Assembly: GCA_005862225.1 (NCBI GenBank)
Contig: SZXV01000002.1
Coordinates: 310,001-374,000 of the forward strand
DNA: 64,000 nucleotides
Direction: 5' to 3'
From: Chlorobium sp.
GTDB lineage: Bacteria > Bacteroidota > Chlorobiia > Chlorobiales > Chlorobiaceae
Position 1 is the stretch's first letter. Each line of letters opens with the position of its first letter. Shown here in pieces: positions 1 to 64,000 of this stretch. The notes below the pieces were generated by a model. That model made no database searches and was not told the DNA's origin. It saw nothing but the letters and a program-made list of their open reading frames with translations. The position numbers and the translations under genes were made by a program.

Positions 1-195
1 CACTATGAAGCACTTCGCAATGCGTCAGATGCCCTTGAACGCGCACAGGCGCTGGTTGTTGACGGAGAGTCGGGCGCTGAGCTTATAGCGCTTGAACTTC
101 GCATAGCGCTCGAGTATGTGGGAGAAATCACCGGCCAGGTGGTGAACGAGGAGATATTAAACCTTATTTTTGATCGCTTCTGCATCGGAAAGTGA
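1..195 (+). CDS. mnmE: tRNA modification GTPase MnmE (TrmE), C-terminal fragment
   Basis: Frame 1 is open from the window edge to the TGA at 193-195 and encodes the last 64 residues. They include an ALEYVGEITGQVV-like helix and end in FCIGK, the hallmark C-terminus of MnmE whose Cys lies in the tRNA-modification active site. MnmE with MnmG installs carboxymethylaminomethyl groups on wobble uridine of certain tRNAs. The 5' part lies outside the window, so the G domain cannot be inspected. Confidence 0.9.
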   Translation, partial: HYEALRNASDALERAQALVVDGESGAELIALELRIALEYVGEITGQVVNEEILNLIFDRFCIGK

Positions 196-302
196 TAGTA
201 TCCTTCCGGATTTACTGCTTGAATTCAGAGAATACTTTGTATTTTCCTTTCTGGAAATCCAGCCACTATTGTGCCAAAGTCAACAAAGAGAACCAGATTA
301 AC

Positions 303-1325
303 ATGAATTTTTTCAGAAGTCTGTTCAGGGATATTGCCATTGATCTTGGAACGGCGAATACGCTGATTTTTGTCCGGGGCAAAGGGATTGTTTTGAATGA
401 GCCCTCCATTGTTGCCCGCGATCTCAATACAGGTAAAATTGTGGCCATTGGTCATGCAGCCTATAGGATTCATGAAAAAACGCATCCAGGCGTCATTACG
501 ATCCGTCCGCTGGCAAATGGAGTGATTGCTGATTATGAGGCGACGGAAGAGCTGATCAAAGGTTTGATCAATAAAACAAAGACATTGTTTTCATTTGGCA
601 TTCGCTGCGTTGTGATGAGCGTTCCGTCGGGTATCACCGAGGTTGAAAAAAGGGCCGTGAAGGATTCCGCCGAACATGTCGGTGCCAAAAAAGTTTATCT
701 TATCAGTGAGCCCATGGCTGCTGCAATAGGTATCGGGCTGGATATTCACGAACCAAAAGGGAATATGATTGTTGATATCGGCGGGGGCACAACTGATATT
801 GCTATTATTGCCTACAGCGGAATTGTATCAGGCGAATCCCTTCGGGTTGCTGGAAGTGATATGACAAGCGAAATTATTCGTAATTTCCGCGAAGAATACA
901 ACATGGTTATTGGTGAACGTACGGCAGAAGAGGTCAAGTTACACATTGCCTCGGCCTATAAGCTTGACACCGAACTGAAGATGACGGTTATTGGCATCAA
1001 TCTTGAATCCGGCCTTCCGGAAGAGTTGGAGATTGATTCAGTGTTTATCAGGAGAGCCATGGCCACGCCGATTAACCAGATTATTATTGCGATCAAAAAA
1101 AGTCTTGAATTTTTAATGGTCAAGCCGGAAGTTTCTGTCGATATTCTCCATCGGGGTTTGTTTCTGGCCGGAGGCGGGTCACTTATTAAAGGAATGGATA
1201 AAAAAATCAAGGAAGAGACAAAGCTTGCTGTCCATATCTGTGAAGATCCACTGACTGCTGTTGCAAGGGGGACTGGTCATGTCCTTGAAAACCTTGAAAA
1301 TTACCGTACCATTTATGTCTCCTGA
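303..1325 (+). CDS. mreB: Rod shape-determining protein MreB
   Basis: The 340-residue product has the normal MreB length. The actin-like ATPase motifs are visible: IAIDLGTANTLIF (phosphate 1) near residue 10, VDIGGGTTDIAII (phosphate 2) near residue 160 and LFLAGGGSLIKGMD (adenosine motif) near residue 290. MreB forms membrane-bound filaments that direct lateral cell-wall synthesis. I placed the start at the ATG at 303 because the MNFFRSLFRDIAIDLGTANT start is typical; upstream in-frame sequence back to 192 has no family similarity. The gene follows mnmE closely and stands alone, without mreC or mreD beside it. Confidence 0.93.
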   Translation: MNFFRSLFRDIAIDLGTANTLIFVRGKGIVLNEPSIVARDLNTGKIVAIGHAAYRIHEKTHPGVITIRPLANGVIADYEATEELIKGLINKTKTLFSFGIRCVVMSVPSGITEVEKRAVKDSAEHVGAKKVYLISEPMAAAIGIGLDIHEPKGNMIVDIGGGTTDIAIIAYSGIVSGESLRVAGSDMTSEIIRNFREEYNMVIGERTAEEVKLHIASAYKLDTELKMTVIGINLESGLPEELEIDSVFIRRAMATPINQIIIAIKKSLEFLMVKPEVSVDILHRGLFLAGGGSLIKGMDKKIKEETKLAVHICEDPLTAVARGTGHVLENLENYRTIYVS

Positions 1326-1336
1326 GTGATTTCTCT

Positions 1337-1366
1337 CAACAGGTCAGGGGCTCTGACCACCTGTTG
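1337..1366. terminator. Hairpin between convergent mreB and ccsA
   Basis: Inverted repeat CAACAGG-TCAG / CTGA-CCA-CCTGTTG lies between the stops of two convergent genes. There is no good T-run on either side, so it may be a weak or factor-assisted terminator. Confidence 0.4.
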
Positions 1367-1395
1367 ACCGCCAGAGCCACAAAAGGAAGATTGCT

Positions 1396-2190
1396 TCAGC
1401 TTTGCGTGTAGGTGTGGACGCTGTTCTGAGCTGAAGGAAGATAGTTGACCCCAAACCAGCAGACCAGAAGCACCACAAAGGCAAGGGCAAGATACCACTG
1501 TAACTTGCTTCGTTCAATATTGTACCGGTACGCATGAAGATAGCCGAGATAGGCCAGCCATGAGAGAAATGCCCAGGTTTCCTTGGGATCCCATGTCCAG
1601 TAATGTCCCCACGCCTCCTTTGCCCACAGAGCGCCGAATATCAGACCAAAAGAGAGAAACACAAACCCAAGCAACGCCAGATAGTGCGAAACGGATTCGC
1701 CAGTCACATTTTTTTTTGCCCTCAACTGGAGGGAGACGTTGTGCAATGCTGTAACAGAAGAGGCGGCAAGCAGCACATAGCCGACAAGATAGACAACCAC
1801 GTGCGGAATAAACCAGGGACTCTGCAGGGCGGGCATGAGCGTCTTGTCAAAAACCTCGGGGTGCAGCAGGTTAATGACGAGAAAAAACCCGGCCAATGCC
1901 ATACAGTAGTATTTCAGCCAGTCTATTTTCCAGCGGTACTCAACCAGAAATCCCACCAGCGGAATCAGTGCGGCGTACCAGAGCCGGGTTTCGCCAAGTG
2001 TTCTGAGCGGAGGTCGGTCAAGAATTGACCAATAAAAAGCTATAAAAGATATCATAACCACTGAGCCTCCAAAAGCGAGAAGGAAGGCAGGGACTTTCAG
2101 TACAGGAGTGCGTCTGGCAAAAATACTGACGATGCTTCCCAGCGACCAGCAGGCAATGGCCAGAATTGCAGCCGTAGTAAATGTAATCAT
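1396..2190 (-). CDS. ccsA: Cytochrome c biogenesis protein CcsA (ResC), System II
   Basis: This 264-residue polytopic membrane protein carries the tryptophan-rich haem-handling motif WGHYWTWDPKETW in its C-terminal half, followed by a conserved His-rich membrane region. With Ccs1/ResB it exports haem and attaches it to CXXCH motifs in the periplasm. The start ATG overlaps the stop of the upstream resB gene by 4 bp (ATGA), implying translational coupling. At least thirteen haem sites are encoded in the cytochrome cluster directly downstream of the divergent promoter region, so the position is functionally sensible. Confidence 0.92.
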   Translation of the reverse strand: MITFTTAAILAIACWSLGSIVSIFARRTPVLKVPAFLLAFGGSVVMISFIAFYWSILDRPPLRTLGETRLWYAALIPLVGFLVEYRWKIDWLKYYCMALAGFFLVINLLHPEVFDKTLMPALQSPWFIPHVVVYLVGYVLLAASSVTALHNVSLQLRAKKNVTGESVSHYLALLGFVFLSFGLIFGALWAKEAWGHYWTWDPKETWAFLSWLAYLGYLHAYRYNIERSKLQWYLALAFVVLLVCWFGVNYLPSAQNSVHTYTQS

Positions 2191-3428
2191 GATGATGCCC
2201 CCTCTGTTCGTTTAATGCCATTCCAGAAAAAAAGAATGTTTCCTGCCATAATCATAAAAAAGCCAAGGTAAACTGCTGGGAGCCAAGGGTCGTGGATGAC
2301 TTCAATCAGGCTCAACTTCGACCATCGTCCGGCTTTTTCATCGTATCCCATCTGATAAAGTTTCCATTCCTTAAAATTCACAGGCTTGTTTACCTCAAGA
2401 TTTGCCATGACGTCATCTCCCTTGCCGTCCTGGATGGTCACGGCCGAGCGGAATGATTTTGGTGTGCCGGGTACCATGATGAGATAGAGGTTTCCCAGTG
2501 CAGCGGCATCGGGTTTCAGCATCGGACTCCCTGTGCTGATCCATGCCTCACGCTTTGTAGAGTCAGCACTGATTCTTACTTTCGCATAAGGGATGCCGGT
2601 TGAGCGGTCAGCGGGCTGAGGAAGACCATCCTTCCCGGGAAGTGCAAATGGTATATAGTCAAGCACCAGAACATCAAGTCCCTTCCATGACGCCGTTGTA
2701 CCCTTCCGGACTTCAAGAATCGTCTGCGATTTGTCCATCAGGAGCTTGTCACTGTGGGGATCATAGAGAAGCAGTTGAGGTGGATACTCTTCAAGAGAAA
2801 ATTCATGAAGAAAAACAGAAAAAGGAAGCCGCTGCGGAGTATCGCTCTCCATTGTATAACCAAAACTGTTTGCTTTCCCCTCTTCAATCGGCACAACAAG
2901 CCGCTGAAGATCGGCGCTGCCGAAGATGGCACATGACAAGGCGATCCAGAATCCTGCATGAAAAAGAATAAACTGAAGATTCTGTACTTTAAATGGAATG
3001 AGCTTCCATGAGAGCGACAGCCCGAGGTTCGCCAGAAAAAGAATAACAGTAAGCGCAAATGGCCAGCTTGAAAAAATATGGTTGACGCCTGCTTGTGCGG
3101 CAAGTGAGCCCGATGATTCAGTGCCCTGGGGTACAATGCCACCGATCAACGAGAGAAGGGCTATCGCAAAAATCAGGCAAAGACCAAGAGGAATTCCTCC
3201 GAACCATTTGACGATAAGATTATTCCTCAAACTGAAGCCGATGCTTAAAACAACAGCAGCAAAAAGAGACAAAATTATGGCATTGACTGGCAGGCGGGGC
3301 AGTGCGATGCTGCTCCCGGATGAGGCAAATTCAAAAACAAAACCTGCAAAGAGTGCAGCAGCAGTAAACAAAACCGATTCCCTGAAATCCCAGGGAGTCT
3401 GAAACCAGCGGCGCCGGGCAACTACCAT
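2187..3428 (-). CDS. resB: Cytochrome c biogenesis protein ResB/Ccs1, System II
   Basis: The 413-residue protein has several N-terminal membrane segments, a large periplasmic domain (about residues 170-370, with the ResB-type stretch FKEWKLYQMGYDEKAGRWS near the end) and one C-terminal membrane helix. This is the ResB/Ccs1 layout. It partners CcsA, whose gene overlaps it by 4 bp, in delivering reduced haem to apocytochromes. The pair is transcribed away from the cytochrome island that starts at 4191. The start at 3428 has no strong Shine-Dalgarno sequence, so a slightly shorter N-terminus is possible. Confidence 0.85.
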   Translation of the reverse strand: MVVARRRWFQTPWDFRESVLFTAAALFAGFVFEFASSGSSIALPRLPVNAIILSLFAAVVLSIGFSLRNNLIVKWFGGIPLGLCLIFAIALLSLIGGIVPQGTESSGSLAAQAGVNHIFSSWPFALTVILFLANLGLSLSWKLIPFKVQNLQFILFHAGFWIALSCAIFGSADLQRLVVPIEEGKANSFGYTMESDTPQRLPFSVFLHEFSLEEYPPQLLLYDPHSDKLLMDKSQTILEVRKGTTASWKGLDVLVLDYIPFALPGKDGLPQPADRSTGIPYAKVRISADSTKREAWISTGSPMLKPDAAALGNLYLIMVPGTPKSFRSAVTIQDGKGDDVMANLEVNKPVNFKEWKLYQMGYDEKAGRWSKLSLIEVIHDPWLPAVYLGFFMIMAGNILFFWNGIKRTEGASS

Positions 3429-3716
3429 AATAATATTGAGTCGTTCTTGTTACGTTATTATCGTCAGAGCATGATACTTGTTGATCTTCGGAAGCGACAG
3501 CAAGTCGGTGAGCATAAAACGATTGGCCATTTTAGAAGAGAATCATGGTATCGGCAACGAGAGTCAATGACATAAAACCAACAACAGACTGTTCTAATAC
3601 TGGTCAAATATACAAGCGCTATGATGGATTAGCAAACAGTCGAGGCTCTTTTTCAGTTCCTGGACGCATAATTCTCTGATAATCAGAAAATAATTTTGGC
3701 TTTTAATAAAAGAATT

Positions 3717-3738
3717 CTTAACATATCCTTAACATTAT
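3717..3738 (+). promoter_or_regulatory. Two tandem 11-bp repeats resembling a Pho box (site 1)
   Basis: CTTAACAT begins at 3717 and again at 3728, giving CTTAACAT-N3-CTTAACAT. This spacing and core match the direct-repeat operators of PhoB/PhoP-type response regulators (TTAACA repeats in Bacillus, CTTAACCT-N3 repeats in cyanobacteria). A TATACG element starts at 3744, 16 bp after the start of the last repeat, where a -10 box would be expected. Three related arrays occur at 12794, 14522 and 16900. Confidence 0.6.
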
Positions 3739-3769
3739 GGAGTTATACGGTCTAACTTCATAATGTTAA
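3729..3769 (+). promoter_or_regulatory. Long AT-rich hairpin upstream of the porin-cytochrome gene
   Basis: Outer arms TTAACATTATG (3729-3739) and CATAATGTTAA (3759-3769) pair perfectly. A G-T pair (3740/3758) and inner arms AGTTA (3741-3745)/TAACT (3753-3757) extend this to a 17-bp stem with a 7-base loop. It overlaps the second 11-bp repeat. It may be a dyad operator or a leader RNA structure; there is no T-run to make it a standard terminator. Confidence 0.6.
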
Positions 3770-4190
3770 TAAGTTTTTGGTGAAAGTCATTTAACAATTG
3801 TTGTTTTGCTCTTTCACGATTTCTTCTTGATCGCTTTACTACTTCTTTTTTAATACATAGCTTGTTGTTTTAAAGTTAACAACAAACTTTATGTTTCAAT
3901 TTTGCATTCTGTTCTGGCGAGAACCTGCTTTAATAATTTTGTTCGTTATTGCCGGTCATATTTGCGCTGTAATAAAAGTTTTGCGCTGTTGGTTCTGTGG
4001 TGCGCATTTTCGTTGACTCATTCTCTTGGCCATCTTTACCGATCTATTTTTTGCAACTCTTTGCAAAACAAATGATTGGGCGTATTGGAAAAGTTTACTT
4101 CTGAACTTGCCTTGACGAATTTTTTTGAATTTTTTGTATCGCACGGTAGCTGAAAATTTGTTCATCTTATAATTAAAAACGGAGTGTTTT

Positions 4191-5462
4191 ATGAGGAGAT
4201 TGACCTTAGCATCTATTGTTTCGGCGTGTATGGTTCCAGCTCTGTTCTGGAGTCAGGACAGTTCTGCTATACCCGCTTTTGCCAGGAAATATCAGACTTC
4301 CTGTTATACCTGCCATGCAGGTTTTCCTGCAAGAAACGCTTTTGGTGAGGCATTTAAGGCAAATGGCTATCGCTGGCCGGGTGGTGAAGATGCGGATCAT
4401 GCGAAGCAGGAACAGGTAAAATTGGGCGCTGATGGCTGGAAAAAAACCTTCCCGGCATCTCCCTGGCCTTCCGATATTCCGGGTTTTGCTCCTTTTTCTG
4501 TTTATCTGACAGGTCCACTGATCAATTATTCCGGATCAGTTCACAGGGCAAACGGAACACTTGCGACTCCTCAAACGTTAAACTGGGCGGGCCCTTTTGA
4601 TGCTCGTATTCTCACCGGTGGTACTATCGGTGAGAACATTGGGTTTTTCGGTGGTTTTGAGTCGTTTGCAACCAATGGGACTACTCCAAAGTCAAATTTC
4701 AGGGCAACGTGGTCATTTGCTCCTGGAGTTATGCTGGGCGTTGGTAACGCATTCAGTTTTATGGGAAGCGGCGAGGATGAATCATCAGCTACTGCTATAT
4801 TGCCATCCACAGGTGGAACTGGACTTGAATTCAGCTATGCAGCAGGGGAAAAGTCTGGCGGGCTTCGTGTTTATGCCGGAACTGTAAGTAATGGCACAAA
4901 TTCGGCAGCTATTACCGTGAGTCAACACCTTGATGATATCAGGTATGGCCGGGTAGAGTATAAGATTGGAGGCGCAGGTGTGCTGAGTGGTGCAGGAGGA
5001 ACGTATGGCAATGAATATGTCGGGCTGGATAACGCCGTTGAAATTGGCGCAAGTGTTGTCAATTTTAAGCCTGGCATATATACTAACACGTATGGATATG
5101 ATAATAATAAGACAGTTTACGGTTTTGATGTCAGTGCAAACCATGGCAGTTTTAGTGGTGGAGCTGAATGGAGCAGAGGTGTTGACTCGCACCTGAACAA
5201 CTATGGTCTTGATGCTGCTTACTTCGTGTATCCCTGGTTGCAAGGAAAGGTTGCTTACAGGCACATTAAAGACCAGCTCCCAGGAGGAGTTGACAGAACC
5301 AATCCGTCTTATGCTTTGACGCTTACCGCATGGACAAGGGCTAACGTCTTTATTGCCGGAGCTTACACCTTTTTTGACAAGGGCGATACTTCTGTTGCGG
5401 GAATGGCATCTGGACTCAACAAACCAGATACCTTTAAGTTAAATGTGGGAATCGGGTTTTAA
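4191..5462 (+). CDS. Outer-membrane porin-cytochrome fusion, Cyc2-like (first copy)
   Basis: The 423-residue product starts with a signal peptide (cleavage likely after SSA at residue 26). Then follow IPAFARKYQ, one haem site C38-Y-T-C41-H42 and the PARNAFGEAFKANGY segment that typifies the Cyc2 N-terminus. The rest (about residues 100-423) alternates short hydrophobic strands with Gly/Asn/Ser turns and ends in Phe (GIGF), as in outer-membrane beta-barrels. Cyc2 proteins pass electrons from extracellular Fe(II) through a barrel-plugged haem; that role is inferred here. A GGAG sequence 7 bp before the ATG supports the start. The gene is monocistronic: repeats lie upstream and a terminator follows at 5500. 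A second, divergent copy is at 12944. Confidence 0.82.
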   Translation: MRRLTLASIVSACMVPALFWSQDSSAIPAFARKYQTSCYTCHAGFPARNAFGEAFKANGYRWPGGEDADHAKQEQVKLGADGWKKTFPASPWPSDIPGFAPFSVYLTGPLINYSGSVHRANGTLATPQTLNWAGPFDARILTGGTIGENIGFFGGFESFATNGTTPKSNFRATWSFAPGVMLGVGNAFSFMGSGEDESSATAILPSTGGTGLEFSYAAGEKSGGLRVYAGTVSNGTNSAAITVSQHLDDIRYGRVEYKIGGAGVLSGAGGTYGNEYVGLDNAVEIGASVVNFKPGIYTNTYGYDNNKTVYGFDVSANHGSFSGGAEWSRGVDSHLNNYGLDAAYFVYPWLQGKVAYRHIKDQLPGGVDRTNPSYALTLTAWTRANVFIAGAYTFFDKGDTSVAGMASGLNKPDTFKLNVGIGF

Positions 5463-5499
5463 TTGACGTTGATCAGCACGGATTTCTCGTGCGTGTTTG

Positions 5500-5532
5500 G
5501 AAAGGCGTGTTCGGTAGACACGCCTTTCTCTT
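5500..5532 (+). terminator. Rho-independent terminator after first Cyc2-like gene
   Basis: Perfect 11-bp stem GAAAGGCGTGT / ACACGCCTTTC with a 7-base loop (5511-5517), followed by a pyrimidine-rich tail. It separates this gene from the Rieske operon. Confidence 0.8.
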
Positions 5533-5645
5533 GCTCTCATGACTTTGGTTGTGTTGTGTGAGAGGTGTGCTCATAAACCGGTAAATCCCTGACGAGGTTT
5601 ATGTGCACACCTTTTTTAAGATTGTCCTGACATTCAGCATCATTG

Positions 5646-5661
5646 TGTTGTCGAGACAACA
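5646..5661. promoter_or_regulatory. Palindrome overlapping an upstream Rieske start codon
   Basis: TGTTGTC-GA-GACAACA has perfect 7-bp arms separated by 2 bp. It ends on the first base of the ATG at 5661. It looks like a dimeric repressor operator, or a small RNA hairpin that would mask this start in favour of the ATG at 5712. Confidence 0.4.
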
Positions 5662-6284
5662 TGTTACGTTTAAGAAAAAAGGTCTCAATTGAAAGCAAAA
5701 AAAAAACTGCTATGCAGGATGAAAAAAAGCTCGTAACAGAGCAAAAAAAAGAGATTATTGATCGGGGTGGAACTGAGGATGCCCAGGCGAAGTCAGGCGA
5801 GAGAAGGAAATTTCTGATGAGAGTGGGCTGGGGAAGTCTTGCCGGTTTTCTTGCCATAAACTCGGCGGCTTTTTTGAGGTTCTTTTACCCGAGAGTGCTG
5901 TTTGAACCGCCATCACAGTTTAAGGTTGGTTTTCCGGACGAATATCCTCCGGGCCAAGTCAACTCTCAGTATCAGAGGGAATATGGCACATGGGTTATCC
6001 GTCTTCCTGATGGAGCGTTTTTTGCGATGGAGACGAAGTGCACTCATCTTGGCTGTACGCCAAGCTGGATGGAGTCTCAGAAAAAATTCAAGTGTCCCTG
6101 TCATGGCAGTGGATACTACATCACTGGACTCAATTTTGAAGGTCCCGCACCAAGACCGATGGATCGGTTTAAGATAAGTGTGGCTGAAGATGGTCAGTTG
6201 TTGGTCGACAAGACCATCAAGTTTCCGGGTGTTCCGGGCAAAGAATCAAGTGAGGTTTATCCTCAGAGTTTATTGAGAGTTTGA
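5661..6284 (+). CDS. Rieske [2Fe-2S] iron-sulfur protein of a bc-type complex
   Basis: The cluster-binding boxes CTHLGC (residues 127-132 from this start) and CPCHGSGY (from residue 145) are intact and spaced as in b6f-type Rieske proteins. An RRKFLMRVGW stretch followed by a hydrophobic helix anchors it in the membrane and resembles a twin-arginine signal. It would take electrons from quinol at the Qo site of the cytochrome b encoded three genes downstream. The first about 40 residues are very Lys/Glu-rich. Neither the ATG at 5661 nor the one at 5712 has a clear Shine-Dalgarno sequence, so the start is uncertain. It leads a tight operon reaching at least to 11486. Confidence 0.9.
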   Translation: MLRLRKKVSIESKKKTAMQDEKKLVTEQKKEIIDRGGTEDAQAKSGERRKFLMRVGWGSLAGFLAINSAAFLRFFYPRVLFEPPSQFKVGFPDEYPPGQVNSQYQREYGTWVIRLPDGAFFAMETKCTHLGCTPSWMESQKKFKCPCHGSGYYITGLNFEGPAPRPMDRFKISVAEDGQLLVDKTIKFPGVPGKESSEVYPQSLLRV

Positions 6285-6316
6285 TTGGTATCCGATAACA
6301 GAAATTGTAATGACTC

Positions 6317-6649
6317 ATGGAACCCGATGACAAGATAGAGTCTCCTGTGTCACCCTCTTCACTGAAGATAGTGACCGGAGTCAAAAAACGGGCAGCAGCA
6401 AGAATCATCTCCGAACTCTGTACCGGGTGCAGGATTTGTTTACAGAGCTGTCCATCACACTGCATAACGATCGTTGATTCGGACTTGAACTTTAACGGTA
6501 TAGCCCAGGTCGATGATCGATGTACTGGTTGTAATATTTGTGCTATTGACTGCCCTTGGACTGGCGTTATGATGATAAATCCGGATGGTTCGCGCAAGGA
6601 TGAGGCTGTCTATGCGAAGCAGTTAAAAAAACTTCGCGGCTATCAGTAA
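6317..6649 (+). CDS. 2x[4Fe-4S] ferredoxin-like protein in the bc operon
   Basis: The 110-residue protein has two complete bacterial ferredoxin motifs, CTGCRICLQSCP (C35, C38, C41, C45) and CTGCNICAIDCP (C69, C72, C75, C79), with an extra Cys at 49. There is no signal peptide, so it should sit on the cytoplasmic side. It lies 32 bp after the Rieske gene and 30 bp before cytochrome b6, so it is almost certainly co-transcribed. A dicluster ferredoxin is not a normal subunit of bc1 or b6f complexes. It could give the complex a low-potential cytoplasmic partner (inference). Confidence 0.88.
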   Translation: MEPDDKIESPVSPSSLKIVTGVKKRAAARIISELCTGCRICLQSCPSHCITIVDSDLNFNGIAQVDDRCTGCNICAIDCPWTGVMMINPDGSRKDEAVYAKQLKKLRGYQ

Positions 6650-6679
6650 ACTGTTTAGAACATAAAACGTGACGGGACT

Positions 6680-7453
6680 ATGAAAAGCCTACCAGAGATA
6701 AGTGAAAAGGTCAGAAAAAATCTGATATGGAAATCCATATTCAGAAGGGATTACCGAAATTCCATCAGAGACAGGGCACAGGCTGTTTTCGGTAACGTTT
6801 TTCTCCATCTGCACCCGGTGCAGGTTCGTGAAAGTGCCGTCAAGCTCCGTTTCACATGGGGAATGGGAGGCATAACTTTTTTTGCCTTTATTCTTCTTGT
6901 TATCACTGGTGTTGTTCTGATGTTTTATTACCATCCATCTATTGATCAAGCCTATACCGATATCAAGGATCTTGAGTTTCAGGTGCCCTTTGGTGTCATT
7001 TTGCGCAACCTCCATCGTTGGGGTGCTCACTTCATGGTTATTGTGGTGATGATTCACATGTTTCGTGTGTTTATGACCGGTTCCTATAAAGCCCCTCGCC
7101 AGTTTAACTGGGGCATTGGTGTTTTTCTGCTTGTGCTGACGTTTCTTCTGAGTTTTACTGGCTATCTCACTCCGTGGGATCAGCTCGGCTTCTGGGCGAT
7201 CACCGTTGGCACCAATATGGGCGCTGCGACTCCGCTGCTGGGATATCAGGGCCCCTTCAGTGAATACCTGCACATTACCCCATATAATGATATCCGTTTT
7301 GCGCTGCTTGGTGGCGCCCAGGTTGGCGGAAATGCATTGCTCCGGTCTTACATCTGGCATTGCGTTGCTATTCCGCTGATCTCAATCATCTTGATGTTTG
7401 TTCATTTCTGGCGGGTCAGAAAGGATGGCGGAATTTCAAAACCTCAAAAATAA
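6680..7453 (+). CDS. Cytochrome b6-type subunit (N-terminal half of cytochrome b)
   Basis: The 257-residue protein has four membrane helices and the four haem-ligand histidines: H112 and H126 on one helix, H227 and H242 on another. The 15-residue spacing of the second pair is the b6 type. The Qo-side sequence [13 protein letters not shown] is present. The Cys that binds haem ci in b6f (FYCLGGIT) is replaced by GMGGIT here, so that haem should be absent. Standard Chlorobi cytochrome b is a single unsplit chain, so this split b6/subunit IV arrangement marks a different complex. An N-terminal extension of about 40 residues precedes the first helix. Confidence 0.92.
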
Positions 7454-7473
7454 CAAACAGGGAAGAGTCCAAT

Positions 7474-8358
7474 ATGAATCCATTTATTCAAATCATTACC
7501 CAGCCTGATAATATTGCCATTGTGATCATGATCATCATGGTGACTTTTTTTACAGGATGGGCTTTTCAGCAGGCTTTTGATAATGACAAGCTTCTTGCTG
7601 CCGGGCGTCCCGTGGACGGGGAAAACGACAAGTTTATTGATACGTTCAAACCACTTGTGCGTATTGAGCTGCTCATTGCAATTGTCGTGATGGTGGGGCT
7701 TACTGTATGGTCGATAGCTGTTGATGCTCCGCTCGAGGAGATTGCTAATCCTACAATTACTCCAAACCCGGCAAAGGCTCCGTGGTACTTTCTCGGACTT
7801 CAGGAGTTGCTGGTTTATTTTGATCCATGGCTTGCTGGTGTCGTGTTGCCCTCACTCATCGTTGTCGGTTTACTGGCTATTCCCTATATCGATATCAATC
7901 CAAAAGGGAATGGTTATTATACGTTTGCCGAGAGAAAGTATGCGATTATTATTTTTTCATTCGGCTTTCTTGTGCTTTGGTTATTACTTATTGTTATTGG
8001 CGTCTTTTTCAGAGGTCCCGGATGGTTGTGGTACTGGCCATGGCAGGAGTGGGATCATGCAAGGGTTGTTTTTGAGCCAACCAGAGATTTAACCAGTGTT
8101 ATTGGCATTGATTCACGATCATTACCAGGATTTCTTATTGGAGCCTTTGTTGTTGGTTCATATCTGGCAGGAGGAATGATTGCACCTTACCGGTACTGGA
8201 AAAAAAATAATCCTGAGCTGTTGAGCCAGTTGGGTATGGTTCGGTACATCACCATCATGTTTTTGTTTATCACCATGATGTCCATACCGATCAAAATGGT
8301 TTTAAGGCTGGTTTTCCTGATCAAGTATATATGGATCACCCCCTGGTTTAATGTTTGA
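7474..8358 (+). CDS. Cytochrome b subunit IV-type protein (C-terminal half, extended)
   Basis: The 294-residue membrane protein starts at the ATG at 7474, 20 bp after b6, with GGAAGAG upstream. It contains NPAKAPWYFLGLQELL, the counterpart of the Qo-site PEWY loop, but with the Glu replaced by Pro (APWY). Such variants are known to me from bc-type complexes that carry multihaem cytochromes. After the three helices expected of subunit IV there are further hydrophobic segments (about residues 150-290), making it much longer than plant or cyanobacterial PetD (about 160 residues). It completes the quinol-oxidising core with cytochrome b6. Confidence 0.88.
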   Translation: MNPFIQIITQPDNIAIVIMIIMVTFFTGWAFQQAFDNDKLLAAGRPVDGENDKFIDTFKPLVRIELLIAIVVMVGLTVWSIAVDAPLEEIANPTITPNPAKAPWYFLGLQELLVYFDPWLAGVVLPSLIVVGLLAIPYIDINPKGNGYYTFAERKYAIIIFSFGFLVLWLLLIVIGVFFRGPGWLWYWPWQEWDHARVVFEPTRDLTSVIGIDSRSLPGFLIGAFVVGSYLAGGMIAPYRYWKKNNPELLSQLGMVRYITIMFLFITMMSIPIKMVLRLVFLIKYIWITPWFNV

Positions 8359-8427
8359 TCACAGGTCATTAATTTATTCAGGTATCCGGTAACAGGTCAT
8401 TCTAAAAGTCAAAAAAAACTGTTGAAA

Positions 8428-11043
8428 ATGGCGAATGAGCAGAAAAATAATTCATCCAACAGAGTCTATATCTTTGTTTTCTTTAGTGTAGTTTTACTTG
8501 CGCTCTCTCTGTGGGTGGTATGGGATGACGAGTTTGGCCTGAGACCATGGAAAAAATACCAGCAAGAGTTCAAGACACTGAAGCACGACAAGCTTGAGAG
8601 TGAATACCGCAAGGCTGTTGTTGACTTCCAGAGGTCGGGCGGGCACACACGCCTTGCTGAATTGGAAGCAAGACTGGCCAAAGCGGAAGCAGTCTTTCAG
8701 AGTCCCGCAAATCAGGAGAAGTACAAGCAACTGACAACACAGTTTGATGACATTCATGCAACTGCTGCAAGCAACCAGAAAGAGCTGCAAAATGCTCGTG
8801 GAAAGTTTCTTGAGTCGGAGTATTACTTTACCAAGACACAAAAGCCAGAATACAAGGCCACAATGGATCTTCTGCAGCGGGAGATTGACGCAATAAACCT
8901 GCGTCGAGCTTCGATTCAGAAGAAAGAAGAGGCCTTTAAGAATGCTCTTAATGAGATGACATCGGCGACGGTCAATCTCAAGGCCGAGATTGAGGATATG
9001 AAAAAAGGACTTGAAGAGCTTAAGGAAAAGATTGCAAGTAATGACAAGGTAGCTGTTGAAATAAAGCAGGTACACATCAAGGACATTGACAAGGCTGACC
9101 GCTGCCAGTCATGTCATATAGGTATAGATGGCAAACATCAGGTTTCATCTCTACAGCCCTTCACCAAACACCCGGCGAGCTTTGTCTATCTTGATCATCA
9201 TGACCCGTCAAAGTTTGGATGTACTTTCTGTCATCGCGGACAGGGTCGTGCAACCACTTCTGTCGAAAAAGCACACGGAAAGGTCAAGCACTTTGATGAA
9301 CCTTTGCTTGATGGTGATATGACCCAGACATCATGTCTTAACTGCCATGGTGATATCAAGGGGCTTCGTGGAGCAGAACAGATTGGAATTAGCACTGAGC
9401 TTATTAAAAAATACGGTTGTTACAGTTGTCACAAAATTCCCGGTTATGAGTCAATTGGTGATGTTGGTCCGGTACTCACAGAGGTCGGTTCCAAGGTCAA
9501 TTATTCATGGGCAGTCAATTGGCTGCTGGATCCGAAGAAATACTTTTCAACGGCCCGGATGCCAAAGTTTTTCTTTACACAGGCGCAGGCGGAAGCTATA
9601 GCTGACTATCTGTTCAGTATGTCCGGAACCACCCGTCATGATGTTGATTATGCAAATACTCAACCCAACGCTCAGCTTGTGGAGCAGGGCAAGACGCTGT
9701 GGAGTCAGGCACGCTGTAATCTCTGCCATACTACAGGCGGCAGGGGTGGTAATCATATCAAGGTTTATGCCCCAGATTTGAGCAAAGTGGGCAGTAAGGT
9801 AAACAAGGAGTGGTTATTCAAGTGGCTCAAGAATCCAAATGCCTATTTCCCGGGCACCAAAATGCCTCGTTTCCGCTTTACGGATCAGGAGATCAATGCT
9901 TTGGTCGAATATATCGTCAGCGAGTATAAGGACGATGAAGCAGAAGCCAGGTATGTGCAGCCTGTTGAAATCAAGGCGGCATCGATCAAGAAAGGAAAAG
10001 AGCTGATTCAGCAGTATGGCTGTTATGGTTGTCATAAGCTGCAGGGTATGGAGGAGATGGTGCAGATTGCGCCTTCATTGAAAAGCCAGGGCGTCAGCTT
10101 TCTGAGAAAAGATGAAATGCGTGAAAAGATTGGCACGGAACTTTCGTCAATTGGCAGCAAGCCGCTTGAGATGCTTGATTTTGGAAAGCTTGCCAAAGCA
10201 ATTCCGAACGATCGCTTGAGTTATCTGAAACAAAAGCTGAGAGATCCAAGGGGATTCAGGCTTGGCCTGAGGATGCCGGATTTCCGTCTTTCAGAATCTG
10301 AGGTTAATGAACTGGCAGCAGTGCTCTATGGATTTACCGATGCAAATGTGCCGGTACGTTTCATGGTTCCATCACGCCAGGAATTAGACAAGATGGCAGG
10401 GGTACAAGGGTACAAATTCACTGGTGATTTTGCCAAGGTTATAGCTGATGTAAAGTGTACCAATTGCCATAGTATTAAAGGTATTGGAGCTGATTACGCG
10501 CCTGATCTCTCAATTGCCGGTAGCAAGCTTCAGGAGAAATGGATCCGTAAATTCCTTGCCAATCCTGATGTTATACGACCTCTGCTTCAGCAGATGCCGA
10601 AGCTTGGCCTGACATTGGGCAAGCCAGCGGCAAAGGTGACAATGCCGAAATTTAACCTTGGCAAACAGAGGGTTGAGGATACCAACAAGTCGGATGTTGA
10701 TGTTGTGGTCGACTACTTCCAGCAGGAACTCGTTACAACAGATATTCCGAAGGCAATACCGACGATAACTACCATGGCCCTGCCTGAACAGATCAGCAAG
10801 GGAAAGGCTCTGTACGAATTCAAGGGTTGCAGATCCTGTCACCAGATTGGATTGGATGGCGGCGCTCTTGGGCCTAATTTGTCGGATGTGGGTAACCGGT
10901 TACAGCCCGGGTTTATTTTCAGGCATCTTGAAAATGCCCGCAAATTCAAACCTGATATTGTTGAACCGGATTATGGCTTTACCGAACGGGAAAGAATTTA
11001 TTTGACAAACTTTTTGATGACCCTGAAACTGAACACGAAGTGA
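8428..11043 (+). CDS. Membrane-anchored octahaem c-type cytochrome
   Basis: The 871-residue protein has one N-terminal membrane helix (about residues 10-30), a long charged coiled coil (about 40-215) and eight CXXCH sites at residues 226, 265, 303, 331, 430, 532, 677 and 801. The last five sit in repeated monohaem cytochrome c domains, several ending in RMPKF/KMPRF/RMPDF-type sequences that supply the axial Met. It probably replaces cytochrome c1/f as electron acceptor for the Rieske protein and forms a periplasmic haem wire. A TTG six bases upstream is an alternative start. Its stop overlaps the next gene (TGATG). Confidence 0.9.
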   Translation: MANEQKNNSSNRVYIFVFFSVVLLALSLWVVWDDEFGLRPWKKYQQEFKTLKHDKLESEYRKAVVDFQRSGGHTRLAELEARLAKAEAVFQSPANQEKYKQLTTQFDDIHATAASNQKELQNARGKFLESEYYFTKTQKPEYKATMDLLQREIDAINLRRASIQKKEEAFKNALNEMTSATVNLKAEIEDMKKGLEELKEKIASNDKVAVEIKQVHIKDIDKADRCQSCHIGIDGKHQVSSLQPFTKHPASFVYLDHHDPSKFGCTFCHRGQGRATTSVEKAHGKVKHFDEPLLDGDMTQTSCLNCHGDIKGLRGAEQIGISTELIKKYGCYSCHKIPGYESIGDVGPVLTEVGSKVNYSWAVNWLLDPKKYFSTARMPKFFFTQAQAEAIADYLFSMSGTTRHDVDYANTQPNAQLVEQGKTLWSQARCNLCHTTGGRGGNHIKVYAPDLSKVGSKVNKEWLFKWLKNPNAYFPGTKMPRFRFTDQEINALVEYIVSEYKDDEAEARYVQPVEIKAASIKKGKELIQQYGCYGCHKLQGMEEMVQIAPSLKSQGVSFLRKDEMREKIGTELSSIGSKPLEMLDFGKLAKAIPNDRLSYLKQKLRDPRGFRLGLRMPDFRLSESEVNELAAVLYGFTDANVPVRFMVPSRQELDKMAGVQGYKFTGDFAKVIADVKCTNCHSIKGIGADYAPDLSIAGSKLQEKWIRKFLANPDVIRPLLQQMPKLGLTLGKPAAKVTMPKFNLGKQRVEDTNKSDVDVVVDYFQQELVTTDIPKAIPTITTMALPEQISKGKALYEFKGCRSCHQIGLDGGALGPNLSDVGNRLQPGFIFRHLENARKFKPDIVEPDYGFTERERIYLTNFLMTLKLNTK

Positions 11044-11486
11044 TGCAAAAAACCTTACAAATCAGGAAGTTCGCCATTTTCGCAACTCTCTCAGTGCTTG
11101 TGATTGCGGGATGCGGCAAGAAACCGAACCAGTCAGGGAAAGCTGATTCCACAAAGACGATGGCGGCAGTTGATTCTGCCGCCACAGTGACAAAGGTCCC
11201 TTTTGCTCTTAAGGAAGGAAAAAGGCTCTTTTTGCACTATTGTGCGGTCTGTCACGGAGAAACAGGTGATGGGGGGGGGCAGTATTATGGTTTGACACCA
11301 TCGCCAGCCAATTTTACCGATAAAGCGTTTATGAAGAGCTTGTCGAATGAGAGGCTTTTTAAGGCGATAATGGAAGGATCAGCCTCGGTGGGCAAGTCCA
11401 ATATGTGTCCGCCGTGGGGGAAGTCTTTTCAACCTGAGGAGCTGGAGTTCATTGTGACCTATATCAGAACTCTTTCCGGTAAGTGA
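11043..11486 (+). CDS. Monohaem cytochrome c lipoprotein
   Basis: The 147-residue protein has a lipoprotein signal with lipobox VIAGC (C24), a flexible Ala/Ser/Thr/Lys linker and one cytochrome c domain with C67-A-V-C70-H71. NMCPPWG near residue 120 is the likely axial-Met region. ATG 11043 shares a base with the stop of the octahaem gene, so the two are translationally coupled and probably act together. It would be a membrane-tethered electron shuttle in the periplasm. Lipid anchoring to inner or outer membrane cannot be told from the sequence. Confidence 0.88.
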   Translation: MQKTLQIRKFAIFATLSVLVIAGCGKKPNQSGKADSTKTMAAVDSAATVTKVPFALKEGKRLFLHYCAVCHGETGDGGGQYYGLTPSPANFTDKAFMKSLSNERLFKAIMEGSASVGKSNMCPPWGKSFQPEELEFIVTYIRTLSGK

Positions 11487-11559
11487 TTGTTATATTGTAT
11501 TATGTTTTTAGTTTAAACGATTTAATTTTTTGAAAAAATCAAAAACAATGGAGTCAGAC

Positions 11560-12162
11560 ATGTTTAGCTTCAAAAGCAAATCATTGAAAAGCGCGCTTTT
11601 AATGACCTGTTTCGGGTTCATCACCTCAACTGCTTTTTGTGGAGGAACAGTAACAGGGACAGTTGATGCTACTTTGGCAAAGTATAAAAAAGACGCAGTA
11701 GTTTACCTGAAAGGCGTCAAAGGGCCAGTTGCTCCCCAGAAGGCAGTGATGGATCAGAAAAATCTTGTTTTTCTACCCCATGTGCTTGCAGTCCCTGCGG
11801 GTTCAACTGTTGATTTTATAAACAGTGATAAAGTTAATCACAATATATTTTCTGCGGATGCCTGCAAAAAATTTAATCTTGGAACATACAATCCGGGAAT
11901 GTCAAAGTCAGTTCTTTTTGATAAGCCCTGTGTTGTGAATCTTCTGTGCAATGTGCATTCCGAAATGTCGGGTTTTGTTGTTGTTACTGAAAATCCCTAT
12001 TTCAGTGTAAGCGGTGCCGATGGCAAGTTTACTATAAAGAATGTTCCTGCGGGTACTTATGAAATATCCGCATGGAGCGAAAAGCTCAAGCCTCAGGGGA
12101 AGACAATGGTTACCGTTGCTGAAGGGCAGACTGCCACTGTTGCTCTTAAAATGGCAAAATAA
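11560..12162 (+). CDS. Exported cupredoxin with carboxypeptidase-regulatory-like domain
   Basis: A signal peptide (to about residue 28, TAFCGG) is followed by a plastocyanin-like domain with a complete type 1 copper set: H94, then C130-N-V-H133-S-E-M136, the Cys+3/+6 spacing of amicyanin-type proteins. Residues about 145-198 form a beta-sandwich of the carboxypeptidase regulatory type (GKFTIKNVPAGTYEISAW). GGAG 6 bp before the ATG at 11560 fixes the start. It is the last gene before a hairpin at 12185. Rusticyanin, also a cupredoxin, works with Cyc2 in Acidithiobacillus; a parallel role here is inference. Confidence 0.82.
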   Translation: MFSFKSKSLKSALLMTCFGFITSTAFCGGTVTGTVDATLAKYKKDAVVYLKGVKGPVAPQKAVMDQKNLVFLPHVLAVPAGSTVDFINSDKVNHNIFSADACKKFNLGTYNPGMSKSVLFDKPCVVNLLCNVHSEMSGFVVVTENPYFSVSGADGKFTIKNVPAGTYEISAWSEKLKPQGKTMVTVAEGQTATVALKMAK

Positions 12163-12184
12163 TACGCTCTGCTCTAAGTAAAAT

Positions 12185-12216
12185 TAAAGAGGTACCTGAA
12201 TAAAGGTGCCTCTTTA
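12185..12216 (+). terminator. Hairpin terminator after the cupredoxin gene
   Basis: A 12-bp stem (TAAAGAGGTACC / GGTGCCTCTTTA, one T-G wobble) with an 8-base loop lies 22 bp after the stop. The following ATCGTTGT is only weakly T-rich. It likely ends the transcript begun at the Rieske gene. Confidence 0.65.
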
Positions 12217-12316
12217 TCGTTGTATCAATCCTATCATAAGGGGTAACAGTGGTGATGAGTCAAGCTCATTATTTACTGTTATGCCTATTTTTACCATTCG
12301 ACAAACTTATATCATT

Positions 12317-12679
12317 ATGAAAACTTCAGTTCAGGTTTGTTGTTTTATTGCCGCCTTTTTTTGTTCAACACCATTGCTTGTCAATGCAACGCCTGATCCA
12401 GCAAGTGTTGAACTGCGGGAAAAATATAATCTTGATAAGGGAAAAAAGGTGTACGAAAAGGTGTGTGCAAACTGTCATGGCACCGGGGTTTTGGAAGCGC
12501 CTGAGTTTTGTAATATTTCTGCCTGGAAGCCAAGAATTGCAAAAGGGATGGCGGTACTGGTGCAACACACAATTCAGGGTTTCAGGCAGATGCCGCCAAA
12601 GGGTGGGGATACTGAATTCAATGAAGCTGAAGATGCTAATGCAGTTGCCTATATGGTTGATCAGTGTCTGATACATTAA
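12317..12679 (+). CDS. Cytochrome c5-family periplasmic monohaem cytochrome
   Basis: The 120-residue product has a signal peptide (cleavage near VNA, residue 24), C50-A-N-C53-H54 and the c5 signature QMPPKGG with axial M92, followed by AVAYM near the C-terminus. C65 and C117 could form a disulfide. It lies just upstream of the second Cyc2-like gene. From memory, c5-type cytochromes neighbour cyc2 in other Chlorobia, which makes it the prime candidate for the periplasmic electron acceptor from that porin-cytochrome. The start is the ATG at 12317; a longer in-frame extension upstream has no signal-like character. Confidence 0.87.
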   Translation: MKTSVQVCCFIAAFFCSTPLLVNATPDPASVELREKYNLDKGKKVYEKVCANCHGTGVLEAPEFCNISAWKPRIAKGMAVLVQHTIQGFRQMPPKGGDTEFNEAEDANAVAYMVDQCLIH

Positions 12680-12793
12680 TCTGTTGTTAGATGTAACATA
12701 ATAACTTTGCAACAGTATACTTAAGGTCTCTGAAGTTTTTGAAGGCACATTGTTGCAATAATAAGAGTTGTGTGAAAAAAATTAATTAAGATT

Positions 12794-12837
12794 TTTAAGG
12801 AAAATTTACGATTCATTTAAGGATTCTTTAGGAAAAG
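12794..12837 (+). promoter_or_regulatory. Four 11-bp-phased TTTA repeats (site 2), upstream of cyc2
   Basis: TTTAAGGA (12794), TTTACGAT (12805), TTTAAGGA (12816) and TTTAGGAA (12827) are spaced exactly 11 bp apart. A TATTGT sequence at 12839 or 12844 is a plausible -10 box. The arrangement matches sites for OmpR/PhoB-family regulators, which bind tandem half-sites on one DNA face. Confidence 0.6.
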
Positions 12838-12943
12838 ATATTGTATTGTTGTTGTAAATAAATAAGCGTGAACGTTGCTTTAAGGTATTTATTTGCTTGC
12901 CATTCAATTTCATCGATATAAATCATTAAACTCATTACGTGTT

Positions 12944-14215
12944 ATGTCGCTAAAGAAACAACGTATTTTATTAGTTTTGATCGGAGCGTTTGTTCCTTTA
13001 TTAGGTTTTGTCCCGCAGGTGTCAGCAACCCCAGCCTTTTCAAGGCAGACAGGACAGTCATGCGCTGCATGCCATTTCCAGAGATATCCATTACTCAATG
13101 CCTATGGTCGGTCGTTCAAGGCAAACGGATATACGCAAACAGGCAAACAGGAGACTATTGAAGATAACTCACTCTCTCTTCCAGTAACACTTAATGCGGC
13201 AGTCGTCACCAAGCTCAGGTATGTGAAAACCAATGGAGTGTCAACAGATGGAACAAACGGGGGCGAGTTTAATATGCCTGATGAAGCAAGTCTTTTTCTT
13301 GCCGGCAGGGTGGCAAAAAACATCGGATATCAGGCTGATATCAGTCTGGGCAGAGACAAGTCTCTATTGGCGGGCTTCAAGATGCCCTTTGTTTTTCCCC
13401 AGAATGACTTTATCATCAGCGCCATTCCGTTTTTCACTGATACTCAAGGGCCAGCGTACGGTTACGAACTCCTGAACACGGGTGCTGTAGAGTTTTCCCG
13501 ACCGTTTGAAAATGCAGCAGAGACTTCCGCACAACAATATCTTGTTCAGGATGCGAATGAAGCGAACAACGGCACAACTGGTGTTGCCCTGGTTTTCCAT
13601 CACAAGTATGGGTATTTAAGCTATACTCCATACATTACTAATAATACAAATGACCTTGCAAACTCAACGCCACATAAATTCATGAGCTATGTAAGGGGCG
13701 TTGTTACTCCTGCAAAAGTAGGTAACTTTGAGCTTGCTGCCGGATTCCAGCTTTGGAAGGGGACTTCAAGTATTGATGTTTCTGGGTCTGCAGGCCTTAC
13801 AAAAAAAGCCGATGTATGGGCAATTGATGGCCAAGCTCAGGGTAAGGTTGGAAGTTATCCTCTTGGTGTTTATGTGGCTTATGGTAGTGCAAAGAAATCG
13901 GATGCAGCATCGGGAGCTACACCGAACGACTTTAATGAAAGTCCTTTAGCAAATAAAACAGCCTTCACCATTGCGGCCGATATGGGAATCGTTCCATCAA
14001 AACTTGGTCTTGGCCTTGCTTACAGAATAGCCCATAATCCCAATAATGGAAGTACCGTAAGTGATGGCGAAAATGCAGTGACTCTTGCAGCAACCTATAA
14101 TGTTGCTAAAAATGTTCTTCTGCAAGTGAACCACAGTTTCTATTCCTATGGTGCAGATGTAGAAACTCCAGATGGAAACCAAAAGACATCACTTGTTCTA
14201 TTTAGTGCATTTTGA
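12944..14215 (+). CDS. cyc2: Outer-membrane porin-cytochrome, Cyc2 type (second copy)
   Basis: From the ATG at 12944 the product has 423 residues: signal peptide ending near VSA (residue 28), TPAFSRQTGQS, haem site C40-A-A-C43-H44, then YPLLNAYGRSFKANGY, a close match to the Cyc2 fused-cytochrome signature. The remaining 350 residues look like a 16-strand-type beta-barrel and end in aromatic Phe (LFSAF). Cyc2 accepts electrons from dissolved Fe(II) at the cell surface. The c5 cytochrome directly upstream supports this role. Similar N-termini exist in porin-cytochromes of unproven function, so the substrate is inferred. There is no Shine-Dalgarno sequence at 12944; a TTG at 12893 would add 17 residues. 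Confidence 0.85.
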   Translation: MSLKKQRILLVLIGAFVPLLGFVPQVSATPAFSRQTGQSCAACHFQRYPLLNAYGRSFKANGYTQTGKQETIEDNSLSLPVTLNAAVVTKLRYVKTNGVSTDGTNGGEFNMPDEASLFLAGRVAKNIGYQADISLGRDKSLLAGFKMPFVFPQNDFIISAIPFFTDTQGPAYGYELLNTGAVEFSRPFENAAETSAQQYLVQDANEANNGTTGVALVFHHKYGYLSYTPYITNNTNDLANSTPHKFMSYVRGVVTPAKVGNFELAAGFQLWKGTSSIDVSGSAGLTKKADVWAIDGQAQGKVGSYPLGVYVAYGSAKKSDAASGATPNDFNESPLANKTAFTIAADMGIVPSKLGLGLAYRIAHNPNNGSTVSDGENAVTLAATYNVAKNVLLQVNHSFYSYGADVETPDGNQKTSLVLFSAF

Positions 14216-14785
14216 TTGGCAAATATTGTTTGAAAAGTTGATTTGGCTCCTTTAATTATTGGCAACTATTCTATCAAACAAGCTTTTTGAAAGTCTGAAT
14301 CTCTTTTTTGATTCTTGCAAAAGATATAATCAGCAGGCTTTGTTTTTATCGTAAGTCAGGATTTCAGGAGCTTGACTGGAAGTTATTTTTTGTCATAAAG
14401 ATTGTGGGTACTGGATGAACAGTTTAGTCAACGACGGGTTTAAGTTGAAATGGCATAACAAAAAAGCGCCCATCTTCCTAAACCCGCTGCTGATAGTAAT
14501 GGAATAGATGCTCATTTTATTTTTAGTTGAATTTTAAGAGTCTCTTAATCTTTTTTATAGGTTATTGGTTTTGCTATTTTGACTTTCAATTAATTTATCA
14601 GGTCTGCGTTTTTTTGTTCCATCTGCTTATTAATGCCACGCTAATTTTTTTGTTGGCATTGAATTCTTTGATCGTACAAATTTATTGATATCTGCAATTG
14701 TTGAATGTATTATGCCATTTACCAGGGAATATTTCGATCATTATATTAGTTGAATAGTTTTAATAATTAAACCATAATTTTCATT
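14216..14785. other. 570-bp AT-rich intergenic region
   Basis: Between cyc2 and the TlpA gene. Besides the phased repeats at 14522, it holds an inverted repeat CGGGTTTA (14435-14442) / TAAACCCG (14479-14486). The 15-bp palindrome TTAAGAG-T-CTCTTAA (14534-14548) falls inside the repeats. No coding sequence is evident. Confidence 0.6.
14522..14554 (+). promoter_or_regulatory. Three 11-bp-phased PyTTAA-type repeats (site 3), upstream of TlpA operon
   Basis: TTTAGTTG (14522), TTTAAGAG (14533) and CTTAATCT (14544) are in 11-bp register; a degenerate fourth (TTATAGGT) starts at 14555. The second and third together form a perfect palindrome (14534-14548). This is the least regular of the four sites. 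Confidence 0.5.
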
Positions 14786-15304
14786 ATGTGTACTTTTCAG
14801 TTGAAGAAATTAAGATCGTCGCTTTTGTTAGCATTTCTTTTTTGTTTGAGTTTCAGCGCTAACTCTTATGCTCTTGATGCCGGAAGCAAGGCGCCTGATT
14901 TTGAACTTCCCGGTGTGCAAGGTACGGTGAAACTTTCGAGCACCGCAGGTTCGGTTGTTTATGTTGATTTCTGGGCATCCTGGTGTGGGCCTTGCAAGCA
15001 ATCGTTTCTCTGGATGAATGCCATGCAGGACAAGTACAGGGCCCAGGGATTGCAAGTTATCGGTGTGAATCTTGATGCTAAGTCTGATGATGCTAAAAAG
15101 TTTTTATCGCAGACGCTGGCTCACTTTACTGTTGCTTTTGATTCAAAAGGTGGCACGCCAAAAAATTATGGAGTAAAGGGAATGCCGACCAGTTTTCTAG
15201 TTGGACGGGATGGCAAAATTATCTTTCAGCATTTAGGCTTTAAAGAGGCTGATCGCGAAAAACTTGAACAAGAAATTAAGGCAGCACTGGAGGCAAAAAA
15301 ATGA
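14786..15304 (+). CDS. TlpA-like exported thioredoxin-fold protein
   Basis: The 172-residue product has a signal peptide or anchor (to about residue 29, SYA) and an AhpC/TSA-type thioredoxin fold with the redox motif WC67GPC70K. GMPTSFLVGRDG carries the cis-Pro loop. Proteins of this kind reduce disulfides in periplasmic partners. The next gene overlaps it by 4 bp (ATGA) and encodes a small lipoprotein with a C-terminal Cys-Gly-Cys, a natural substrate candidate. DsbD, which feeds electrons to such proteins, is encoded at 19884 in the same gene run. Confidence 0.88.
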   Translation: MCTFQLKKLRSSLLLAFLFCLSFSANSYALDAGSKAPDFELPGVQGTVKLSSTAGSVVYVDFWASWCGPCKQSFLWMNAMQDKYRAQGLQVIGVNLDAKSDDAKKFLSQTLAHFTVAFDSKGGTPKNYGVKGMPTSFLVGRDGKIIFQHLGFKEADREKLEQEIKAALEAKK

Positions 15305-15537
15305 AAAAAAATGTCATGCTCAAACCCGTTTACGCTTTTCTGTTGCTGATGCTTGCTTTGTCAGGTTGCTCGATCGGGCAGGCTGTCCAGCCTTGGGAAA
15401 AAGAGACGCTTGCAAAACCTGAAATGACCTTTGAGGGCGATCCGCTTGATACCAAGTATACCGAACACATCTACAGCAGCAAAGAGGCGGCTTCCGGTGG
15501 CGCCGGGGTAGGTGGTGGTGGATGCGGTTGCAATTAA
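15301..15537 (+). CDS. Small DUF4266-type lipoprotein with Cys-Gly-Cys tail
   Basis: The 78-residue product has a lipobox LSGC (C23), a middle with PWEKETLAKPEM, a conserved-looking EHIYSSKEAA stretch and the tail GGGGC75GC77N. This matches the DUF4266 family as I recall it. It is coupled by overlap to the TlpA gene and followed 27 bp later by the DUF3570 gene. The function of the family is unproven; the tail suggests metal, disulfide or cofactor chemistry. Confidence 0.8.
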   Translation: MKKNVMLKPVYAFLLLMLALSGCSIGQAVQPWEKETLAKPEMTFEGDPLDTKYTEHIYSSKEAASGGAGVGGGGCGCN

Positions 15538-15564
15538 CGTAATTTTAATTTTCAGGATACTCTT

Positions 15565-16734
15565 ATGAAACCAGTCCCGACAAAAAAAACTCATGTTATA
15601 GGCGCGGCAATTTTTGCTGCGGCAATGGCACTGCCCTTCTCCAGCACTGCGTTTGCAGAAGCGGCTCCAGAAAAGGGTATTGTTGCTTTTAAATACCTTA
15701 ATTACGAGGATAGCCAGCCCGGTCTCGACAGGATGGATATTAATGCCTACACAGTTTCGGCCATGGCTCCGATAGCAGGCAAGTGGTCGATCAGCACATC
15801 CTACACCTACGATTCTGTTTCTGGTGCATCACCCTCGTATCATAGCGCTGTTGAGCCGGAGATGGTTTCTGGTGCTTCAAAAATAAGCGAACGCCGAAAT
15901 GCCGTGGATCTGAGCGTTACCCGTTATCTGCCACAGGGCAGTTTGACTGCTGGAACCAGCTATTCCAAAGAAAACGACTATATTTCACGTGGTTATTCTT
16001 TTCAGGGAAGTTTTTCGACAGAGGATAAGAATACAACATTTACTCTTGGTGGCAGTTATACTTCCGACTCTATTTTTCCTTCAATAGATGATACAGCCTT
16101 TTTTGAAAAGAGAGTTGTTGCTGGTTTGTTTGGTATCACCAAGGTGTTGACAAAGAGGGATATTGTGCAGTTGAATGTTGGCTATTCAAATGGTAACGGA
16201 TACTTCAGTGATCCTTACAAGTTGTATGACAGAAGACCTGAGAAGCGGCAGAGCACGACGGTTATGACCAGATGGAACCATCATTTTGATGGCATTGACG
16301 GCACGAGTCATCTTTCGTATCGCTATTATACCGACACTTTTGGCATCAGGGCTCATACCTTTGGCCTGGAATATGTTCAGCCGGTTGTGAATGATTGGAC
16401 AATTATCCCCTCGGTAAGGTACTATTCTCAAACCGCCGCTGACTTTTATTTGCCAGTAGATCCAACTGTACCCTCGGGTTTGCCTCATGAGGCGGCTGTT
16501 CGATTATATGACCCGTTGTTACCATCAGTTTCGTTAGATCAGCGTTTGTCCGCGTTCGGAGCAGTTACGCTTGGTATCAAGGTTGAAAAAAGGATTGCCA
16601 AAGATTGGTTGGTTGATGCGAAGTTTGAGAGTTATGAACAGCGTCCAGGTTGGAGTATAACCGGTGGAGGTGACTCTGGGCTTGCACCATTCAGAGCAAA
16701 ATTCATCCAGTTTGGCATCTTACGTGATTTTTAG
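15565..16734 (+). CDS. DUF3570 outer-membrane protein, possible flavinylation target
   Basis: The 389-residue product has a signal peptide (ending AFA near residue 31) and a long series of amphipathic strands, ending in Phe (GILRDF), as in outer-membrane barrels. Between residues 83 and 108 there are two stretches, DSVSGASPSY and EMVSGASKIS, that resemble the FMN-attachment motif Dxx(S/T)GA(S/T)xx(S/T) used by ApbE enzymes. An apbE gene lies downstream at 18968. The family is uncharacterised to my knowledge. TlpA, DUF4266 and DUF3570 form one compact operon that ends at a terminator at 16763. Confidence 0.78.
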   Translation: MKPVPTKKTHVIGAAIFAAAMALPFSSTAFAEAAPEKGIVAFKYLNYEDSQPGLDRMDINAYTVSAMAPIAGKWSISTSYTYDSVSGASPSYHSAVEPEMVSGASKISERRNAVDLSVTRYLPQGSLTAGTSYSKENDYISRGYSFQGSFSTEDKNTTFTLGGSYTSDSIFPSIDDTAFFEKRVVAGLFGITKVLTKRDIVQLNVGYSNGNGYFSDPYKLYDRRPEKRQSTTVMTRWNHHFDGIDGTSHLSYRYYTDTFGIRAHTFGLEYVQPVVNDWTIIPSVRYYSQTAADFYLPVDPTVPSGLPHEAAVRLYDPLLPSVSLDQRLSAFGAVTLGIKVEKRIAKDWLVDAKFESYEQRPGWSITGGGDSGLAPFRAKFIQFGILRDF

Positions 16735-16762
16735 TTCTCCTATAGCGTAGATTTGCTATTAC

Positions 16763-16804
16763 AGCCCTTTTTCATTATAGAATGGAGAGGGCTTTATTTT
16801 TTTT
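16763..16804 (+). terminator. Rho-independent terminator after the DUF3570 gene
   Basis: AGCCCT (16763-16768) pairs with AGGGCT (16788-16793); the stem continues imperfectly inward (TTTTCATT against AATGGAG) around an ATAG loop. A strong T-run follows at 16794-16804. Confidence 0.8.
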
Positions 16805-16899
16805 CTGTATTTGGAGGCCTCATGAACAACAGTAGACTAACGCTAAAATTTTCGCAGAGTATTCTCTCGCCTGATTATTGTTACCTCAACATCATCATT

Positions 16900-16943
16900 T
16901 TTAAGCAACATTTAAGCTGCGTTTAATAGCCATTTAATGCTAA
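16900..16943 (+). promoter_or_regulatory. Four perfect-register 11-bp TTTAA repeats (site 4)
   Basis: TTTAAGCA (16900), TTTAAGCT (16911), TTTAATAG (16922) and TTTAATGC (16933) recur every 11 bp with no drift. TAATCT at 16950 is a plausible -10 box, 17 bp from the start of the last repeat, as at sites 1 and 2. This is the clearest of the four arrays. Confidence 0.68.
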
Positions 16944-17137
16944 AGGAAGTAATCTTCGTAAGGATTCAATAAACCAAATCCGTGTTTTTATCTCGGAGCT
17001 TTTCGCTTATAAACAAACTGTTCATCCTCTTGAATTGGACAGCTTGTTGTTGTAAACGCTCTTTGAGAGGTTTGACTCGGAAAGTCATGGATTATTTACA
17101 AATAACTTATTTTAAATAGCGAAGGAGATTATTAACA

Positions 17138-18850
17138 ATGGCTGTTTCATGGACGGGATCCACTGCTAATGACTTTATTGATTTGACGTATTGGGGTCAG
17201 CCTCCCAGTGGTGGGAATATTTATAATATTGATGGGAAGGCTGGAAACGATACGTTTTCTTTGCAAAGTGGTAGCCTAACATACGATAAAAGATTTGACT
17301 ATAAAGGTGGAGCAGGGTTTACAATCGCACCAGCGGATGTCAATCAGGTTATTGTTGTATCAGGTGCAAGTACAAAGGGTGGTGGGGTTTTTACCTTCAA
17401 TCTGACAAGCATAGAAACACTTGTAATATGGGATTCAACTATTAACAATTACAGGACAATAACGCTGAATTATGGTCCGGTGGCCGATACCACTCCTCCT
17501 GTTTTTAGTTCGGCATCAGTGAACGGTTCGACACTGGTCATGACTTATACTGATACCAATAACCTCGATGCGGCTTATCCACCACTTTTCACCGCATTCA
17601 ACGTCTCCAATCATGCGGTAACCGGCGTTACCGTCGATGGTGTTGCCAAAACGGTAACGCTGACACTTGGCAGCGCCGTAGCCTACGGCGAAGCGGTGAC
17701 GGTTTCCTATACCGATCCAAGTTCGGGCAATGATGTCAGTGCGATTCAGGATCTCGCAGGCAATGATGCCGCGACACTGGCTGCGACAGCAGTGACTAAC
17801 AATACTCCTGCACCTGCCGACACGACGGCTCCGGTCTTTGTCTCCGCAGGAGTGAATGGCACGACTCTTGTGATGACGTACAGCGATACCAATAATCTCG
17901 ATGCAACTCATCCACCACTTTCCACCGCATTCAACGTTTCCAATCATGCAGTAACCGGCGTCGCCGTCGATGGTGTTGCCAAAACGGTAACGCTGACACT
18001 TGGTACCGCCGTTGTCTACGGCGAAGCGGTGACGGTCTCCTATACCGACCCTACAACGGGCAATGATGTCAGTGCGATTCAGGATCTCGCCGGCAATGAT
18101 GCTGCGACCCTGATCGGCCGTTCAGTGACCAACAACACCCCGGTTCCCGACACGACGCCTCCGACATTAGACTCAGCGTCCGTGAATGGCACGACGCTGG
18201 TGATGACGTTCTTGGATGCCAATAACCTCGATGCCGCTCATCCACCGCTTGCCAGCGCATTCAGCGTCACCGGTCATACGGTCAATACTGTCGCTGTTGA
18301 TGCAAGTGCCCATACGGTCACTCTGACGCTTAATACTTCTGTCACTCAAAATGAAGTGGTAACAGTACACTATACAGATCCAACAGTCAATAATGACGTC
18401 AGCGCGATTCAGGATGTTGCTGGTAATGATGCAGCTTCCTTTACGACGCAGGTTGGTCCAGATACTCAAGCGCCAACAGTTGTGTCATTCAGCCCTCTCG
18501 ATAACGCTACTGGTATTGCGGTTAACAGTGATATTGTTCTTGCTTTCAGTGAACCGGTTACAGGAACCATTGAGATTAAAACTGCCGCAGGAACGCTTGT
18601 GCCTGCTGTGCTGACAGGATCTGGCACAACGACACTCACTGTTAATCCAACGACCGATCTGACAAACAGCACACACTACATTGTCACCACTCATGTCGTT
18701 GATGGGGCCGGTAACTCTTATGTCGAGGCGACTCCTTATGATTTTACTACGGCAGATCCCTATGTGGCCAGTAGTGGTGGTGGCGGCGGCGCTGGAGTTG
18801 CTGTCGCAGGGGTTGGAGGGCTTGCTCTGCTTGCATGGGTGCTCTTTTAA
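17138..18850 (+). CDS. SwmB/Ig-like repeat surface protein
   Basis: The 570-residue protein has no signal peptide. Residues 1-116 form a Gly/Asp-rich lead domain. Three 104-111-residue repeats follow (from residues 117, 228 and 338), each with the pattern DTT.P...S..VNG.TLVMT, as in cyanobacterial SwmB-type repeats. Residues about 442-540 look like a bacterial Ig-like (Big_5) domain. The C-terminus is a Gly run plus a hydrophobic segment ending AWVLF, with no basic cluster, so it is not a standard GlyGly-CTERM. A strong GAAGGAGA site precedes the ATG. Type I secretion or surface anchoring seems likely. Its own phased-repeat promoter suggests co-regulation with the cytochromes. Confidence 0.75.
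   Translation: MAVSWTGSTANDFIDLTYWGQPPSGGNIYNIDGKAGNDTFSLQSGSLTYDKRFDYKGGAGFTIAPADVNQVIVVSGASTKGGGVFTFNLTSIETLVIWDSTINNYRTITLNYGPVADTTPPVFSSASVNGSTLVMTYTDTNNLDAAYPPLFTAFNVSNHAVTGVTVDGVAKTVTLTLGSAVAYGEAVTVSYTDPSSGNDVSAIQDLAGNDAATLAATAVTNNTPAPADTTAPVFVSAGVNGTTLVMTYSDTNNLDATHPPLSTAFNVSNHAVTGVAVDGVAKTVTLTLGTAVVYGEAVTVSYTDPTTGNDVSAIQDLAGNDAATLIGRSVTNNTPVPDTTPPTLDSASVNGTTLVMTFLDANNLDAAHPPLASAFSVTGHTVNTVAVDASAHTVTLTLNTSVTQNEVVTVHYTDPTVNNDVSAIQDVAGNDAASFTTQVGPDTQAPTVVSFSPLDNATGIAVNSDIVLAFSEPVTGTIEIKTAAGTLVPAVLTGSGTTTLTVNPTTDLTNSTHYIVTTHVVDGAGNSYVEATPYDFTTADPYVASSGGGGGAGVAVAGVGGLALLAWVLF
17486..18460 (+). repeat. Three tandem approx. 330-bp coding repeats
   Basis: Units start at 17486, 17819 and 18149. 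The first two are very similar at DNA level over long stretches (for example the segments around 17600-17680 and 17935-18015), pointing to recent duplication. The third is more diverged. Confidence 0.85.
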
Positions 18851-18967
18851 GAGTTATATGATCATCAGGGTGATCAGATGACAGGATGAAAAAGCAATTT
18901 GACTCGGAAATCAGCAATCGGTCAAGTCAAACCTGGATATTCTAAAGAGAAAAATGAAGGCGTGGAT

Positions 18968-19858
18968 ATGGAGATTTATCGTATAGGTTTTGATGCTTTG
19001 GGAGGACATGGCGAGGTTGTTCTTGTGTCGGAGAGCAAAAAAAAGGCCCATGCCATAGCAGACCTTGCATTGAAAGAGATAGGAAGAATCGAATTCAAGT
19101 ACTCCCGTTATCGTCCTGAGAGCATTGTTTCCCGGATCAATGCTGCGGCCGGTCTTGAATTTGTTGAGTATGATGAAGAGACGGCATTCTTGTTTCAGTA
19201 TGCCGATACACTTTATGATAACAGTGGTGGTGTTTTCGATATTACATCAGGAGGCTTACGCCATGTGTGGGATTTCGGCAAGTCACTTTTGCCTGATCCG
19301 GTAAAACTTGCTGAACAGCTTGAGCTTATTGGCTGGAACAGGGTGGAGAGGCAGGATAAAGCTGTTCGTTTGCCCGTCGCCGGGATGGAGATTGATTTTG
19401 GTGGATTCGGTAAGGAGTATGCCGCTGACCGGGCGGCAGCGGTTGTTTATGAACAAGGTGGCAGGTATGGCTATGTTAATCTCGCGGGTGATATTCGGCT
19501 TGTTGGTCCAAAGCCAGACGGCAGCCCATGGATTATCGGGATTCAGGATCCGCGCCATAAGGAGCGCACTATTGCTTCGATTCCTCTCCATGCCGGAGCT
19601 CTCGCGACGAGTGGTGACTATGAACGCTTCTTTGAAGTGGATGGTCATCGCTACTGTCACATTATTCATCCCCGGAGTGGCTATCCTGTGACTTTCTGGA
19701 GATCGGTAACCGTTGTCGCTCCTTTGGCTCTTACCGCCGGAAGCTGCTCGACCATTGCCATGCTCAAAGAGGCTGATGGATTGTCTTTTCTTGAAAAGAC
19801 AGGGATGGGATACCTTGCGGTGGACCAATTTGGCAAGATATATCACAGAAACTCATAA
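18968..19858 (+). CDS. apbE: ApbE-family FMN transferase, apparently without signal peptide
   Basis: The 296-residue product (start ATG 18968, weak AAGG upstream) shows ApbE features: SRYRPESIVSRIN, GVFDITSGGLRHVWDFG, the substrate loop DFGGFGKEYAADRA near residue 150, NLAGDIRLVG, ATSGDYERFF and HIIHPRSGYP. ApbE transfers FMN from FAD to Ser/Thr of target proteins. Most are exported lipoproteins; this one has no signal sequence or lipobox from any in-frame start, so it may act in the cytoplasm. Its likeliest partner here is the DUF3570 protein at 15565. Confidence 0.9.
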   Translation: MEIYRIGFDALGGHGEVVLVSESKKKAHAIADLALKEIGRIEFKYSRYRPESIVSRINAAAGLEFVEYDEETAFLFQYADTLYDNSGGVFDITSGGLRHVWDFGKSLLPDPVKLAEQLELIGWNRVERQDKAVRLPVAGMEIDFGGFGKEYAADRAAAVVYEQGGRYGYVNLAGDIRLVGPKPDGSPWIIGIQDPRHKERTIASIPLHAGALATSGDYERFFEVDGHRYCHIIHPRSGYPVTFWRSVTVVAPLALTAGSCSTIAMLKEADGLSFLEKTGMGYLAVDQFGKIYHRNS

Positions 19859-19883
19859 AATACTTACTATTCGTCTCAAATAA

Positions 19884-21782
19884 ATGTTTAAAGCAAAAAA
19901 TATGAACCTATTTTTTTTCAGGCGTACTCCACTCTTTTTTGCTGTGTTTCTGGTGTTTTGCCTCAGGGTGAGTACCGTCCTTGCTGCTGATTTTCTTGAT
20001 CCTGATCAGGCGTTCAAACTGACGGCGGAGTTGAAGAATCCACGTCTTGTGACCCTCCATTGGGAAATCGCAAAGGCTTACAAGTTGTATCGAGACAAGG
20101 TTTCCGTTAGTGTTGAAAACGGTCAGGTTCTGGTGAAAACATCTGCTTTGCCAAAAGGTATCACCTTTACTGATCCGACTACTGGTGAGAAGCTTGAGAT
20201 ATATCATGATAATCTCAATGTTGATGTGCCTCTTGCCAAGGATGGAGGAACATTTACCCTGAATGTGGGGTACCAGGGTTGTGCCGAGGATGGTCTCTGT
20301 TATCCGCCGATCACAAAACTCTTCACGGTTGACCCGAACAGGCCGGGGGCGCTCATGATTGCTGGAGACCAGCCCGGAACTCCTTCAGTTACTGAAACGG
20401 GTATTGCACCGACACCGGCGGCTGCTCCGGTTTCGTCCATCAGGAGTGATGCCACATCTTCAAAAGTGAGTTCGCCTGATAATGATCTTTCTCTTGCTAC
20501 AGCCACTCTTGCAGGTGGAAGTTTGTGGAAGATTTCTCTTGCTTTTCTTGCGTTTGGACTGCTTCTGTCGTTTACTCCATGTGTTTTACCTATGGTGCCT
20601 ATTCTTTCTTCCATCATTGTGGGAGAGGGGGACGTAACACGACGCCGCAGTTTTCTTATGGCGCTGGCCTATTGTCTCGGGATGGCATTGGTCTATACGT
20701 CACTTGGTGTTGCGGCCGGACTTGCCGGAGAGGGTCTTTCCGGAGCATTGCAGAAACCCTGGGTTCTGGTGATGTTTGCGTTGCTTCTTGTTTTACTCTC
20801 TCTTTCCATGTTTGATGTTTATCAACTGCAGTTGCCAACCTCACTGCAAAGCAAGCTCGGCAAGGCTTCAGGAGGGTTGAAGCGCGGGCGTTTTGTCGGT
20901 GTATTTTTCATGGGCGCGTTATCGGCGCTTATTGTTGGTCCATGTGTGGCCGCACCGCTTGCAGGAACTCTTGTCTATATCAGTCAGACTCAGGATGTGC
21001 TTCTTGGTGGTCTGGCTCTCTTTTCGATGGCAACAGGCATGAGTGTTCCTTTATTGCTTGTCGGTTTATCGGCTGGTAGTCTGCTGCCAAAAGCGGGCGC
21101 CTGGATGATCGGTGTGAAATATGTTTTCGGTCTTCTTCTGATTGCCGTTGCGATATGGATGGTTTCACCTATTCTCACCGTTCCTGTTCAGATGCTTTTG
21201 TGGGGAGCTTTCGCCATACTTTGCGCGGTTTTTCTTGGAATTTTTGAGGCATCTTCAGGAAAAGCGTCAATAGCACAGCGCTTTGGCAAAACGCTTGGTT
21301 TGTTCCTTTTTGTTATAGGAGGAATGGAACTTGTTGGTGCGGCTTCTGGTGGCACAAATGTTCTTGAGCCGCTGTCGCATATTCGCGGAGGCGAGAGTGC
21401 AGTGTCAGCAGATAACGAGAAAATCAGCTTTACTCCCATTCGTACGACAGGGGAGTTGGATCAGGCGCTTCAATCAGCAAAAAAACCGGTCATGCTTGAT
21501 TTTTATGCGGACTGGTGTGTTGCCTGCAAGGAACTGGACAAGTTCACTTTTCATGATCCGAAGGTTATGGAACAGTTTAAAAATGTTGAGTTGTTGCGTG
21601 TTGATGTGACAGCAAACGGGGATGATCAGCGTGCTTTAATGAAGCGGTTCGGTCTTTTCGGGCCTCCAGGCATCATTTTTTTTGATGCCGGCGGCAAAGA
21701 AATTCCTGGAAGCAGAATTGTCGGTGTTCTTGATGCTCGTGCTTTTTTTGATCATTTCAACAAGTATATATCGGGGAAATAA
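19884..21782 (+). CDS. dsbD: Thiol:disulfide interchange protein DsbD
   Basis: This 632-residue protein has the full three-part DsbD layout. There is a signal peptide (ending LAA near residue 34) and an N-terminal immunoglobulin-like domain with the Cys pair in GCAEDGLCYPP. An eight-helix core carries the membrane cysteines C233 (FTPCVLP) and C354 (GPCVAAP). A C-terminal thioredoxin domain holds the redox motif WC545VAC548K. DsbD moves electrons from cytoplasmic thioredoxin to periplasmic TlpA-like proteins and apocytochromes. It follows apbE by 25 bp and ends at a strong terminator, so it closes the redox gene run. Confidence 0.95.
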   Translation: MFKAKNMNLFFFRRTPLFFAVFLVFCLRVSTVLAADFLDPDQAFKLTAELKNPRLVTLHWEIAKAYKLYRDKVSVSVENGQVLVKTSALPKGITFTDPTTGEKLEIYHDNLNVDVPLAKDGGTFTLNVGYQGCAEDGLCYPPITKLFTVDPNRPGALMIAGDQPGTPSVTETGIAPTPAAAPVSSIRSDATSSKVSSPDNDLSLATATLAGGSLWKISLAFLAFGLLLSFTPCVLPMVPILSSIIVGEGDVTRRRSFLMALAYCLGMALVYTSLGVAAGLAGEGLSGALQKPWVLVMFALLLVLLSLSMFDVYQLQLPTSLQSKLGKASGGLKRGRFVGVFFMGALSALIVGPCVAAPLAGTLVYISQTQDVLLGGLALFSMATGMSVPLLLVGLSAGSLLPKAGAWMIGVKYVFGLLLIAVAIWMVSPILTVPVQMLLWGAFAILCAVFLGIFEASSGKASIAQRFGKTLGLFLFVIGGMELVGAASGGTNVLEPLSHIRGGESAVSADNEKISFTPIRTTGELDQALQSAKKPVMLDFYADWCVACKELDKFTFHDPKVMEQFKNVELLRVDVTANGDDQRALMKRFGLFGPPGIIFFDAGGKEIPGSRIVGVLDARAFFDHFNKYISGK

Positions 21783-21803
21783 GAGTCTTGGTTGCTGTTC
21801 ATA

Positions 21804-21835
21804 AAAAAAGCCTGCTGTTTCAAGCAGGCTTTTTT
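21804..21835. terminator. Bidirectional terminator between dsbD and rlpA
   Basis: Perfect 13-bp stem AAAAAAGCCTGCT / AGCAGGCTTTTTT with loop GTTTCA, giving a T-run on both strands. It lies between two convergent genes. Confidence 0.92.
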
Positions 21836-21858
21836 ATGACAGGATGTTCCCTATGATA

Positions 21859-22338
21859 TCAGCCGGAAATAAAAGAGGAGGGTTTTGACTCGAGCGCTTC
21901 GAGTTTCACTTGTGTCGTACCGGATTTAATAAGGCCAATTTCTTTTGCAGCGCTGATTGATAAATCGATGACCCTGCCTTTAATAAACGGTCCACGATCA
22001 TTAATGCGTACAACCACATCTTTTCCGTTTCGCAGATTGGTTACTCTTACCCAGGTGCCGAAAGGCAGCGAGGGATGAGCCGCCGTTAAATTACCCATGT
22101 TAAAGGTTTCTCCGTTCGCAGTTTTGCGTCCGTGAAACTCATCCGAGTAAAATGAGGCTTTTCCTTCGGAAATAATATTTTTTGCCTGCAAGATTCCGTT
22201 TGAGAGACTTTCTTGCCGCTTTGCTGCCTCAGCAGAGTTATACAGTGGATTATTAATGCCGATCTGGCTTGCTCCCAGACCTATAATTATCAGTGTCGCA
22301 AAAACCGATAATCTGAAAAAATGTTTTTCATGTTTCAT
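21859..22338 (-). CDS. rlpA: RlpA-type septal ring protein (double-psi beta-barrel)
   Basis: From the ATG at 22338 (GGAG just upstream) the product has 159 residues: an N-terminal hydrophobic signal (about 8-25) and the RlpA barrel [17 protein letters not shown] ... [16 protein letters not shown] ... RINDRGPF ... IDLS. RlpA proteins are lytic transglycosylases that cut denuded glycan at division sites. No lipobox Cys is present, so it is probably secreted or anchored by its N-terminal helix. An ORF extension to 22422 is possible but lacks signal-like sequence. It is monocistronic. Confidence 0.88.
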
Positions 22339-22779
22339 GCGCTCCAGGTTTAAGTTCTTTATTCTCTTCACAGTACTCCTCAAAAGAACCGGAAAATGAA
22401 TAAAAATCAACAGTCCATTCACTTTAATTCATTACGCTTCAATATAAGAAAATATTTTAAACCAGCCAATATTTGCGGAACCCGCTGTTTTATTGATCAT
22501 AAAACGTATTGATATCGTAATATAGTCTAATTTATGTGATATTATCTGTCGTTTTGTTCGGGTTTTATTTTTTGAAACGTCCTCTTCAAAAAAAGGAATC
22601 CTGATCCTTTTTTTTGAATATCATCCAGTGTGTCGGGTAGATTAACCCTTTGTTTTTGCGAAGGTAGCGTGCCGTTTGCCTGATTTATTTGATTTGGTAC
22701 ATATTCTCTATATTATCCGATGCTCTTTTTTGTCGGATACTATAACCTGTTGGTTATTCTCTTAATCTCTTAATCGATT
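22339..22779. other. Divergent rlpA/kup intergenic region with hairpin
   Basis: This 441-bp region holds a near-perfect stem at 22585-22618 (TTCAAAAAAAGGA / TCC-T8-GAA, one extra T) and otherwise AT-rich sequence. The hairpin would act as a terminator on either strand, yet no known gene ends here. No ORF with a ribosome-binding site was seen. Confidence 0.5.
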
Positions 22780-24693
22780 ATGTCAATAATTTCGGAAGAA
22801 CCCGATGCAGGCAGCCATGCGGGACAATCTGGCATGAAGCGACTTGCCGGGCTCTCTCTTGCGGCTCTCGGGGTGGTTTTCGGTGATATTGGGACCAGCC
22901 CGCTTTATGCTGTTCGGGAGTGTTTTCATGGCGAGTATGGCATTCCTATCACTCAAGCCAATGTACTCGGAGTTCTCTCTCTGCTGGTCTGGGCCCTTCT
23001 TCTGATTGTCAGTCTGAAATATCTGACCTTTATCATGAAAGCTGACAACGACGGTGAGGGCGGGATTCTTGCTCTTACTGCGCTGATTATCACGCAAAGT
23101 AAAAAAATTGGTTATGAACGATGGCTTTTGGTCGTCATAGGGCTGTTTGGCGCGGCATTGCTCTATGGAGACGGCATGATTACTCCAGCCATATCAGTCC
23201 TCAGCGCGATCGAAGGTGTTCAGATTATTGCGCCGGCATTCAAGGATCTTGTCATACCCTCGACCGTTGTCGTTCTGGTCTGTCTTTTCCTGTTTCAGCA
23301 TCATGGCACGGCAAAAGTCGGAGCCCTTTTTGGTCCGATTATCCTCGTTTGGTTTCTTGTCATCGGGATCCTTGGTTTTGCTGAGATTATTCGTTATCCG
23401 CAGATTTTGCAGGCTTTTCTGCCGTGGTATGGAATTTCATTTCTTCTGAACAATCATCTGCAGGGTTTTATGGTTTTGGGAGCGGTGTTTCTCTCAGTGA
23501 CTGGTGCTGAAGCGCTCTATGCTGATATGGGTCATTTCGGCAAACATCCTATCCGGCTGACGTGGGTTTTGCTGGTGCTTCCAGCGTTACTCCTGAACTA
23601 TTTCGGGCAGGGGGCGCTTCTTCTTACCTTTCCTCTTGAATCCCATCACCCGTTTTACAGTCTTGTTCCTTCCTGGGCAATGATTCCCATGGTGCTGCTT
23701 TCAACGTCGGCCACTATTATTGCCTCCCAGGCGCTGATTACCGGTGTTTTTTCTCTGACCCAGCAGGCCATTCAGCTTGGGTATCTGCCTCGACTGACCA
23801 TAACGCATACCTCAGCAAAGCATATTGGCCAGATTTATGTTCCTGCAGCAAACTGGACCTTAATGTTGGCAACCATCGGACTTGTGGCAGGCTTCGGTTC
23901 ATCGAGCAAGCTTGCTGCTGCTTATGGTGTTGCCGTGACAGCCACCATGCTGATTTCTACTATTCTTTTTTATTACGTGGCCCGTGATCTCTGGAAATGG
24001 AACAGAATGGCACTTAATGTGTTGATCACTTTTTTTGCGGTTATTGATCTCGCTTTTTTCGGCGCCAGTATGAGCAAACTTTTTCATGGCGCATGGTTCC
24101 CCTTGGTGATTGGTCTCGGAGTGTTTACGTTTATGCTGACCTGGAAACAGGGAAGAAGCCTTCTTTTGCAACAGCTCATGGATCGTACGCTGACGGTTGA
24201 CGAGTTTATCCAGAGTCTTTCATTACAACAGCCTTATCGGGTTAATGGCCAGGCAGTTTATCTGACGGCAAACCCCGATTTAGTGCCTGTTGCCATGCTT
24301 CATAATCTGCGTCACAACAAGGTGATGCATTCGGAGGTGGCCCTCTTTCATTTTAGTACGGAGCGGGTGCCGAGGGTGCCGAACAATCGAAAGGTCGAGG
24401 TGACCAAACTTGGTGACGGCTTTTTTAAGGTTATTGCCCGGTATGGATTTCTGGAATATCCGAATATCCGACAGGTTATTGCACTGGCAAACCATCAGGG
24501 ATTGAATTTCAGGCCTGAAGCGATCAGCTTTTTCCTGAGTCGTGAGAAAATTATTGCAGGGGCAAAGTCGAAAATGAACTTGTGGCGGAGAAAACTTTTT
24601 GCCTTGATGGCCCGCAATGCACTCAGTGCAACGGCTTACTATGATCTTCCTTCTGGTCAGGTGATAGAGATAGGCGTTTTAGTTCAGATTTGA
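22780..24693 (+). CDS. kup: Kup potassium uptake transporter
   Basis: The 637-residue protein matches the KUP/HAK family length. Signature sequences include VFGDIGTSPLYAVRECF (residues about 35-51), the first-helix motif, KADNDGEGGILALTALI and YGDGMITPAISVLSA. Twelve membrane helices are followed by a C-terminal soluble domain of about 170 residues, as in low-affinity H+/K+ symporters. It is followed after 3 bp by a TerC-family gene, so the two are co-transcribed. Confidence 0.95.
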   Translation: MSIISEEPDAGSHAGQSGMKRLAGLSLAALGVVFGDIGTSPLYAVRECFHGEYGIPITQANVLGVLSLLVWALLLIVSLKYLTFIMKADNDGEGGILALTALIITQSKKIGYERWLLVVIGLFGAALLYGDGMITPAISVLSAIEGVQIIAPAFKDLVIPSTVVVLVCLFLFQHHGTAKVGALFGPIILVWFLVIGILGFAEIIRYPQILQAFLPWYGISFLLNNHLQGFMVLGAVFLSVTGAEALYADMGHFGKHPIRLTWVLLVLPALLLNYFGQGALLLTFPLESHHPFYSLVPSWAMIPMVLLSTSATIIASQALITGVFSLTQQAIQLGYLPRLTITHTSAKHIGQIYVPAANWTLMLATIGLVAGFGSSSKLAAAYGVAVTATMLISTILFYYVARDLWKWNRMALNVLITFFAVIDLAFFGASMSKLFHGAWFPLVIGLGVFTFMLTWKQGRSLLLQQLMDRTLTVDEFIQSLSLQQPYRVNGQAVYLTANPDLVPVAMLHNLRHNKVMHSEVALFHFSTERVPRVPNNRKVEVTKLGDGFFKVIARYGFLEYPNIRQVIALANHQGLNFRPEAISFFLSREKIIAGAKSKMNLWRRKLFALMARNALSATAYYDLPSGQVIEIGVLVQI

Positions 24694-24696
24694 GCT

Positions 24697-25464
24697 ATGG
24701 TTGATCTGTTGCAGCAAATTGCGGCCGCACCAGTGGCATCCGTGCTTATCGTTGGCAATCTTATTATTATTGAGAGCCTGCTCTCTGTGGATAATGCCGC
24801 AGTTCTGGCTACCATGGTCATGGATCTGCCAGGGAGGCAACGGGCATCCGCCCTGAAGTATGGCATTATAGGGGCTTATCTGTTCAGAGGCCTGTGTCTC
24901 TTTTTTGCCTCTTTTTTGATTCAGATATGGTGGCTGAAGCCATTAGGCGGACTTTATCTGCTCTATCTTGTGTGGAACTGGAAAAAGGGCAAAAAAACAC
25001 CTGAAAAAACTGATGATTTACTTGACAAACAGAGTAACCGGTTTTACCAGTTAACTCTGGGGGCTGTAGGTCCTTTCTGGTCAACGGTTATGCTCATTGA
25101 AATCATGGATCTCGCTTTTTCAATTGACAATATTTTTGCCGCAGTGGCGTTTACCGACAATCTTCTCCTGATCTGTATCGGTGTTTTTATTGGTATTCTG
25201 GCCATGCGTTTTGTCGCCCAAGGATTTGTGGGGTTAATGGAGAGATACCCGTTTCTTGAAAGTTGTGCATTTCTTGTGATAGGTTTGCTGGGCATCAAGC
25301 TTTCCCTGTCGGCAGTTGAGCATGTTTATCCGGAAACCTCTTTTGTGAAATTTATGGGGGGGCATGAGGCCGACATTATTACCTCTGTCGTGACGGTCGC
25401 CATCTTTTTTTTCCCTGTCCTGACTTGCAAGCTTTTTAATATTCCGCCTAAACAAGGCAGATGA
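24697..25464 (+). CDS. TerC-family integral membrane protein
   Basis: The 255-residue polytopic protein carries the TerC hallmark acidic segments in membrane helices: ESLLSVDNAAVLATMV near residue 25 and EIMDLAFSIDNIFAAVAF near residue 135. TerC/Alx proteins are linked to metal (notably manganese) export and tellurite resistance. It lies 3 bp after kup. The Asp-containing paired helices are intact, so transport function is plausible; the ion is not decided by the sequence. Confidence 0.9.
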   Translation: MVDLLQQIAAAPVASVLIVGNLIIIESLLSVDNAAVLATMVMDLPGRQRASALKYGIIGAYLFRGLCLFFASFLIQIWWLKPLGGLYLLYLVWNWKKGKKTPEKTDDLLDKQSNRFYQLTLGAVGPFWSTVMLIEIMDLAFSIDNIFAAVAFTDNLLLICIGVFIGILAMRFVAQGFVGLMERYPFLESCAFLVIGLLGIKLSLSAVEHVYPETSFVKFMGGHEADIITSVVTVAIFFFPVLTCKLFNIPPKQGR

Positions 25465-25568
25465 TGTTGCAAGAAAAATAAGTTTGTTTTTTGCGCTTTT
25501 ATTTGTATAAATCTAAACCATTACAGATAACCATGATGTCGGGTCATACAAGCCGAAAGGAGGGCAAC

Positions 25569-25853
25569 GTGAGGCAATTCAGTGTCGGCGATAAAATTAT
25601 TTACCATAAGCCAAAAAGCTCATTCCGCCCTGGACCGAGAGCAAGACAGGTGTATCCTCTTGAACACGGAGAGGCCTATCATTATGTGGTAGACAAGTTC
25701 TGGAAAGTTCACAAGGTCAATGATGACGGAACTCTTGATGTTGTTACCAGAACCGGAAAAACAAACAAGCTTCAGGCGACTGATCCGAATATCAGCAAAG
25801 TTCGTCTGTTTCAGCAGTTTTTGTATCGCAAGCGTTTTCCTGATCTGAATTAA
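25569..25853 (+). CDS. Conserved-looking small basic protein of unknown function
   Basis: A GTG at 25569, 6 bp after a strong AAGGAGGG, gives a 94-residue product. An ATG at 25533 would add 12 poorly folded residues. The protein starts RQFSVGDKIIYHKPK and has a compact beta-rich look (VDKFWKVHKVNDDGTLDVVTR), like a small SH3/KOW-type barrel, with many Lys/Arg. I do not recognise a family. Its stop shares TTAA with the convergent pentapeptide gene. Confidence 0.7.
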   Translation: MRQFSVGDKIIYHKPKSSFRPGPRARQVYPLEHGEAYHYVVDKFWKVHKVNDDGTLDVVTRTGKTNKLQATDPNISKVRLFQQFLYRKRFPDLN

Positions 25854-26932
25854 GGTTTTGCAAATATCGCCTGTTTCATGAGGGCCCATTTTGCGGTTGC
25901 ATGTTGGCCCGACGGCAAAATTGTCAGCTCAGAGAGTGTTGCATTGTTGAAATTAGCATCAATGATGTTTGCATCTTTCAAGTTTGCGCCTTCCAGCTTT
26001 GCGCCTTCCAGATTGGCATCAAACAGAGAGGCTCCCTCAAGGTTTGCTCCACTCAGGTTTGCTCCGTTCAAGTTAGCTCCGAAAAGAATTGCTTTCGAAA
26101 GGTTGCTTTTGCTGAGATCGGCATCTTTGAGAAATGCCCTGTCCAGGTTAGCTCCCTGTAGATTGGCGCCATGCATTTTTGCTGAGCCCAGATCTGCCCT
26201 GTGAAAATCGGCATTGACCAGATTGGCATTTTCCATGTCAGCGTTTTCAGGAGCATCAGCCTCGACATCTGCATAGGAAAGGGGTTCCTGTGGTTTGCTG
26301 TTATTGGTTTCGGCTTTTTGGGCAATGCGGGTATCAGGAGAGGCAGTTGTAATGGAGAGTCCTGAACGCTCGACAGATGGTGATGGGGCGCTGGCAGGCA
26401 AGGGACGTTCAGTTTCAGTTATAAATTGAGCGTTGTGCATTCTGCTCCATTGGGAAGAAGCTCTTTCTCCGGAAGGAAGTATGGTGTTGTTCGACAGGAT
26501 GGCGTCGGCAAGATTTGCCAGCTCAAGTGATATTGTGCCTTTAAGGTTAGCCCCGGCAAGATTTGCCCCAGTAAGATTTGCCTCAAAAAGATTGGCATTG
26601 GTCATGTTGGCCCCGGTTAAGTCTGCGTTTTCAAGCATGCTCCATCTGAGGTTCGAGCCCTGCATGTTTGCTTTAATAAGCCTGGCGCCTTTCATAAATG
26701 CTCCCCTGAGATTTGCCTTGACAAGAAAAGCCGAGGAGAGGTCGGCATTTTCAAGAGGCGCTCTGGAAAGGTCAGCAGCATGTCGAGGAGTTGAAAGACG
26801 CCTGGCATTCCATTCAGTGATATTCTGTTTGAGCAAGTTCAGAGTCTCCTGGTCGTATGCAAATGCAGTCTGGTACATTGAAAGCACTATTCCCGCCGCA
26901 ATAATTTTTGCCAGATACCATTTTTGTTTCAT
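25850..26932 (-). CDS. Exported pentapeptide-repeat protein
   Basis: The 360-residue product has a signal peptide (ending AFA near residue 25) and two blocks of A(D/N)LxX pentapeptides, about residues 58-140 and 230-335, which form right-handed quadrilateral beta-helices. A Pro/Ser-rich linker of about 80 residues separates them. Each block is followed by a similar LPSG(E/Q)(R/H)A capping sequence (residues about 157 and 341). The duplicated block-plus-cap design suggests internal duplication. The function is unknown; an envelope role is likely from the signal peptide. Confidence 0.88.
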   Translation of the reverse strand: MKQKWYLAKIIAAGIVLSMYQTAFAYDQETLNLLKQNITEWNARRLSTPRHAADLSRAPLENADLSSAFLVKANLRGAFMKGARLIKANMQGSNLRWSMLENADLTGANMTNANLFEANLTGANLAGANLKGTISLELANLADAILSNNTILPSGERASSQWSRMHNAQFITETERPLPASAPSPSVERSGLSITTASPDTRIAQKAETNNSKPQEPLSYADVEADAPENADMENANLVNADFHRADLGSAKMHGANLQGANLDRAFLKDADLSKSNLSKAILFGANLNGANLSGANLEGASLFDANLEGAKLEGANLKDANIIDANFNNATLSELTILPSGQHATAKWALMKQAIFAKP

Positions 26933-27109
26933 AAAAGGTCATGATTAATGTTACATCATTCAGGCGCCGGTCAGCTATGGCCACTGTCCTAAAAAGAAAT
27001 AAGGCAAATTACTTCTGGATTGAGAAACTCTCTTGTGCTTATGAGTGTTTCTAATTGTAATACATGATAAAAAAATTGTTTGGGATTGTAATAGTTTAAA
27101 TGGTGAATA

Positions 27110-27808
27110 ATGAACAGAGAAGGTCTCTACAAGGGTAAAGTTCTTGTGGTTGGGGCGACAGGCAAGAGCGGTCAGTGGGTGGTAAAGCGCCTTTTGCATT
27201 ATGGAGTGCCTGTAAGGGTGTTTTCGAGGGATCGGGAAAAGGCGCAGGGGCTGTTCGGTGAGGGCGTTGAAATTGTCACGGGCAAAATTCAGAGTAGCGC
27301 CGATATTGAAAGGGCGGTTGCTGGTTGCAGCGCTGTCATTTCGGCGCTTGGCTCCAGCGCAGTTACTGGTGAATCATCACCGGGAGAAGTGGATCGCGAT
27401 GGTGTGATCAGGCTTGTTGATGAGGCGAAGAGAGCCGGAGTAAAACATTTTGGAATTATCAGCTCTCTGGCGGTGACGAAATGGTACCATCCCCTTAATC
27501 TTTTTGGAGGTGTGCTGACGAAAAAATGGGAAGCGGAAGAGCATATTCGTGCGCTCTTTGCAAATGAAGGCAGATCGTACACTATCGTCAGGCCCGGCGG
27601 TTTGAAAGATGGGGAACCATTGCTTCACAAGCTCCATGTTGATACCGGTGACCGCTTGTGGAACGGGTTTATCAATCGCGCTGATGTGGCGGAGCTTCTT
27701 GTGATTTCGCTGTGGCTTGAGAAGGCTAAAAACAAGACCTTTGAAGTGGTCAATGACGTTGAGGAACCACAAGCGGATCTTGACAAATACTACGATGCGC
27801 TACCCTGA
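27110..27808 (+). CDS. NAD(P)-binding oxidoreductase, atypical SDR (NmrA-like)
   Basis: The 232-residue protein begins with a Rossmann fold: VLVVGATGKSGQWVVKRLL (GxxGxxG) at residues 9-27, then VFSRD for cofactor binding, GCSAVISALGS, and YTIVRPGGLKDGEP in the C-terminal half. This is the SDR_a5/NmrA pattern. In phototrophs such proteins occur in pigment or stress metabolism, but no specific reaction can be read from the sequence. It is isolated, facing the minus-strand symporter gene. Confidence 0.85.
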   Translation: MNREGLYKGKVLVVGATGKSGQWVVKRLLHYGVPVRVFSRDREKAQGLFGEGVEIVTGKIQSSADIERAVAGCSAVISALGSSAVTGESSPGEVDRDGVIRLVDEAKRAGVKHFGIISSLAVTKWYHPLNLFGGVLTKKWEAEEHIRALFANEGRSYTIVRPGGLKDGEPLLHKLHVDTGDRLWNGFINRADVAELLVISLWLEKAKNKTFEVVNDVEEPQADLDKYYDALP

Positions 27809-27818
27809 ATCAATGTGT

Positions 27819-29237
27819 TCACTGATCAGGGTTGTTCTGTTCAGACGTCAAGGTCTTGATGATGATATCCGTCATGAACGCTACAAGGATATTAAGCGTT
27901 ACTGACACAAGTATATACCATGTCCATGCCAGACCAAAGTGTTTCAGCACAAAGACAATAGCCATGCTTGCGATGAGGCCGGTGGCCAGACTAACCCAGT
28001 GAAAATTGCGTTTGCTTTTGGAAAGCAGAAAGAGTCCCAGCAGACCGCCATAGGTGAAGGAGGCGATTTCAAGACCAACCATGACAATCGCATTGCTGCC
28101 GGCATCAAACATGAGCGCAATAATAATCAGCAGAACAGCCCAGAACAGGCTGATCAGCCTTGACTTTCCGAGCGAAGAGTTTCCTCCAAGAATATCGTTG
28201 ACCGTGGAAGAGGCAAGTGAATTGATTGCGGAGCTGTGGGTTGACATTGCGGCTGACAGGACACCTGCGATCAGCAGGCCTTTCAGTCCAGCCGGAAGGT
28301 AGTGAACGATAAAAAAGGCAAATTCCCGGTCTTTTTCCATTGGCGCGCCATGCATGAACACAGAGATCAGTGAACCGGCAAGCAGAAAGACAGAAAACTG
28401 GAAAAAGACAAAAAAACCGCTTCCAATCATCGCTTTTCTTGCCGACCGAAGGTCCTTGCAGCCGAGCACCCGCTGCACCATCATGTAATCGACGCCGTGT
28501 GAAGAGAGTGAGAGCAGGATGCCTCCGATAAAGGCGCTGAAAAAGGTCAATGGCTTGGTTAAAAAATGAGGATCAGGGTTAATAATGTTCAGTTTGCCTG
28601 CGTTTAAAAGCGATGTCAAAAGTGCAGGAACTTCCTGATCAATGCTCTTCAGGAGAAAAACGACAGAAAGCACTCCTCCGAGAAGGTAAAGGCTGAACTG
28701 GAAACTTTCGAGCCAGACAACCGCCTTGATTCCTCCTGACAGCGTATAGACAAGGGTGACGGCACCGATAATCATCACCGAGAGCGGGAGCGACCATCCG
28801 GTGACCACCTGAACAACAACCCCCGCAGCAAGAAATCGGATAGCATCGCCAAGTGTCCGGGTGACAAGAAAAACTACAGCCGCTACTTTCTGCATTCCTT
28901 GCCCAAATCGGAGCCCGATAATCTCATAAATCGAGCTGACGCCTTGCTTGAAGTACATCGGCAGCAGAATGGCGCTCACCAGAATTCTGCCGATAATGTA
29001 ACCCATTGCCAGTTGCAGGAAACTCCAGTCGCCCCTGTAAGCAAGACCGGGAACACTTACAAAGGTCAGGACTGATGTTTCAGAAGCAACGATGGAGAGC
29101 ATCGAGGCGATCCAGGGCAGATTGTGATTGCCGAGGAAATAGTCGTGGCTGCTTTTGTTACTTTTTCCATGCCAGAGACCGAAAAGAGTATTTCCAGCCA
29201 GAAACACAATAATGATAACAAGATCGATGGGCTGCAT
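27819..29237 (-). CDS. Sodium:solute symporter family protein
   Basis: The 472-residue protein has about 13 membrane helices and SSS-family sequences such as SETSVLTFVSVPGLAYRGDW (residues about 53-72), AVVWLESFQFSLYLLGG and AAMSTHSSAINSLASS, where the Ser/Thr residues contribute to sodium binding. It starts 13 bp after namZ in the same direction and is probably the last gene of the amgK-murU-namZ operon. Uptake of MurNAc or another wall sugar is a reasonable inference from context. Confidence 0.88.
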   Translation of the reverse strand: MQPIDLVIIIVFLAGNTLFGLWHGKSNKSSHDYFLGNHNLPWIASMLSIVASETSVLTFVSVPGLAYRGDWSFLQLAMGYIIGRILVSAILLPMYFKQGVSSIYEIIGLRFGQGMQKVAAVVFLVTRTLGDAIRFLAAGVVVQVVTGWSLPLSVMIIGAVTLVYTLSGGIKAVVWLESFQFSLYLLGGVLSVVFLLKSIDQEVPALLTSLLNAGKLNIINPDPHFLTKPLTFFSAFIGGILLSLSSHGVDYMMVQRVLGCKDLRSARKAMIGSGFFVFFQFSVFLLAGSLISVFMHGAPMEKDREFAFFIVHYLPAGLKGLLIAGVLSAAMSTHSSAINSLASSTVNDILGGNSSLGKSRLISLFWAVLLIIIALMFDAGSNAIVMVGLEIASFTYGGLLGLFLLSKSKRNFHWVSLATGLIASMAIVFVLKHFGLAWTWYILVSVTLNILVAFMTDIIIKTLTSEQNNPDQ

Positions 29238-29250
29238 AACGGCGAATAAT

Positions 29251-30417
29251 TTATGACATGTAAAGATGGAACTCAGGCTTCATGGCCGAAAAAGCAGATT
29301 CCTCTTTTTGCCATGAAGAGAGAATGGTTGCAACATCGCAGCCGTTCTCTATGGCAGAGCGGATATGGCTGTTTCCGGCAAGAAGGTCAAATGCCGGAAT
29401 GGTATCATTGAATTCGTAAACTCCGGCGAGAAACTGCACCTTTCCGGGATAAAGCTCATTGAGGGCAGCAGTCATGGCAACCCCTGTGGCAAACGAGCGA
29501 TAACGTGAATGGTCGGTCACCTGCTGCCAGATACCTCCGATAACTTCTCCGTAAAACTTGTGAAAGGTCGGCTTGAACCAGACCGGTCGAAACAGGACGC
29601 CCTCAAGACCATAAGCCCTGCAGCGTTCAGCAAGCTCAAACGGATGGACAAACGGAGCGCCCGAAAGCTGGAATGGAGTGGTCGATCCTCTTCCTTCTGA
29701 AACGTTGAGCCCCTCAAAGAGGCACATGCCGGGGTAAACTTCGGCGGTAGCAAACGTGGGCATGTTCGGGGATGGAGGAATCCAGGGAAGGCCAGTTTCA
29801 GGAAACAGCATGGAGCGATGCCACCTCTCCATGGTAACGACACTGAGGTTCACATCCAGCTTCTTGACATCCCGATAATACAGTGCAAGCTCACCGACGG
29901 TCATACCGTGGCGGACTGGCACGGGCAAGACTCCAACAAATGAACCGAATGCCGGATCGAGCCCGGGCCCCTCAACAATTTCTCCACCGAGAGGATTAGG
30001 GCGGTCAAGCACCCTGATCTCGATATCCCGGCCTGAAACCGCCTCCATAAACAGCGCCAGCGTATTGATATAGGTGTAGTAACGAGAGCCGACATCCTGA
30101 ATATCAAAGAGGATAAGGTCGAGGTCGTTAACCAGCGCTGTGTCGGGAATCAGCGTTTCCGCAGAGTCTCCATAGAGGCTCACCACCTCACAGCCAAGTT
30201 CAGGCTGGTAACTGACGGCTATCTGATCCTGCTCCGTTGCAAAAAGGCCATGTTCAGGGGAGAAAATTCTTTTGATGCAGAGCCCCTTCGCCTTCAAAAT
30301 ATTCCAGGAATATCTCAGGTCGGGAGTCAAAGAGGTCTGGTTGACAATCAGTCCGATGCTTCTGTTGCGCAAGCACTCTGTATTTCTGAGCAGGATGTCA
30401 AGCCCGGTTGCTATCAT
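29251..30417 (-). CDS. namZ: Exo-beta-N-acetylmuramidase NamZ (DUF1343)
   Basis: The 388-residue product has the DUF1343 core: IVNQTS, IFSPEHGLFATEQDQ, VSLYGDS, LILFDIQDVGSRYYTYI, RPNPLGG, VPVRHGMTVGELALYY and SEGRGSTTPFQLSGAPF. NamZ enzymes remove terminal MurNAc from peptidoglycan chains. I chose the ATG at 30417, which overlaps the stop of the upstream murU-like gene by 4 bp. The longer ORF upstream has no family similarity. No signal peptide is visible, so location is uncertain. Confidence 0.85.
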   Translation of the reverse strand: MIATGLDILLRNTECLRNRSIGLIVNQTSLTPDLRYSWNILKAKGLCIKRIFSPEHGLFATEQDQIAVSYQPELGCEVVSLYGDSAETLIPDTALVNDLDLILFDIQDVGSRYYTYINTLALFMEAVSGRDIEIRVLDRPNPLGGEIVEGPGLDPAFGSFVGVLPVPVRHGMTVGELALYYRDVKKLDVNLSVVTMERWHRSMLFPETGLPWIPPSPNMPTFATAEVYPGMCLFEGLNVSEGRGSTTPFQLSGAPFVHPFELAERCRAYGLEGVLFRPVWFKPTFHKFYGEVIGGIWQQVTDHSRYRSFATGVAMTAALNELYPGKVQFLAGVYEFNDTIPAFDLLAGNSHIRSAIENGCDVATILSSWQKEESAFSAMKPEFHLYMS

Positions 30418-31373
30418 AAGTCTTCTCTCTCTTGATTCGGTTCTTCTATTATGGTTATGCTGTACGGATCGACAACAGCATTGATAATGGATGATCCCGG
30501 TTTGACCGTCACTCCAGGGAGCAGGACTGAATTTCTGATGCTGCAGTGTGCTCCAATATGGCAATCTTTTCCGATGACAGAGCCGGAGATACTGGCATCA
30601 GGGCTGATAAACGCATCTGGAGAAATAGCGTGAGGCTGCATTCCGGCTGAAGCACCCATTTGTGTTGAGAGATTTCGGAGAAGACCTTCCGTATCAAGAT
30701 TTGCCTGCCAGTAGCTCTGCATGGTGCCAATATCCATCCATAATCCTTTATGCTGGTAAAATCCAAGTCCTCCGTTATCAATCAGTCCTGTAAATCCGGT
30801 ATCGACAATACTCGAATACTCTGTTTTCAAAAAACGGAAAATTTGGGGACTGAGAACGGATGTCCCTGTATAGATGAGCGATGATACAAGTCCCGTATGC
30901 CGCTGGTTTCTGAAGTCTTTGACCAAAGCGTTTTCGACGCCGACAAACCCGATGGTTTGCGCCGCCGGGGTTTCAAAAAGAGTCAGCGTTCCGGGAAAAC
31001 CAGATTGTTGATGATGAAGCATCAACGCCCTGAAATCAATATCGGCAATTATATCGCTGTTGACCAGAATAAAATCATGATCACCAAGCAGCTTTTCACA
31101 TTTTTTTAATCCTCCGCCTGTGCCGAGAATGACAGGCTCTTCTGAAAAAATGATATGCATCCCGGGAAAAACGTGTGATGCTATGACGTCTCTGACCATC
31201 CCTGCGTGATGGTGGATGTTACAGACAATTTCGCTGATTCCGGCCTGTTTCAACTGCACAATGGTGTAGAAAAGGGCGGGGATATTGAGAACAGGAATCA
31301 GCGGTTTTGGAATGTGACTGGTCAGGGGGTGAAGACGGGTCCCAAGCCCTGCGGCAAGGATAAATGCTTTCAT
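30414..31373 (-). CDS. murU: Sugar-1-phosphate nucleotidyltransferase, probable MurU
   Basis: The 319-residue product opens with KAFILAAGLGTRLHPLTSHI, the nucleotide-binding loop of sugar nucleotidyltransferases, and has LVNSDI for metal binding. About residues 250-310 form a left-handed beta-helix of hexapeptide repeats (SPDASISGSVIGKDCHIG). It overlaps both neighbours by 4 bp. With an AmgK-like kinase and NamZ on either side, MurNAc-1-P uridylyltransferase is the best reading. Known MurU lacks the hexapeptide domain, so a mannose- or glucose-1-P enzyme remains possible. Confidence 0.7.
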   Translation of the reverse strand: MKAFILAAGLGTRLHPLTSHIPKPLIPVLNIPALFYTIVQLKQAGISEIVCNIHHHAGMVRDVIASHVFPGMHIIFSEEPVILGTGGGLKKCEKLLGDHDFILVNSDIIADIDFRALMLHHQQSGFPGTLTLFETPAAQTIGFVGVENALVKDFRNQRHTGLVSSLIYTGTSVLSPQIFRFLKTEYSSIVDTGFTGLIDNGGLGFYQHKGLWMDIGTMQSYWQANLDTEGLLRNLSTQMGASAGMQPHAISPDAFISPDASISGSVIGKDCHIGAHCSIRNSVLLPGVTVKPGSSIINAVVDPYSITIIEEPNQEREDL

Positions 31374-32374
31374 GATGTGGCTCTCTCCAGCAGAGGCCGA
31401 AGAATCTCTCCGGCTCCCTTCAATTCGTTTCTTGCTTCAATATAATCAGGAAGATAGGCCAGCGTTGGAGCAATTGAATGTTCGAAAGAGTTGTTCTTTT
31501 TCACTCTTGTTTGGTAACAGAAGGTACCTATTGCCTTGATATTGCGCTGAAAAGCCATCACATCAAAATAGAAGAGGTATTCGTCAAAACTCATGGTGCT
31601 CAGTTCGTGACTGCGGAGAGCATTATAGTGATATGCCTTCAACTCTTCGGCCACGGTGGGCTCGAGCTTGACATAAGAGTCTTTTATCAATGAGGCAGCA
31701 TCATATTGAGGCAAGCCCATACGTGCATCCTGAAAGTCAATAATAACCGGCTTGTCATGGTAAACAAGAATATTGCGGCTGTGAAAATCTCTGTGGTTCA
31801 GAACAAAGTGTTGTGGAGTCACCAGAAGCGCCGCTATGGCTTCAAATTCATGACGTAATCTGCTGATCGATTGCGGGTTAAAATGATGCGCAAAGTAGTC
31901 AAGCAAGCCATGTTCAATAAAAAAATCAAACTCAAACATGAGTTTTTCCTGATCGAAGCTGTTGCGGAATGGCAGGTCGTGCTTGTTGCCGCCAATAGCC
32001 TGCAGGCGAATCAGGATATCAATGATCTTGCGATACAGTTCAGGAATGCTCTCTTCTGCTGGCGATCCGAACACGTTCTGCAGCAGCAGATCACCGCAAT
32101 CTTCAAGAAGCAGGATTCCATGATGAGTATCAAGAGCAAGGACAGCCGGAACGGAAATGGCATGACGTGATAACAGTTCGTGCACAATAAGAAACGGGTA
32201 ATTGCCTGCGGTTGATGCTTCAAATGCAGGATCATAACAGGCAATACAGGAGGTCTGCGCACCGCTAACCCTGAAATACTGACGACTTGAAGCGTCACCC
32301 TGTATTTTTGTAATCGAATGAGGGGTGCCGCAAGAGGAGGTATACAGCGCGGTAATATTTTTATGGATGACCAT
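31370..32374 (-). CDS. amgK: APH-fold sugar kinase, probable MurNAc/GlcNAc kinase AmgK
   Basis: From the ATG at 32374 the product has 334 residues, near AmgK length. It shows GDASSRQYFRV (the glycine-loop equivalent), LLEDCGDLLLQ, the catalytic HRDFHSRNILV and the metal-binding IDFQDARMG of the aminoglycoside phosphotransferase fold. AmgK phosphorylates MurNAc at the anomeric position for direct reuse as UDP-MurNAc. The 4-bp overlap with the nucleotidyltransferase gene supports a two-step pathway. Confidence 0.75.
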   Translation of the reverse strand: MVIHKNITALYTSSCGTPHSITKIQGDASSRQYFRVSGAQTSCIACYDPAFEASTAGNYPFLIVHELLSRHAISVPAVLALDTHHGILLLEDCGDLLLQNVFGSPAEESIPELYRKIIDILIRLQAIGGNKHDLPFRNSFDQEKLMFEFDFFIEHGLLDYFAHHFNPQSISRLRHEFEAIAALLVTPQHFVLNHRDFHSRNILVYHDKPVIIDFQDARMGLPQYDAASLIKDSYVKLEPTVAEELKAYHYNALRSHELSTMSFDEYLFYFDVMAFQRNIKAIGTFCYQTRVKKNNSFEHSIAPTLAYLPDYIEARNELKGAGEILRPLLERATS

Positions 32375-32441
32375 GGGAGAGTTTTCTGTCGGTCTCATTC
32401 TGATGAACGCAAAACCGCATCTCATACTATCATTGATAAAA

Positions 32442-32484
32442 AGCAAAAAAAAGCACCTCATACAGCAAAGGTATAAGGTGCTTT
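32442..32484 (-). terminator. Rho-independent terminator of csmB
   Basis: AAAGCACCTCATAC (32450-32463) and GTATAAGGTGCTTT (32471-32484) form a 14-bp stem with one mismatch. On the minus strand it is followed by a run of eight T. It lies 18 bp after the csmB stop. Confidence 0.88.
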
Positions 32485-32502
32485 GTCTTAAAAGATCAAC
32501 AC

Positions 32503-32730
32503 TTACTTTTTAGGAGCCAAGGCAGCAGAGATGTTCTGCAACACCTGATTGAGGGTGTTGATAACGTTGCCTACAAGCTCAGTAGCTGTTTTTCCAAGAG
32601 GCTCGGCAAGCTGTGCTGCAGTTTTGATACCGCTGTTCAGAAATTCAACCTGCTGCTGAGCAAGTTTGCCAAGTGTTTCAATCAGGTTGTTGATGGCGCC
32701 TGATACGTCGTTGCTTGTTCCGTTTGACAT
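32503..32730 (-). CDS. csmB: Chlorosome envelope protein, CsmB/CsmF family
   Basis: The 75-residue protein starts MSNGTSNDVSGAINNLIETLGKL and contains AEPLGKTATELVGN, ending ISAALAPKK. This is the pattern I recall for CsmB and its paralogue CsmF. These small amphipathic proteins coat the lipid monolayer of the chlorosome, the antenna of green sulfur bacteria. It is a strong taxonomic marker. The single gene with its own strong terminator suggests a highly expressed monocistronic unit. CsmB versus CsmF cannot be settled without alignment. Confidence 0.88.
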   Translation of the reverse strand: MSNGTSNDVSGAINNLIETLGKLAQQQVEFLNSGIKTAAQLAEPLGKTATELVGNVINTLNQVLQNISAALAPKK

Positions 32731-33031
32731 GGTTTTTATGGTTTTGGTTTAAGAAAAAGATTTTGTTAGAAAATTTTGCTCTGTTCGGAGCGTTTTCCTT
32801 TTATTTAATTCAATTTAAAACATTTTCATGCGCAGAACAAATAGAAAAATAGGTGTAGAACTCATCCAGTAAGCCTGAAAAAATGTTTCATGCAAATCTT
32901 GTCGAACCAGCCGGGCGTAACTTTTTTACAATTTCCGGCGTGTTTCAATGCCCAATATATGATTAATTACCTTATTTTAATACGAAATAAAGTGTTATCA
33001 AATTATTGCAAGCTTGTTTACAAAGAGGATA
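32731..33031. other. Divergent csmB/tadA intergenic region
   Basis: About 300 AT-rich bases between two divergent genes. It must hold the csmB promoter, but I see no convincing -35/-10 pair or operator. Confidence 0.5.
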
Positions 33032-33493
33032 ATGGATTTTACCTATTACATGGAATTGGCTTTTCGGGAGGCACTCAAGGCGTTTGAGCGTAAGGAGGTT
33101 CCTGTAGGGGCAGTTGTGCTCGATAGTAGTGGACATGTTGTTGGCAGGGGGTATAATCAGGTGGAATCACTCTGTGATGCAACTGCCCATGCTGAAATGA
33201 TTGCCTTGACCTCCGCTATGGCGACCATTGGCAGTAAATATCTTACCGATTGCACTCTTGCCGTTACTCTTGAACCCTGTCCGATGTGCGCCGGAGCAAT
33301 CGTCAACGCCAAAATCGGAAGAGTTATTTTCGGAGCCTATGATCCAAAAATGGGTGCTTCTGGTACCGTGATGAATGTGACCGGTTGTCAACAGCTCAAC
33401 CATCAGCCTGAAATTTTTGGTGGCATTATGGAGCATAAATGCCAGGCATTGCTGAAGGATTTTTTTCGGGAGCTTCGTCAGAATAATGGATAA
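33032..33493 (+). CDS. tadA: tRNA-specific adenosine deaminase TadA
   Basis: The 153-residue product has the zinc-deaminase signature: HAE (TAHAEMIAL) near residue 58, with its catalytic Glu, and PCPMCAGA near residue 88. VPVGAVV near residue 22 is also typical. TadA converts wobble adenosine 34 of tRNA-Arg to inosine. The ATG at 33032 preceded by GAGGATA is preferred over an ATG 18 bases upstream. Confidence 0.92.
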   Translation: MDFTYYMELAFREALKAFERKEVPVGAVVLDSSGHVVGRGYNQVESLCDATAHAEMIALTSAMATIGSKYLTDCTLAVTLEPCPMCAGAIVNAKIGRVIFGAYDPKMGASGTVMNVTGCQQLNHQPEIFGGIMEHKCQALLKDFFRELRQNNG

Positions 33494-33512
33494 TGGTCAA
33501 TGGTTCATTGAA

Positions 33513-34514
33513 TCACCCATTCTCCTTGAGCATATTCTTCAGTGAACTTGCCAGATGTGAAACAATATCCTGCGCCATACCGCTTCCGGTCGAAGGTGGC
33601 TGGATGGTATCAAGGCTTTCCATGCCCGCCTTTTTTACAGCTTTACTGATGGTTACAGACAAAATCGGGTTGCATTCCCTGATAATCTCTTTCAGCATGA
33701 ATGAGGCTTCAAACATACTTTGCTGAATAATCTCTTTTTTCTCCTCTTCAGTTGTGGCCTGGCAGTGACGGGTCGCAATAATACCGGCCAGGCAGGTGAG
33801 ATATGTGTTTGTGGATCCAGCCAGAAAAAGGTTAAGAAAAAAAGGTGTCAACAGGTTTCCGCCCGGGAGCAGTGACGAGAGAGTATTGCTGAACGAAGAC
33901 TGAATAATCGGTTTGATATGCTCAGGAATATCCTCCTTTTTAAAGTCCGAAAGTGGCAGGCATTCGTAAACGGCGCGCACGAGATCAATGAACTCTCTGA
34001 AATGCTGCTCGCGGTTGTGTATGGCGTAAACATGCCATAAGACCTTTATGTTATTGAGGAGCGAAGTCGTTGTTCCGTATGATGTGTTTTGGGCAAAGGC
34101 ACCCACAAAAAAGTTTTTTGTCGCGATTTTCCGGGTCATGTTGAGCGACTCAGTATCGAGAAGCTTAAGATTGGCACGCAACCAGCGCTGGTCTTTTGAG
34201 GTTTTTGACGGATCAGGATGCATGGGGTGCACAGGCTGTCGTCTGGCCATATAGCCGACATAGGCAGCCATCTCTTTCGAGTTTTCATCCTTCGGCATTA
34301 CCGGCTGTTTTGGAACAGAAAAAAAATGGAGCGCTGTGGATATTGCCGCAAGTATGATGGCGGAACTGACAAGCAGGAAGAGAGTGCCTGCGTAAGGGTG
34401 CAAAGAACGGCAAACAGCAACGACCATTGCAAGCTGGTTAACGGTAAAAACCACAACAAGAAGAATGAGGGCTGCAAGTGAGGTATAAAATAACCAGGTT
34501 GCTTTGCGTTTCAT
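33513..34514 (-). CDS. Membrane protein of unknown function
   Basis: The 333-residue protein has two N-terminal membrane helices (about residues 8-30 and 42-63). A hydrophilic part follows, then a hydrophobic Gly/Leu-rich stretch (about 215-250) and an amphipathic C-terminus. The layout recalls YcjF/DUF697-type proteins, but I cannot confirm the family. Its start overlaps the stop of the nitronate-monooxygenase-like gene by 4 bp (ATGA), so both are one transcription unit. Confidence 0.7.
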   Translation of the reverse strand: MKRKATWLFYTSLAALILLVVVFTVNQLAMVVAVCRSLHPYAGTLFLLVSSAIILAAISTALHFFSVPKQPVMPKDENSKEMAAYVGYMARRQPVHPMHPDPSKTSKDQRWLRANLKLLDTESLNMTRKIATKNFFVGAFAQNTSYGTTTSLLNNIKVLWHVYAIHNREQHFREFIDLVRAVYECLPLSDFKKEDIPEHIKPIIQSSFSNTLSSLLPGGNLLTPFFLNLFLAGSTNTYLTCLAGIIATRHCQATTEEEKKEIIQQSMFEASFMLKEIIRECNPILSVTISKAVKKAGMESLDTIQPPSTGSGMAQDIVSHLASSLKNMLKENG

Positions 34515-35767
34515 GTCACTTCTGGTTCCGGAAGTCTGATGGAGTGGTCGACGCTGAACTGATAGTCACGGAAGATATCCTCGGCTTTTGGTAGCTGCCA
34601 TTTTCCGTTTGCCAAAAGGTTTGTTGTCTCCTTGAGTCGGAAGGTGGTATGGCCGCATGTCCAGCAGTCATAATTTGCCATACCGGTACAAAGACAGGTT
34701 TTTTCCTTGACGGCAAGTGGCTGTCCCGGTTTTCTTTCTGAAATTGCGGCGTAATAGGCATCGATATAGGTGCACTTGCCACCGTTTTCAAGAAGATAGC
34801 CGAGTCCCTCGCAGTTTGGTTTTATGGCGTAGCGCAGGGTAGGTGACGAGGTGAGCATACGCATCGGATAACCTGTGGTCGAAGCCATATTAACAACGAT
34901 ATCTTCTTCTTTGGCATTAATATAGTGCTGTTTGACGTCGGCTGGCAGTCCAGCCTCTTTGCTGATGGCAAAACGAGTGGCTACCTGCACCCCAGATGCA
35001 CCCATGTTAAGATAGTCAAGCGCATCCGTACCAGTGAAAATGCCTCCTGCCGGTATGACAGGAATGTTCAGGCTCTCTTTTTTCAGAAAAGCAAGAACTT
35101 CAGTAAAGATTGTTTTGAGATCAAAGGTGCGCCAGTCGTCGGGTCCAAATCCAAGATGACCTCCTGCAAGCGGCCCCTCAACAATAATATAATCAGGCAG
35201 TCTGTTGAGCCGGATGGCCCGTTTCAGAAAAATAGAAAGCGCTCTGACCGAAGAGATGATAATGCCGATTTTCACATCCCTGAAACGCGGGTGATCCTGG
35301 ATAAGGTCAAGAGTTCGAAGATTAAGGCCGGCAGCAAGAGTCAAGCCATCAATACCCGCATCCATTGCGGCACAAAGTCTGATTTTCAGCGTTTCAATAC
35401 CGCTGTTCATCGTCAGCTTTTCCATACAGTTCAGGAAAATGGCGCCGTTTCCTGTTTTTTTGGAGATGGTGTACTCGATATATTTTTTTTGAGCGCTTGC
35501 CAGCTCTTCAAGGTCGAACAGTACGGCGGACTTGTCGGGGGTGTTGCTGTATTGGGTGTATTTTTTTCTTTTCTGGCTTACAAACGTGGTGTTGAAGATT
35601 CTGTCGCAGACATAGGTGACCAGTGCATCCGAAATATGACCGATTCCGCCGAGTTTTTCGGCTGCAAGAGCAAGTTCGGTGGTTGAAATATTAACGCCCA
35701 TACCACCAATAATAATGGGGACATATTCTTTTCCACCTAATTGTAACCTGAAATTGTCTACGTTCAT
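34511..35767 (-). CDS. Nitronate monooxygenase/enoyl reductase-like FMN enzyme
   Basis: The 418-residue TIM-barrel protein shows PIIIGGMGVNISTTELA at the N-terminus, VEGPLAGGHLGF near residue 200 (the catalytic-His loop), IPAGGIFTGTDALDYLNMGASGVQVATRF (phosphate binding) and a C-terminal Cys-rich tail CLCTGMANYDCWTCGH. The first part matches the 2-nitropropane dioxygenase/FabK-like family. The tail with four Cys could bind a metal and is unusual. Substrate unknown. Confidence 0.82.
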   Translation of the reverse strand: MNVDNFRLQLGGKEYVPIIIGGMGVNISTTELALAAEKLGGIGHISDALVTYVCDRIFNTTFVSQKRKKYTQYSNTPDKSAVLFDLEELASAQKKYIEYTISKKTGNGAIFLNCMEKLTMNSGIETLKIRLCAAMDAGIDGLTLAAGLNLRTLDLIQDHPRFRDVKIGIIISSVRALSIFLKRAIRLNRLPDYIIVEGPLAGGHLGFGPDDWRTFDLKTIFTEVLAFLKKESLNIPVIPAGGIFTGTDALDYLNMGASGVQVATRFAISKEAGLPADVKQHYINAKEEDIVVNMASTTGYPMRMLTSSPTLRYAIKPNCEGLGYLLENGGKCTYIDAYYAAISERKPGQPLAVKEKTCLCTGMANYDCWTCGHTTFRLKETTNLLANGKWQLPKAEDIFRDYQFSVDHSIRLPEPEVT

Positions 35768-36095
35768 TTTTGTTATTTATCTATAAGAGGTATAAAGCAT
35801 TAAACATTTACAGATCATCATTTCCATCGTTGCGGGGAGCCAGAGAAAATGCCTGAAAACCCGCAACCCGCGCCAAAAATTACTTAAGATATCATATTTC
35901 GGTTTATAAATCTACAGACAATTCCCGGAAAATTTCCTGCTTTTCAACTATTCTCTCTCTTTCAGAAATAAACTTTTGTGTCATGAAGTGGATGAAGTTT
36001 GAGAAAAGGTGAAGAGAATATTAAATTAGGTGCCGAACAGCGGTTTGAAAGAAAATTTAAGGAATTATAAACATCCTGAAAAGAGGAGCGACACA
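35768..36095. other. Intergenic region with GC-rich inverted repeat
   Basis: This 328-bp region separates divergent genes. It has an inverted repeat GTTGCGGG (35829-35836)/CCCGCAAC (35860-35867) and otherwise nothing recognisable. Confidence 0.45.
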
Positions 36096-36839
36096 ATGAT
36101 AAAACTTGTCTTATTGCGGCATGGAGAGAGTCAGTGGAACCGTGAAAACCGCTTTACGGGGTGGTATGATGTTGATTTGAGCGATCAGGGCAGAAAAGAG
36201 GCCGCAGAGGCAGGTAAATTGCTTCGTGAGGGAGGTTTTGTTTTTGATGTGGCCTATACTTCAGTACTGAAGCGTGCCATCAGAACTCTCTGGAGTGTGC
36301 TTGACGAGATGGATCTGATGTGGATTCCCGTGTTCAAGAGCTGGAGGCTTAATGAGCGTCATTACGGCGCTTTGCAGGGACTCAACAAATCAGAGACTGC
36401 TCAGAAGTATGGCGATGAGCAGGTGCTTGTTTGGCGCAGAAGTTACGATACCCCGCCTCCGGCGCTGGAGAAAAATGATGAGCGTTATCCTGGCTCGGAA
36501 CCTCGTTATGCCTCCTTGTCAGAAGATGAAGTTCCGCTTACTGAATGCCTCAAGGATACGGTAGACCGGTTTCTTCCGCTGTGGCACGGGACGATTGCTC
36601 CTGAAATCCGCAAAGGGCGCAAGGTTATCATTGCTGCTCACGGCAATTCATTGCGGGCGCTGGTCAAATATCTTGACAACATCTCCGAAGAGGATATTGT
36701 TGGATTGAATATTCCAACCGGAATTCCGCTGGTGTATGAGCTTGATGACGACCTTAAGGCGTTACGAAGCTATTATCTTGGTGATCAGGATGCACTGCAG
36801 AAGGCGGTTGATGCTGTCGCTGGCCAGGGCAAAGCATAA
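36096..36839 (+). CDS. gpmA: 2,3-bisphosphoglycerate-dependent phosphoglycerate mutase
   Basis: The 247-residue product has the phosphohistidine motif [10 protein letters not shown] (H9), [14 protein letters not shown] and [17 protein letters not shown] with the second catalytic His. Length is that of GpmA. It interconverts 3- and 2-phosphoglycerate. AGAGGAG lies 8 bp before the ATG at 36096; the ORF extends further upstream without similarity. It may be co-transcribed with gltB 111 bp downstream. Confidence 0.95.
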
Positions 36840-36950
36840 GGTCGTCGAGGATGCGGATTCCTGTGCGGATTGTTTAAAAACATATATATTCCGCGCCAGT
36901 ATCTTGCTGTTGCTTTTTTTGAAACTGTCTGAAAAGTTTTGCCTGAAAAT

Positions 36951-39900
36951 ATGGATGTTAAGTTAAATGCGGGGCTCTATGATCCTCAGTTTGAGCATGA
37001 TGCCTGTGGTGTAGGTTTTATTGCCCATATCAAAGGTGTCAAGTCACACGGGATTGTTGAGCAGGGTTTACAGATCAATGAAAACCTGAAACATCGCGGA
37101 GCATGTGGATGTGAAAAAAATACTGGTGACGGAGCAGGAATTCTTCTTCAGGTGCCCGATAAATTTCTGCGCAGGGTTTGTGCGGAAATAAATATTGATC
37201 TTCCTTCCGACAACCATTATGGTGTCGGGATGCTTTTTCTGCCACCGGACATATCCCAGAGGCGTGCTATTGAAGATATCTGCCGTCAGATGATTCAGGC
37301 TGAAGGCCAGAAGTTTCTCGGATTCAGAAAAGTTGAGACCTGTAACGATGCTCTTGGCGAGACGGCCCGATCACAGGAGCCGGTTGTCAAGCAACTCTTT
37401 GTTGGCTGGGGCAAAGACACCCTGTCGGAACTTGATTTTGAGCGGAAGCTCTATATTATCCGCCGCCGCATTACCAAAAGGGTAAAATATACGGCAGGTC
37501 TGCTCGGCAGCAGTTACTTTTATATATCAAGCTTCTCTGGAAGAACTATTGTTTACAAGGGGATGCTTCTTCCTGAGCAGGTCGGGCTGTTTTATCCTGA
37601 ACTCCACGATCCAGACATGGAGAGCGCCATTGCGATGGTTCACTCCCGCTTCAGTACCAACACTTTTCCGAGTTGGGACAGGGCACATCCCTATCGCTTT
37701 CTGAGCCATAATGGCGAGATCAATACGCTCAAAGGCAATGTCAACTGGATGAAGGCGAGGGAAAAAAATATTGAGTCAAAGGTGTTTGGCAATGCACTTG
37801 AAAATATCAAGCCGGTCATTCTGGAAGATGGGAGTGATTCAGCGATCCTTGATAATGCCTTCGAGTTTCTTGTGCTCTCAGGTCGTTCGCTTGCTCATGC
37901 GGCCATGATGATTATTCCGGAACCGTGGTCAGGCAATGATGCGATCTCTCCTGAGAAAAAAGCCTTTTATGAGTACCACAGTTGTCTCATGGAGCCCTGG
38001 GATGGCCCGGCTTCAGTTACCTTTACAGACGGTGTGCAGATTGGCGCCGTACTCGACCGCAATGGACTCCGCCCCTCCCGTTATTACATTACCAAAGATG
38101 ATCTCGTGATCATGGCTTCCGAGGTTGGTGTGCTTGATATTGCTCCTGAGAGGGTTCTCAGAAAAGACCGCTTGCAGCCAGGGCGGATGTTTCTTGTTGA
38201 TACGGCGCAGGGTCGCATTATTTCTGATGAAGAGATCAAGAACACCATTGCAGGTGAACAACCTTATGGCGAATGGATAGAGCGCAACATTATTGATCTT
38301 GAGGCATTGGCTGATCATCCTCAGATGAAAAATCCTGATGAAGACAAGTACAGCCTGACGGCTCGTCAGAAAGTGTTTGGCTATACACAGGAAGATATTG
38401 CCCTGCAGATCAAGATTATGAGTGAAAAAGGGGTGGAGCTTGTCGGATCGATGGGCAATGATACACCTCTGGCGGCATTCTCCAACAAACCAAAACTGCT
38501 TTATGATTATTTCAAGCAGCTTTTTGCGCAGGTGACCAATCCGCCAATTGATTCACTCCGGGAGGAGCTGATAACCTCCACAACGGTTATGCTTGGCACA
38601 GAAGGAGAGCTGCTTGAGCCTTCGGAAATGAACTGCCGACGTATTCGGCTCCCTCATCCGGTTCTGACAAACCAGGCACTTGAAAAGATTCGCGGTATTG
38701 ACAAACCCGGTTTCAGGGCTGTGACTTTTCCGATATTTTATGCGGTTGCACAAGGTGGCAAGGGAATTGAAACCGCCATGCACGATCTTTATCGTCATTC
38801 AGAACAGGCGGCAAGCAAAGGCGTCAATATTATTATTCTCTCTGACAAGGGAGAGCTGGAACAGGACCGCGCTCCTATTCCGGCACTGCTTGCTGTGTCC
38901 GGTTTGCACAATTTTCTTATCAATGCCGGAATCAGGACAAAGATCGGCCTGGTGCTTGAATCAGCAGAGCCAAGAACGGTGCACCATTTTGCGATGCTTA
39001 TCAGTTATGGCGTTGGTGCAATTAATCCTTATATGGCGTTTGAAACCATTCGTTCGCTGGTTTCATCGGGTCGTATAAAACTGGACGAAAAGATTGCGAT
39101 CAAGAACTATGTCAAGGCAGCAGTCAAGGGTGTGGTAAAGACCATGGCAAAGATGGGTATTTCCACTATCCAGAGCTACCGTGGAGCCCAGATTTTTGAG
39201 GCAGTTGGTCTTAATACCCAGCTTGTCGATGCCTATTTCACCCGGACTCCGACACGTATTGAAGGTATTGGGCTTGAAACAGTTGCCGAAGAGGTACGCA
39301 GGCGTCACGAAACGGTGTTTCCGCCTACGGGCAACAAGGTTGATCGTGGTCTTGATGCAGGCGGAGAACGCAAATGGCGCTATAATGGAGAATATCATCT
39401 GTTCAGCCCGGAAGCGATCCATGTTTTGCAGCATTCTTGCCGAACCGGCAATTATGATCTCTTTAAAAAATACGAGAACCTCATCGACGACCAGAGCCAG
39501 CATCTCTGCACTATCCGTGGTTTGATGGATATCAGGTTCAGCGATCATGCCGTGCCGATTGAGGAAGTTGAGCCTGTTGAGGCCATCCTGAAACGATTCA
39601 AGACAGGCGCCATGTCCTACGGTTCCATAAGCCAGGAGGCTCATGAAACTCTTGCCATTGCCATGAACAGGCTTGGCGGCAGAAGCAATACCGGTGAAGG
39701 TGGTGAAGACCCTGAGCGTTTTCATAAAGATGCCAACGGTGATTCAAGAATGTCGGCCATCAAGCAGGTTGCGTCAGGAAGATTCGGAGTTACCAGCGAA
39801 TATCTGGCCAGTGCCAACGAGATCCAGATCAAGATGGCACAGGGAGCAAAACCAGGTGAAGGGGGGCAGCTTCCTGGTTCCAAAGTTTATCCATGGGTAG

Positions 39901-41552
39901 CAAAAGTGCGTCACTCAACTCCCGGCGTAGGACTTATTTCGCCACCGCCCCATCATGACATCTATTCCATTGAGGATCTGGCGCAGCTTATTCATGATCT
40001 GAAGAATGCCAATTCTACTGCACGCATCAACGTCAAGCTGGTCTCTACAGTTGGAGTGGGAACGATCGCTGCCGGTGTTGCCAAAGCCCATGCCGATGTT
40101 GTACTGATCAGTGGCCATGATGGCGGAACCGGCGCATCGCCAGTTTCAAGTATCATGCATGCAGGTATGCCCTGGGAACTTGGTTTGGCGGAAGCCCACC
40201 AGACACTTGTTCTGAACAACCTGCGCAGCCGTATTGTCGTCGAGGCAGATGGACAGTTAAAAACGGCAAGGGATATTGTTATTGCTGCCATGCTTGGCGC
40301 GGAAGAGTTCGGTTTTGCCACAACAACCCTTGTGGTGATGGGATGTATCATGATGCGCTGCTGCCAGGACGACTCCTGTCCGGTCGGAGTTGCAACCCAG
40401 AATCCCGAACTGCGCAAGAATTTCAGAGGCAAGCCTGAGCATGTCGAAAACTTCATGCGTTTTCTTGCAGAGGGCGTTCGTGAGTATATGTCTCGCCTTG
40501 GCGTTCGTAACCTTAATGAGCTTGTCGGACGTACCGAACTGCTCAGTATGAAAAAATCAGTTCATCACTGGAAAGCGCAGGGTATTGATCTTTCAAAAAT
40601 TCTTCACCAGGCCGAGGTTAGTGAGAATGAAACACGCTATTGTACGATCAAGCAGGAGCATGGGCTTGAGGAGAGTCTTGACCGTACGACACTTCTCTCT
40701 CTCTGCAAACCGGCCATTCTGAACAAGGAAAAGGTTGTCATCACTCTGCCCATCAGAAATACCAACAGGGTCGTCGGTACCATTGTCGGTTATGAGGTCA
40801 CGAAGGCATACGGTTCCAAAGGCTTGCCGGACAATACCATCCATCTGAAATTTCTTGGTTCCGCTGGCCAGAGTTTTGGTGCCTTTATTCCAAAAGGGAT
40901 GACGCTGGAACTTGAAGGTGATGCCAATGACTATGTCGGCAAGGGACTTTCCGGCGGCCGGGTGATTGTCTACCAGTCGAAAGGTTCTTCGTTTGTGCCG
41001 GAAGAGAATATCATTATCGGCAATGTCGGGTTTTACGGAGCGACCTCCGGAGAAGCCTTTATCAGGGGTATGGCGGGGGAGCGTTTCTGTGTTCGTAACA
41101 GCGGTCTTCATGCTGTTGTTGAGGCAATTGGCGATCATGGGTGCGAATACATGACAGGCGGAGTGGTCATCATTCTCGGCAAAACAGGCCGGAACTTTGC
41201 GGCTGGCATGTCGGGCGGGGTAGCTTATGTGTATGATGGTGATGGCGCTTTGTCAGGAAACTGCAACCACGAGATGGTCGGACTTTCTTCAATTGACGAT
41301 CCGATGGAGTTGGCACAACTTCAGTCCATGATTGAACGGCATGTCGAGTATACCGGAAGCGATCTCGGACAATCGATTCTTGATGGATGGGCCTCTCTTC
41401 GCAGCCGATTTGTCAAAGTTCTGCCGCACGATTATCGCCGTGCTCTTGAGGCTATGAAAGAGGTCGAAGCGGCTGGCCTCAGTGGCGATGAAGCTGTTAT
41501 GGCCGCGTTTCATAAAAATATTCACGACCCGTCACGAGTTTCAGGGAATTGA
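36951..41552 (+). CDS. gltB: Glutamate synthase large subunit GltB
   Basis: The 1533-residue protein has the class II amidotransferase N-terminus with catalytic Cys in [13 protein letters not shown] (C19 from the ATG at 36951), implying removal of a short propeptide. The FMN barrel includes [10 protein letters not shown] and [11 protein letters not shown]. The 3Fe-4S cysteines lie in [21 protein letters not shown]. The C-terminal beta-helix carries repeated Gly motifs ([16 protein letters not shown]). It makes two glutamates from glutamine and 2-oxoglutarate. A TTG at 36939 is an alternative start. gltD follows after 25 bp. Confidence 0.97.
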
Positions 41553-41577
41553 TACCGGAAAAGATTAAATCATTGAT

Positions 41578-43053
41578 ATGGGCAAAGTTAAGGGTTTCAT
41601 GGAGTATCAGAGAGCATTGCCTGCAGACAGGGAGCCTCTTGAGAGAATAAAAGACTGGCAGGAGTTTCATAAGGAGATGGGTGCCGGGGATCTGCAAAAG
41701 CAAGGCGCCCGCTGCATGGATTGCGGGACACCCTACTGCCATACCGGGTTTATGTTGAGCGGCATGACGAGCGGTTGCCCCATTCATAATCTTGTGCCCG
41801 AGTGGAACGATTATGTTTATAATGGCTTTTGGCATGAGGCCTACGACCGACTCATAAAAACCAACAACTTTCCGGAATTTACCGGACGGGTCTGCCCGGC
41901 ACCCTGTGAAGGTTCCTGTGTGCTTGGTATTATTGAACCTCCCGTTACCATCAAGAATATTGAGTGCTCTATCATTGATCATGCGTTTGCGGAAGGGTGG
42001 GTTGAACCGAAAAAAATTGTCAACAGAACAGGAAAGCGAGTGGCTGTTGTCGGGTCTGGCCCGGCGGGTCTGGCCTGTGCCGACCAGCTTAACAAGGCGG
42101 GCCACAGCGTGACGGTTTTTGAGCGGGACAATCGTTCAGGGGGTCTCATGATGTACGGTATTCCAAACATGAAGCTCGACAAAAAACTTGTTGTAGAGCG
42201 CCGTATTGACCTGATGAAGCAGGAAGGAATCACCTTTATGGAGAGCACCGAGGTTGGTGTTGACTATCCTGCTGACAAGCTTCTTCAGGAGTTTGATACC
42301 GTTGTGCTCTGTACGGGTTCCACAAAACCGCGAAATCTTTCCGCAGAAGGCAGGGAGATTCCCGGCATACATTTTGCCATGGACTTTCTGCGCACCAGTA
42401 CCAAAGCGTTGCTTGATGAGAGTGAGCCGCTCCTTTCAGCCAAAGGAAAGCATGTCGTTGTTATCGGTGGAGGCGACACCGGTACCGACTGTGTCGCAAC
42501 GTCGCTGCGCCAGGGATGCAAAAGTGTTTTACAGCTCGAAATCATGCCGAAACCTCCGCTTGAACGACAGCCCGATAATCCTTGGCCTGAATGGCCCAAA
42601 ACATTTAAAGAAGACTATGGGCAGGAAGAGGCTTCGTGTGTTCAGGGAGAGGATCCGAGAAAGTATTCCATGATGACCAAGAAGTTTCTTGCTGACGAGA
42701 AAGGGGAGCTTCAAGCGGTTGAGGTATCAAGGGTAGAGTGGGTGAGCGATAATGGCCGTTTTGTCCCACAGCCTGTGGCTGGTACGGAACAGATTATTCC
42801 GGCAGAACTTGTTCTTCTTGCCATGGGCTTTATCGGACCTGAGGAGCATCTGTTACAGCAGCTTCAGGTTCTTCAGGACGAGCGCTCGAACATCAAGGCG
42901 CCAGAGACAACCTATCATACCAGTCAGGAGAGAATTTTTGCCGCTGGTGACGCCCGACGTGGCCAAAGCCTTGTGGTCTGGGCTATTCATGAGGGCAGAT
43001 CTGCTGCGCGTGAGTGTGACCGGTTTCTTATGGGCGGCACCTGCCTCCCGTAA
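41578..43053 (+). CDS. gltD: Glutamate synthase small subunit GltD
   Basis: The 491-residue protein has two N-terminal iron-sulfur Cys groups ([12 protein letters not shown] with GCPIHN, and [12 protein letters not shown]), an FAD-binding [17 protein letters not shown] near residue 150 and an NAD(P)-binding [13 protein letters not shown] near residue 298. It passes electrons from NAD(P)H to GltB. The presence of GltD argues against a purely ferredoxin-dependent enzyme. Confidence 0.96.
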
Positions 43054-43078
43054 CATTTACTTAAACAGAGGGAGGATT

Positions 43079-43348
43079 ATGGAACAGCAAAAACTGAGAG
43101 AACTGCTGGATACGCTTCATCATGAGCTTGAAAAGGTTGACTCCATTGATGAAACCACAGAAGTTGTTCTGTCGAATCTCAGGGCGGATATGCAGAGGCT
43201 GCTGGCCGAAAAAGCTGGAACTGCCCATGAGGACGAATCTCTTGTTGAGCGAATGAATGAGGCCCTCGACCACTTTGAGACTGATCATCCCAAATTAAGT
43301 ATGACCATTCAGCATATTCTGGACAGTCTGGCAAAGATGGGATTGTAG
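43079..43348 (+). CDS. DUF4404-type small helical protein
   Basis: The 89-residue product starts at an ATG closely preceded by GGAGG. It is acidic and helical: MEQQKLRELLDTLHHELEKV at the N-terminus and FETDHPKLSMTIQHILDSLAKMGL at the C-terminus, as in DUF4404 proteins. Function unknown. It lies between gltD and clpX, 25 bp after gltD. Confidence 0.8.
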   Translation: MEQQKLRELLDTLHHELEKVDSIDETTEVVLSNLRADMQRLLAEKAGTAHEDESLVERMNEALDHFETDHPKLSMTIQHILDSLAKMGL

Positions 43349-43389
43349 GCATAAACTTCTATTAATATTACAGAAAGCACCTTTGTTTC

Positions 43390-44706
43390 ATGACGAGAGA
43401 ACGAGAGCCTATAAAGGGAAAATCAAGAAGTGGCAATGGCACCACTGATCAGGTCTACTGTTCGTTCTGCGGCAGAAGTGCCCTTGAGGTCAACAGCATG
43501 ATTGCCGGGCCAAAAGCATTTATCTGTGATCGCTGTATTAAAACATCATGGGATATTCTGCACAAAGAGATCAATTCGGTTCCTCAAGCCGAACGGGTTG
43601 CGGAACAGCCGTTTCAACCTCGTCTTGCCAGCCCCAAGGCGATCATGAAATCGCTTGACCAGTATGTCGTTGGACAGGAGACAGCAAAAAAATCACTTGC
43701 TGTAGCAGTCTATAACCACAACAAAAGAATTGATTCGCAGGAGCTGCAGCGCGAGCACGACGACGTTGTGATCGAAAAAAGCAATATTCTGCTCATTGGG
43801 CCGACTGGTACAGGTAAAACCCTTCTTGCCCAGACGCTTGCCAATTTGCTTGAAGTACCCTTTTCAATTGTCGATGCAACCTCGCTAACCGAAGCAGGGT
43901 ATGTCGGTGATGACGTTGAAACCATTCTTGCCCGCTTGCTTCATGCGTCCGATTTTAACCTTGAACGGGCGGAGCGTGGTATTATTTATGTTGATGAGAT
44001 CGACAAGATCGCCCGTAAATCGGCTAACGTTTCAATTACCCGTGACGTTTCAGGAGAAGGAGTCCAGCAGGCTTTACTGAAAATTCTTGAAGGAGCTGTT
44101 GTTGGTGTTCCGCCAAAAGGGGGACGCAAACATCCTGAACAGCAACTGATCAACATCAACACCAAAAACATTCTCTTCATCTGCGGTGGCGCATTTGAGG
44201 GTCTTGACAAACTGATTGCCAAAAGGGTCTCAAAATCCTCAATGGGTTTCGGTGCAAAAGTCAAAACAACACAGATCGGTTACGACCCTGAAATACTGAA
44301 GCTTGTCACCCAGGACGATCTGCACGAGTACGGGCTTATCCCCGAATTTATCGGACGACTGCCTGTCATTTCAACCCTTGACATGCTCGACGAAAGAGCA
44401 CTGCGCAATATTCTCGTTGAGCCGAAGAATGCCATTACCAAACAGTACAAAAAGTTGTTTGATATGGATGGCGTTGAGCTTGAATTTACCGAGGCGGCAC
44501 TTGACAAAGTGGTAAAAATAGCCATTGACCGTGGAACAGGGGCCCGTGCACTTCGTTCAGTGCTCGAAAACGTCATGATCGATATTATGTTCGAGATTCC
44601 ATCCATGAAAAGCACCCATAAATGTGTTATTACGGCCGATACCATTGAACAAAAGGGAGAGCCTGAATATTTTACGGGTGAGAGGCAAAAGAAAAAAATC
44701 GCATAA
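43390..44706 (+). CDS. clpX: ATP-dependent Clp protease ATPase subunit ClpX
   Basis: The 438-residue protein has an N-terminal zinc finger (CSFCGRS ... CDRC), Walker A GPTGTGKT near residue 140, Walker [12 protein letters not shown] near residue 200, the pore loop GYVGDDVE and sensor 2 in [12 protein letters not shown]. ClpX unfolds tagged proteins for ClpP. No clpP is adjacent. The N-terminus is about 15 residues longer than usual, with basic residues. Confidence 0.96.
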
Positions 44707-44797
44707 ACTCCGAAATTTTGATTCTTGTACTTTGCACTTAAACAATGAAAGCCTATATTAACAGCCTTTCATTCAGGACAGCAGCACAAGACAGAAA

Positions 44798-44871
44798 GGG
44801 CGATTAGCTCAGTTGGTTAGAGCGCTACATTGACACTGTAGAGGTCAGAAGTTCGAATCTTCTATCGCCCA
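44798..44871 (+). tRNA. tRNA-Val (anticodon GAC)
   Basis: Acceptor arms GGGCGAT/ATCGCCC, D arm GCTCAGTTGGTTAGAGC, anticodon stem CTACA/TGTAG with loop TTGACAC (anticodon GAC), variable AGGTC and T-loop TTCGAAT all fold normally. Discriminator A; CCA is not encoded. Confidence 0.97.
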
Positions 44872-44881
44872 CATATCCCAC

Positions 44882-44916
44882 AAAAAGCCTGCAAAAGATA
44901 ATTTTGCAGGCTTTTT
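44882..44916 (+). terminator. Rho-independent terminator of tRNA-Val
   Basis: Perfect 15-bp stem AAAAAGCCTGCAAAA / TTTTGCAGGCTTTTT with loop GATAA, ending in a T-run. Confidence 0.93.
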
Positions 44917-45024
44917 GTTTTACCGCCGGAAGAGGATTCCGGGAAAGTAATAACAATGCCGTTGTTTATGGTCGCTTTTGATCTTTTCTTCCTCCTGCAA
45001 TCGTCGTCAGCTTCCAAAAGTCAG

Positions 45025-45630
45025 TCACAACAACAAATTTTTATTAAGAATGCGCCATGTTCTCTCAACACTTGGAAGATGTTGCCGCAGTAATGTCGCA
45101 TCCAGCAAGCCGAGAAGCTCAAAAGATTTTTTCCCTTTTTCATAATGAGAAGGACAGTTTCGTGTCGCATGTTTAAGGATCTCAAACAGCTCTTTCCGAT
45201 TCTTGCTTTCCAGATTATTCAGTGGTGGTAATGCTGATTCCTGAAGATTATCTTTAAAACATTTTTTCAGTGCCTCCCGATCAGTGGCAATCAGCGTTTC
45301 CATGCAGGTTGTCATAAAAAGCACTTGCTCGTCGAAACTCTTTGCAGGTTGTTCCCAACCATCACGTTTTTTAAGATGCTCCCAAGTCTTTTCGATATTA
45401 GAAACAGGATCTTCGCTGTCAATCCACAGAGCCACAAAAAGGTGCGTCTTGTTTTGATGAGCAATCCTGAAATCATTGAACGCCGAATTTCTGCTTCCAC
45501 AGGCTTTAAGTCCCGGCATTTTCCCTTTAAATCCATTTTGTTCAAGCAACTTATTAAACCCCTTCCTGCACCGAATTTGCAGCTCTTTCGACTCACCGCC
45601 GCCTTCCAGATAAATTATAGTTTTTACCAC
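45025..45630 (-). CDS. DUF4276-type TOPRIM-like protein, partner of the ATPase
   Basis: The 201-residue product has a TOPRIM-like layout: an N-terminal strand plus acidic loop YLEGGGES (E9) and a later LWIDSEDP (D71, D74), the expected metal-binding Glu and DxxD residues. It overlaps the upstream AAA ATPase gene by 7 bp. ATPase plus TOPRIM pairs occur in anti-phage systems such as OLD/Gabija and PARIS, where the TOPRIM protein is the nuclease. Defence function is inferred. Confidence 0.72.
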   Translation of the reverse strand: MVKTIIYLEGGGESKELQIRCRKGFNKLLEQNGFKGKMPGLKACGSRNSAFNDFRIAHQNKTHLFVALWIDSEDPVSNIEKTWEHLKKRDGWEQPAKSFDEQVLFMTTCMETLIATDREALKKCFKDNLQESALPPLNNLESKNRKELFEILKHATRNCPSHYEKGKKSFELLGLLDATLLRQHLPSVERTWRILNKNLLL

Positions 45631-46820
45631 CGCGTTCCTCCAATTTCACCACGTGTCCAGAGCTGGCCTAAACGATACTGATCAAGCCATACGGCAAGCT
45701 CTTCTTTGCTGAGGCGTACCATGCTTGTTTTCCCGTCTTGTTTTTCACAAACGACCACACTTTCAGGAGTTTCGGTCATGGCATCAACCAGAATATCCGA
45801 GTGGGTCGTCACAATAATTTGTGTTCTTTGCGAAGCCTCAATCAACAAATCGGCAAGTTTTGGGAGAATATCGGGGTGCAGTCCCAGTTCAGGTTCCTCA
45901 ATGCAGAGAAGCTTTGGCGGATCAGGGTCACACAACAGCGCCAGCAAGCATAAGTAACGGAGCGTACCGTCTGACAGCCTTGTAGCAGGAATAGTAAACT
46001 CGCCTTCAGTAAAGAAAACCTGAACGCCTCCACCTTCAATATTAACATTGAAGTCATCCACTCCATTATAAAGCTCCTGTAATCCGTTCAGAATAGCAGC
46101 TTTGGCTTTTGGTTTACGAGTTTTTAAGCGGTTCAGAAACAATCCTAAATTTGAAAAGTCCTCTTCAAGGCGGTCATTGCGCAAGTCTGCTCTTTGTGGG
46201 TTGCGGAATATTGTATTCCTTCCGAAGCTCCATTCTCGATAAAAGCGGAACTGTTCATACAGATCAGCCAGATAAGTTATTTCAGGATATTGATCAGGGT
46301 CTCTTAGCTGGGCAAGAATGGATAATTCTTCGCTTACACTGGCGCGTGTCAGTTTCCTCTCTCCTCCAATTGCTGAGTTTATGAGCGGATTTCCTTTATT
46401 ACAGCGGTAATAAAAGTATTGTAAAAAGGGCGGACCAGGATAGGCCGCTTTATTTTCTATTATTTCGTCCACAAATATCACTCTCTGCTGTTCTCCTTTG
46501 AACGCAAAGTAGTGGCGAAGTGGCTGTTTAAGGTTTGACGATGTACTGTAAGGGTTATCAAGCACAAGCTCGATTGTGGCAGGATGATTCGCATCACCTT
46601 TCCAGATCCACTCACTGATTGTTCCACCACGACTGATAGTTCTTTGAAAATCATCGTTCGAAGAAGTTTTTGGTGTGGTTCTCACAAGAGCAAGTGCCTC
46701 AATCAGATTTGATTTACCTGAACCATTCGCGCCTATCAATACATTGAGATTTTTTAACTCCAGAGCAGGGCTGCCGGAAGCGAAAGAGAGTAGATTATCA
46801 AGTTTAATGCTATGAATCAT
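45624..46820 (-). CDS. AAA family (SMC/OLD-like) ATPase
   Basis: The 398-residue protein has Walker A LIGANGSGKSN (residues 29-39), an ABC/Rad50-type signature LSDGTLRYLCLLALL, Walker B LLCIEEPELGLHP and the H-loop VTTHSDILV. This is an ABC-class ATPase with its two halves separated by an insertion, like OLD and AriA. It is the first gene of a two-gene operon with the TOPRIM-like protein. Confidence 0.88.
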   Translation of the reverse strand: MIHSIKLDNLLSFASGSPALELKNLNVLIGANGSGKSNLIEALALVRTTPKTSSNDDFQRTISRGGTISEWIWKGDANHPATIELVLDNPYSTSSNLKQPLRHYFAFKGEQQRVIFVDEIIENKAAYPGPPFLQYFYYRCNKGNPLINSAIGGERKLTRASVSEELSILAQLRDPDQYPEITYLADLYEQFRFYREWSFGRNTIFRNPQRADLRNDRLEEDFSNLGLFLNRLKTRKPKAKAAILNGLQELYNGVDDFNVNIEGGGVQVFFTEGEFTIPATRLSDGTLRYLCLLALLCDPDPPKLLCIEEPELGLHPDILPKLADLLIEASQRTQIIVTTHSDILVDAMTETPESVVVCEKQDGKTSMVRLSKEELAVWLDQYRLGQLWTRGEIGGTRW

Positions 46821-46872
46821 GGCGGAATTTGTGAATAAGCTTTGCAGGAGATAATGTAAATATCAAATTAAT

Positions 46873-47109
46873 TTATCTCTTTGGCGAAATATACTCATAA
46901 TGCGGTGCGTACTCAACGCCATATTTTTGAGGCATGCGAAGGAAAATTCTCGTTTCAGCGAATCCTTCCGGCGCTAAAGATTCCGTATCGTCAAAATCAA
47001 GAGCAACTTTATTGCCCATGAACGGGCCTATGGCTGATGCAGAATTGTATGCAAATAATGTTTGTTGCGTATTCTCTGATGTGACTATATTTGGCTGAAG
47101 ATGCCGCAT
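46873..47109 (-). CDS. Hypothetical protein, about 78 residues
   Basis: A minus-strand ORF from the ATG at 47109 ends 52 bp before the ATPase gene. The product is soluble with no recognisable domain (KVALDFDDTESLAPEGF in the middle). No clear Shine-Dalgarno sequence. It may be a real gene of the same accessory block or a gene fragment. Confidence 0.35.
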   Translation of the reverse strand: MRHLQPNIVTSENTQQTLFAYNSASAIGPFMGNKVALDFDDTESLAPEGFAETRIFLRMPQKYGVEYAPHYEYISPKR

Positions 47110-47209
47110 AAATATCACGCCTGATTTATTCGTTTTAATTGCCTATAATATAAACAATTGCGATATTTTTCGCGCCTTTTTTTTATTGCTTTGATGAATA
47201 ATTCCGGCT

Positions 47210-48121
47210 ATGACAAGCAGAGTAATTGAAATCATAGAGTTCACCGATCCGGTTTGTACCTGGTGCTGGGGCAGCGAACCGGTTCTTCGTAAGCTGGAAA
47301 CCAGATTTGACGAACAGATCAAAATCAGTTTTGTCATGGCAGGATTGGTGAAGGACATCACGTCGTTTTACGACAGTTACAATGATATCGGAGGAGACCC
47401 GGTCCGCTCCAATGCGAACATTGCCAAACATTGGCTGGAAGCTTCCAAACGGCATGGGATGCCGGTCAAGAGTGAAGGATTTGAACTTTTCTCCTATGAT
47501 CATCCCTCTTCATATCCTCAAAACATTGCCTATAAAGCAGCACAGTTACAGGATCAAATACTGGCAGACAGGTTACTCAGACGTATTCGTGAAGCGTCGG
47601 CTGCTGAGGCGAAGTTGACGAATACGACCGAAGTCCTCATAGCATTGGCTTCCGAAGTTGGTCTGAATGTTGTCAGATTTTTGGCAGATCTCTCTTCCGG
47701 CTCAGCCCAACGCGCTTTCGAGCAAGACCTTGCGACAACGGCGCAATACCAGGCCCATGGCTTTCCCACTTTTCTCGTACGATTTGGCAAGAAGGAGACT
47801 CTCCTTCGCGGATACCAGAGATACGAAGATTTTAAGGCCGTGATTGACTATTTGACAAACGGAACAATACGCGAGCTTCCAATTCAGGCGGGTGAAGAAG
47901 CGATTATGGCATTTATACAAAAATATGCCTCTGTGGCACCGATTGAAATTCAAATGACATTTGATCTGACGGATATCGAGCTGAAGTCAGTAGTGGACTC
48001 ACTTCTGAATCAACAGATGATTACGCGACGTGAAGCTGGCAACGGATATTTTATTTCTCCAAAAATCAGTTCACTGAGTTGCGATACCGCAACTGGCCTC
48101 TGTACCGGAGTAACGTCATAA
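47210..48121 (+). CDS. DsbA-family (FrnE-like) thioredoxin-fold protein
   Basis: The 303-residue product has the DsbA-like start EFTDPVCTWCWGSEP with a CTWC redox motif near residue 16, a helical insertion, and the cis-Pro loop GFPTFLVRFG near residue 180. After about residue 215 a winged-helix-like C-terminal extension follows (ELKSVVDSLLNQQMITRREAGNGYFIS), ending in a Cys-containing tail. There is no signal peptide, so it acts in the cytoplasm. A thiol-dependent regulator or isomerase is plausible. Confidence 0.82.
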   Translation: MTSRVIEIIEFTDPVCTWCWGSEPVLRKLETRFDEQIKISFVMAGLVKDITSFYDSYNDIGGDPVRSNANIAKHWLEASKRHGMPVKSEGFELFSYDHPSSYPQNIAYKAAQLQDQILADRLLRRIREASAAEAKLTNTTEVLIALASEVGLNVVRFLADLSSGSAQRAFEQDLATTAQYQAHGFPTFLVRFGKKETLLRGYQRYEDFKAVIDYLTNGTIRELPIQAGEEAIMAFIQKYASVAPIEIQMTFDLTDIELKSVVDSLLNQQMITRREAGNGYFISPKISSLSCDTATGLCTGVTS

Positions 48122-48132
48122 AGTTTAAAAGT

Positions 48133-48352
48133 ATGATCGTGAGAATCTCCTGCCGTGGCTGTTATGGTGTCTGTCAGGTTATGGTCCATATCGATGGAGA
48201 GAAGGTGATGAAGGTTGTGGGAGATCCGGAGAGTCCTATAGAGCAAAGGATTTCTCTGTCCGAAAGGTGCAGCCGCACCTGAGTTGCCATCCGCCCGCAT
48301 TCTGGAAAGCTTTTTTTGTTGCCAGCCCAGATTATGCGCGACGTTTTTCTGA
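48133..48352 (+). pseudogene. Frameshifted N-terminal remnant of a molybdopterin oxidoreductase
   Basis: The ORF from the ATG at 48133 reads ISCRGCYGVCQVMVHIDG then KVVGDPESP, the N-terminal [4Fe-4S] region of molybdopterin oxidoreductases (polysulfide/thiosulfate reductase type). At about 48240 the frame shifts. The expected continuation SKGFLCPKGAAAPEL, with the fourth cluster Cys, is in the next frame from 48242, ending at a TGA at 48350-48352. The remaining roughly 700 residues are missing. It is a degraded gene, consistent with loss of a sulfur- or similar anion-metabolising enzyme. Confidence 0.8.
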
Positions 48353-48457
48353 TTTCCTTTTAATTTATTTTTTAGTAATGAGCTGTGATAATATATTGTG
48401 GGGCTTGCAGAGATAATGCATTTTGGTCAATAAACTTTTTAAATCTGGAGAAAAAAT

Positions 48458-48712
48458 ATGCAGACGATCTATGCTGACGGGGTTGCCAATATTACGCTGA
48501 TTGATGGCGTTATTCGGTTTGATCTTGTCAATATCACACAACTTGAAAAAGAGAAGGCCAATATTCGCTCTGTTGCCGCTCTGGCCTTGTCAGTTCCCGG
48601 ACTGCTTCGTACCCATGAGCAACTGACAATTGCAATCAACAAGATGGTCGAAGATGGTATACTGAAAAAGAACGATCCCGCTCAGGCCGTTACAGATGGC
48701 AACCCTTCCTGA
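48458..48712 (+). CDS. Small conserved-looking protein of unknown function
   Basis: The 84-residue product has a good GGAG 8 bp before its ATG. It begins with beta-like YADGVANITLIDGVIRFDL and continues with a helical half (VPGLLRTHEQLTIAINKMVEDGIL). No family recognised. It stands alone between the pseudogene and the cimA terminator region. Confidence 0.7.
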   Translation: MQTIYADGVANITLIDGVIRFDLVNITQLEKEKANIRSVAALALSVPGLLRTHEQLTIAINKMVEDGILKKNDPAQAVTDGNPS

Positions 48713-48739
48713 AGAATAAACGTACCGACAAGCAGCGAT

Positions 48740-48771
48740 ACGGCAGCATCTCGTTCAGAAGATGCCGCCGT
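48740..48771. terminator. Hairpin between convergent small gene and cimA
   Basis: ACGGCAGCATCT / AGATGCCGCCGT form a 12-bp stem with one mismatch and an 8-base loop. No long T-run. Lies between converging stops. Confidence 0.5.
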
Positions 48772-48799
48772 AAAGGCTTTGTTGGTTATCTCTGTGGTT

Positions 48800-50398
48800 T
48801 TATTTTTGTGCGGTTGGCGCCGATGCTTTCAGCGTAAAGAGGTGGTAGTTCATACTGTCCTGAAGCGCCTGAAGGCTGGCCTCTATGATGTTGGTTGAGA
48901 CGCCGACAGTACCCCACGTATAGCGTCCATTGCTTGATTCTATCAGTACCCGCACTTTTGCGCTTGTTCCCCGCTTCTCTTCAAGTACCCGCACTTTGTA
49001 GTCAACCAGCTTGATGCTTTTGATTTCAGGGTAAAAGTGGATAAGCGCCTTGCGAAGCGCCTTGTCGAGGGCATTGACAGGCCCGTCGCCATCGGCGGCA
49101 ATATGCTCAATCTCCTCTCCAACCTTAACCTTCAGCACCGCCTGGTCAACATTTTTGGCATTTTTGCTTGACTCAATATGCACCTTGGTTTCAAGGACTT
49201 CAAAGAAGGGGGTGAAATTCCCAAGCTCCTGATGCAGGAGAAGCTCAAAAGAAGCTTCTGCGCCGTCAAACTGGTAGCCTTCGTGTTCAAGTTCCTTGAT
49301 ATGGTGGACAATATTTTTAAACAGCTCGCTTTTTTCAGGGAGAGCTATGCCAAGTTCCTGCGCCTTGTAGCGGATATTGCTTTGTCCGGCAAGTTCTGAA
49401 ACCAGAACCCGCTGACGGTTTCCGACAAGCTTTGGGTCAATATGTTCGTAGAGCGAGCTCTCTTTCATAACGGCGCTGACATGAATTCCCCCTTTGTGGG
49501 CAAAGGCTGATTTTCCGACAAATGGCGCTCTGGTATTGGACGGCATATTGAGAATCTCATAGACAAACTTCGAAAGTGAGGTCAGTTGATTGAGATGCTC
49601 CACAAAGGTAAATGAGCGTTGCAGTTTCAGCATGATATTGGGAATAATGCTGATAAGATTGGCGTTGCCGCACCGTTCACCGATACCGTTGATGGTGCCC
49701 TGAATATGGGTCGCGCCGGCCATGATTGCGGCTATTGAGTTTGCTACAGCCAGATCGCCATCATTATGGGCGTGAATGCCGACAGGCACTCCGGTGACAG
49801 CCATAACATGCGCCACAATATCAGCGACTTCGTGAGGGAGCGATCCCCCATTGGTGTCGCACAGCACAACTTTTGATGCGCCTCCCTGAACTGCCGAAAG
49901 CAGCATCTTCAATGCAAACTCACGGTTGTCCTTATAGCCATCAAAAAAATGTTCCGCATCAAAAAAGACCTCCCGTCCCTCTTGTTTGAGGAAGGAAACG
50001 GAGCGATAAATCAGCTCGGCATTCTCTTCGTCGGAGATGCCCAGACTTTTCAATGAGTGGGCCTTCCATGTTTTTCCAAAAATGGTGATAACCGGAGTTT
50101 CTGAATGAAGCAGCCCAAGCAGGTTTGGATCACTCTCAACGCTGGCCACAAAACGGGCGGTTGAGCCAAACGAGGTAAGTTTTGCATGTTTGAGATCAAG
50201 CAGCCGGGCCTTGATGAAAAACTCCTCATCTTTCGGGTTGCTGCTTGGCCATCCCCCTTCAATATAGTTCATGCCAAACTCGTCAAGCTTCTGGGCAATA
50301 AGCAGCTTGTCCTGCACCGAAAGGTTGATATGCTCACCCTGTGTACCGTCACGCAGGGTGGTGTCGTAAAGTTCTATAGCGCCTGTTGCAAGAGTCAT
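48800..50398 (-). CDS. cimA: (R)-citramalate synthase CimA
   Basis: The 532-residue protein has the DRE-TIM start YDTTLRDGTQGEHINLS, then YIEGGWPSSNPKD, which separates citramalate synthase from 2-isopropylmalate synthase, and the metal-binding HAHNDGDLAVANS. The C-terminus has the regulatory LeuA-like domain. It condenses acetyl-CoA and pyruvate, giving 2-oxobutanoate for isoleucine without threonine deaminase. It follows leuD by 3 bp at the end of the ilv-leu operon. Confidence 0.93.
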   Translation of the reverse strand: MTLATGAIELYDTTLRDGTQGEHINLSVQDKLLIAQKLDEFGMNYIEGGWPSSNPKDEEFFIKARLLDLKHAKLTSFGSTARFVASVESDPNLLGLLHSETPVITIFGKTWKAHSLKSLGISDEENAELIYRSVSFLKQEGREVFFDAEHFFDGYKDNREFALKMLLSAVQGGASKVVLCDTNGGSLPHEVADIVAHVMAVTGVPVGIHAHNDGDLAVANSIAAIMAGATHIQGTINGIGERCGNANLISIIPNIMLKLQRSFTFVEHLNQLTSLSKFVYEILNMPSNTRAPFVGKSAFAHKGGIHVSAVMKESSLYEHIDPKLVGNRQRVLVSELAGQSNIRYKAQELGIALPEKSELFKNIVHHIKELEHEGYQFDGAEASFELLLHQELGNFTPFFEVLETKVHIESSKNAKNVDQAVLKVKVGEEIEHIAADGDGPVNALDKALRKALIHFYPEIKSIKLVDYKVRVLEEKRGTSAKVRVLIESSNGRYTWGTVGVSTNIIEASLQALQDSMNYHLFTLKASAPTAQK

Positions 50399-50401
50399 AA
50401 A

Positions 50402-50968
50402 TCAGCTTTGAGCCATTAAATTTTCCTGTCGGGCATAGGCAAAAATACCTCCAGCCTCGACGATGTTAAAGACACTGCCAAGGGGGTTGAGCTTGTACGT
50501 GACTTTGCTTGTAAGATTTTCGATGGTGTTTGCTTCAACATCGATTTTCAGTTCATCGCCAGTTTTGATAACCTGGTTAAGCTGCTCCGCAGTTTCATAA
50601 GGAATGGCAAATCCGCCATCAACGCAGTTGCGATAAAAAATTCTCGCGTACGACTCTGCAATAATCGCTTTGACGCCTGCCACTTTTAGGGCGAATGGAG
50701 CATGTTCTCGAGAAGAACCACACCCGAAGTTAGGCCCGGCAATAATGATCGTAAATGCTGAACGCACCTCGCCATCTGCAATAAAGGGGATATTGCCTTC
50801 TGGAAGTCCACCCTGTTCGGGAGGCACGCCTGACAGAGCATATTTGCCATACAGCACTACCTCTTCAGGATCGGAGAGGCTGTAGACCAGATGTTCTGCA
50901 GGAATAATCTGGTCGGTATCAATATTTTTTCCTAAAACGTAAGCTTTTCCCTGAATGATCGTTTCCAT
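50402..50968 (-). CDS. leuD: 3-isopropylmalate/citramalate dehydratase small subunit LeuD
   Basis: The 188-residue product is the short swivelling domain: VLGKNIDTDQIIPAEHL, GPNFGCGSSREHAPFALK and YRNCVDGGFAIP are typical. With LeuC it isomerises isopropylmalate; in this operon it can also act on citramalate. It lies 28 bp after leuC. Confidence 0.94.
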   Translation of the reverse strand: METIIQGKAYVLGKNIDTDQIIPAEHLVYSLSDPEEVVLYGKYALSGVPPEQGGLPEGNIPFIADGEVRSAFTIIIAGPNFGCGSSREHAPFALKVAGVKAIIAESYARIFYRNCVDGGFAIPYETAEQLNQVIKTGDELKIDVEANTIENLTSKVTYKLNPLGSVFNIVEAGGIFAYARQENLMAQS

Positions 50969-50996
50969 AGTGTTTTATTCTCCTGTACAAGTGCGA

Positions 50997-52292
50997 TCAG
51001 AGAAAATCTCTCGGATCGGTGAGTTTACCCGTAATTGCTGATGCGGCGGCCGTGAGCGGCGATGCAAGATAGACCCCTGCATGTTTACTGCCCATTCTTC
51101 CGGGGAAATTGCGGTTTGTTGTAGAGACGACGACATCATTGTCAACCGAGCGCCCGACGGTATCGGCAGGACCGCCCAGACATGCTGCGCATGAGGGGAG
51201 GGCAACGCTGCAACCGGCATCTTCAAAAATCTTTTTCAGGCTGACCCCTTCGTACTCTTCGGTCTCAAGACTGCGGGCAACCAGAACGGTAGCCGGAACA
51301 ATGTTTGTTGTCACCGCAACCTTCTGCCCCTTCAGGATTTTGGCAGCCATCACAAAATCGGTCAGTTTGCCGCCCGTGCAGGAGCCGATGTAGGACTTGG
51401 TGATTTTTGTGCCGGCGACGCTTCGCACCGTAGCACGGTTGTCAGGGCTGTGCGGCTGCGCAACAACCGGTTCAAGGTCACGAACGTTGTAATGATACTT
51501 GCTGTGATACTGTGCGTCCGAATCACTCTGGAAGAGCTCGTAAGGCTTGTTGCTTCTTGCCTTCACATACTCCTCGGCAATCGCGTCAGCGGCGATAATG
51601 CCGTTCATGCCACCAGCTTCAATGGCCATGTTGGTTAGTGTCATTCGCTCTTCCATGGGAAGGGAGAAGATTGCCTCACCATCAAATTCCATTGCCCTGT
51701 AGGTTGCGCCATCAGTGGTTATATCGCCGAGAATCTGGAGAATCAGATCTTTGGCGGTCAGCCAGGGGGGCATCACCCCATCAAAAGTGAACTTTATGGA
51801 TTCAGGGACTTTTTCCCAGAGTTTACCAGTGCCAAGAATGAAGGCAGCATCAGTGTTGCCAATGCCGGTACCGAACATGCCGAATGCGCCTGACGTACAG
51901 GTGTGGGAATCGGTACCGAAAAGCACCGTGCCGGGAAGGTTGAAGCCCTCTTCAGCGAGTGCAACATGGCAGACCCCTTTGTAGCGGTCGGTGCCAACAT
52001 CGTAGTAGTGCGTGAGACCCTGCTTTTTGGCAAACTCTCTCAACAGGTCGATGTTGCGGTGAGCGTGTTCGTTAGCCGTAAAGATATAGTGATCGGGCAG
52101 CACAACAACTTTTTCCGGATCCCATACTTTGGCATCAGGGCCAAACTCCTCTTTGAAAATATCAAAGGTTGGGGGGCCGCAGACATCATGGGTGAGAAGA
52201 ATATCAACATTCAGCCAAACACTTTCGCCAACATCGACAAATGTCCGGTTCGCTGCCTTTGCAAGGATTTTCTGGGTTATGGTTTGTGCCAT
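50997..52292 (-). CDS. leuC: 3-isopropylmalate/citramalate dehydratase large subunit LeuC
   Basis: From the ATG at 52292 the product has 431 residues, the short LeuC type that pairs with separate LeuD. Iron-sulfur and active-site sequences include GTDSHTCTSGAFG, IGSCTGGKLTDF and SCAACLGGPADT with cluster cysteines. It sits 25 bp after leuB. The ORF reaches to 52328, but that would overlap leuB and adds no conserved sequence. Confidence 0.94.
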   Translation of the reverse strand: MAQTITQKILAKAANRTFVDVGESVWLNVDILLTHDVCGPPTFDIFKEEFGPDAKVWDPEKVVVLPDHYIFTANEHAHRNIDLLREFAKKQGLTHYYDVGTDRYKGVCHVALAEEGFNLPGTVLFGTDSHTCTSGAFGMFGTGIGNTDAAFILGTGKLWEKVPESIKFTFDGVMPPWLTAKDLILQILGDITTDGATYRAMEFDGEAIFSLPMEERMTLTNMAIEAGGMNGIIAADAIAEEYVKARSNKPYELFQSDSDAQYHSKYHYNVRDLEPVVAQPHSPDNRATVRSVAGTKITKSYIGSCTGGKLTDFVMAAKILKGQKVAVTTNIVPATVLVARSLETEEYEGVSLKKIFEDAGCSVALPSCAACLGGPADTVGRSVDNDVVVSTTNRNFPGRMGSKHAGVYLASPLTAAASAITGKLTDPRDFL

Positions 52293-52317
52293 GGTTTCAG
52301 TAATAGTATTGTTTTCA

Positions 52318-53376
52318 TCAGGCGCCAAGATGCTTTACAATTGCCTCGGTCATCTCAGTGGTAGAGATGGTGGGCTCTCCGGGATTGGCAATGTCGGCTG
52401 TTCGTAATCCTGATGCGAGGGTTGCCTCAATTGCCTGCTCGATCTCTTTTGCAATCTCCGGCAGGTGAAAACTGTGCTCGAACATCATGGCCACTGATGC
52501 GATGGTGGCAATCGGATTGGCTTTGTTCTGCCCGGCAATATCCGGAGCGCTGCCATGAATTGGTTCGTAGAGCGCATGTTTCGTACCGATGCTTGCAGAA
52601 GGGAGCATACCGAGACTTCCGGTAATCATACCAGCAATGTCGCTCAGAATATCACCAAAGAGGTTTCCCGTGACGATAACATCAAACTGCCTCGGGTTGC
52701 GGACAATCTGCATTGCGGCGTTATCGACATACATGTCGCTCAGCTCCACATCCGCAAAATCCTTGTGCACTTCATGCACCACATTGCGCCAGAATTGAGA
52801 GACTTCAAGCACATTTGCCTTGTCGATAGACATCACTCTGCCCTTGCGCTTGCGGGCGGCTTCAAAGGCGAGACGGGCAATGCGTTCAACCTCATAGCCC
52901 TCATAGACCATGGTGTTCCACCCCTTGTTCTCATCGAAGCCGCGTGGCTGGCCAAAATAGATGCCGCCTGTCAGCTCCCTGAAGACAAGAAAATCGGTGC
53001 CACGAACAACCTCCGGCTTGAGTGATGATGCGTCAAGCAGTGCGTCATAGACTTTGGCGGGTCTGAGATTGGCAAAAAGTTCAAGCTCTTTGCGAATTCT
53101 GAGCAGCGCGGCCTCCGGCTTGTGTTCGTGCGGGAGCTTTTCCCACTTCGGACCACCGACAGCGCCCAGCAGGACAGCGTCGCAGTTCCGGCACGCATCA
53201 AGCGTTGCCTGTGTCAGCATTTCACCATGCAGGTCATAAGAGGCACCGCCGAACGGGTGTTCCTCAATGACAACTTCAAAGCCATGTTTTCTTGAGAGCT
53301 GTTCCAGTACTGAAACAGCTCCTGCAACGACTTCCGGGCCGATACCGTCACCCGGTATTGAGACAATCTTGTACAT
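52318..53376 (-). CDS. leuB: 3-isopropylmalate dehydrogenase LeuB
   Basis: The 352-residue protein has the isocitrate/isopropylmalate dehydrogenase pattern: IPGDGIGPEVVAG, RELTGGIYFGQPRG, NLFGDILSDIAGMI, and EPIHGSAPDIAGQNKANP for NAD and substrate binding. It oxidises 3-isopropylmalate and probably 3-methylmalate, so serves both leucine and isoleucine routes. Confidence 0.95.
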   Translation of the reverse strand: MYKIVSIPGDGIGPEVVAGAVSVLEQLSRKHGFEVVIEEHPFGGASYDLHGEMLTQATLDACRNCDAVLLGAVGGPKWEKLPHEHKPEAALLRIRKELELFANLRPAKVYDALLDASSLKPEVVRGTDFLVFRELTGGIYFGQPRGFDENKGWNTMVYEGYEVERIARLAFEAARKRKGRVMSIDKANVLEVSQFWRNVVHEVHKDFADVELSDMYVDNAAMQIVRNPRQFDVIVTGNLFGDILSDIAGMITGSLGMLPSASIGTKHALYEPIHGSAPDIAGQNKANPIATIASVAMMFEHSFHLPEIAKEIEQAIEATLASGLRTADIANPGEPTISTTEMTEAIVKHLGA

Positions 53377-53393
53377 TCTCTTGTTGAATGAAA

Positions 53394-54386
53394 TTATTTT
53401 TTGATCAGCCAGCTCATCATGTCGCGGAGCCTGGCACCTACCTTTTCAATGGCGTGACCGCTGTTTTCTGTCCGGAGTTTGCTCAGGTTCTTGTAGCCGC
53501 CGTTACATTCATCGATGAACTCTTTGGCAAAACGTCCATCCTGAACCTCTTCCAGAATTTTCTTCATCTCAGCCTTGACCGCTGGCGTGATAAGGCGCGG
53601 CCCACGGGTCATACCACCGTATTCAGCCGTATCGCTTACGGAGTAGTTCATTCTTGACAGGCCACCTTCATAATAGAGATCCACAATCAGTTTCAGCTCG
53701 TGCATACATTCAAAGTAGGCAAGTTCTTCAGGGTACCCGGCTTCGACAAGGGTTTCAAATCCAGCCTTGATCAGCTCTGCTGAACCGCCGCAAAGGACAG
53801 CCTGTTCACCAAAAAGATCGGTTTCTGTCTCGTTCTTGATGGATGTCTCAATAACGCCAGCTTTGGTGCCACCAAGAGCTTTTGCCCATGCGAGTGCCTG
53901 CTGCTTTGCTTCACCGGTGTAGTCCTGATGAACAGCGATAAGACAGGGTACGCCGTTGCCCTGGGTAAAAGTACGGCGCACAAGGTGGCCGGGGCTTTTC
54001 GGGGCAATCATGATGACGTTGATCGTCTCTGCAGGAATAATCTGCCTGTAATGAATATTGAAGCCATGGCCAAAGGCAAGGGTATTGCCAGCCACAAGGT
54101 TTGGAGCAATTTCTGCATCGTAAACGGCTTTCTGGTTCTGGTCAGGGAGAAGCACCATCACAATATCTGCCCATTTTGTCGCTTCAGCAACCGTGGTGAC
54201 TTCCAGTCCCGCTTCCCGTGCTTTTGCGCACGATGCGCTTTCGGGGCGCAGACCGACGCAGACGTTCAGTCCACTCTCCTTGAGGTTCAGGGCATGTGCA
54301 TGGCCCTGGCTCCCGTAACCGAGAATGGCAATATTTTTGCCTTGCAGATAACTGAGATCGGCATCCTTCTCATAATAAACGTTCAT
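53394..54386 (-). CDS. ilvC: Ketol-acid reductoisomerase IlvC
   Basis: From the ATG at 54386 the class I enzyme has 330 residues. NADPH-binding [19 protein letters not shown] at about residue 20 and metal-binding [12 protein letters not shown] and EYGGMTRG are present. It converts acetolactate and acetohydroxybutyrate in valine and isoleucine synthesis. An alternative ATG three codons upstream exists; neither has a Shine-Dalgarno sequence. Confidence 0.95.
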
Positions 54387-54429
54387 CGCATACAATGGTT
54401 TTGATTAAATAAGAGAGTTCAAAATGGTG

Positions 54430-54906
54430 TCATTCTCCACGATGTATTGCCACCGCGCCCGAACGGGCCAGTTCTTTAATTCCGTATGGCCTGAAGATAT
54501 CAATGGTTGTGTTGATTTTATCAGGCGAACCGATGACCTCAATAGTAATGGATTTTTGTTTTATATCCACGACTTTTCCTTTAAAAACAGTAATCAGCTC
54601 AAAAATCTCATGCTGTACTGTTTTACTGAGTTTCAGGGTCATCAGGAGCAGCTCCCGTTCAACATGAGGCTGCCGGGTCAGATCCGTTACCTTGATGGTA
54701 TCAACCAGCCTGTTCAGTTGTTTGAGTACCTGGCTGATAATCTGATCTTCGCCCCTTGTGACAATGGTCATGCGCGAAATTTCAGTGTCCTCGGTTTCAC
54801 CGATGGAGATGCTTTCAAGGTTAAACCCCCGGGCGCTGAACATGGCGGCAACCCGGTTAAGAGAGCCAAACTTGTTTTCAACCAGTACTGATATAATGTG
54901 TTTCAT
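54430..54906 (-). CDS. ilvN: Acetolactate synthase small (regulatory) subunit
   Basis: The 158-residue product starts MKHIISVLVENKFGSLNRV, the ACT domain of the IlvN/IlvH family, followed by GFNLESISIG and the C-terminal regulatory half. It gives valine feedback control to IlvB. A GTG four codons upstream overlaps the ilvB stop (GTGA) and may be the true coupled start. Confidence 0.93.
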   Translation of the reverse strand: MKHIISVLVENKFGSLNRVAAMFSARGFNLESISIGETEDTEISRMTIVTRGEDQIISQVLKQLNRLVDTIKVTDLTRQPHVERELLLMTLKLSKTVQHEIFELITVFKGKVVDIKQKSITIEVIGSPDKINTTIDIFRPYGIKELARSGAVAIHRGE

Positions 54907-54914
54907 GGATTTGT

Positions 54915-56636
54915 TCACACCATTGTTTTTGGGTTTAACCGGGCAAGGAGCATGTCGGAAATAGAACCACCGGCAGGCACCATCGGAAAGACCATATCTT
55001 TTTTGACGACCCTGAAATCAATCAGGATGGGGCCGTCGTTATACGCAAAAGCATCCTTTATGGCTTCTCTTGCAGTATCGGGGCTATCGGCCATGAGCGC
55101 TTTGCATCCAAATGCTTCAGCAAGCTTCACAAAGTCGGGATTACTGTCACCAAGGTCAGTAAACGAATACTTTTCTTTGTGGAAAAGCTCCTGCCACTGA
55201 CGCACCATACCGAGATAGCTGTTGTTGATGAGAAATATCTTGATCGGTATCTTGTGGTACACGGCGGTAACAAGCTCCTGCACATTCATCATGAATCCCC
55301 CGTCGCCGCAAAACAGCACAACCGGACGATCGTTAATGCCAAAGGCGGCGCCGATTGCAGCAGGAAGTCCATATCCCATCGTGCCAAGTCCGCCACTGGT
55401 GATGATGGAGCGAGGATGGATGAAGGTATAGAACTGCGACGTCCACATCTGGTGCTGACCGACATCGGTGACCACAACTGCATGGCCACTGGTTTGCCGG
55501 GAGACCTCTTCAATAACAAATTCAGTCCGGAGGGCATCACCTTCCTTGTCGTAGTTCAGCGGGCATTGTTCTCTCCATGCATTGATTTCAGCAAGCCAAA
55601 GCTCACGGTTTTCTGTTGCAGGCGGCATCACTTCGAGGAGCCCTGCGAGAAAGTTTTTTGCATCGCCGACAATTGGAAGGTCAACCTTGATGTTTTTATC
55701 AACATTGGTTGGATCAATGTCGTTATGGATTTTATATGCCTGCGGCGCAAAGGTGTCAACCTTGCCGGTAACCCTGTCGTCAAAGCGCGCTCCAACGGCA
55801 ATCAGAAGATCACATTTGTTTACGGCCTGATTTGCCCAGTAGGTGCCGTGCATCCCAAGCATACCCATGCTCAGCGGATGGTTGCCGGGAAAGGCTCCAA
55901 GCCCTTGCAGGGTCATCGTCACCGGAATGTTATGCTGTATCGCCAGTGTCCGTAACTCTTCAGATGCTTCAGCGCTGATGACGCCACCGCCAATGTAGAA
56001 GAGAGGGCGTTTTGCCTTTGCAATTTTTTGTGCGGCCTTTTCAACCTGGTTGATATGACATTTGACCGTTGGTTTGAAACCCCGTATCTCAATCGTTTCA
56101 GGAAAATCAAAAACGCAGGAGGAGTTCAGGATATCTTTCGGCATATCGACAAGAACAGGTCCAGGTCTGCCCGTTGTTGCCAGATAAAATGCCTTCCGGA
56201 TGGTTATGGCAAGTTCCCTGACATCCTTGACCAGAAAATTGTGTTTGGTTATCGGACGGGTAATTCCGACAATATCGGCCTCCTGAAAGGCATCATTGCC
56301 AATCAGTGTACTTGGGACCTGTCCCGTAAAGACAACCATGGGTGATGAGTCCATATAGGCGTTGGCAATACCGGTGACGGTATTTGTTGCCCCTGGTCCC
56401 GAGGTAACAAGAACGACACCCGGTTTTCCTGTGGCTCGGGCATACCCTTCAGCCATGTGGGTTGCGCCCTGTTCGTGGCGGACAAGGATATGCTGTATGT
56501 CTTTGACATCATGAAGCGTCTCGTAAACTTTCAGCAGTGATCCGCCCGGATATCCAAAAATATATTCAACATGTTCACGTCGCAGACATTCAAAAAATAT
56601 CTCTGAGCCATTCAGTGTTTGGCCTGATGAGTGCAT
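54915..56636 (-). CDS. ilvB: Acetolactate synthase large subunit IlvB
   Basis: The 573-residue protein has FGYPGGSLLKVYE, RHEQGATHMAEGYARATGK (catalytic Glu), and the thiamine-diphosphate motif FCGDGGFMMNVQELVTA with NNSYLGMVRQWQ. I chose the ATG at 56636, 7 bp after the ilvD stop; a GTG at 56657 would overlap ilvD. Confidence 0.95.
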   Translation of the reverse strand: MHSSGQTLNGSEIFFECLRREHVEYIFGYPGGSLLKVYETLHDVKDIQHILVRHEQGATHMAEGYARATGKPGVVLVTSGPGATNTVTGIANAYMDSSPMVVFTGQVPSTLIGNDAFQEADIVGITRPITKHNFLVKDVRELAITIRKAFYLATTGRPGPVLVDMPKDILNSSCVFDFPETIEIRGFKPTVKCHINQVEKAAQKIAKAKRPLFYIGGGVISAEASEELRTLAIQHNIPVTMTLQGLGAFPGNHPLSMGMLGMHGTYWANQAVNKCDLLIAVGARFDDRVTGKVDTFAPQAYKIHNDIDPTNVDKNIKVDLPIVGDAKNFLAGLLEVMPPATENRELWLAEINAWREQCPLNYDKEGDALRTEFVIEEVSRQTSGHAVVVTDVGQHQMWTSQFYTFIHPRSIITSGGLGTMGYGLPAAIGAAFGINDRPVVLFCGDGGFMMNVQELVTAVYHKIPIKIFLINNSYLGMVRQWQELFHKEKYSFTDLGDSNPDFVKLAEAFGCKALMADSPDTAREAIKDAFAYNDGPILIDFRVVKKDMVFPMVPAGGSISDMLLARLNPKTMV

Positions 56637-56643
56637 AGCATGG

Positions 56644-58341
56644 TTATTTTGGTTCACAGGAAACAGGGCATTTCAGAATTGCGCCGGTACTGGCCGATGT
56701 GACCATTTGTGAATACCTGGCCAGATAGCCTTTTTTTATTTTAGGCACAAATGGACTCAATAATGCAAGCCGTTCATTTATTGTCTTTTCAGAAAGATCA
56801 ACAGAGATGCTCCGGCCCGGAATATTGATGGTAATCATGTCGCCGTTTTGCAGGGCGGCAATCGGGCCATGTTCGGCGGCTTCGGGAGAGATGTGCCCGA
56901 CACAGGCGCCCCTTGAGCCTCCGGAAAAGCGACCATCAGTGATCAGCGCCACTGAGCCTCCCAGCCCGCGACCCATGATGGCGCTGGTGGGAGAGAGCAT
57001 TTCAGGCATTCCAGGGCCTCCTTTTGGCCCTTCATAGCGAATAACCACGACATCTCCGGGTTTGACATCATCTCCCATAATGCCTTTGATGGCATCGTCC
57101 TGGCAGTCATAAATTTTTGCAGGGCCAGTATGGTTCATCATCTCCGGGCTGACCGCGCCGGTTTTGACAACAGCTCCCTGCGGCGCTAAATTACCGTACA
57201 GAACGGCAAGGCCGCCTGTTGCGGAGTAGGGCTCTTCAATGCTCCTGATAACAGTGTTGTTCATGATCTCCGCGTCAGCAATGTTCTCTCCAAGAGTTTT
57301 TCCGGTAACAGTCAGGGCTGAGAGATCAAGCAGGCCCTTGATTTTACTGAGTTCATGAAGAATTGCAGAAACGCCGCCAGCGCGGTCAACATCCTCAATA
57401 TGAACAGCCATCGTGGCCGGGCTCACCTTGCAGATATAGGGCGTTCTGGCCGAGAGCGCGTTGAGTTCCGAAAAGTCAAAGTCAAGCTCAGCTTCATTGG
57501 CAATGGCAAGAGCGTGCAGGATGGTGTTGGAGCTGCCTCCCATCGCAAAATCAAGGGCAAAGGCATTGAGCAGGGAGCTTCGTGTCAGAATATCCCTTGG
57601 TTTGATATTGTTGTTGACCAAATCGATAATCCTGCGTGAGGCCTCCCTGACCAGTTCATTGCGGCGGGGGTCAATGGCAAGGATAGTGCCGTTGCCAGGC
57701 AAGGCAAAGCCCAGCGCTTCGCTGAGGCAGTTCATGGAGTTTGCCGTGAACATCCCCGAGCACGATCCGCATCCCGGGCAGGCATTTTCCTCTATTGATT
57801 CCAGCTCACCCGCGTCAATTTTTCCTGCACTGTATTCTCCTACCGCCTCAAACACCGAAATCAGGTCAACGGTTTTCCCTGAAGGAGTGTGGCCGGCTTT
57901 CATAGGGCCGCCTGAGACAAAGATGACCGGAATATTGATGCGAAGGGCGGCCATCATCATGCCAGGAGTGATCTTGTCACAGTTCGGAATACAGACCAGT
58001 CCGTCAAGGCAGTGTGCTTCTGCAACAGTTTCGACACTGTCAGCAATCAGCTCACGGCTTGCCAGTGAGTAGCGCATACCAATATGGCCCATCGCAATAC
58101 CGTCGCATACCCCGATGGTATTAAATTCAAAAGGAACTCCGCCAGCCTTGCGCACCTCTTCTTTTGCTATTTGGCCAAGCTCCTGCAGGTGGGAGTGCCC
58201 GGGGATCAGTTCATTATAAGAGTTGCAGATCCCTATAAAGGGCTTGCGAAAGTCGTTGTTTGAGACGATGGAGCCTGTGGCTTTCAGAAGGCTGCGATGC
58301 GGCGCTTTTTCAAACCCTGTTTTTATGGTATCGGATCTCAT
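56644..58341 (-). CDS. ilvD: Dihydroxy-acid dehydratase IlvD
   Basis: The 565-residue protein has the iron-sulfur cysteines in [23 protein letters not shown] and [18 protein letters not shown], and the substrate region [16 protein letters not shown]. It is the first gene of the eight-gene minus-strand operon. Full length, no oddity. Confidence 0.95.
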
Positions 58342-58787
58342 TGTAATAGGTAATAATTAAAAAATTAAACAAATAGCCTCGGGGTTGCCGTTCCCGAAGT
58401 TACTTTGAAAAATTCGTGTGAGAGAGAAAATTGAACTTGGGAGCGGCTCTCGATTCAGAGTACAATACTCTGTGCCAGCACGATGACGACGGGAGTGACG
58501 ACCATGACTCTTGCATTGAAGGAGTTTGACAGATAGGCTGCATGGCCGCAGGAAGCAGACGCCCTGTGTTGTGCCGTTTTTTCAGGAGTGCGGCGAGTAT
58601 GTGAATGGAATCCAGACATTTACAAGAATTTGAATGCGGACAGGTTTCTTCGGTATTAAAGGAAAATTTGACATAAATTACATTTAATGTTTTATTAAAA
58701 CAAACATTAAAAATGTTATAATCAAGCAGATATTTATGGTTTATTCCATACCGTTGACACTCTTTTTTTAAATAAAAAAACAGAACC
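58342..58787. other. Divergent ilvD/phytol-kinase intergenic region
   Basis: This 446-bp region includes two inverted repeats: CAGAGTA-CAA-TACTCTG (58456-58472) and TTAATGTTT (58684-58692)/AAACATTAA (58702-58710). A TATAAT at 58717 is a possible -10 box for the plus-strand gene, but no -35 stands at the right distance. I saw no leader peptide rich in Ile/Val/Leu for ilvD. Confidence 0.5.
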
Positions 58788-60368
58788 ATGCTGAATCTCC
58801 AAGCTGCCATGTCGCAGGATTTGCCAGCCTTTTTTCTGACATTGTGCCTTGTGCTGCTTTTTATTCTTCTTGCTGAACTTCTGACCAGAAAGTATACTAT
58901 CAGCGCTCTTGTTGTCAGAAAAATCGTGCATCTCTCAATGGGGGTAGTGATTTTTTTTGTGCCTGGTTATTTCCATTCAAATTATTATCCGGTTCTGGCG
59001 GCTCTGCTTTTACTGCTTTTCAATGCTTTGAATATACGCTTTAGCTGGTTTGGCTCTTTGCTTGCCCTGCCTGAAGAGAGTAAAGCCCATGCTCCTGCCG
59101 TCAAAAGTTACGGATCACTTCTGTTTCCCCTTGTCTTTCTTCTTCAGCTTCTCTTTTTGTGGGAGTCCGACAAGTGGATTATACAGACATCAATGCTTGT
59201 TATGGGTGTCTGCGATTCTCTTGCCGCCCTTGTTGGCAGTTCGGTTGGCAAAAAGCATATCGAACACCTGACAAAAAATCCAAAAACGGTTGAGGGATCG
59301 CTGACCATGTTTTTGACCAGCCTTGTTCTGCTCAGCGCATCTTTTCTGGTTTTCAGTCCATATTTCAGAGGAGGTCTTGCCGAAACTTCGGTTGTAATGC
59401 TTCTTGCACTTGCCCTGCTTCTTGCGCTTGTTACCACAGCGGTGGAGGCGCTTCTGTCGCATGGTCTCGACAATTTTTTTATTCCCGTTTCAATTGCCTA
59501 CGTCCTCTACCTGCTCGAGATGAATCAACCGGTTTTTCTTGAGCGTTTTCTTTTTGGCGGCCTTTTTGCCTTTCTTCTTGCCGTGTTTTCAATCAAGGTC
59601 AAGTTTCTCAATAACAGTGGAGCGACGGCAACATTTCTGCTTGGGACAACTATTTTTGGCATCGGGGGAGTCGCCTGGACGGTGCCGCTTCTGACTTTTT
59701 ATCTTCTCTCTTCAGTGCTCTCAAAACTTGGCAAGAAAAGGAAGGCGAAATTTGACCTGGTCTTTGAGAAAGGATCACAGCGGGATGCCGGTCAGGTTTA
59801 TGCCAATGGCGGAATTGCCTGGGCTCTGATGATTATTTTTTCATTGACCAACGATCCAGCAATCTTTTTTGCCTACCTCGGCACTCTTGCAGCAGTTCAG
59901 GCTGATACATGGGCTACTGAAATAGGCACAATGTGGCCAAATCCCAAAGCATGGTTGGTTACCACCTTTAAAGAGGTGCCAGTCGGCACTTCCGGCGGGG
60001 TTTCTGTTCCCGGCACTTCCGGCGCATTTCTTGGTTCCCTGTTTATCTGTGCAAGCGCCATCGTGATCAATGTCCAGTGGCTGAACGATTTCGGATGGCT
60101 CCAGTCGTTTCTTCTCATTGGTTTTTCAGGTCTTCTTGCCAGTCTGGTCGACAGCTTTTTCGGCGCAACCGTTCAGGCACAGTATTTTGATCCGATTCGT
60201 GAAAAGGTGACTGAGAGAACCCACAGTCTTGCGCCTGATGGTTCGCTCGTTGCAAACAGGCTCATCAAGGGAACTCCACTGGTCAATAATGATCTGGTCA
60301 ATACACTCTGCGCCCTTTCAGGTTCAGCGTTGGCCTACATCGTTATCCAGAACGTGCATTTGTTTTAA
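58788..60368 (+). CDS. Fused phytol kinase / phytyl-phosphate kinase (VTE5-VTE6 type)
   Basis: The 526-residue membrane protein joins two enzymes. Residues about 1-240 resemble CTP-dependent phytol/dolichol kinases (VRKIVHLSMGVVIFFVPG, GVCDSLAALVGSSVGKK, KTVEGSLTMF). Residues about 260-526 are a DUF92/VTE6 domain (NNSGATATFLLG, GTLAAVQADTWATEIG, GTSGGVSVPGTSGAFLGSL, NNDLVNTLCALSGSALAY). In plants and cyanobacteria the two steps turn free phytol into phytyl diphosphate. Here the fusion would salvage the alcohol released from bacteriochlorophyll. Fused forms are known in some phototrophic bacteria, from memory. Confidence 0.85.
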   Translation: MLNLQAAMSQDLPAFFLTLCLVLLFILLAELLTRKYTISALVVRKIVHLSMGVVIFFVPGYFHSNYYPVLAALLLLLFNALNIRFSWFGSLLALPEESKAHAPAVKSYGSLLFPLVFLLQLLFLWESDKWIIQTSMLVMGVCDSLAALVGSSVGKKHIEHLTKNPKTVEGSLTMFLTSLVLLSASFLVFSPYFRGGLAETSVVMLLALALLLALVTTAVEALLSHGLDNFFIPVSIAYVLYLLEMNQPVFLERFLFGGLFAFLLAVFSIKVKFLNNSGATATFLLGTTIFGIGGVAWTVPLLTFYLLSSVLSKLGKKRKAKFDLVFEKGSQRDAGQVYANGGIAWALMIIFSLTNDPAIFFAYLGTLAAVQADTWATEIGTMWPNPKAWLVTTFKEVPVGTSGGVSVPGTSGAFLGSLFICASAIVINVQWLNDFGWLQSFLLIGFSGLLASLVDSFFGATVQAQYFDPIREKVTERTHSLAPDGSLVANRLIKGTPLVNNDLVNTLCALSGSALAYIVIQNVHLF

Positions 60369-60383
60369 TCTCATAGGGTTCAA

Positions 60384-60474
60384 TTCCCCACCGCCTGCGG
60401 TGAAGTATGTTAAGCTTTTTCTAAAACCAGATACCCCGTTGCCTGCGGCGGGGAGTCTTCATTGAATCTTTATC
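60384..60474. repeat. REP-like paired hairpins before tolQ
   Basis: Two GC-rich hairpins sit in an outer inverted repeat (TTCAAT at about 60380 and ATTGAA near 60470). The first is CACCGC/GCGGTG at 60389-60402, the second CCCCGTTGC/CGGCGGGG-type at 60434-60453. Both have a CCTG/CTGC loop and a CCCC/GGGG base, as in REP/BIME elements moved by RAYT transposases. No other copy is in the window. Confidence 0.6.
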
Positions 60475-60487
60475 GTCTCTAATCGGT

Positions 60488-61147
60488 ATGTTTGAATCTC
60501 AACTTGGTATTTTTGGTCTTATTTCGGATGCTGGCCCTGTCGTCTTGTTTGTGCTCTCGGTGCTGCTCTCATTCTCAATTGTCTCATGGGCAATCATTGC
60601 CTTCAAGTTTGGTTATATCCGCAAATCCCTGAAAGAGTCGAGACTTTTTCTTGACTACTTTTTCGAAGTGTATAATGTCGAGAAGGTCTTTACGGCAACC
60701 GAAAAGTACAAGCAAGGCTCACTGCCTAAAGTTTTTCGTGCAGGCTACATAGAATATCGGGCAATTGATAACCATGCCGATAGTCGCCAGGTCACAGCAA
60801 GAATTGCACGGGCGGTCAAACGGGAAGCCAATGCCGAAAACAAAAGGCTTTCGACTTTTGTATCATTCCTTGCGACGGTTGGCAATACCGCCCCATTTAT
60901 TGGCCTTTTCGGAACGGTGTGGGGTATCATGACCTCCTTTCATAATATCGGCCTGACTCAATCAGCTTCGCTTGCGGCGGTTGCTCCCGGTATTTCTGAA
61001 GCATTAATTGCGACGGCAGCCGGTCTTGCCGCAGCAATTCCTGCGGTGATGGGCTATAACTATTTTGTGCAGCAAATCAGCATTATTGAGCGGGATATTG
61101 AGGAGTTTTCCCCCGAATTTGTTGCGGCGCTCCTTAACGAAGCATAG
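60488..61147 (+). CDS. tolQ: TolQ/ExbB-type proton channel
   Basis: The 219-residue product has three membrane helices and the MotA/TolQ/ExbB core: FLATVGNTAPFIGLFGTVWGIMTSF near residue 135 and ISEALIATAAGLAAAIPAVMGYN near residue 175. With TolR it uses proton flow to drive TolA. Start at 60488, 14 bp after the REP-like repeat. Confidence 0.93.
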   Translation: MFESQLGIFGLISDAGPVVLFVLSVLLSFSIVSWAIIAFKFGYIRKSLKESRLFLDYFFEVYNVEKVFTATEKYKQGSLPKVFRAGYIEYRAIDNHADSRQVTARIARAVKREANAENKRLSTFVSFLATVGNTAPFIGLFGTVWGIMTSFHNIGLTQSASLAAVAPGISEALIATAAGLAAAIPAVMGYNYFVQQISIIERDIEEFSPEFVAALLNEA

Positions 61148-61163
61148 AGCATACATCCTGACT

Positions 61164-61586
61164 ATGATCACTTCTGGAAAATCGAGGTTGATGGGTGATA
61201 TCAACGTGACTCCCTTTGTTGATGTCATGCTGGTACTGTTGATTATTTTTATGGTTACTGCACCGATGATGACTCATGGAGTGAAGGTCGACACGCCGCA
61301 AACCTCTCATGGACAAATGGATGTCGATGCAAAAAGTCTGATGATCAGTATTGATGGTTCCGGGCATGTTTTTATTAATGATGCGCAGATAAATACTTCC
61401 GAAGTGCGCAAACAGTTACCACTGATTCTTGATATCAAGCAGGTAAGAGAGGTTTATATTAAAGCCGATAAATCCCTGCCTTACGGAGTGGTGATGGATG
61501 TCATGGCCCAGATCAGGGATGCAGGGATTGAAAAAATTGGAATGGTGACTGAACCTGCTTCAGGCATACAGCAAGGCGGAAGATAA
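61164..61586 (+). CDS. tolR: TolR/ExbD-type protein
   Basis: The 140-residue protein begins MITSGKSRLMGDINVTPFVDVMLVLLIIFMV, the single TolR helix with its proton-carrying Asp, followed by a periplasmic domain. It starts 16 bp after tolQ. An upstream in-frame ORF extension overlapping tolQ is not coding. Confidence 0.92.
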   Translation: MITSGKSRLMGDINVTPFVDVMLVLLIIFMVTAPMMTHGVKVDTPQTSHGQMDVDAKSLMISIDGSGHVFINDAQINTSEVRKQLPLILDIKQVREVYIKADKSLPYGVVMDVMAQIRDAGIEKIGMVTEPASGIQQGGR

Positions 61587-61593
61587 GGGGTGT

Positions 61594-62403
61594 ATGAAAA
61601 CGGGTCAGAAGCAGCTCTATGCTCAAAAAAAGTTTTATCTCTGGCTTGCTGTTGCTGCGGTAGTCCATTTTTTTGTGCTGTTTGCATCAGTTTTTTTCCA
61701 GATATGGGGTACTGACCATCGTCTCAAGCCAAAAATTGTGAGTGTTACTCTTGTTTCCTTGCCTGGTTCAATGGGCGGTGAACAAACAGTCTCCTCACCA
61801 GCGATTGTCGAGGAGCCTCAGCCAATAACGCCGACAGCTCCGAAGATTATTGAAGAGAAATCTCCCGCAACAAAGCCTGTCACAAAACCCCCCATAAAAC
61901 AGATTCAACTTAACCAGGCACTTGCCCGCATCCAGCAACGTGTCGAGAAGCAAACACCATCGCCGAAGCCTTCATCCGTCACGACGCTCAACAGCGCTCT
62001 TGCACGGCTTCAGCAAAAAATAAGCACATCTGGAAAGCCGGCCGGGGCGGGGAGTGTCACTGTTGCCGACAATCGGGTGGGCGCTGGAAAGGGATATGGC
62101 TCAGGTGGAACATCAGAGCCTTACAAGGCAGCCGTTGCTTCAATTATCCAGCAAAATTGGGAATTTTCCAGGACGCTGCTAAAAAATAGTGAAGGCATGG
62201 CAGTCTATGTGCGCATCAATATTCTTGCCAACGGGACGATCACCCAAATTATCTTCGACCGCAAAGCCATCAGCGAGTACCTGAACACTTCCGTGAAAAA
62301 AGCAATTGAAAAATCTTCTCCGCTTCCTATTTTGCCGAAAGAGGTGGGGGGACGTGATGTCTGGATCGGTTTTGTGTTCAGTCCTGAAGGCCTTGCAAAG
62401 TAA
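61594..62403 (+). CDS. tolA: TolA/TonB-like energy transducer
   Basis: The 269-residue protein has an N-terminal membrane helix (about 12-32), a Pro/Lys/Thr-rich linker with two similar NxALARxQQxxxK segments and a C-terminal TonB_C-type domain (YKAAVASIIQQNWEF ... VYVRINILANGTI). It links the TolQR motor to TolB/Pal. Context separates TolA from TonB: tolB and pal follow. Confidence 0.88.
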   Translation: MKTGQKQLYAQKKFYLWLAVAAVVHFFVLFASVFFQIWGTDHRLKPKIVSVTLVSLPGSMGGEQTVSSPAIVEEPQPITPTAPKIIEEKSPATKPVTKPPIKQIQLNQALARIQQRVEKQTPSPKPSSVTTLNSALARLQQKISTSGKPAGAGSVTVADNRVGAGKGYGSGGTSEPYKAAVASIIQQNWEFSRTLLKNSEGMAVYVRINILANGTITQIIFDRKAISEYLNTSVKKAIEKSSPLPILPKEVGGRDVWIGFVFSPEGLAK

Positions 62404-62438
62404 ATATAGTTTCTTGTCCGAATAAATTTTTTGTGACT

Positions 62439-63749
62439 ATGCCATTGTCCAGACAGGTTTTTTCTGTTGTTTTTCTGTTGATGACAGCTCTCCCTCTGCA
62501 TCTTCTGGCGGCAGAGCCGGGGGGCGAGTACATAGCCATCCGAAAGGAAGGATCAGGTAAAATAGCACTGGCGCTGAGCAAGCTGGATTCCAGGACGACA
62601 GAAGAGTCGAAACTGGCAGAGCATCTGGATACCATTATCCATGAGGGACTTGATTATGTCGGTTCGTTTTCCATGATCTCGCCTCCACTCAATGTAAAAA
62701 ACAAGGGCGAGGGTGAAAATCACCTCATCAACTATGGAGCACTTGACTCTGTTGGCGCAGCGGTTTATGTTTGTGGCGCCGTGACCAATACTTTGGGCAC
62801 GATTACTCTTGATATGGAGGTCTATGATACTTCAGAGGCAAAATTACTGTTCCGAAAAACCTATAATGGCCAGGCACAGCAGTTTCGTGCCATAGGGTAT
62901 GCTTTCTGCTCCGATCTTGTTGAATTCCTGACCGGGAAAAAATCGGTTTTCGGGAGCAAAATTGTTTTTGTATCCAATAAAACCGGCTTCAAGGAGATCT
63001 ATGAGTGCGATTTTGACGGGCAAGGGGTTGAACAGTTGACAAATTCCCGCACTATTTCTCTGACGCCATCTCTCTCTCCTGATGGAAGATATCTTGCCTA
63101 TACTGATTTCAGTTCTGGTCGGCCAACTCTCTATATTCGTGATCTTTCTGACGGGAAGACCTCGGCAGCAGAGAAAAGTGGTGTCAGCATTGATCCGGCC
63201 TGGAAAAACAGCAGGGAGGTGGCGACAACACTCTCATTTGAGGGCGACCAGGCGATCTATCTTATAACAACAGGCGGAGTGGTCTCCAGAAGGCTTACCA
63301 ACAGCAACGGTATTGATGTTTCACCCTCTTTTTCTCCCGATGGCAATAAAATGGCCTTTGTTTCTACACGAAACGGTTCGCCCCAGATATTTATTCAGGA
63401 TCTGCCGTCTGGACAGACAAGTCGTCTTACCTTCAGTGGACGATATAATACACAGCCATCCTGGTCGCCTTTGGGGGATAAAATTGCCTATACCACCATG
63501 GATAATGGAGGTCAAATCAATATTTTTGTGATAGGTGCCGATGGATCGGGTTTGATGCAATTGACCGAAAATTCGGCGGAGAATGAGTCACCATCCTGGT
63601 CTCCTGACGGAAGTATGATCGTTTTTACTTCGAGCCGCAAGGGAGTAAAAAAATTATATATTATGAATGCAACAGGAGAAAATCAGAGACCTTTGTTGCC
63701 GATGGATGGCGAGCAGATGCAACCATGCTGGTCGTTGTTCAGACAATGA
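62439..63749 (+). CDS. tolB: TolB periplasmic beta-propeller
   Basis: The product (436 residues from the ATG at 62439; GTG at 62433 is an alternative) has a signal peptide ending LLA near residue 24, an N-terminal alpha/beta domain and five to six propeller blades of the WD40-like TolB pattern (LSPDGRYLAYTDF, FSPDGNKMAFVSTR, WSPLGDKIAYTTM, WSPDGSMIVFTSSR). TolB binds Pal and TolA. Confidence 0.95.
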   Translation: MPLSRQVFSVVFLLMTALPLHLLAAEPGGEYIAIRKEGSGKIALALSKLDSRTTEESKLAEHLDTIIHEGLDYVGSFSMISPPLNVKNKGEGENHLINYGALDSVGAAVYVCGAVTNTLGTITLDMEVYDTSEAKLLFRKTYNGQAQQFRAIGYAFCSDLVEFLTGKKSVFGSKIVFVSNKTGFKEIYECDFDGQGVEQLTNSRTISLTPSLSPDGRYLAYTDFSSGRPTLYIRDLSDGKTSAAEKSGVSIDPAWKNSREVATTLSFEGDQAIYLITTGGVVSRRLTNSNGIDVSPSFSPDGNKMAFVSTRNGSPQIFIQDLPSGQTSRLTFSGRYNTQPSWSPLGDKIAYTTMDNGGQINIFVIGADGSGLMQLTENSAENESPSWSPDGSMIVFTSSRKGVKKLYIMNATGENQRPLLPMDGEQMQPCWSLFRQ

Positions 63750-63857
63750 TATTTTTTTGTCAAGGGTGCAGCGGCTGAACGTCATTGCTTTAGTCAGGCT
63801 GTCAATTCAGGCGCGCATCTTGTTCTCTATAAAAAACATTAAACGGAGCATACACTC

Positions 63858-64000
63858 ATGAATAAAAGTATAAAAGGTATTGTTTTTCTTGCCTTGATGG
63901 CGACGGCTGGCTGTTCATCACAAACAGCCGTGACTTCTCCTGAAAAACACGAAAGCAACGTTACCCCTTCAACGGCAAATGTTCCGGCGTCACCGGTGAC
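63858..64000 (+). CDS. pal: Peptidoglycan-associated lipoprotein Pal, N-terminal fragment
   Basis: An ATG preceded by GGAG starts a lipoprotein signal MNKSIKGIVFLALMATAGC with lipobox ATAGC, then a Ser/Thr/Pro-rich linker. The gene runs off the window before the OmpA-like domain, so the call rests on signal, size of linker and position after tolB. Confidence 0.82.
   Translation, partial: MNKSIKGIVFLALMATAGCSSQTAVTSPEKHESNVTPSTANVPASPV

Follow-up and report, generated by a model that had tools for sequence, protein, structure and literature searches.

Porin-cytochrome conduits such as MtrCAB and Cyc2 place redox cofactors at an outer-membrane barrel. The fumarate reductase of Klebsiella pneumoniae, the substrate of a cytosolic ApbE, is an FMN_bind-type protein. 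A further ApbE substrate, DUF3570, was established in 2021 within a cluster of DsbD, thioredoxin, DUF4266, ApbE and DUF3570 genes (Meheust et al. 2021, eLife, PMC8238504). For C. luteolum, that paper reports that the DUF3570 protein co-expressed with its cognate ApbE is flavinylated on two [S/T]GA[S/T] motifs, that the flavin is abolished only when the serines of both motifs are changed, and that the flavin is still on the protein after its denaturing recovery from the insoluble pellet; the electron chain published there runs as far as the flavin. The words 'beta-barrel' and 'porin' are absent from the text, 'outer membrane' appears once, on siderophore transporters, and DUF3570 is not assigned to the outer membrane (PMC8238504). 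As for the enzyme, most ApbEs are exported, and the cytosolic ones named in a 2025 review are those acting on fumarate reductase (PMC12052999).

The window, by which we mean the whole stretch of 64,000 nucleotides analysed here, belongs to a 2.5 Mb Chlorobiaceae genome in which a genome-wide search found one copy of DUF3570. From 14786 to 21782, genes for a TlpA-like thioredoxin, DUF4266, DUF3570, an SWM-repeat protein, ApbE and DsbD follow one another on the + strand (Table 1). This is a DsbD/thioredoxin/DUF4266/ApbE/DUF3570 flavinylation cluster: the DsbD-type system is complete, and the locus shares with the one of Meheust et al. the ApbE, DUF3570, DUF4266, thioredoxin-like and DsbD genes, the two [S/T]GA[S/T] motifs and, here by prediction, DUF3570 as the ApbE substrate. 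DUF4266 adjoins DUF3570 in nearly all loci, and the TlpA-like thioredoxin is a member of most. The sequence-only reading of this DNA had noted two back-to-back motifs, DSVSGASPSY and EMVSGASKIS, at residues 83-108 of the DUF3570 protein and an ApbE in the same gene run; the motifs are present exactly as quoted, and a PF02424 match on the same strand (18899-19858) bears out the enzyme. It overlooked the TlpA-like thioredoxin, the DUF4266 lipoprotein and DsbD of the cluster, as well as a third SGAS, in the SWM-repeat protein (nt 17360-17371). The flavinylated barrel that it proposed is supported, with the site conserved, ApbE linked and a close homologue flavinylated on both motifs (PMC8238504). 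As a new kind of redox protein it did not hold, the flavinylation of DUF3570 being published (PMC8238504). What computation adds is a pair of outward-facing sites, a movable second site, a leaderless ApbE and an SGAS-bearing, probably secreted partner; the parts of PMC8238504 that treat these clusters mention neither a leaderless ApbE, nor the swap of the second site between two loop slots (L1 and L2b), nor the SWM/RTX protein.

Table 1. Features of the flavinylation cluster and of the cytochrome genes upstream of it (window positions).
Feature	Position	Strand	Remarks
Second porin-cytochrome-like protein	4191-5462		CYTCHAGFP near N-terminus; no Pfam match
Alternative bc-like complex	5643-12679		Rieske, ExtP/ExtQ-like b cytochromes, 873-aa multi-heme protein, cupredoxin, mono-heme cytochromes
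Cyc2-like porin-cytochrome	12893-14215		440 aa; N-terminal RQTGxxCxxCH, barrel-like rest
TlpA/ResA-like periplasmic thioredoxin	14786..15304	+	WCGPC; Pfam Redoxin/AhpC-TSA
DUF4266 small lipoprotein	15301..15537	+	PF14086 E 3e-24; lipobox LSGC; C-terminal GGGGCGCN
DUF3570 outer-membrane barrel	15565..16734	+	389 aa; Sec signal peptide 1-31; PF12094 E 1.4e-67, 228.8 bits (cut-off 25)
Flavin site L2a, DSVSGASPSY, residues 83-92	15811..15834 (D83-SVSGAS-P90)	+	SGAS = residues 86-89, nt 15820-15831; predicted acceptor Ser89
Flavin site L2b, EMVSGASKIS, residues 99-108	15859..15888	+	SGAS = residues 102-105, nt 15868-15879; predicted acceptor Ser105
SWM-repeat/Big_5 protein	17138..18850	+	PF13753, PF13205; without Sec signal
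Unannotated N-terminal domain (NTD) of the SWM protein	17138..17485	+	SGAS = residues 75-78, nt 17360-17371; candidate new ApbE substrate
ApbE, leaderless subfamily	18968..19858	+	likely start ATG 18968; PF02424 E 8.7e-71, 239 bits (cut-off 25.6)
DsbD, thiol electron exporter	19884..21782	+	PF02683/PF11412; NCBIfam DsbD E 1e-171

We examined the conservation of the SGAS stretches in 136 non-redundant DUF3570 proteins, 115 of them from Chlorobiaceae or Proteobacteria. The first slot (L2a) carries [ST]GA[ST] in 115/115 of these, whereas the second site lies in loop 2 (L2b) in 73, in loop 1 (L1) in 25 and is missing from 17. Outside the three loop slots, the motif occurs only twice in the 55,499 residues of the 136 homologues. 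Across Bacteroidota DUF3570, at about 21% overall identity, D83, A88 and S89 are kept in at least 90% of the proteins; the two positions are occupied by TSAS and SSAS in other Bacteroidota members, and by VSAAS and SSAS in three remoter relatives. On the basis of these alignments, a chance origin of the motifs is ruled out, and flavins on Ser89 and Ser105 of the window protein are predicted from conservation together with the C. luteolum homologue. Moreover, L1 and L2b never occur together among the homologues with a second site (0/98; raw p 2e-14, a Fisher value that overstates independence because the swap amounts to about three changes on a tree built without the motif columns). Independent-contrast tests of this swapping did not reach significance, the events being too few. 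In a DUF3570 tree for which no root was inferred, the Chlorobiaceae proteins are nested among betaproteobacterial ones, which suggests transfer between phyla. Several Chlorobiaceae clusters (L041, L046, L048, L049, L062 and L073) contain tandem DUF3570 genes, up to four of them in L073.

We then asked where these sites lie in the protein. A search by sequence found no PDB relatives of DUF3570. The AlphaFold2 model, built from 78 homologues, is a 16-stranded barrel (mean pLDDT 91.3, pTM 0.88), and Foldseek against the PDB returned outer-membrane barrels as top matches (OmpG, FadL, CymA, PelB). The barrel is closed with an even number of strands, and the protein has a signal peptide and a C-terminal Phe (it ends in RDF), as expected of an outer-membrane beta-barrel. 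With both ends periplasmic, the model has inner turns of 2-6 residues and outer loops that reach 41; short inner turns and long outer loops are the usual barrel pattern. Strand 3 has the first SGAS at its outer end, and the second immediately precedes strand 4, which places the two at or within outer loop 2 (mature residues 57-76, precursor 88-107). When a homologue of the other layout was modelled, its extra motif fell in outer loop 1. Burial of the SGAS segments in the barrel wall, which would have spoken against the sequence-only reading, is not seen in the predicted structure. Both flavin sites are therefore extracellular in the modelled barrel, at or in a loop whose pLDDT falls under 50 at mature residues 63-74, so that the flavin geometry is approximate. 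Unlike MtrCAB and Cyc2, the protein lacks cysteines and heme motifs, its predicted cofactors being covalent FMN. A profile search found no FMN_bind (PF04205) match in it.

The enzyme itself departs from what is usual. The open frame of ApbE extends from a TTG at 18899, and an in-frame stop (TGA, 18887-18889) lies just ahead, leaving no room for a leader. Judged by reading frames and hydropathy, the window frame has no signal peptide, lipobox or hydrophobic stretch, and the ApbE core begins about ten residues past the conserved Met. Throughout Chlorobiaceae and Proteobacteria the enzyme starts in this short way, with M-x-x-F-R-F-x-F-x-A-M; in the homologues L112, L115 and L147, short hydrophobic stretches lie upstream of the conserved start. 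The genome contains one ApbE by profile search, and neither FMN_bind nor DUF2271 was found in it. The co-occurrence of ApbE and DUF3570 was followed across 86 genomes of the family, where N-termini were read directly for most leaderless ApbEs and the others were assigned from the length of the open frame and the absence of FMN_bind: 63 have both DUF3570 and a leaderless ApbE, 4 only DUF3570, 2 only the leaderless ApbE, and 17 lack both. The two exceptions are G040, whose cluster reaches the contig end, and G205. An ApbE with a lipoprotein leader (for example MAHFFRHILLGLLPLSALLSC) is present in 11 of the 86, and exactly those 11 have FMN_bind. Both kinds coexist in G075, the leaderless one beside DUF3570 and the lipoprotein near an FMN_bind gene (L052, L111). 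The active site of the subfamily reads GKEYA, against mostly GKGYA elsewhere, and towards the C-terminus AGS (against ADA) takes the place of the canonical AD(A/G) metal motif throughout, including L052 of G075. We take G075 to be probably C. luteolum. If so, these changes would be compatible with activity, since the enzyme of that species was active, and the published substrate would have the loop 1 plus loop 2 layout, the L2b site of the window then following from its position.

A leaderless ApbE together with an exported substrate departs from the pattern of PMC12052999. Klebsiella ApbE likewise has no signal peptide, but its fumarate reductase stays cytosolic (PMC12052999), whereas DUF3570 is exported. 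The missing leader suggests that flavinylation probably precedes export; moreover, once the barrel is inserted, its outer loops would be out of reach of a periplasmic enzyme, which also points to loading before export. We therefore propose, with a probability of roughly 0.6, a single explanation that joins cytosolic flavinylation before export, surface flavins, a flavin on the NTD of the SWM protein and an electron path leading to them. It builds on a fold and site positions obtained by prediction, and on a missing leader, a co-occurrence and a site swapping read from sequence. In the cytosol, the leaderless ApbE would load FMN onto the still unfolded precursor of DUF3570, which would then pass through Sec export into the outer membrane; the same ApbE would probably flavinylate the SGAS of the NTD, and the SWM/RTX protein would leave by type I secretion. 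A more detailed version, which we put forward tentatively as rather less likely than not, has one cytosolic ApbE serving two exit routes, the Sec barrel and the type I protein, so as to form an FMN pair at the barrel mouth whose second member comes either from the barrel's own loop or from the docked partner. If this is true, FMN is attached ahead of export and travels through the Sec and type I systems, contrary to the reported extracytosolic flavinylation of exported flavoproteins, and green sulfur bacteria and many betaproteobacteria possess heme-free surface redox cofactors. Surface location, partner and timing would be additions to the published chain.

The partner resembles RTX/SWM type I surface proteins in having no Sec leader, GNDT-like motifs, Big_5 and SWM or RTX repeats. 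With these repeats, no Sec leader and an exporter in the genome (two HlyD adaptors of type I secretion), it is probably a type I secretion substrate, and a protein that bypasses the periplasm in this way fits a cytosolic ApbE. No Pfam match was found for its first 115 residues and no PDB relative of the NTD by sequence. Where RTX/SWM proteins usually have a DG(T/N)D stretch, this NTD has SGAS, and Ser78 is nearly invariant in the alignment. One could imagine that this SGAS serves as a structural turn in an RTX-like module instead of binding flavin, an option that falls only a little short of an even bet. Indeed, Chlorobiaceae NTD sites have no Asp at -3, and SGSS, SGTS or AGAT stands there in place of SGAS in a few linked copies. 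However, by counts made by eye, [ST]GA[ST] is found in 38/41 Chlorobiaceae copies linked to the DUF3570/ApbE cluster and in 0/22 relatives elsewhere; of the latter, two are strong, with SGSS and SGTI, and the 20 weaker RTX-module ones are DG(T/N)D-like. Betaproteobacterial copies, some with RTX calcium repeats, carry a full DSVSGASxxxH, almost identical to the barrel's DSVSGASPxYH. In addition, the NTD SGAS accompanies barrels whose second site has been lost: among Proteobacteria, clusters with single-site barrels contain an NTD partner in 11/11 cases, 9 with [ST]GAS, against 2/33 with two-site barrels, both without SGAS, a pattern that rests on 3-4 independent contrasts, none contrary, so that Fisher values overstate its independence. 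Chlorobiaceae partners, unlike the proteobacterial ones, often accompany two-site barrels. Several Chlorobiaceae genomes (e.g. G063, G052 and G106) lack the partner and keep the leaderless ApbE with DUF3570, so the barrel is the only known ApbE substrate there. On sequence grounds, the NTD thus seems to be a candidate new ApbE substrate; if it is one, it adds a class beyond FMN_bind, DUF2271 and DUF3570. Many SWM partners (here at 18760-18847) end in a Gly/Ser-rich stretch followed at the extreme C-terminus by a hydrophobic tail, GVGGLxLLAWxLF, which resembles a sorting or anchoring signal.

Concerning the source of electrons, we infer within the preferred explanation a path in which cytosolic thioredoxin would reduce DsbD, DsbD the thiols of TlpA and of the DUF4266 CxC, and electrons would then cross the barrel to the surface flavins. 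Alternatively, the surface flavins may take electrons from outside, as in phototrophic donor oxidation, with DsbD and TlpA merely maintaining cysteines or cytochromes. This reversal of direction is credible but on the doubtful side. The cytochrome-rich bc-like complex with its porin-cytochromes (4191-12679) and the cytochrome assembly genes CcsA and ResB (1396-3428) speak in its favour, whereas non-phototrophs too keep TlpA, DUF4266 and ApbE together with DUF3570. Homologues of the 4191-5462 protein occur near DUF3570 in 17 loci, and parts of the bc-like set recur there in 14-18 other loci. The barrel had also been described as lying next to porin-cytochromes; this is real in the window, but the idea that DUF3570 is generally linked to the Cyc2-like gene was rejected, homologues of that gene lying near DUF3570 in just 4 other loci.

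Returning to the timing of flavinylation, the published model might hold unchanged, DUF3570 being flavinylated outside the cytosol by an ApbE that reaches the periplasm by a route invisible in the sequence. Every classic exported substrate receives its flavin from an ApbE that is itself exported (PMC12052999). Moreover, the ApbEs of flavobacterial DUF3570 clusters have leaders, from which it follows that the DUF3570 system can work with a periplasmic enzyme and that cytosolic timing is not universal. For the window we nevertheless consider this unlikely: in Chlorobiaceae and Proteobacteria the DUF3570-linked enzymes lack a leader, lipoprotein leaders being kept by those ApbEs of the family that are linked to FMN_bind, and the flavin sites face outward. 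Finally, the leaderless ApbE might act on a flavoprotein of the cytosol, as known cytosolic ApbEs do with fumarate reductase in Klebsiella (PMC12052999), DUF3570 being an incidental neighbour with its SGAS unmodified in vivo. This is very improbable in view of a genome devoid of FMN_bind, of the strict co-occurrence of ApbE with DUF3570, of the direct reaction of the C. luteolum pair (PMC8238504), and of an in-frame pattern match in the window that falls in GltB, whose FMN is non-covalent.

Rival ApbE substrates were sought genome-wide with the pattern D..[ST]GA[ST]..[ST], which gave 7 matches. The GltB segment (40119-40147) matches the ApbE motif perfectly but lies in a cytosolic enzyme whose FMN is non-covalent. 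One further true match to the pattern is DQETGATPLS (C8:23459).
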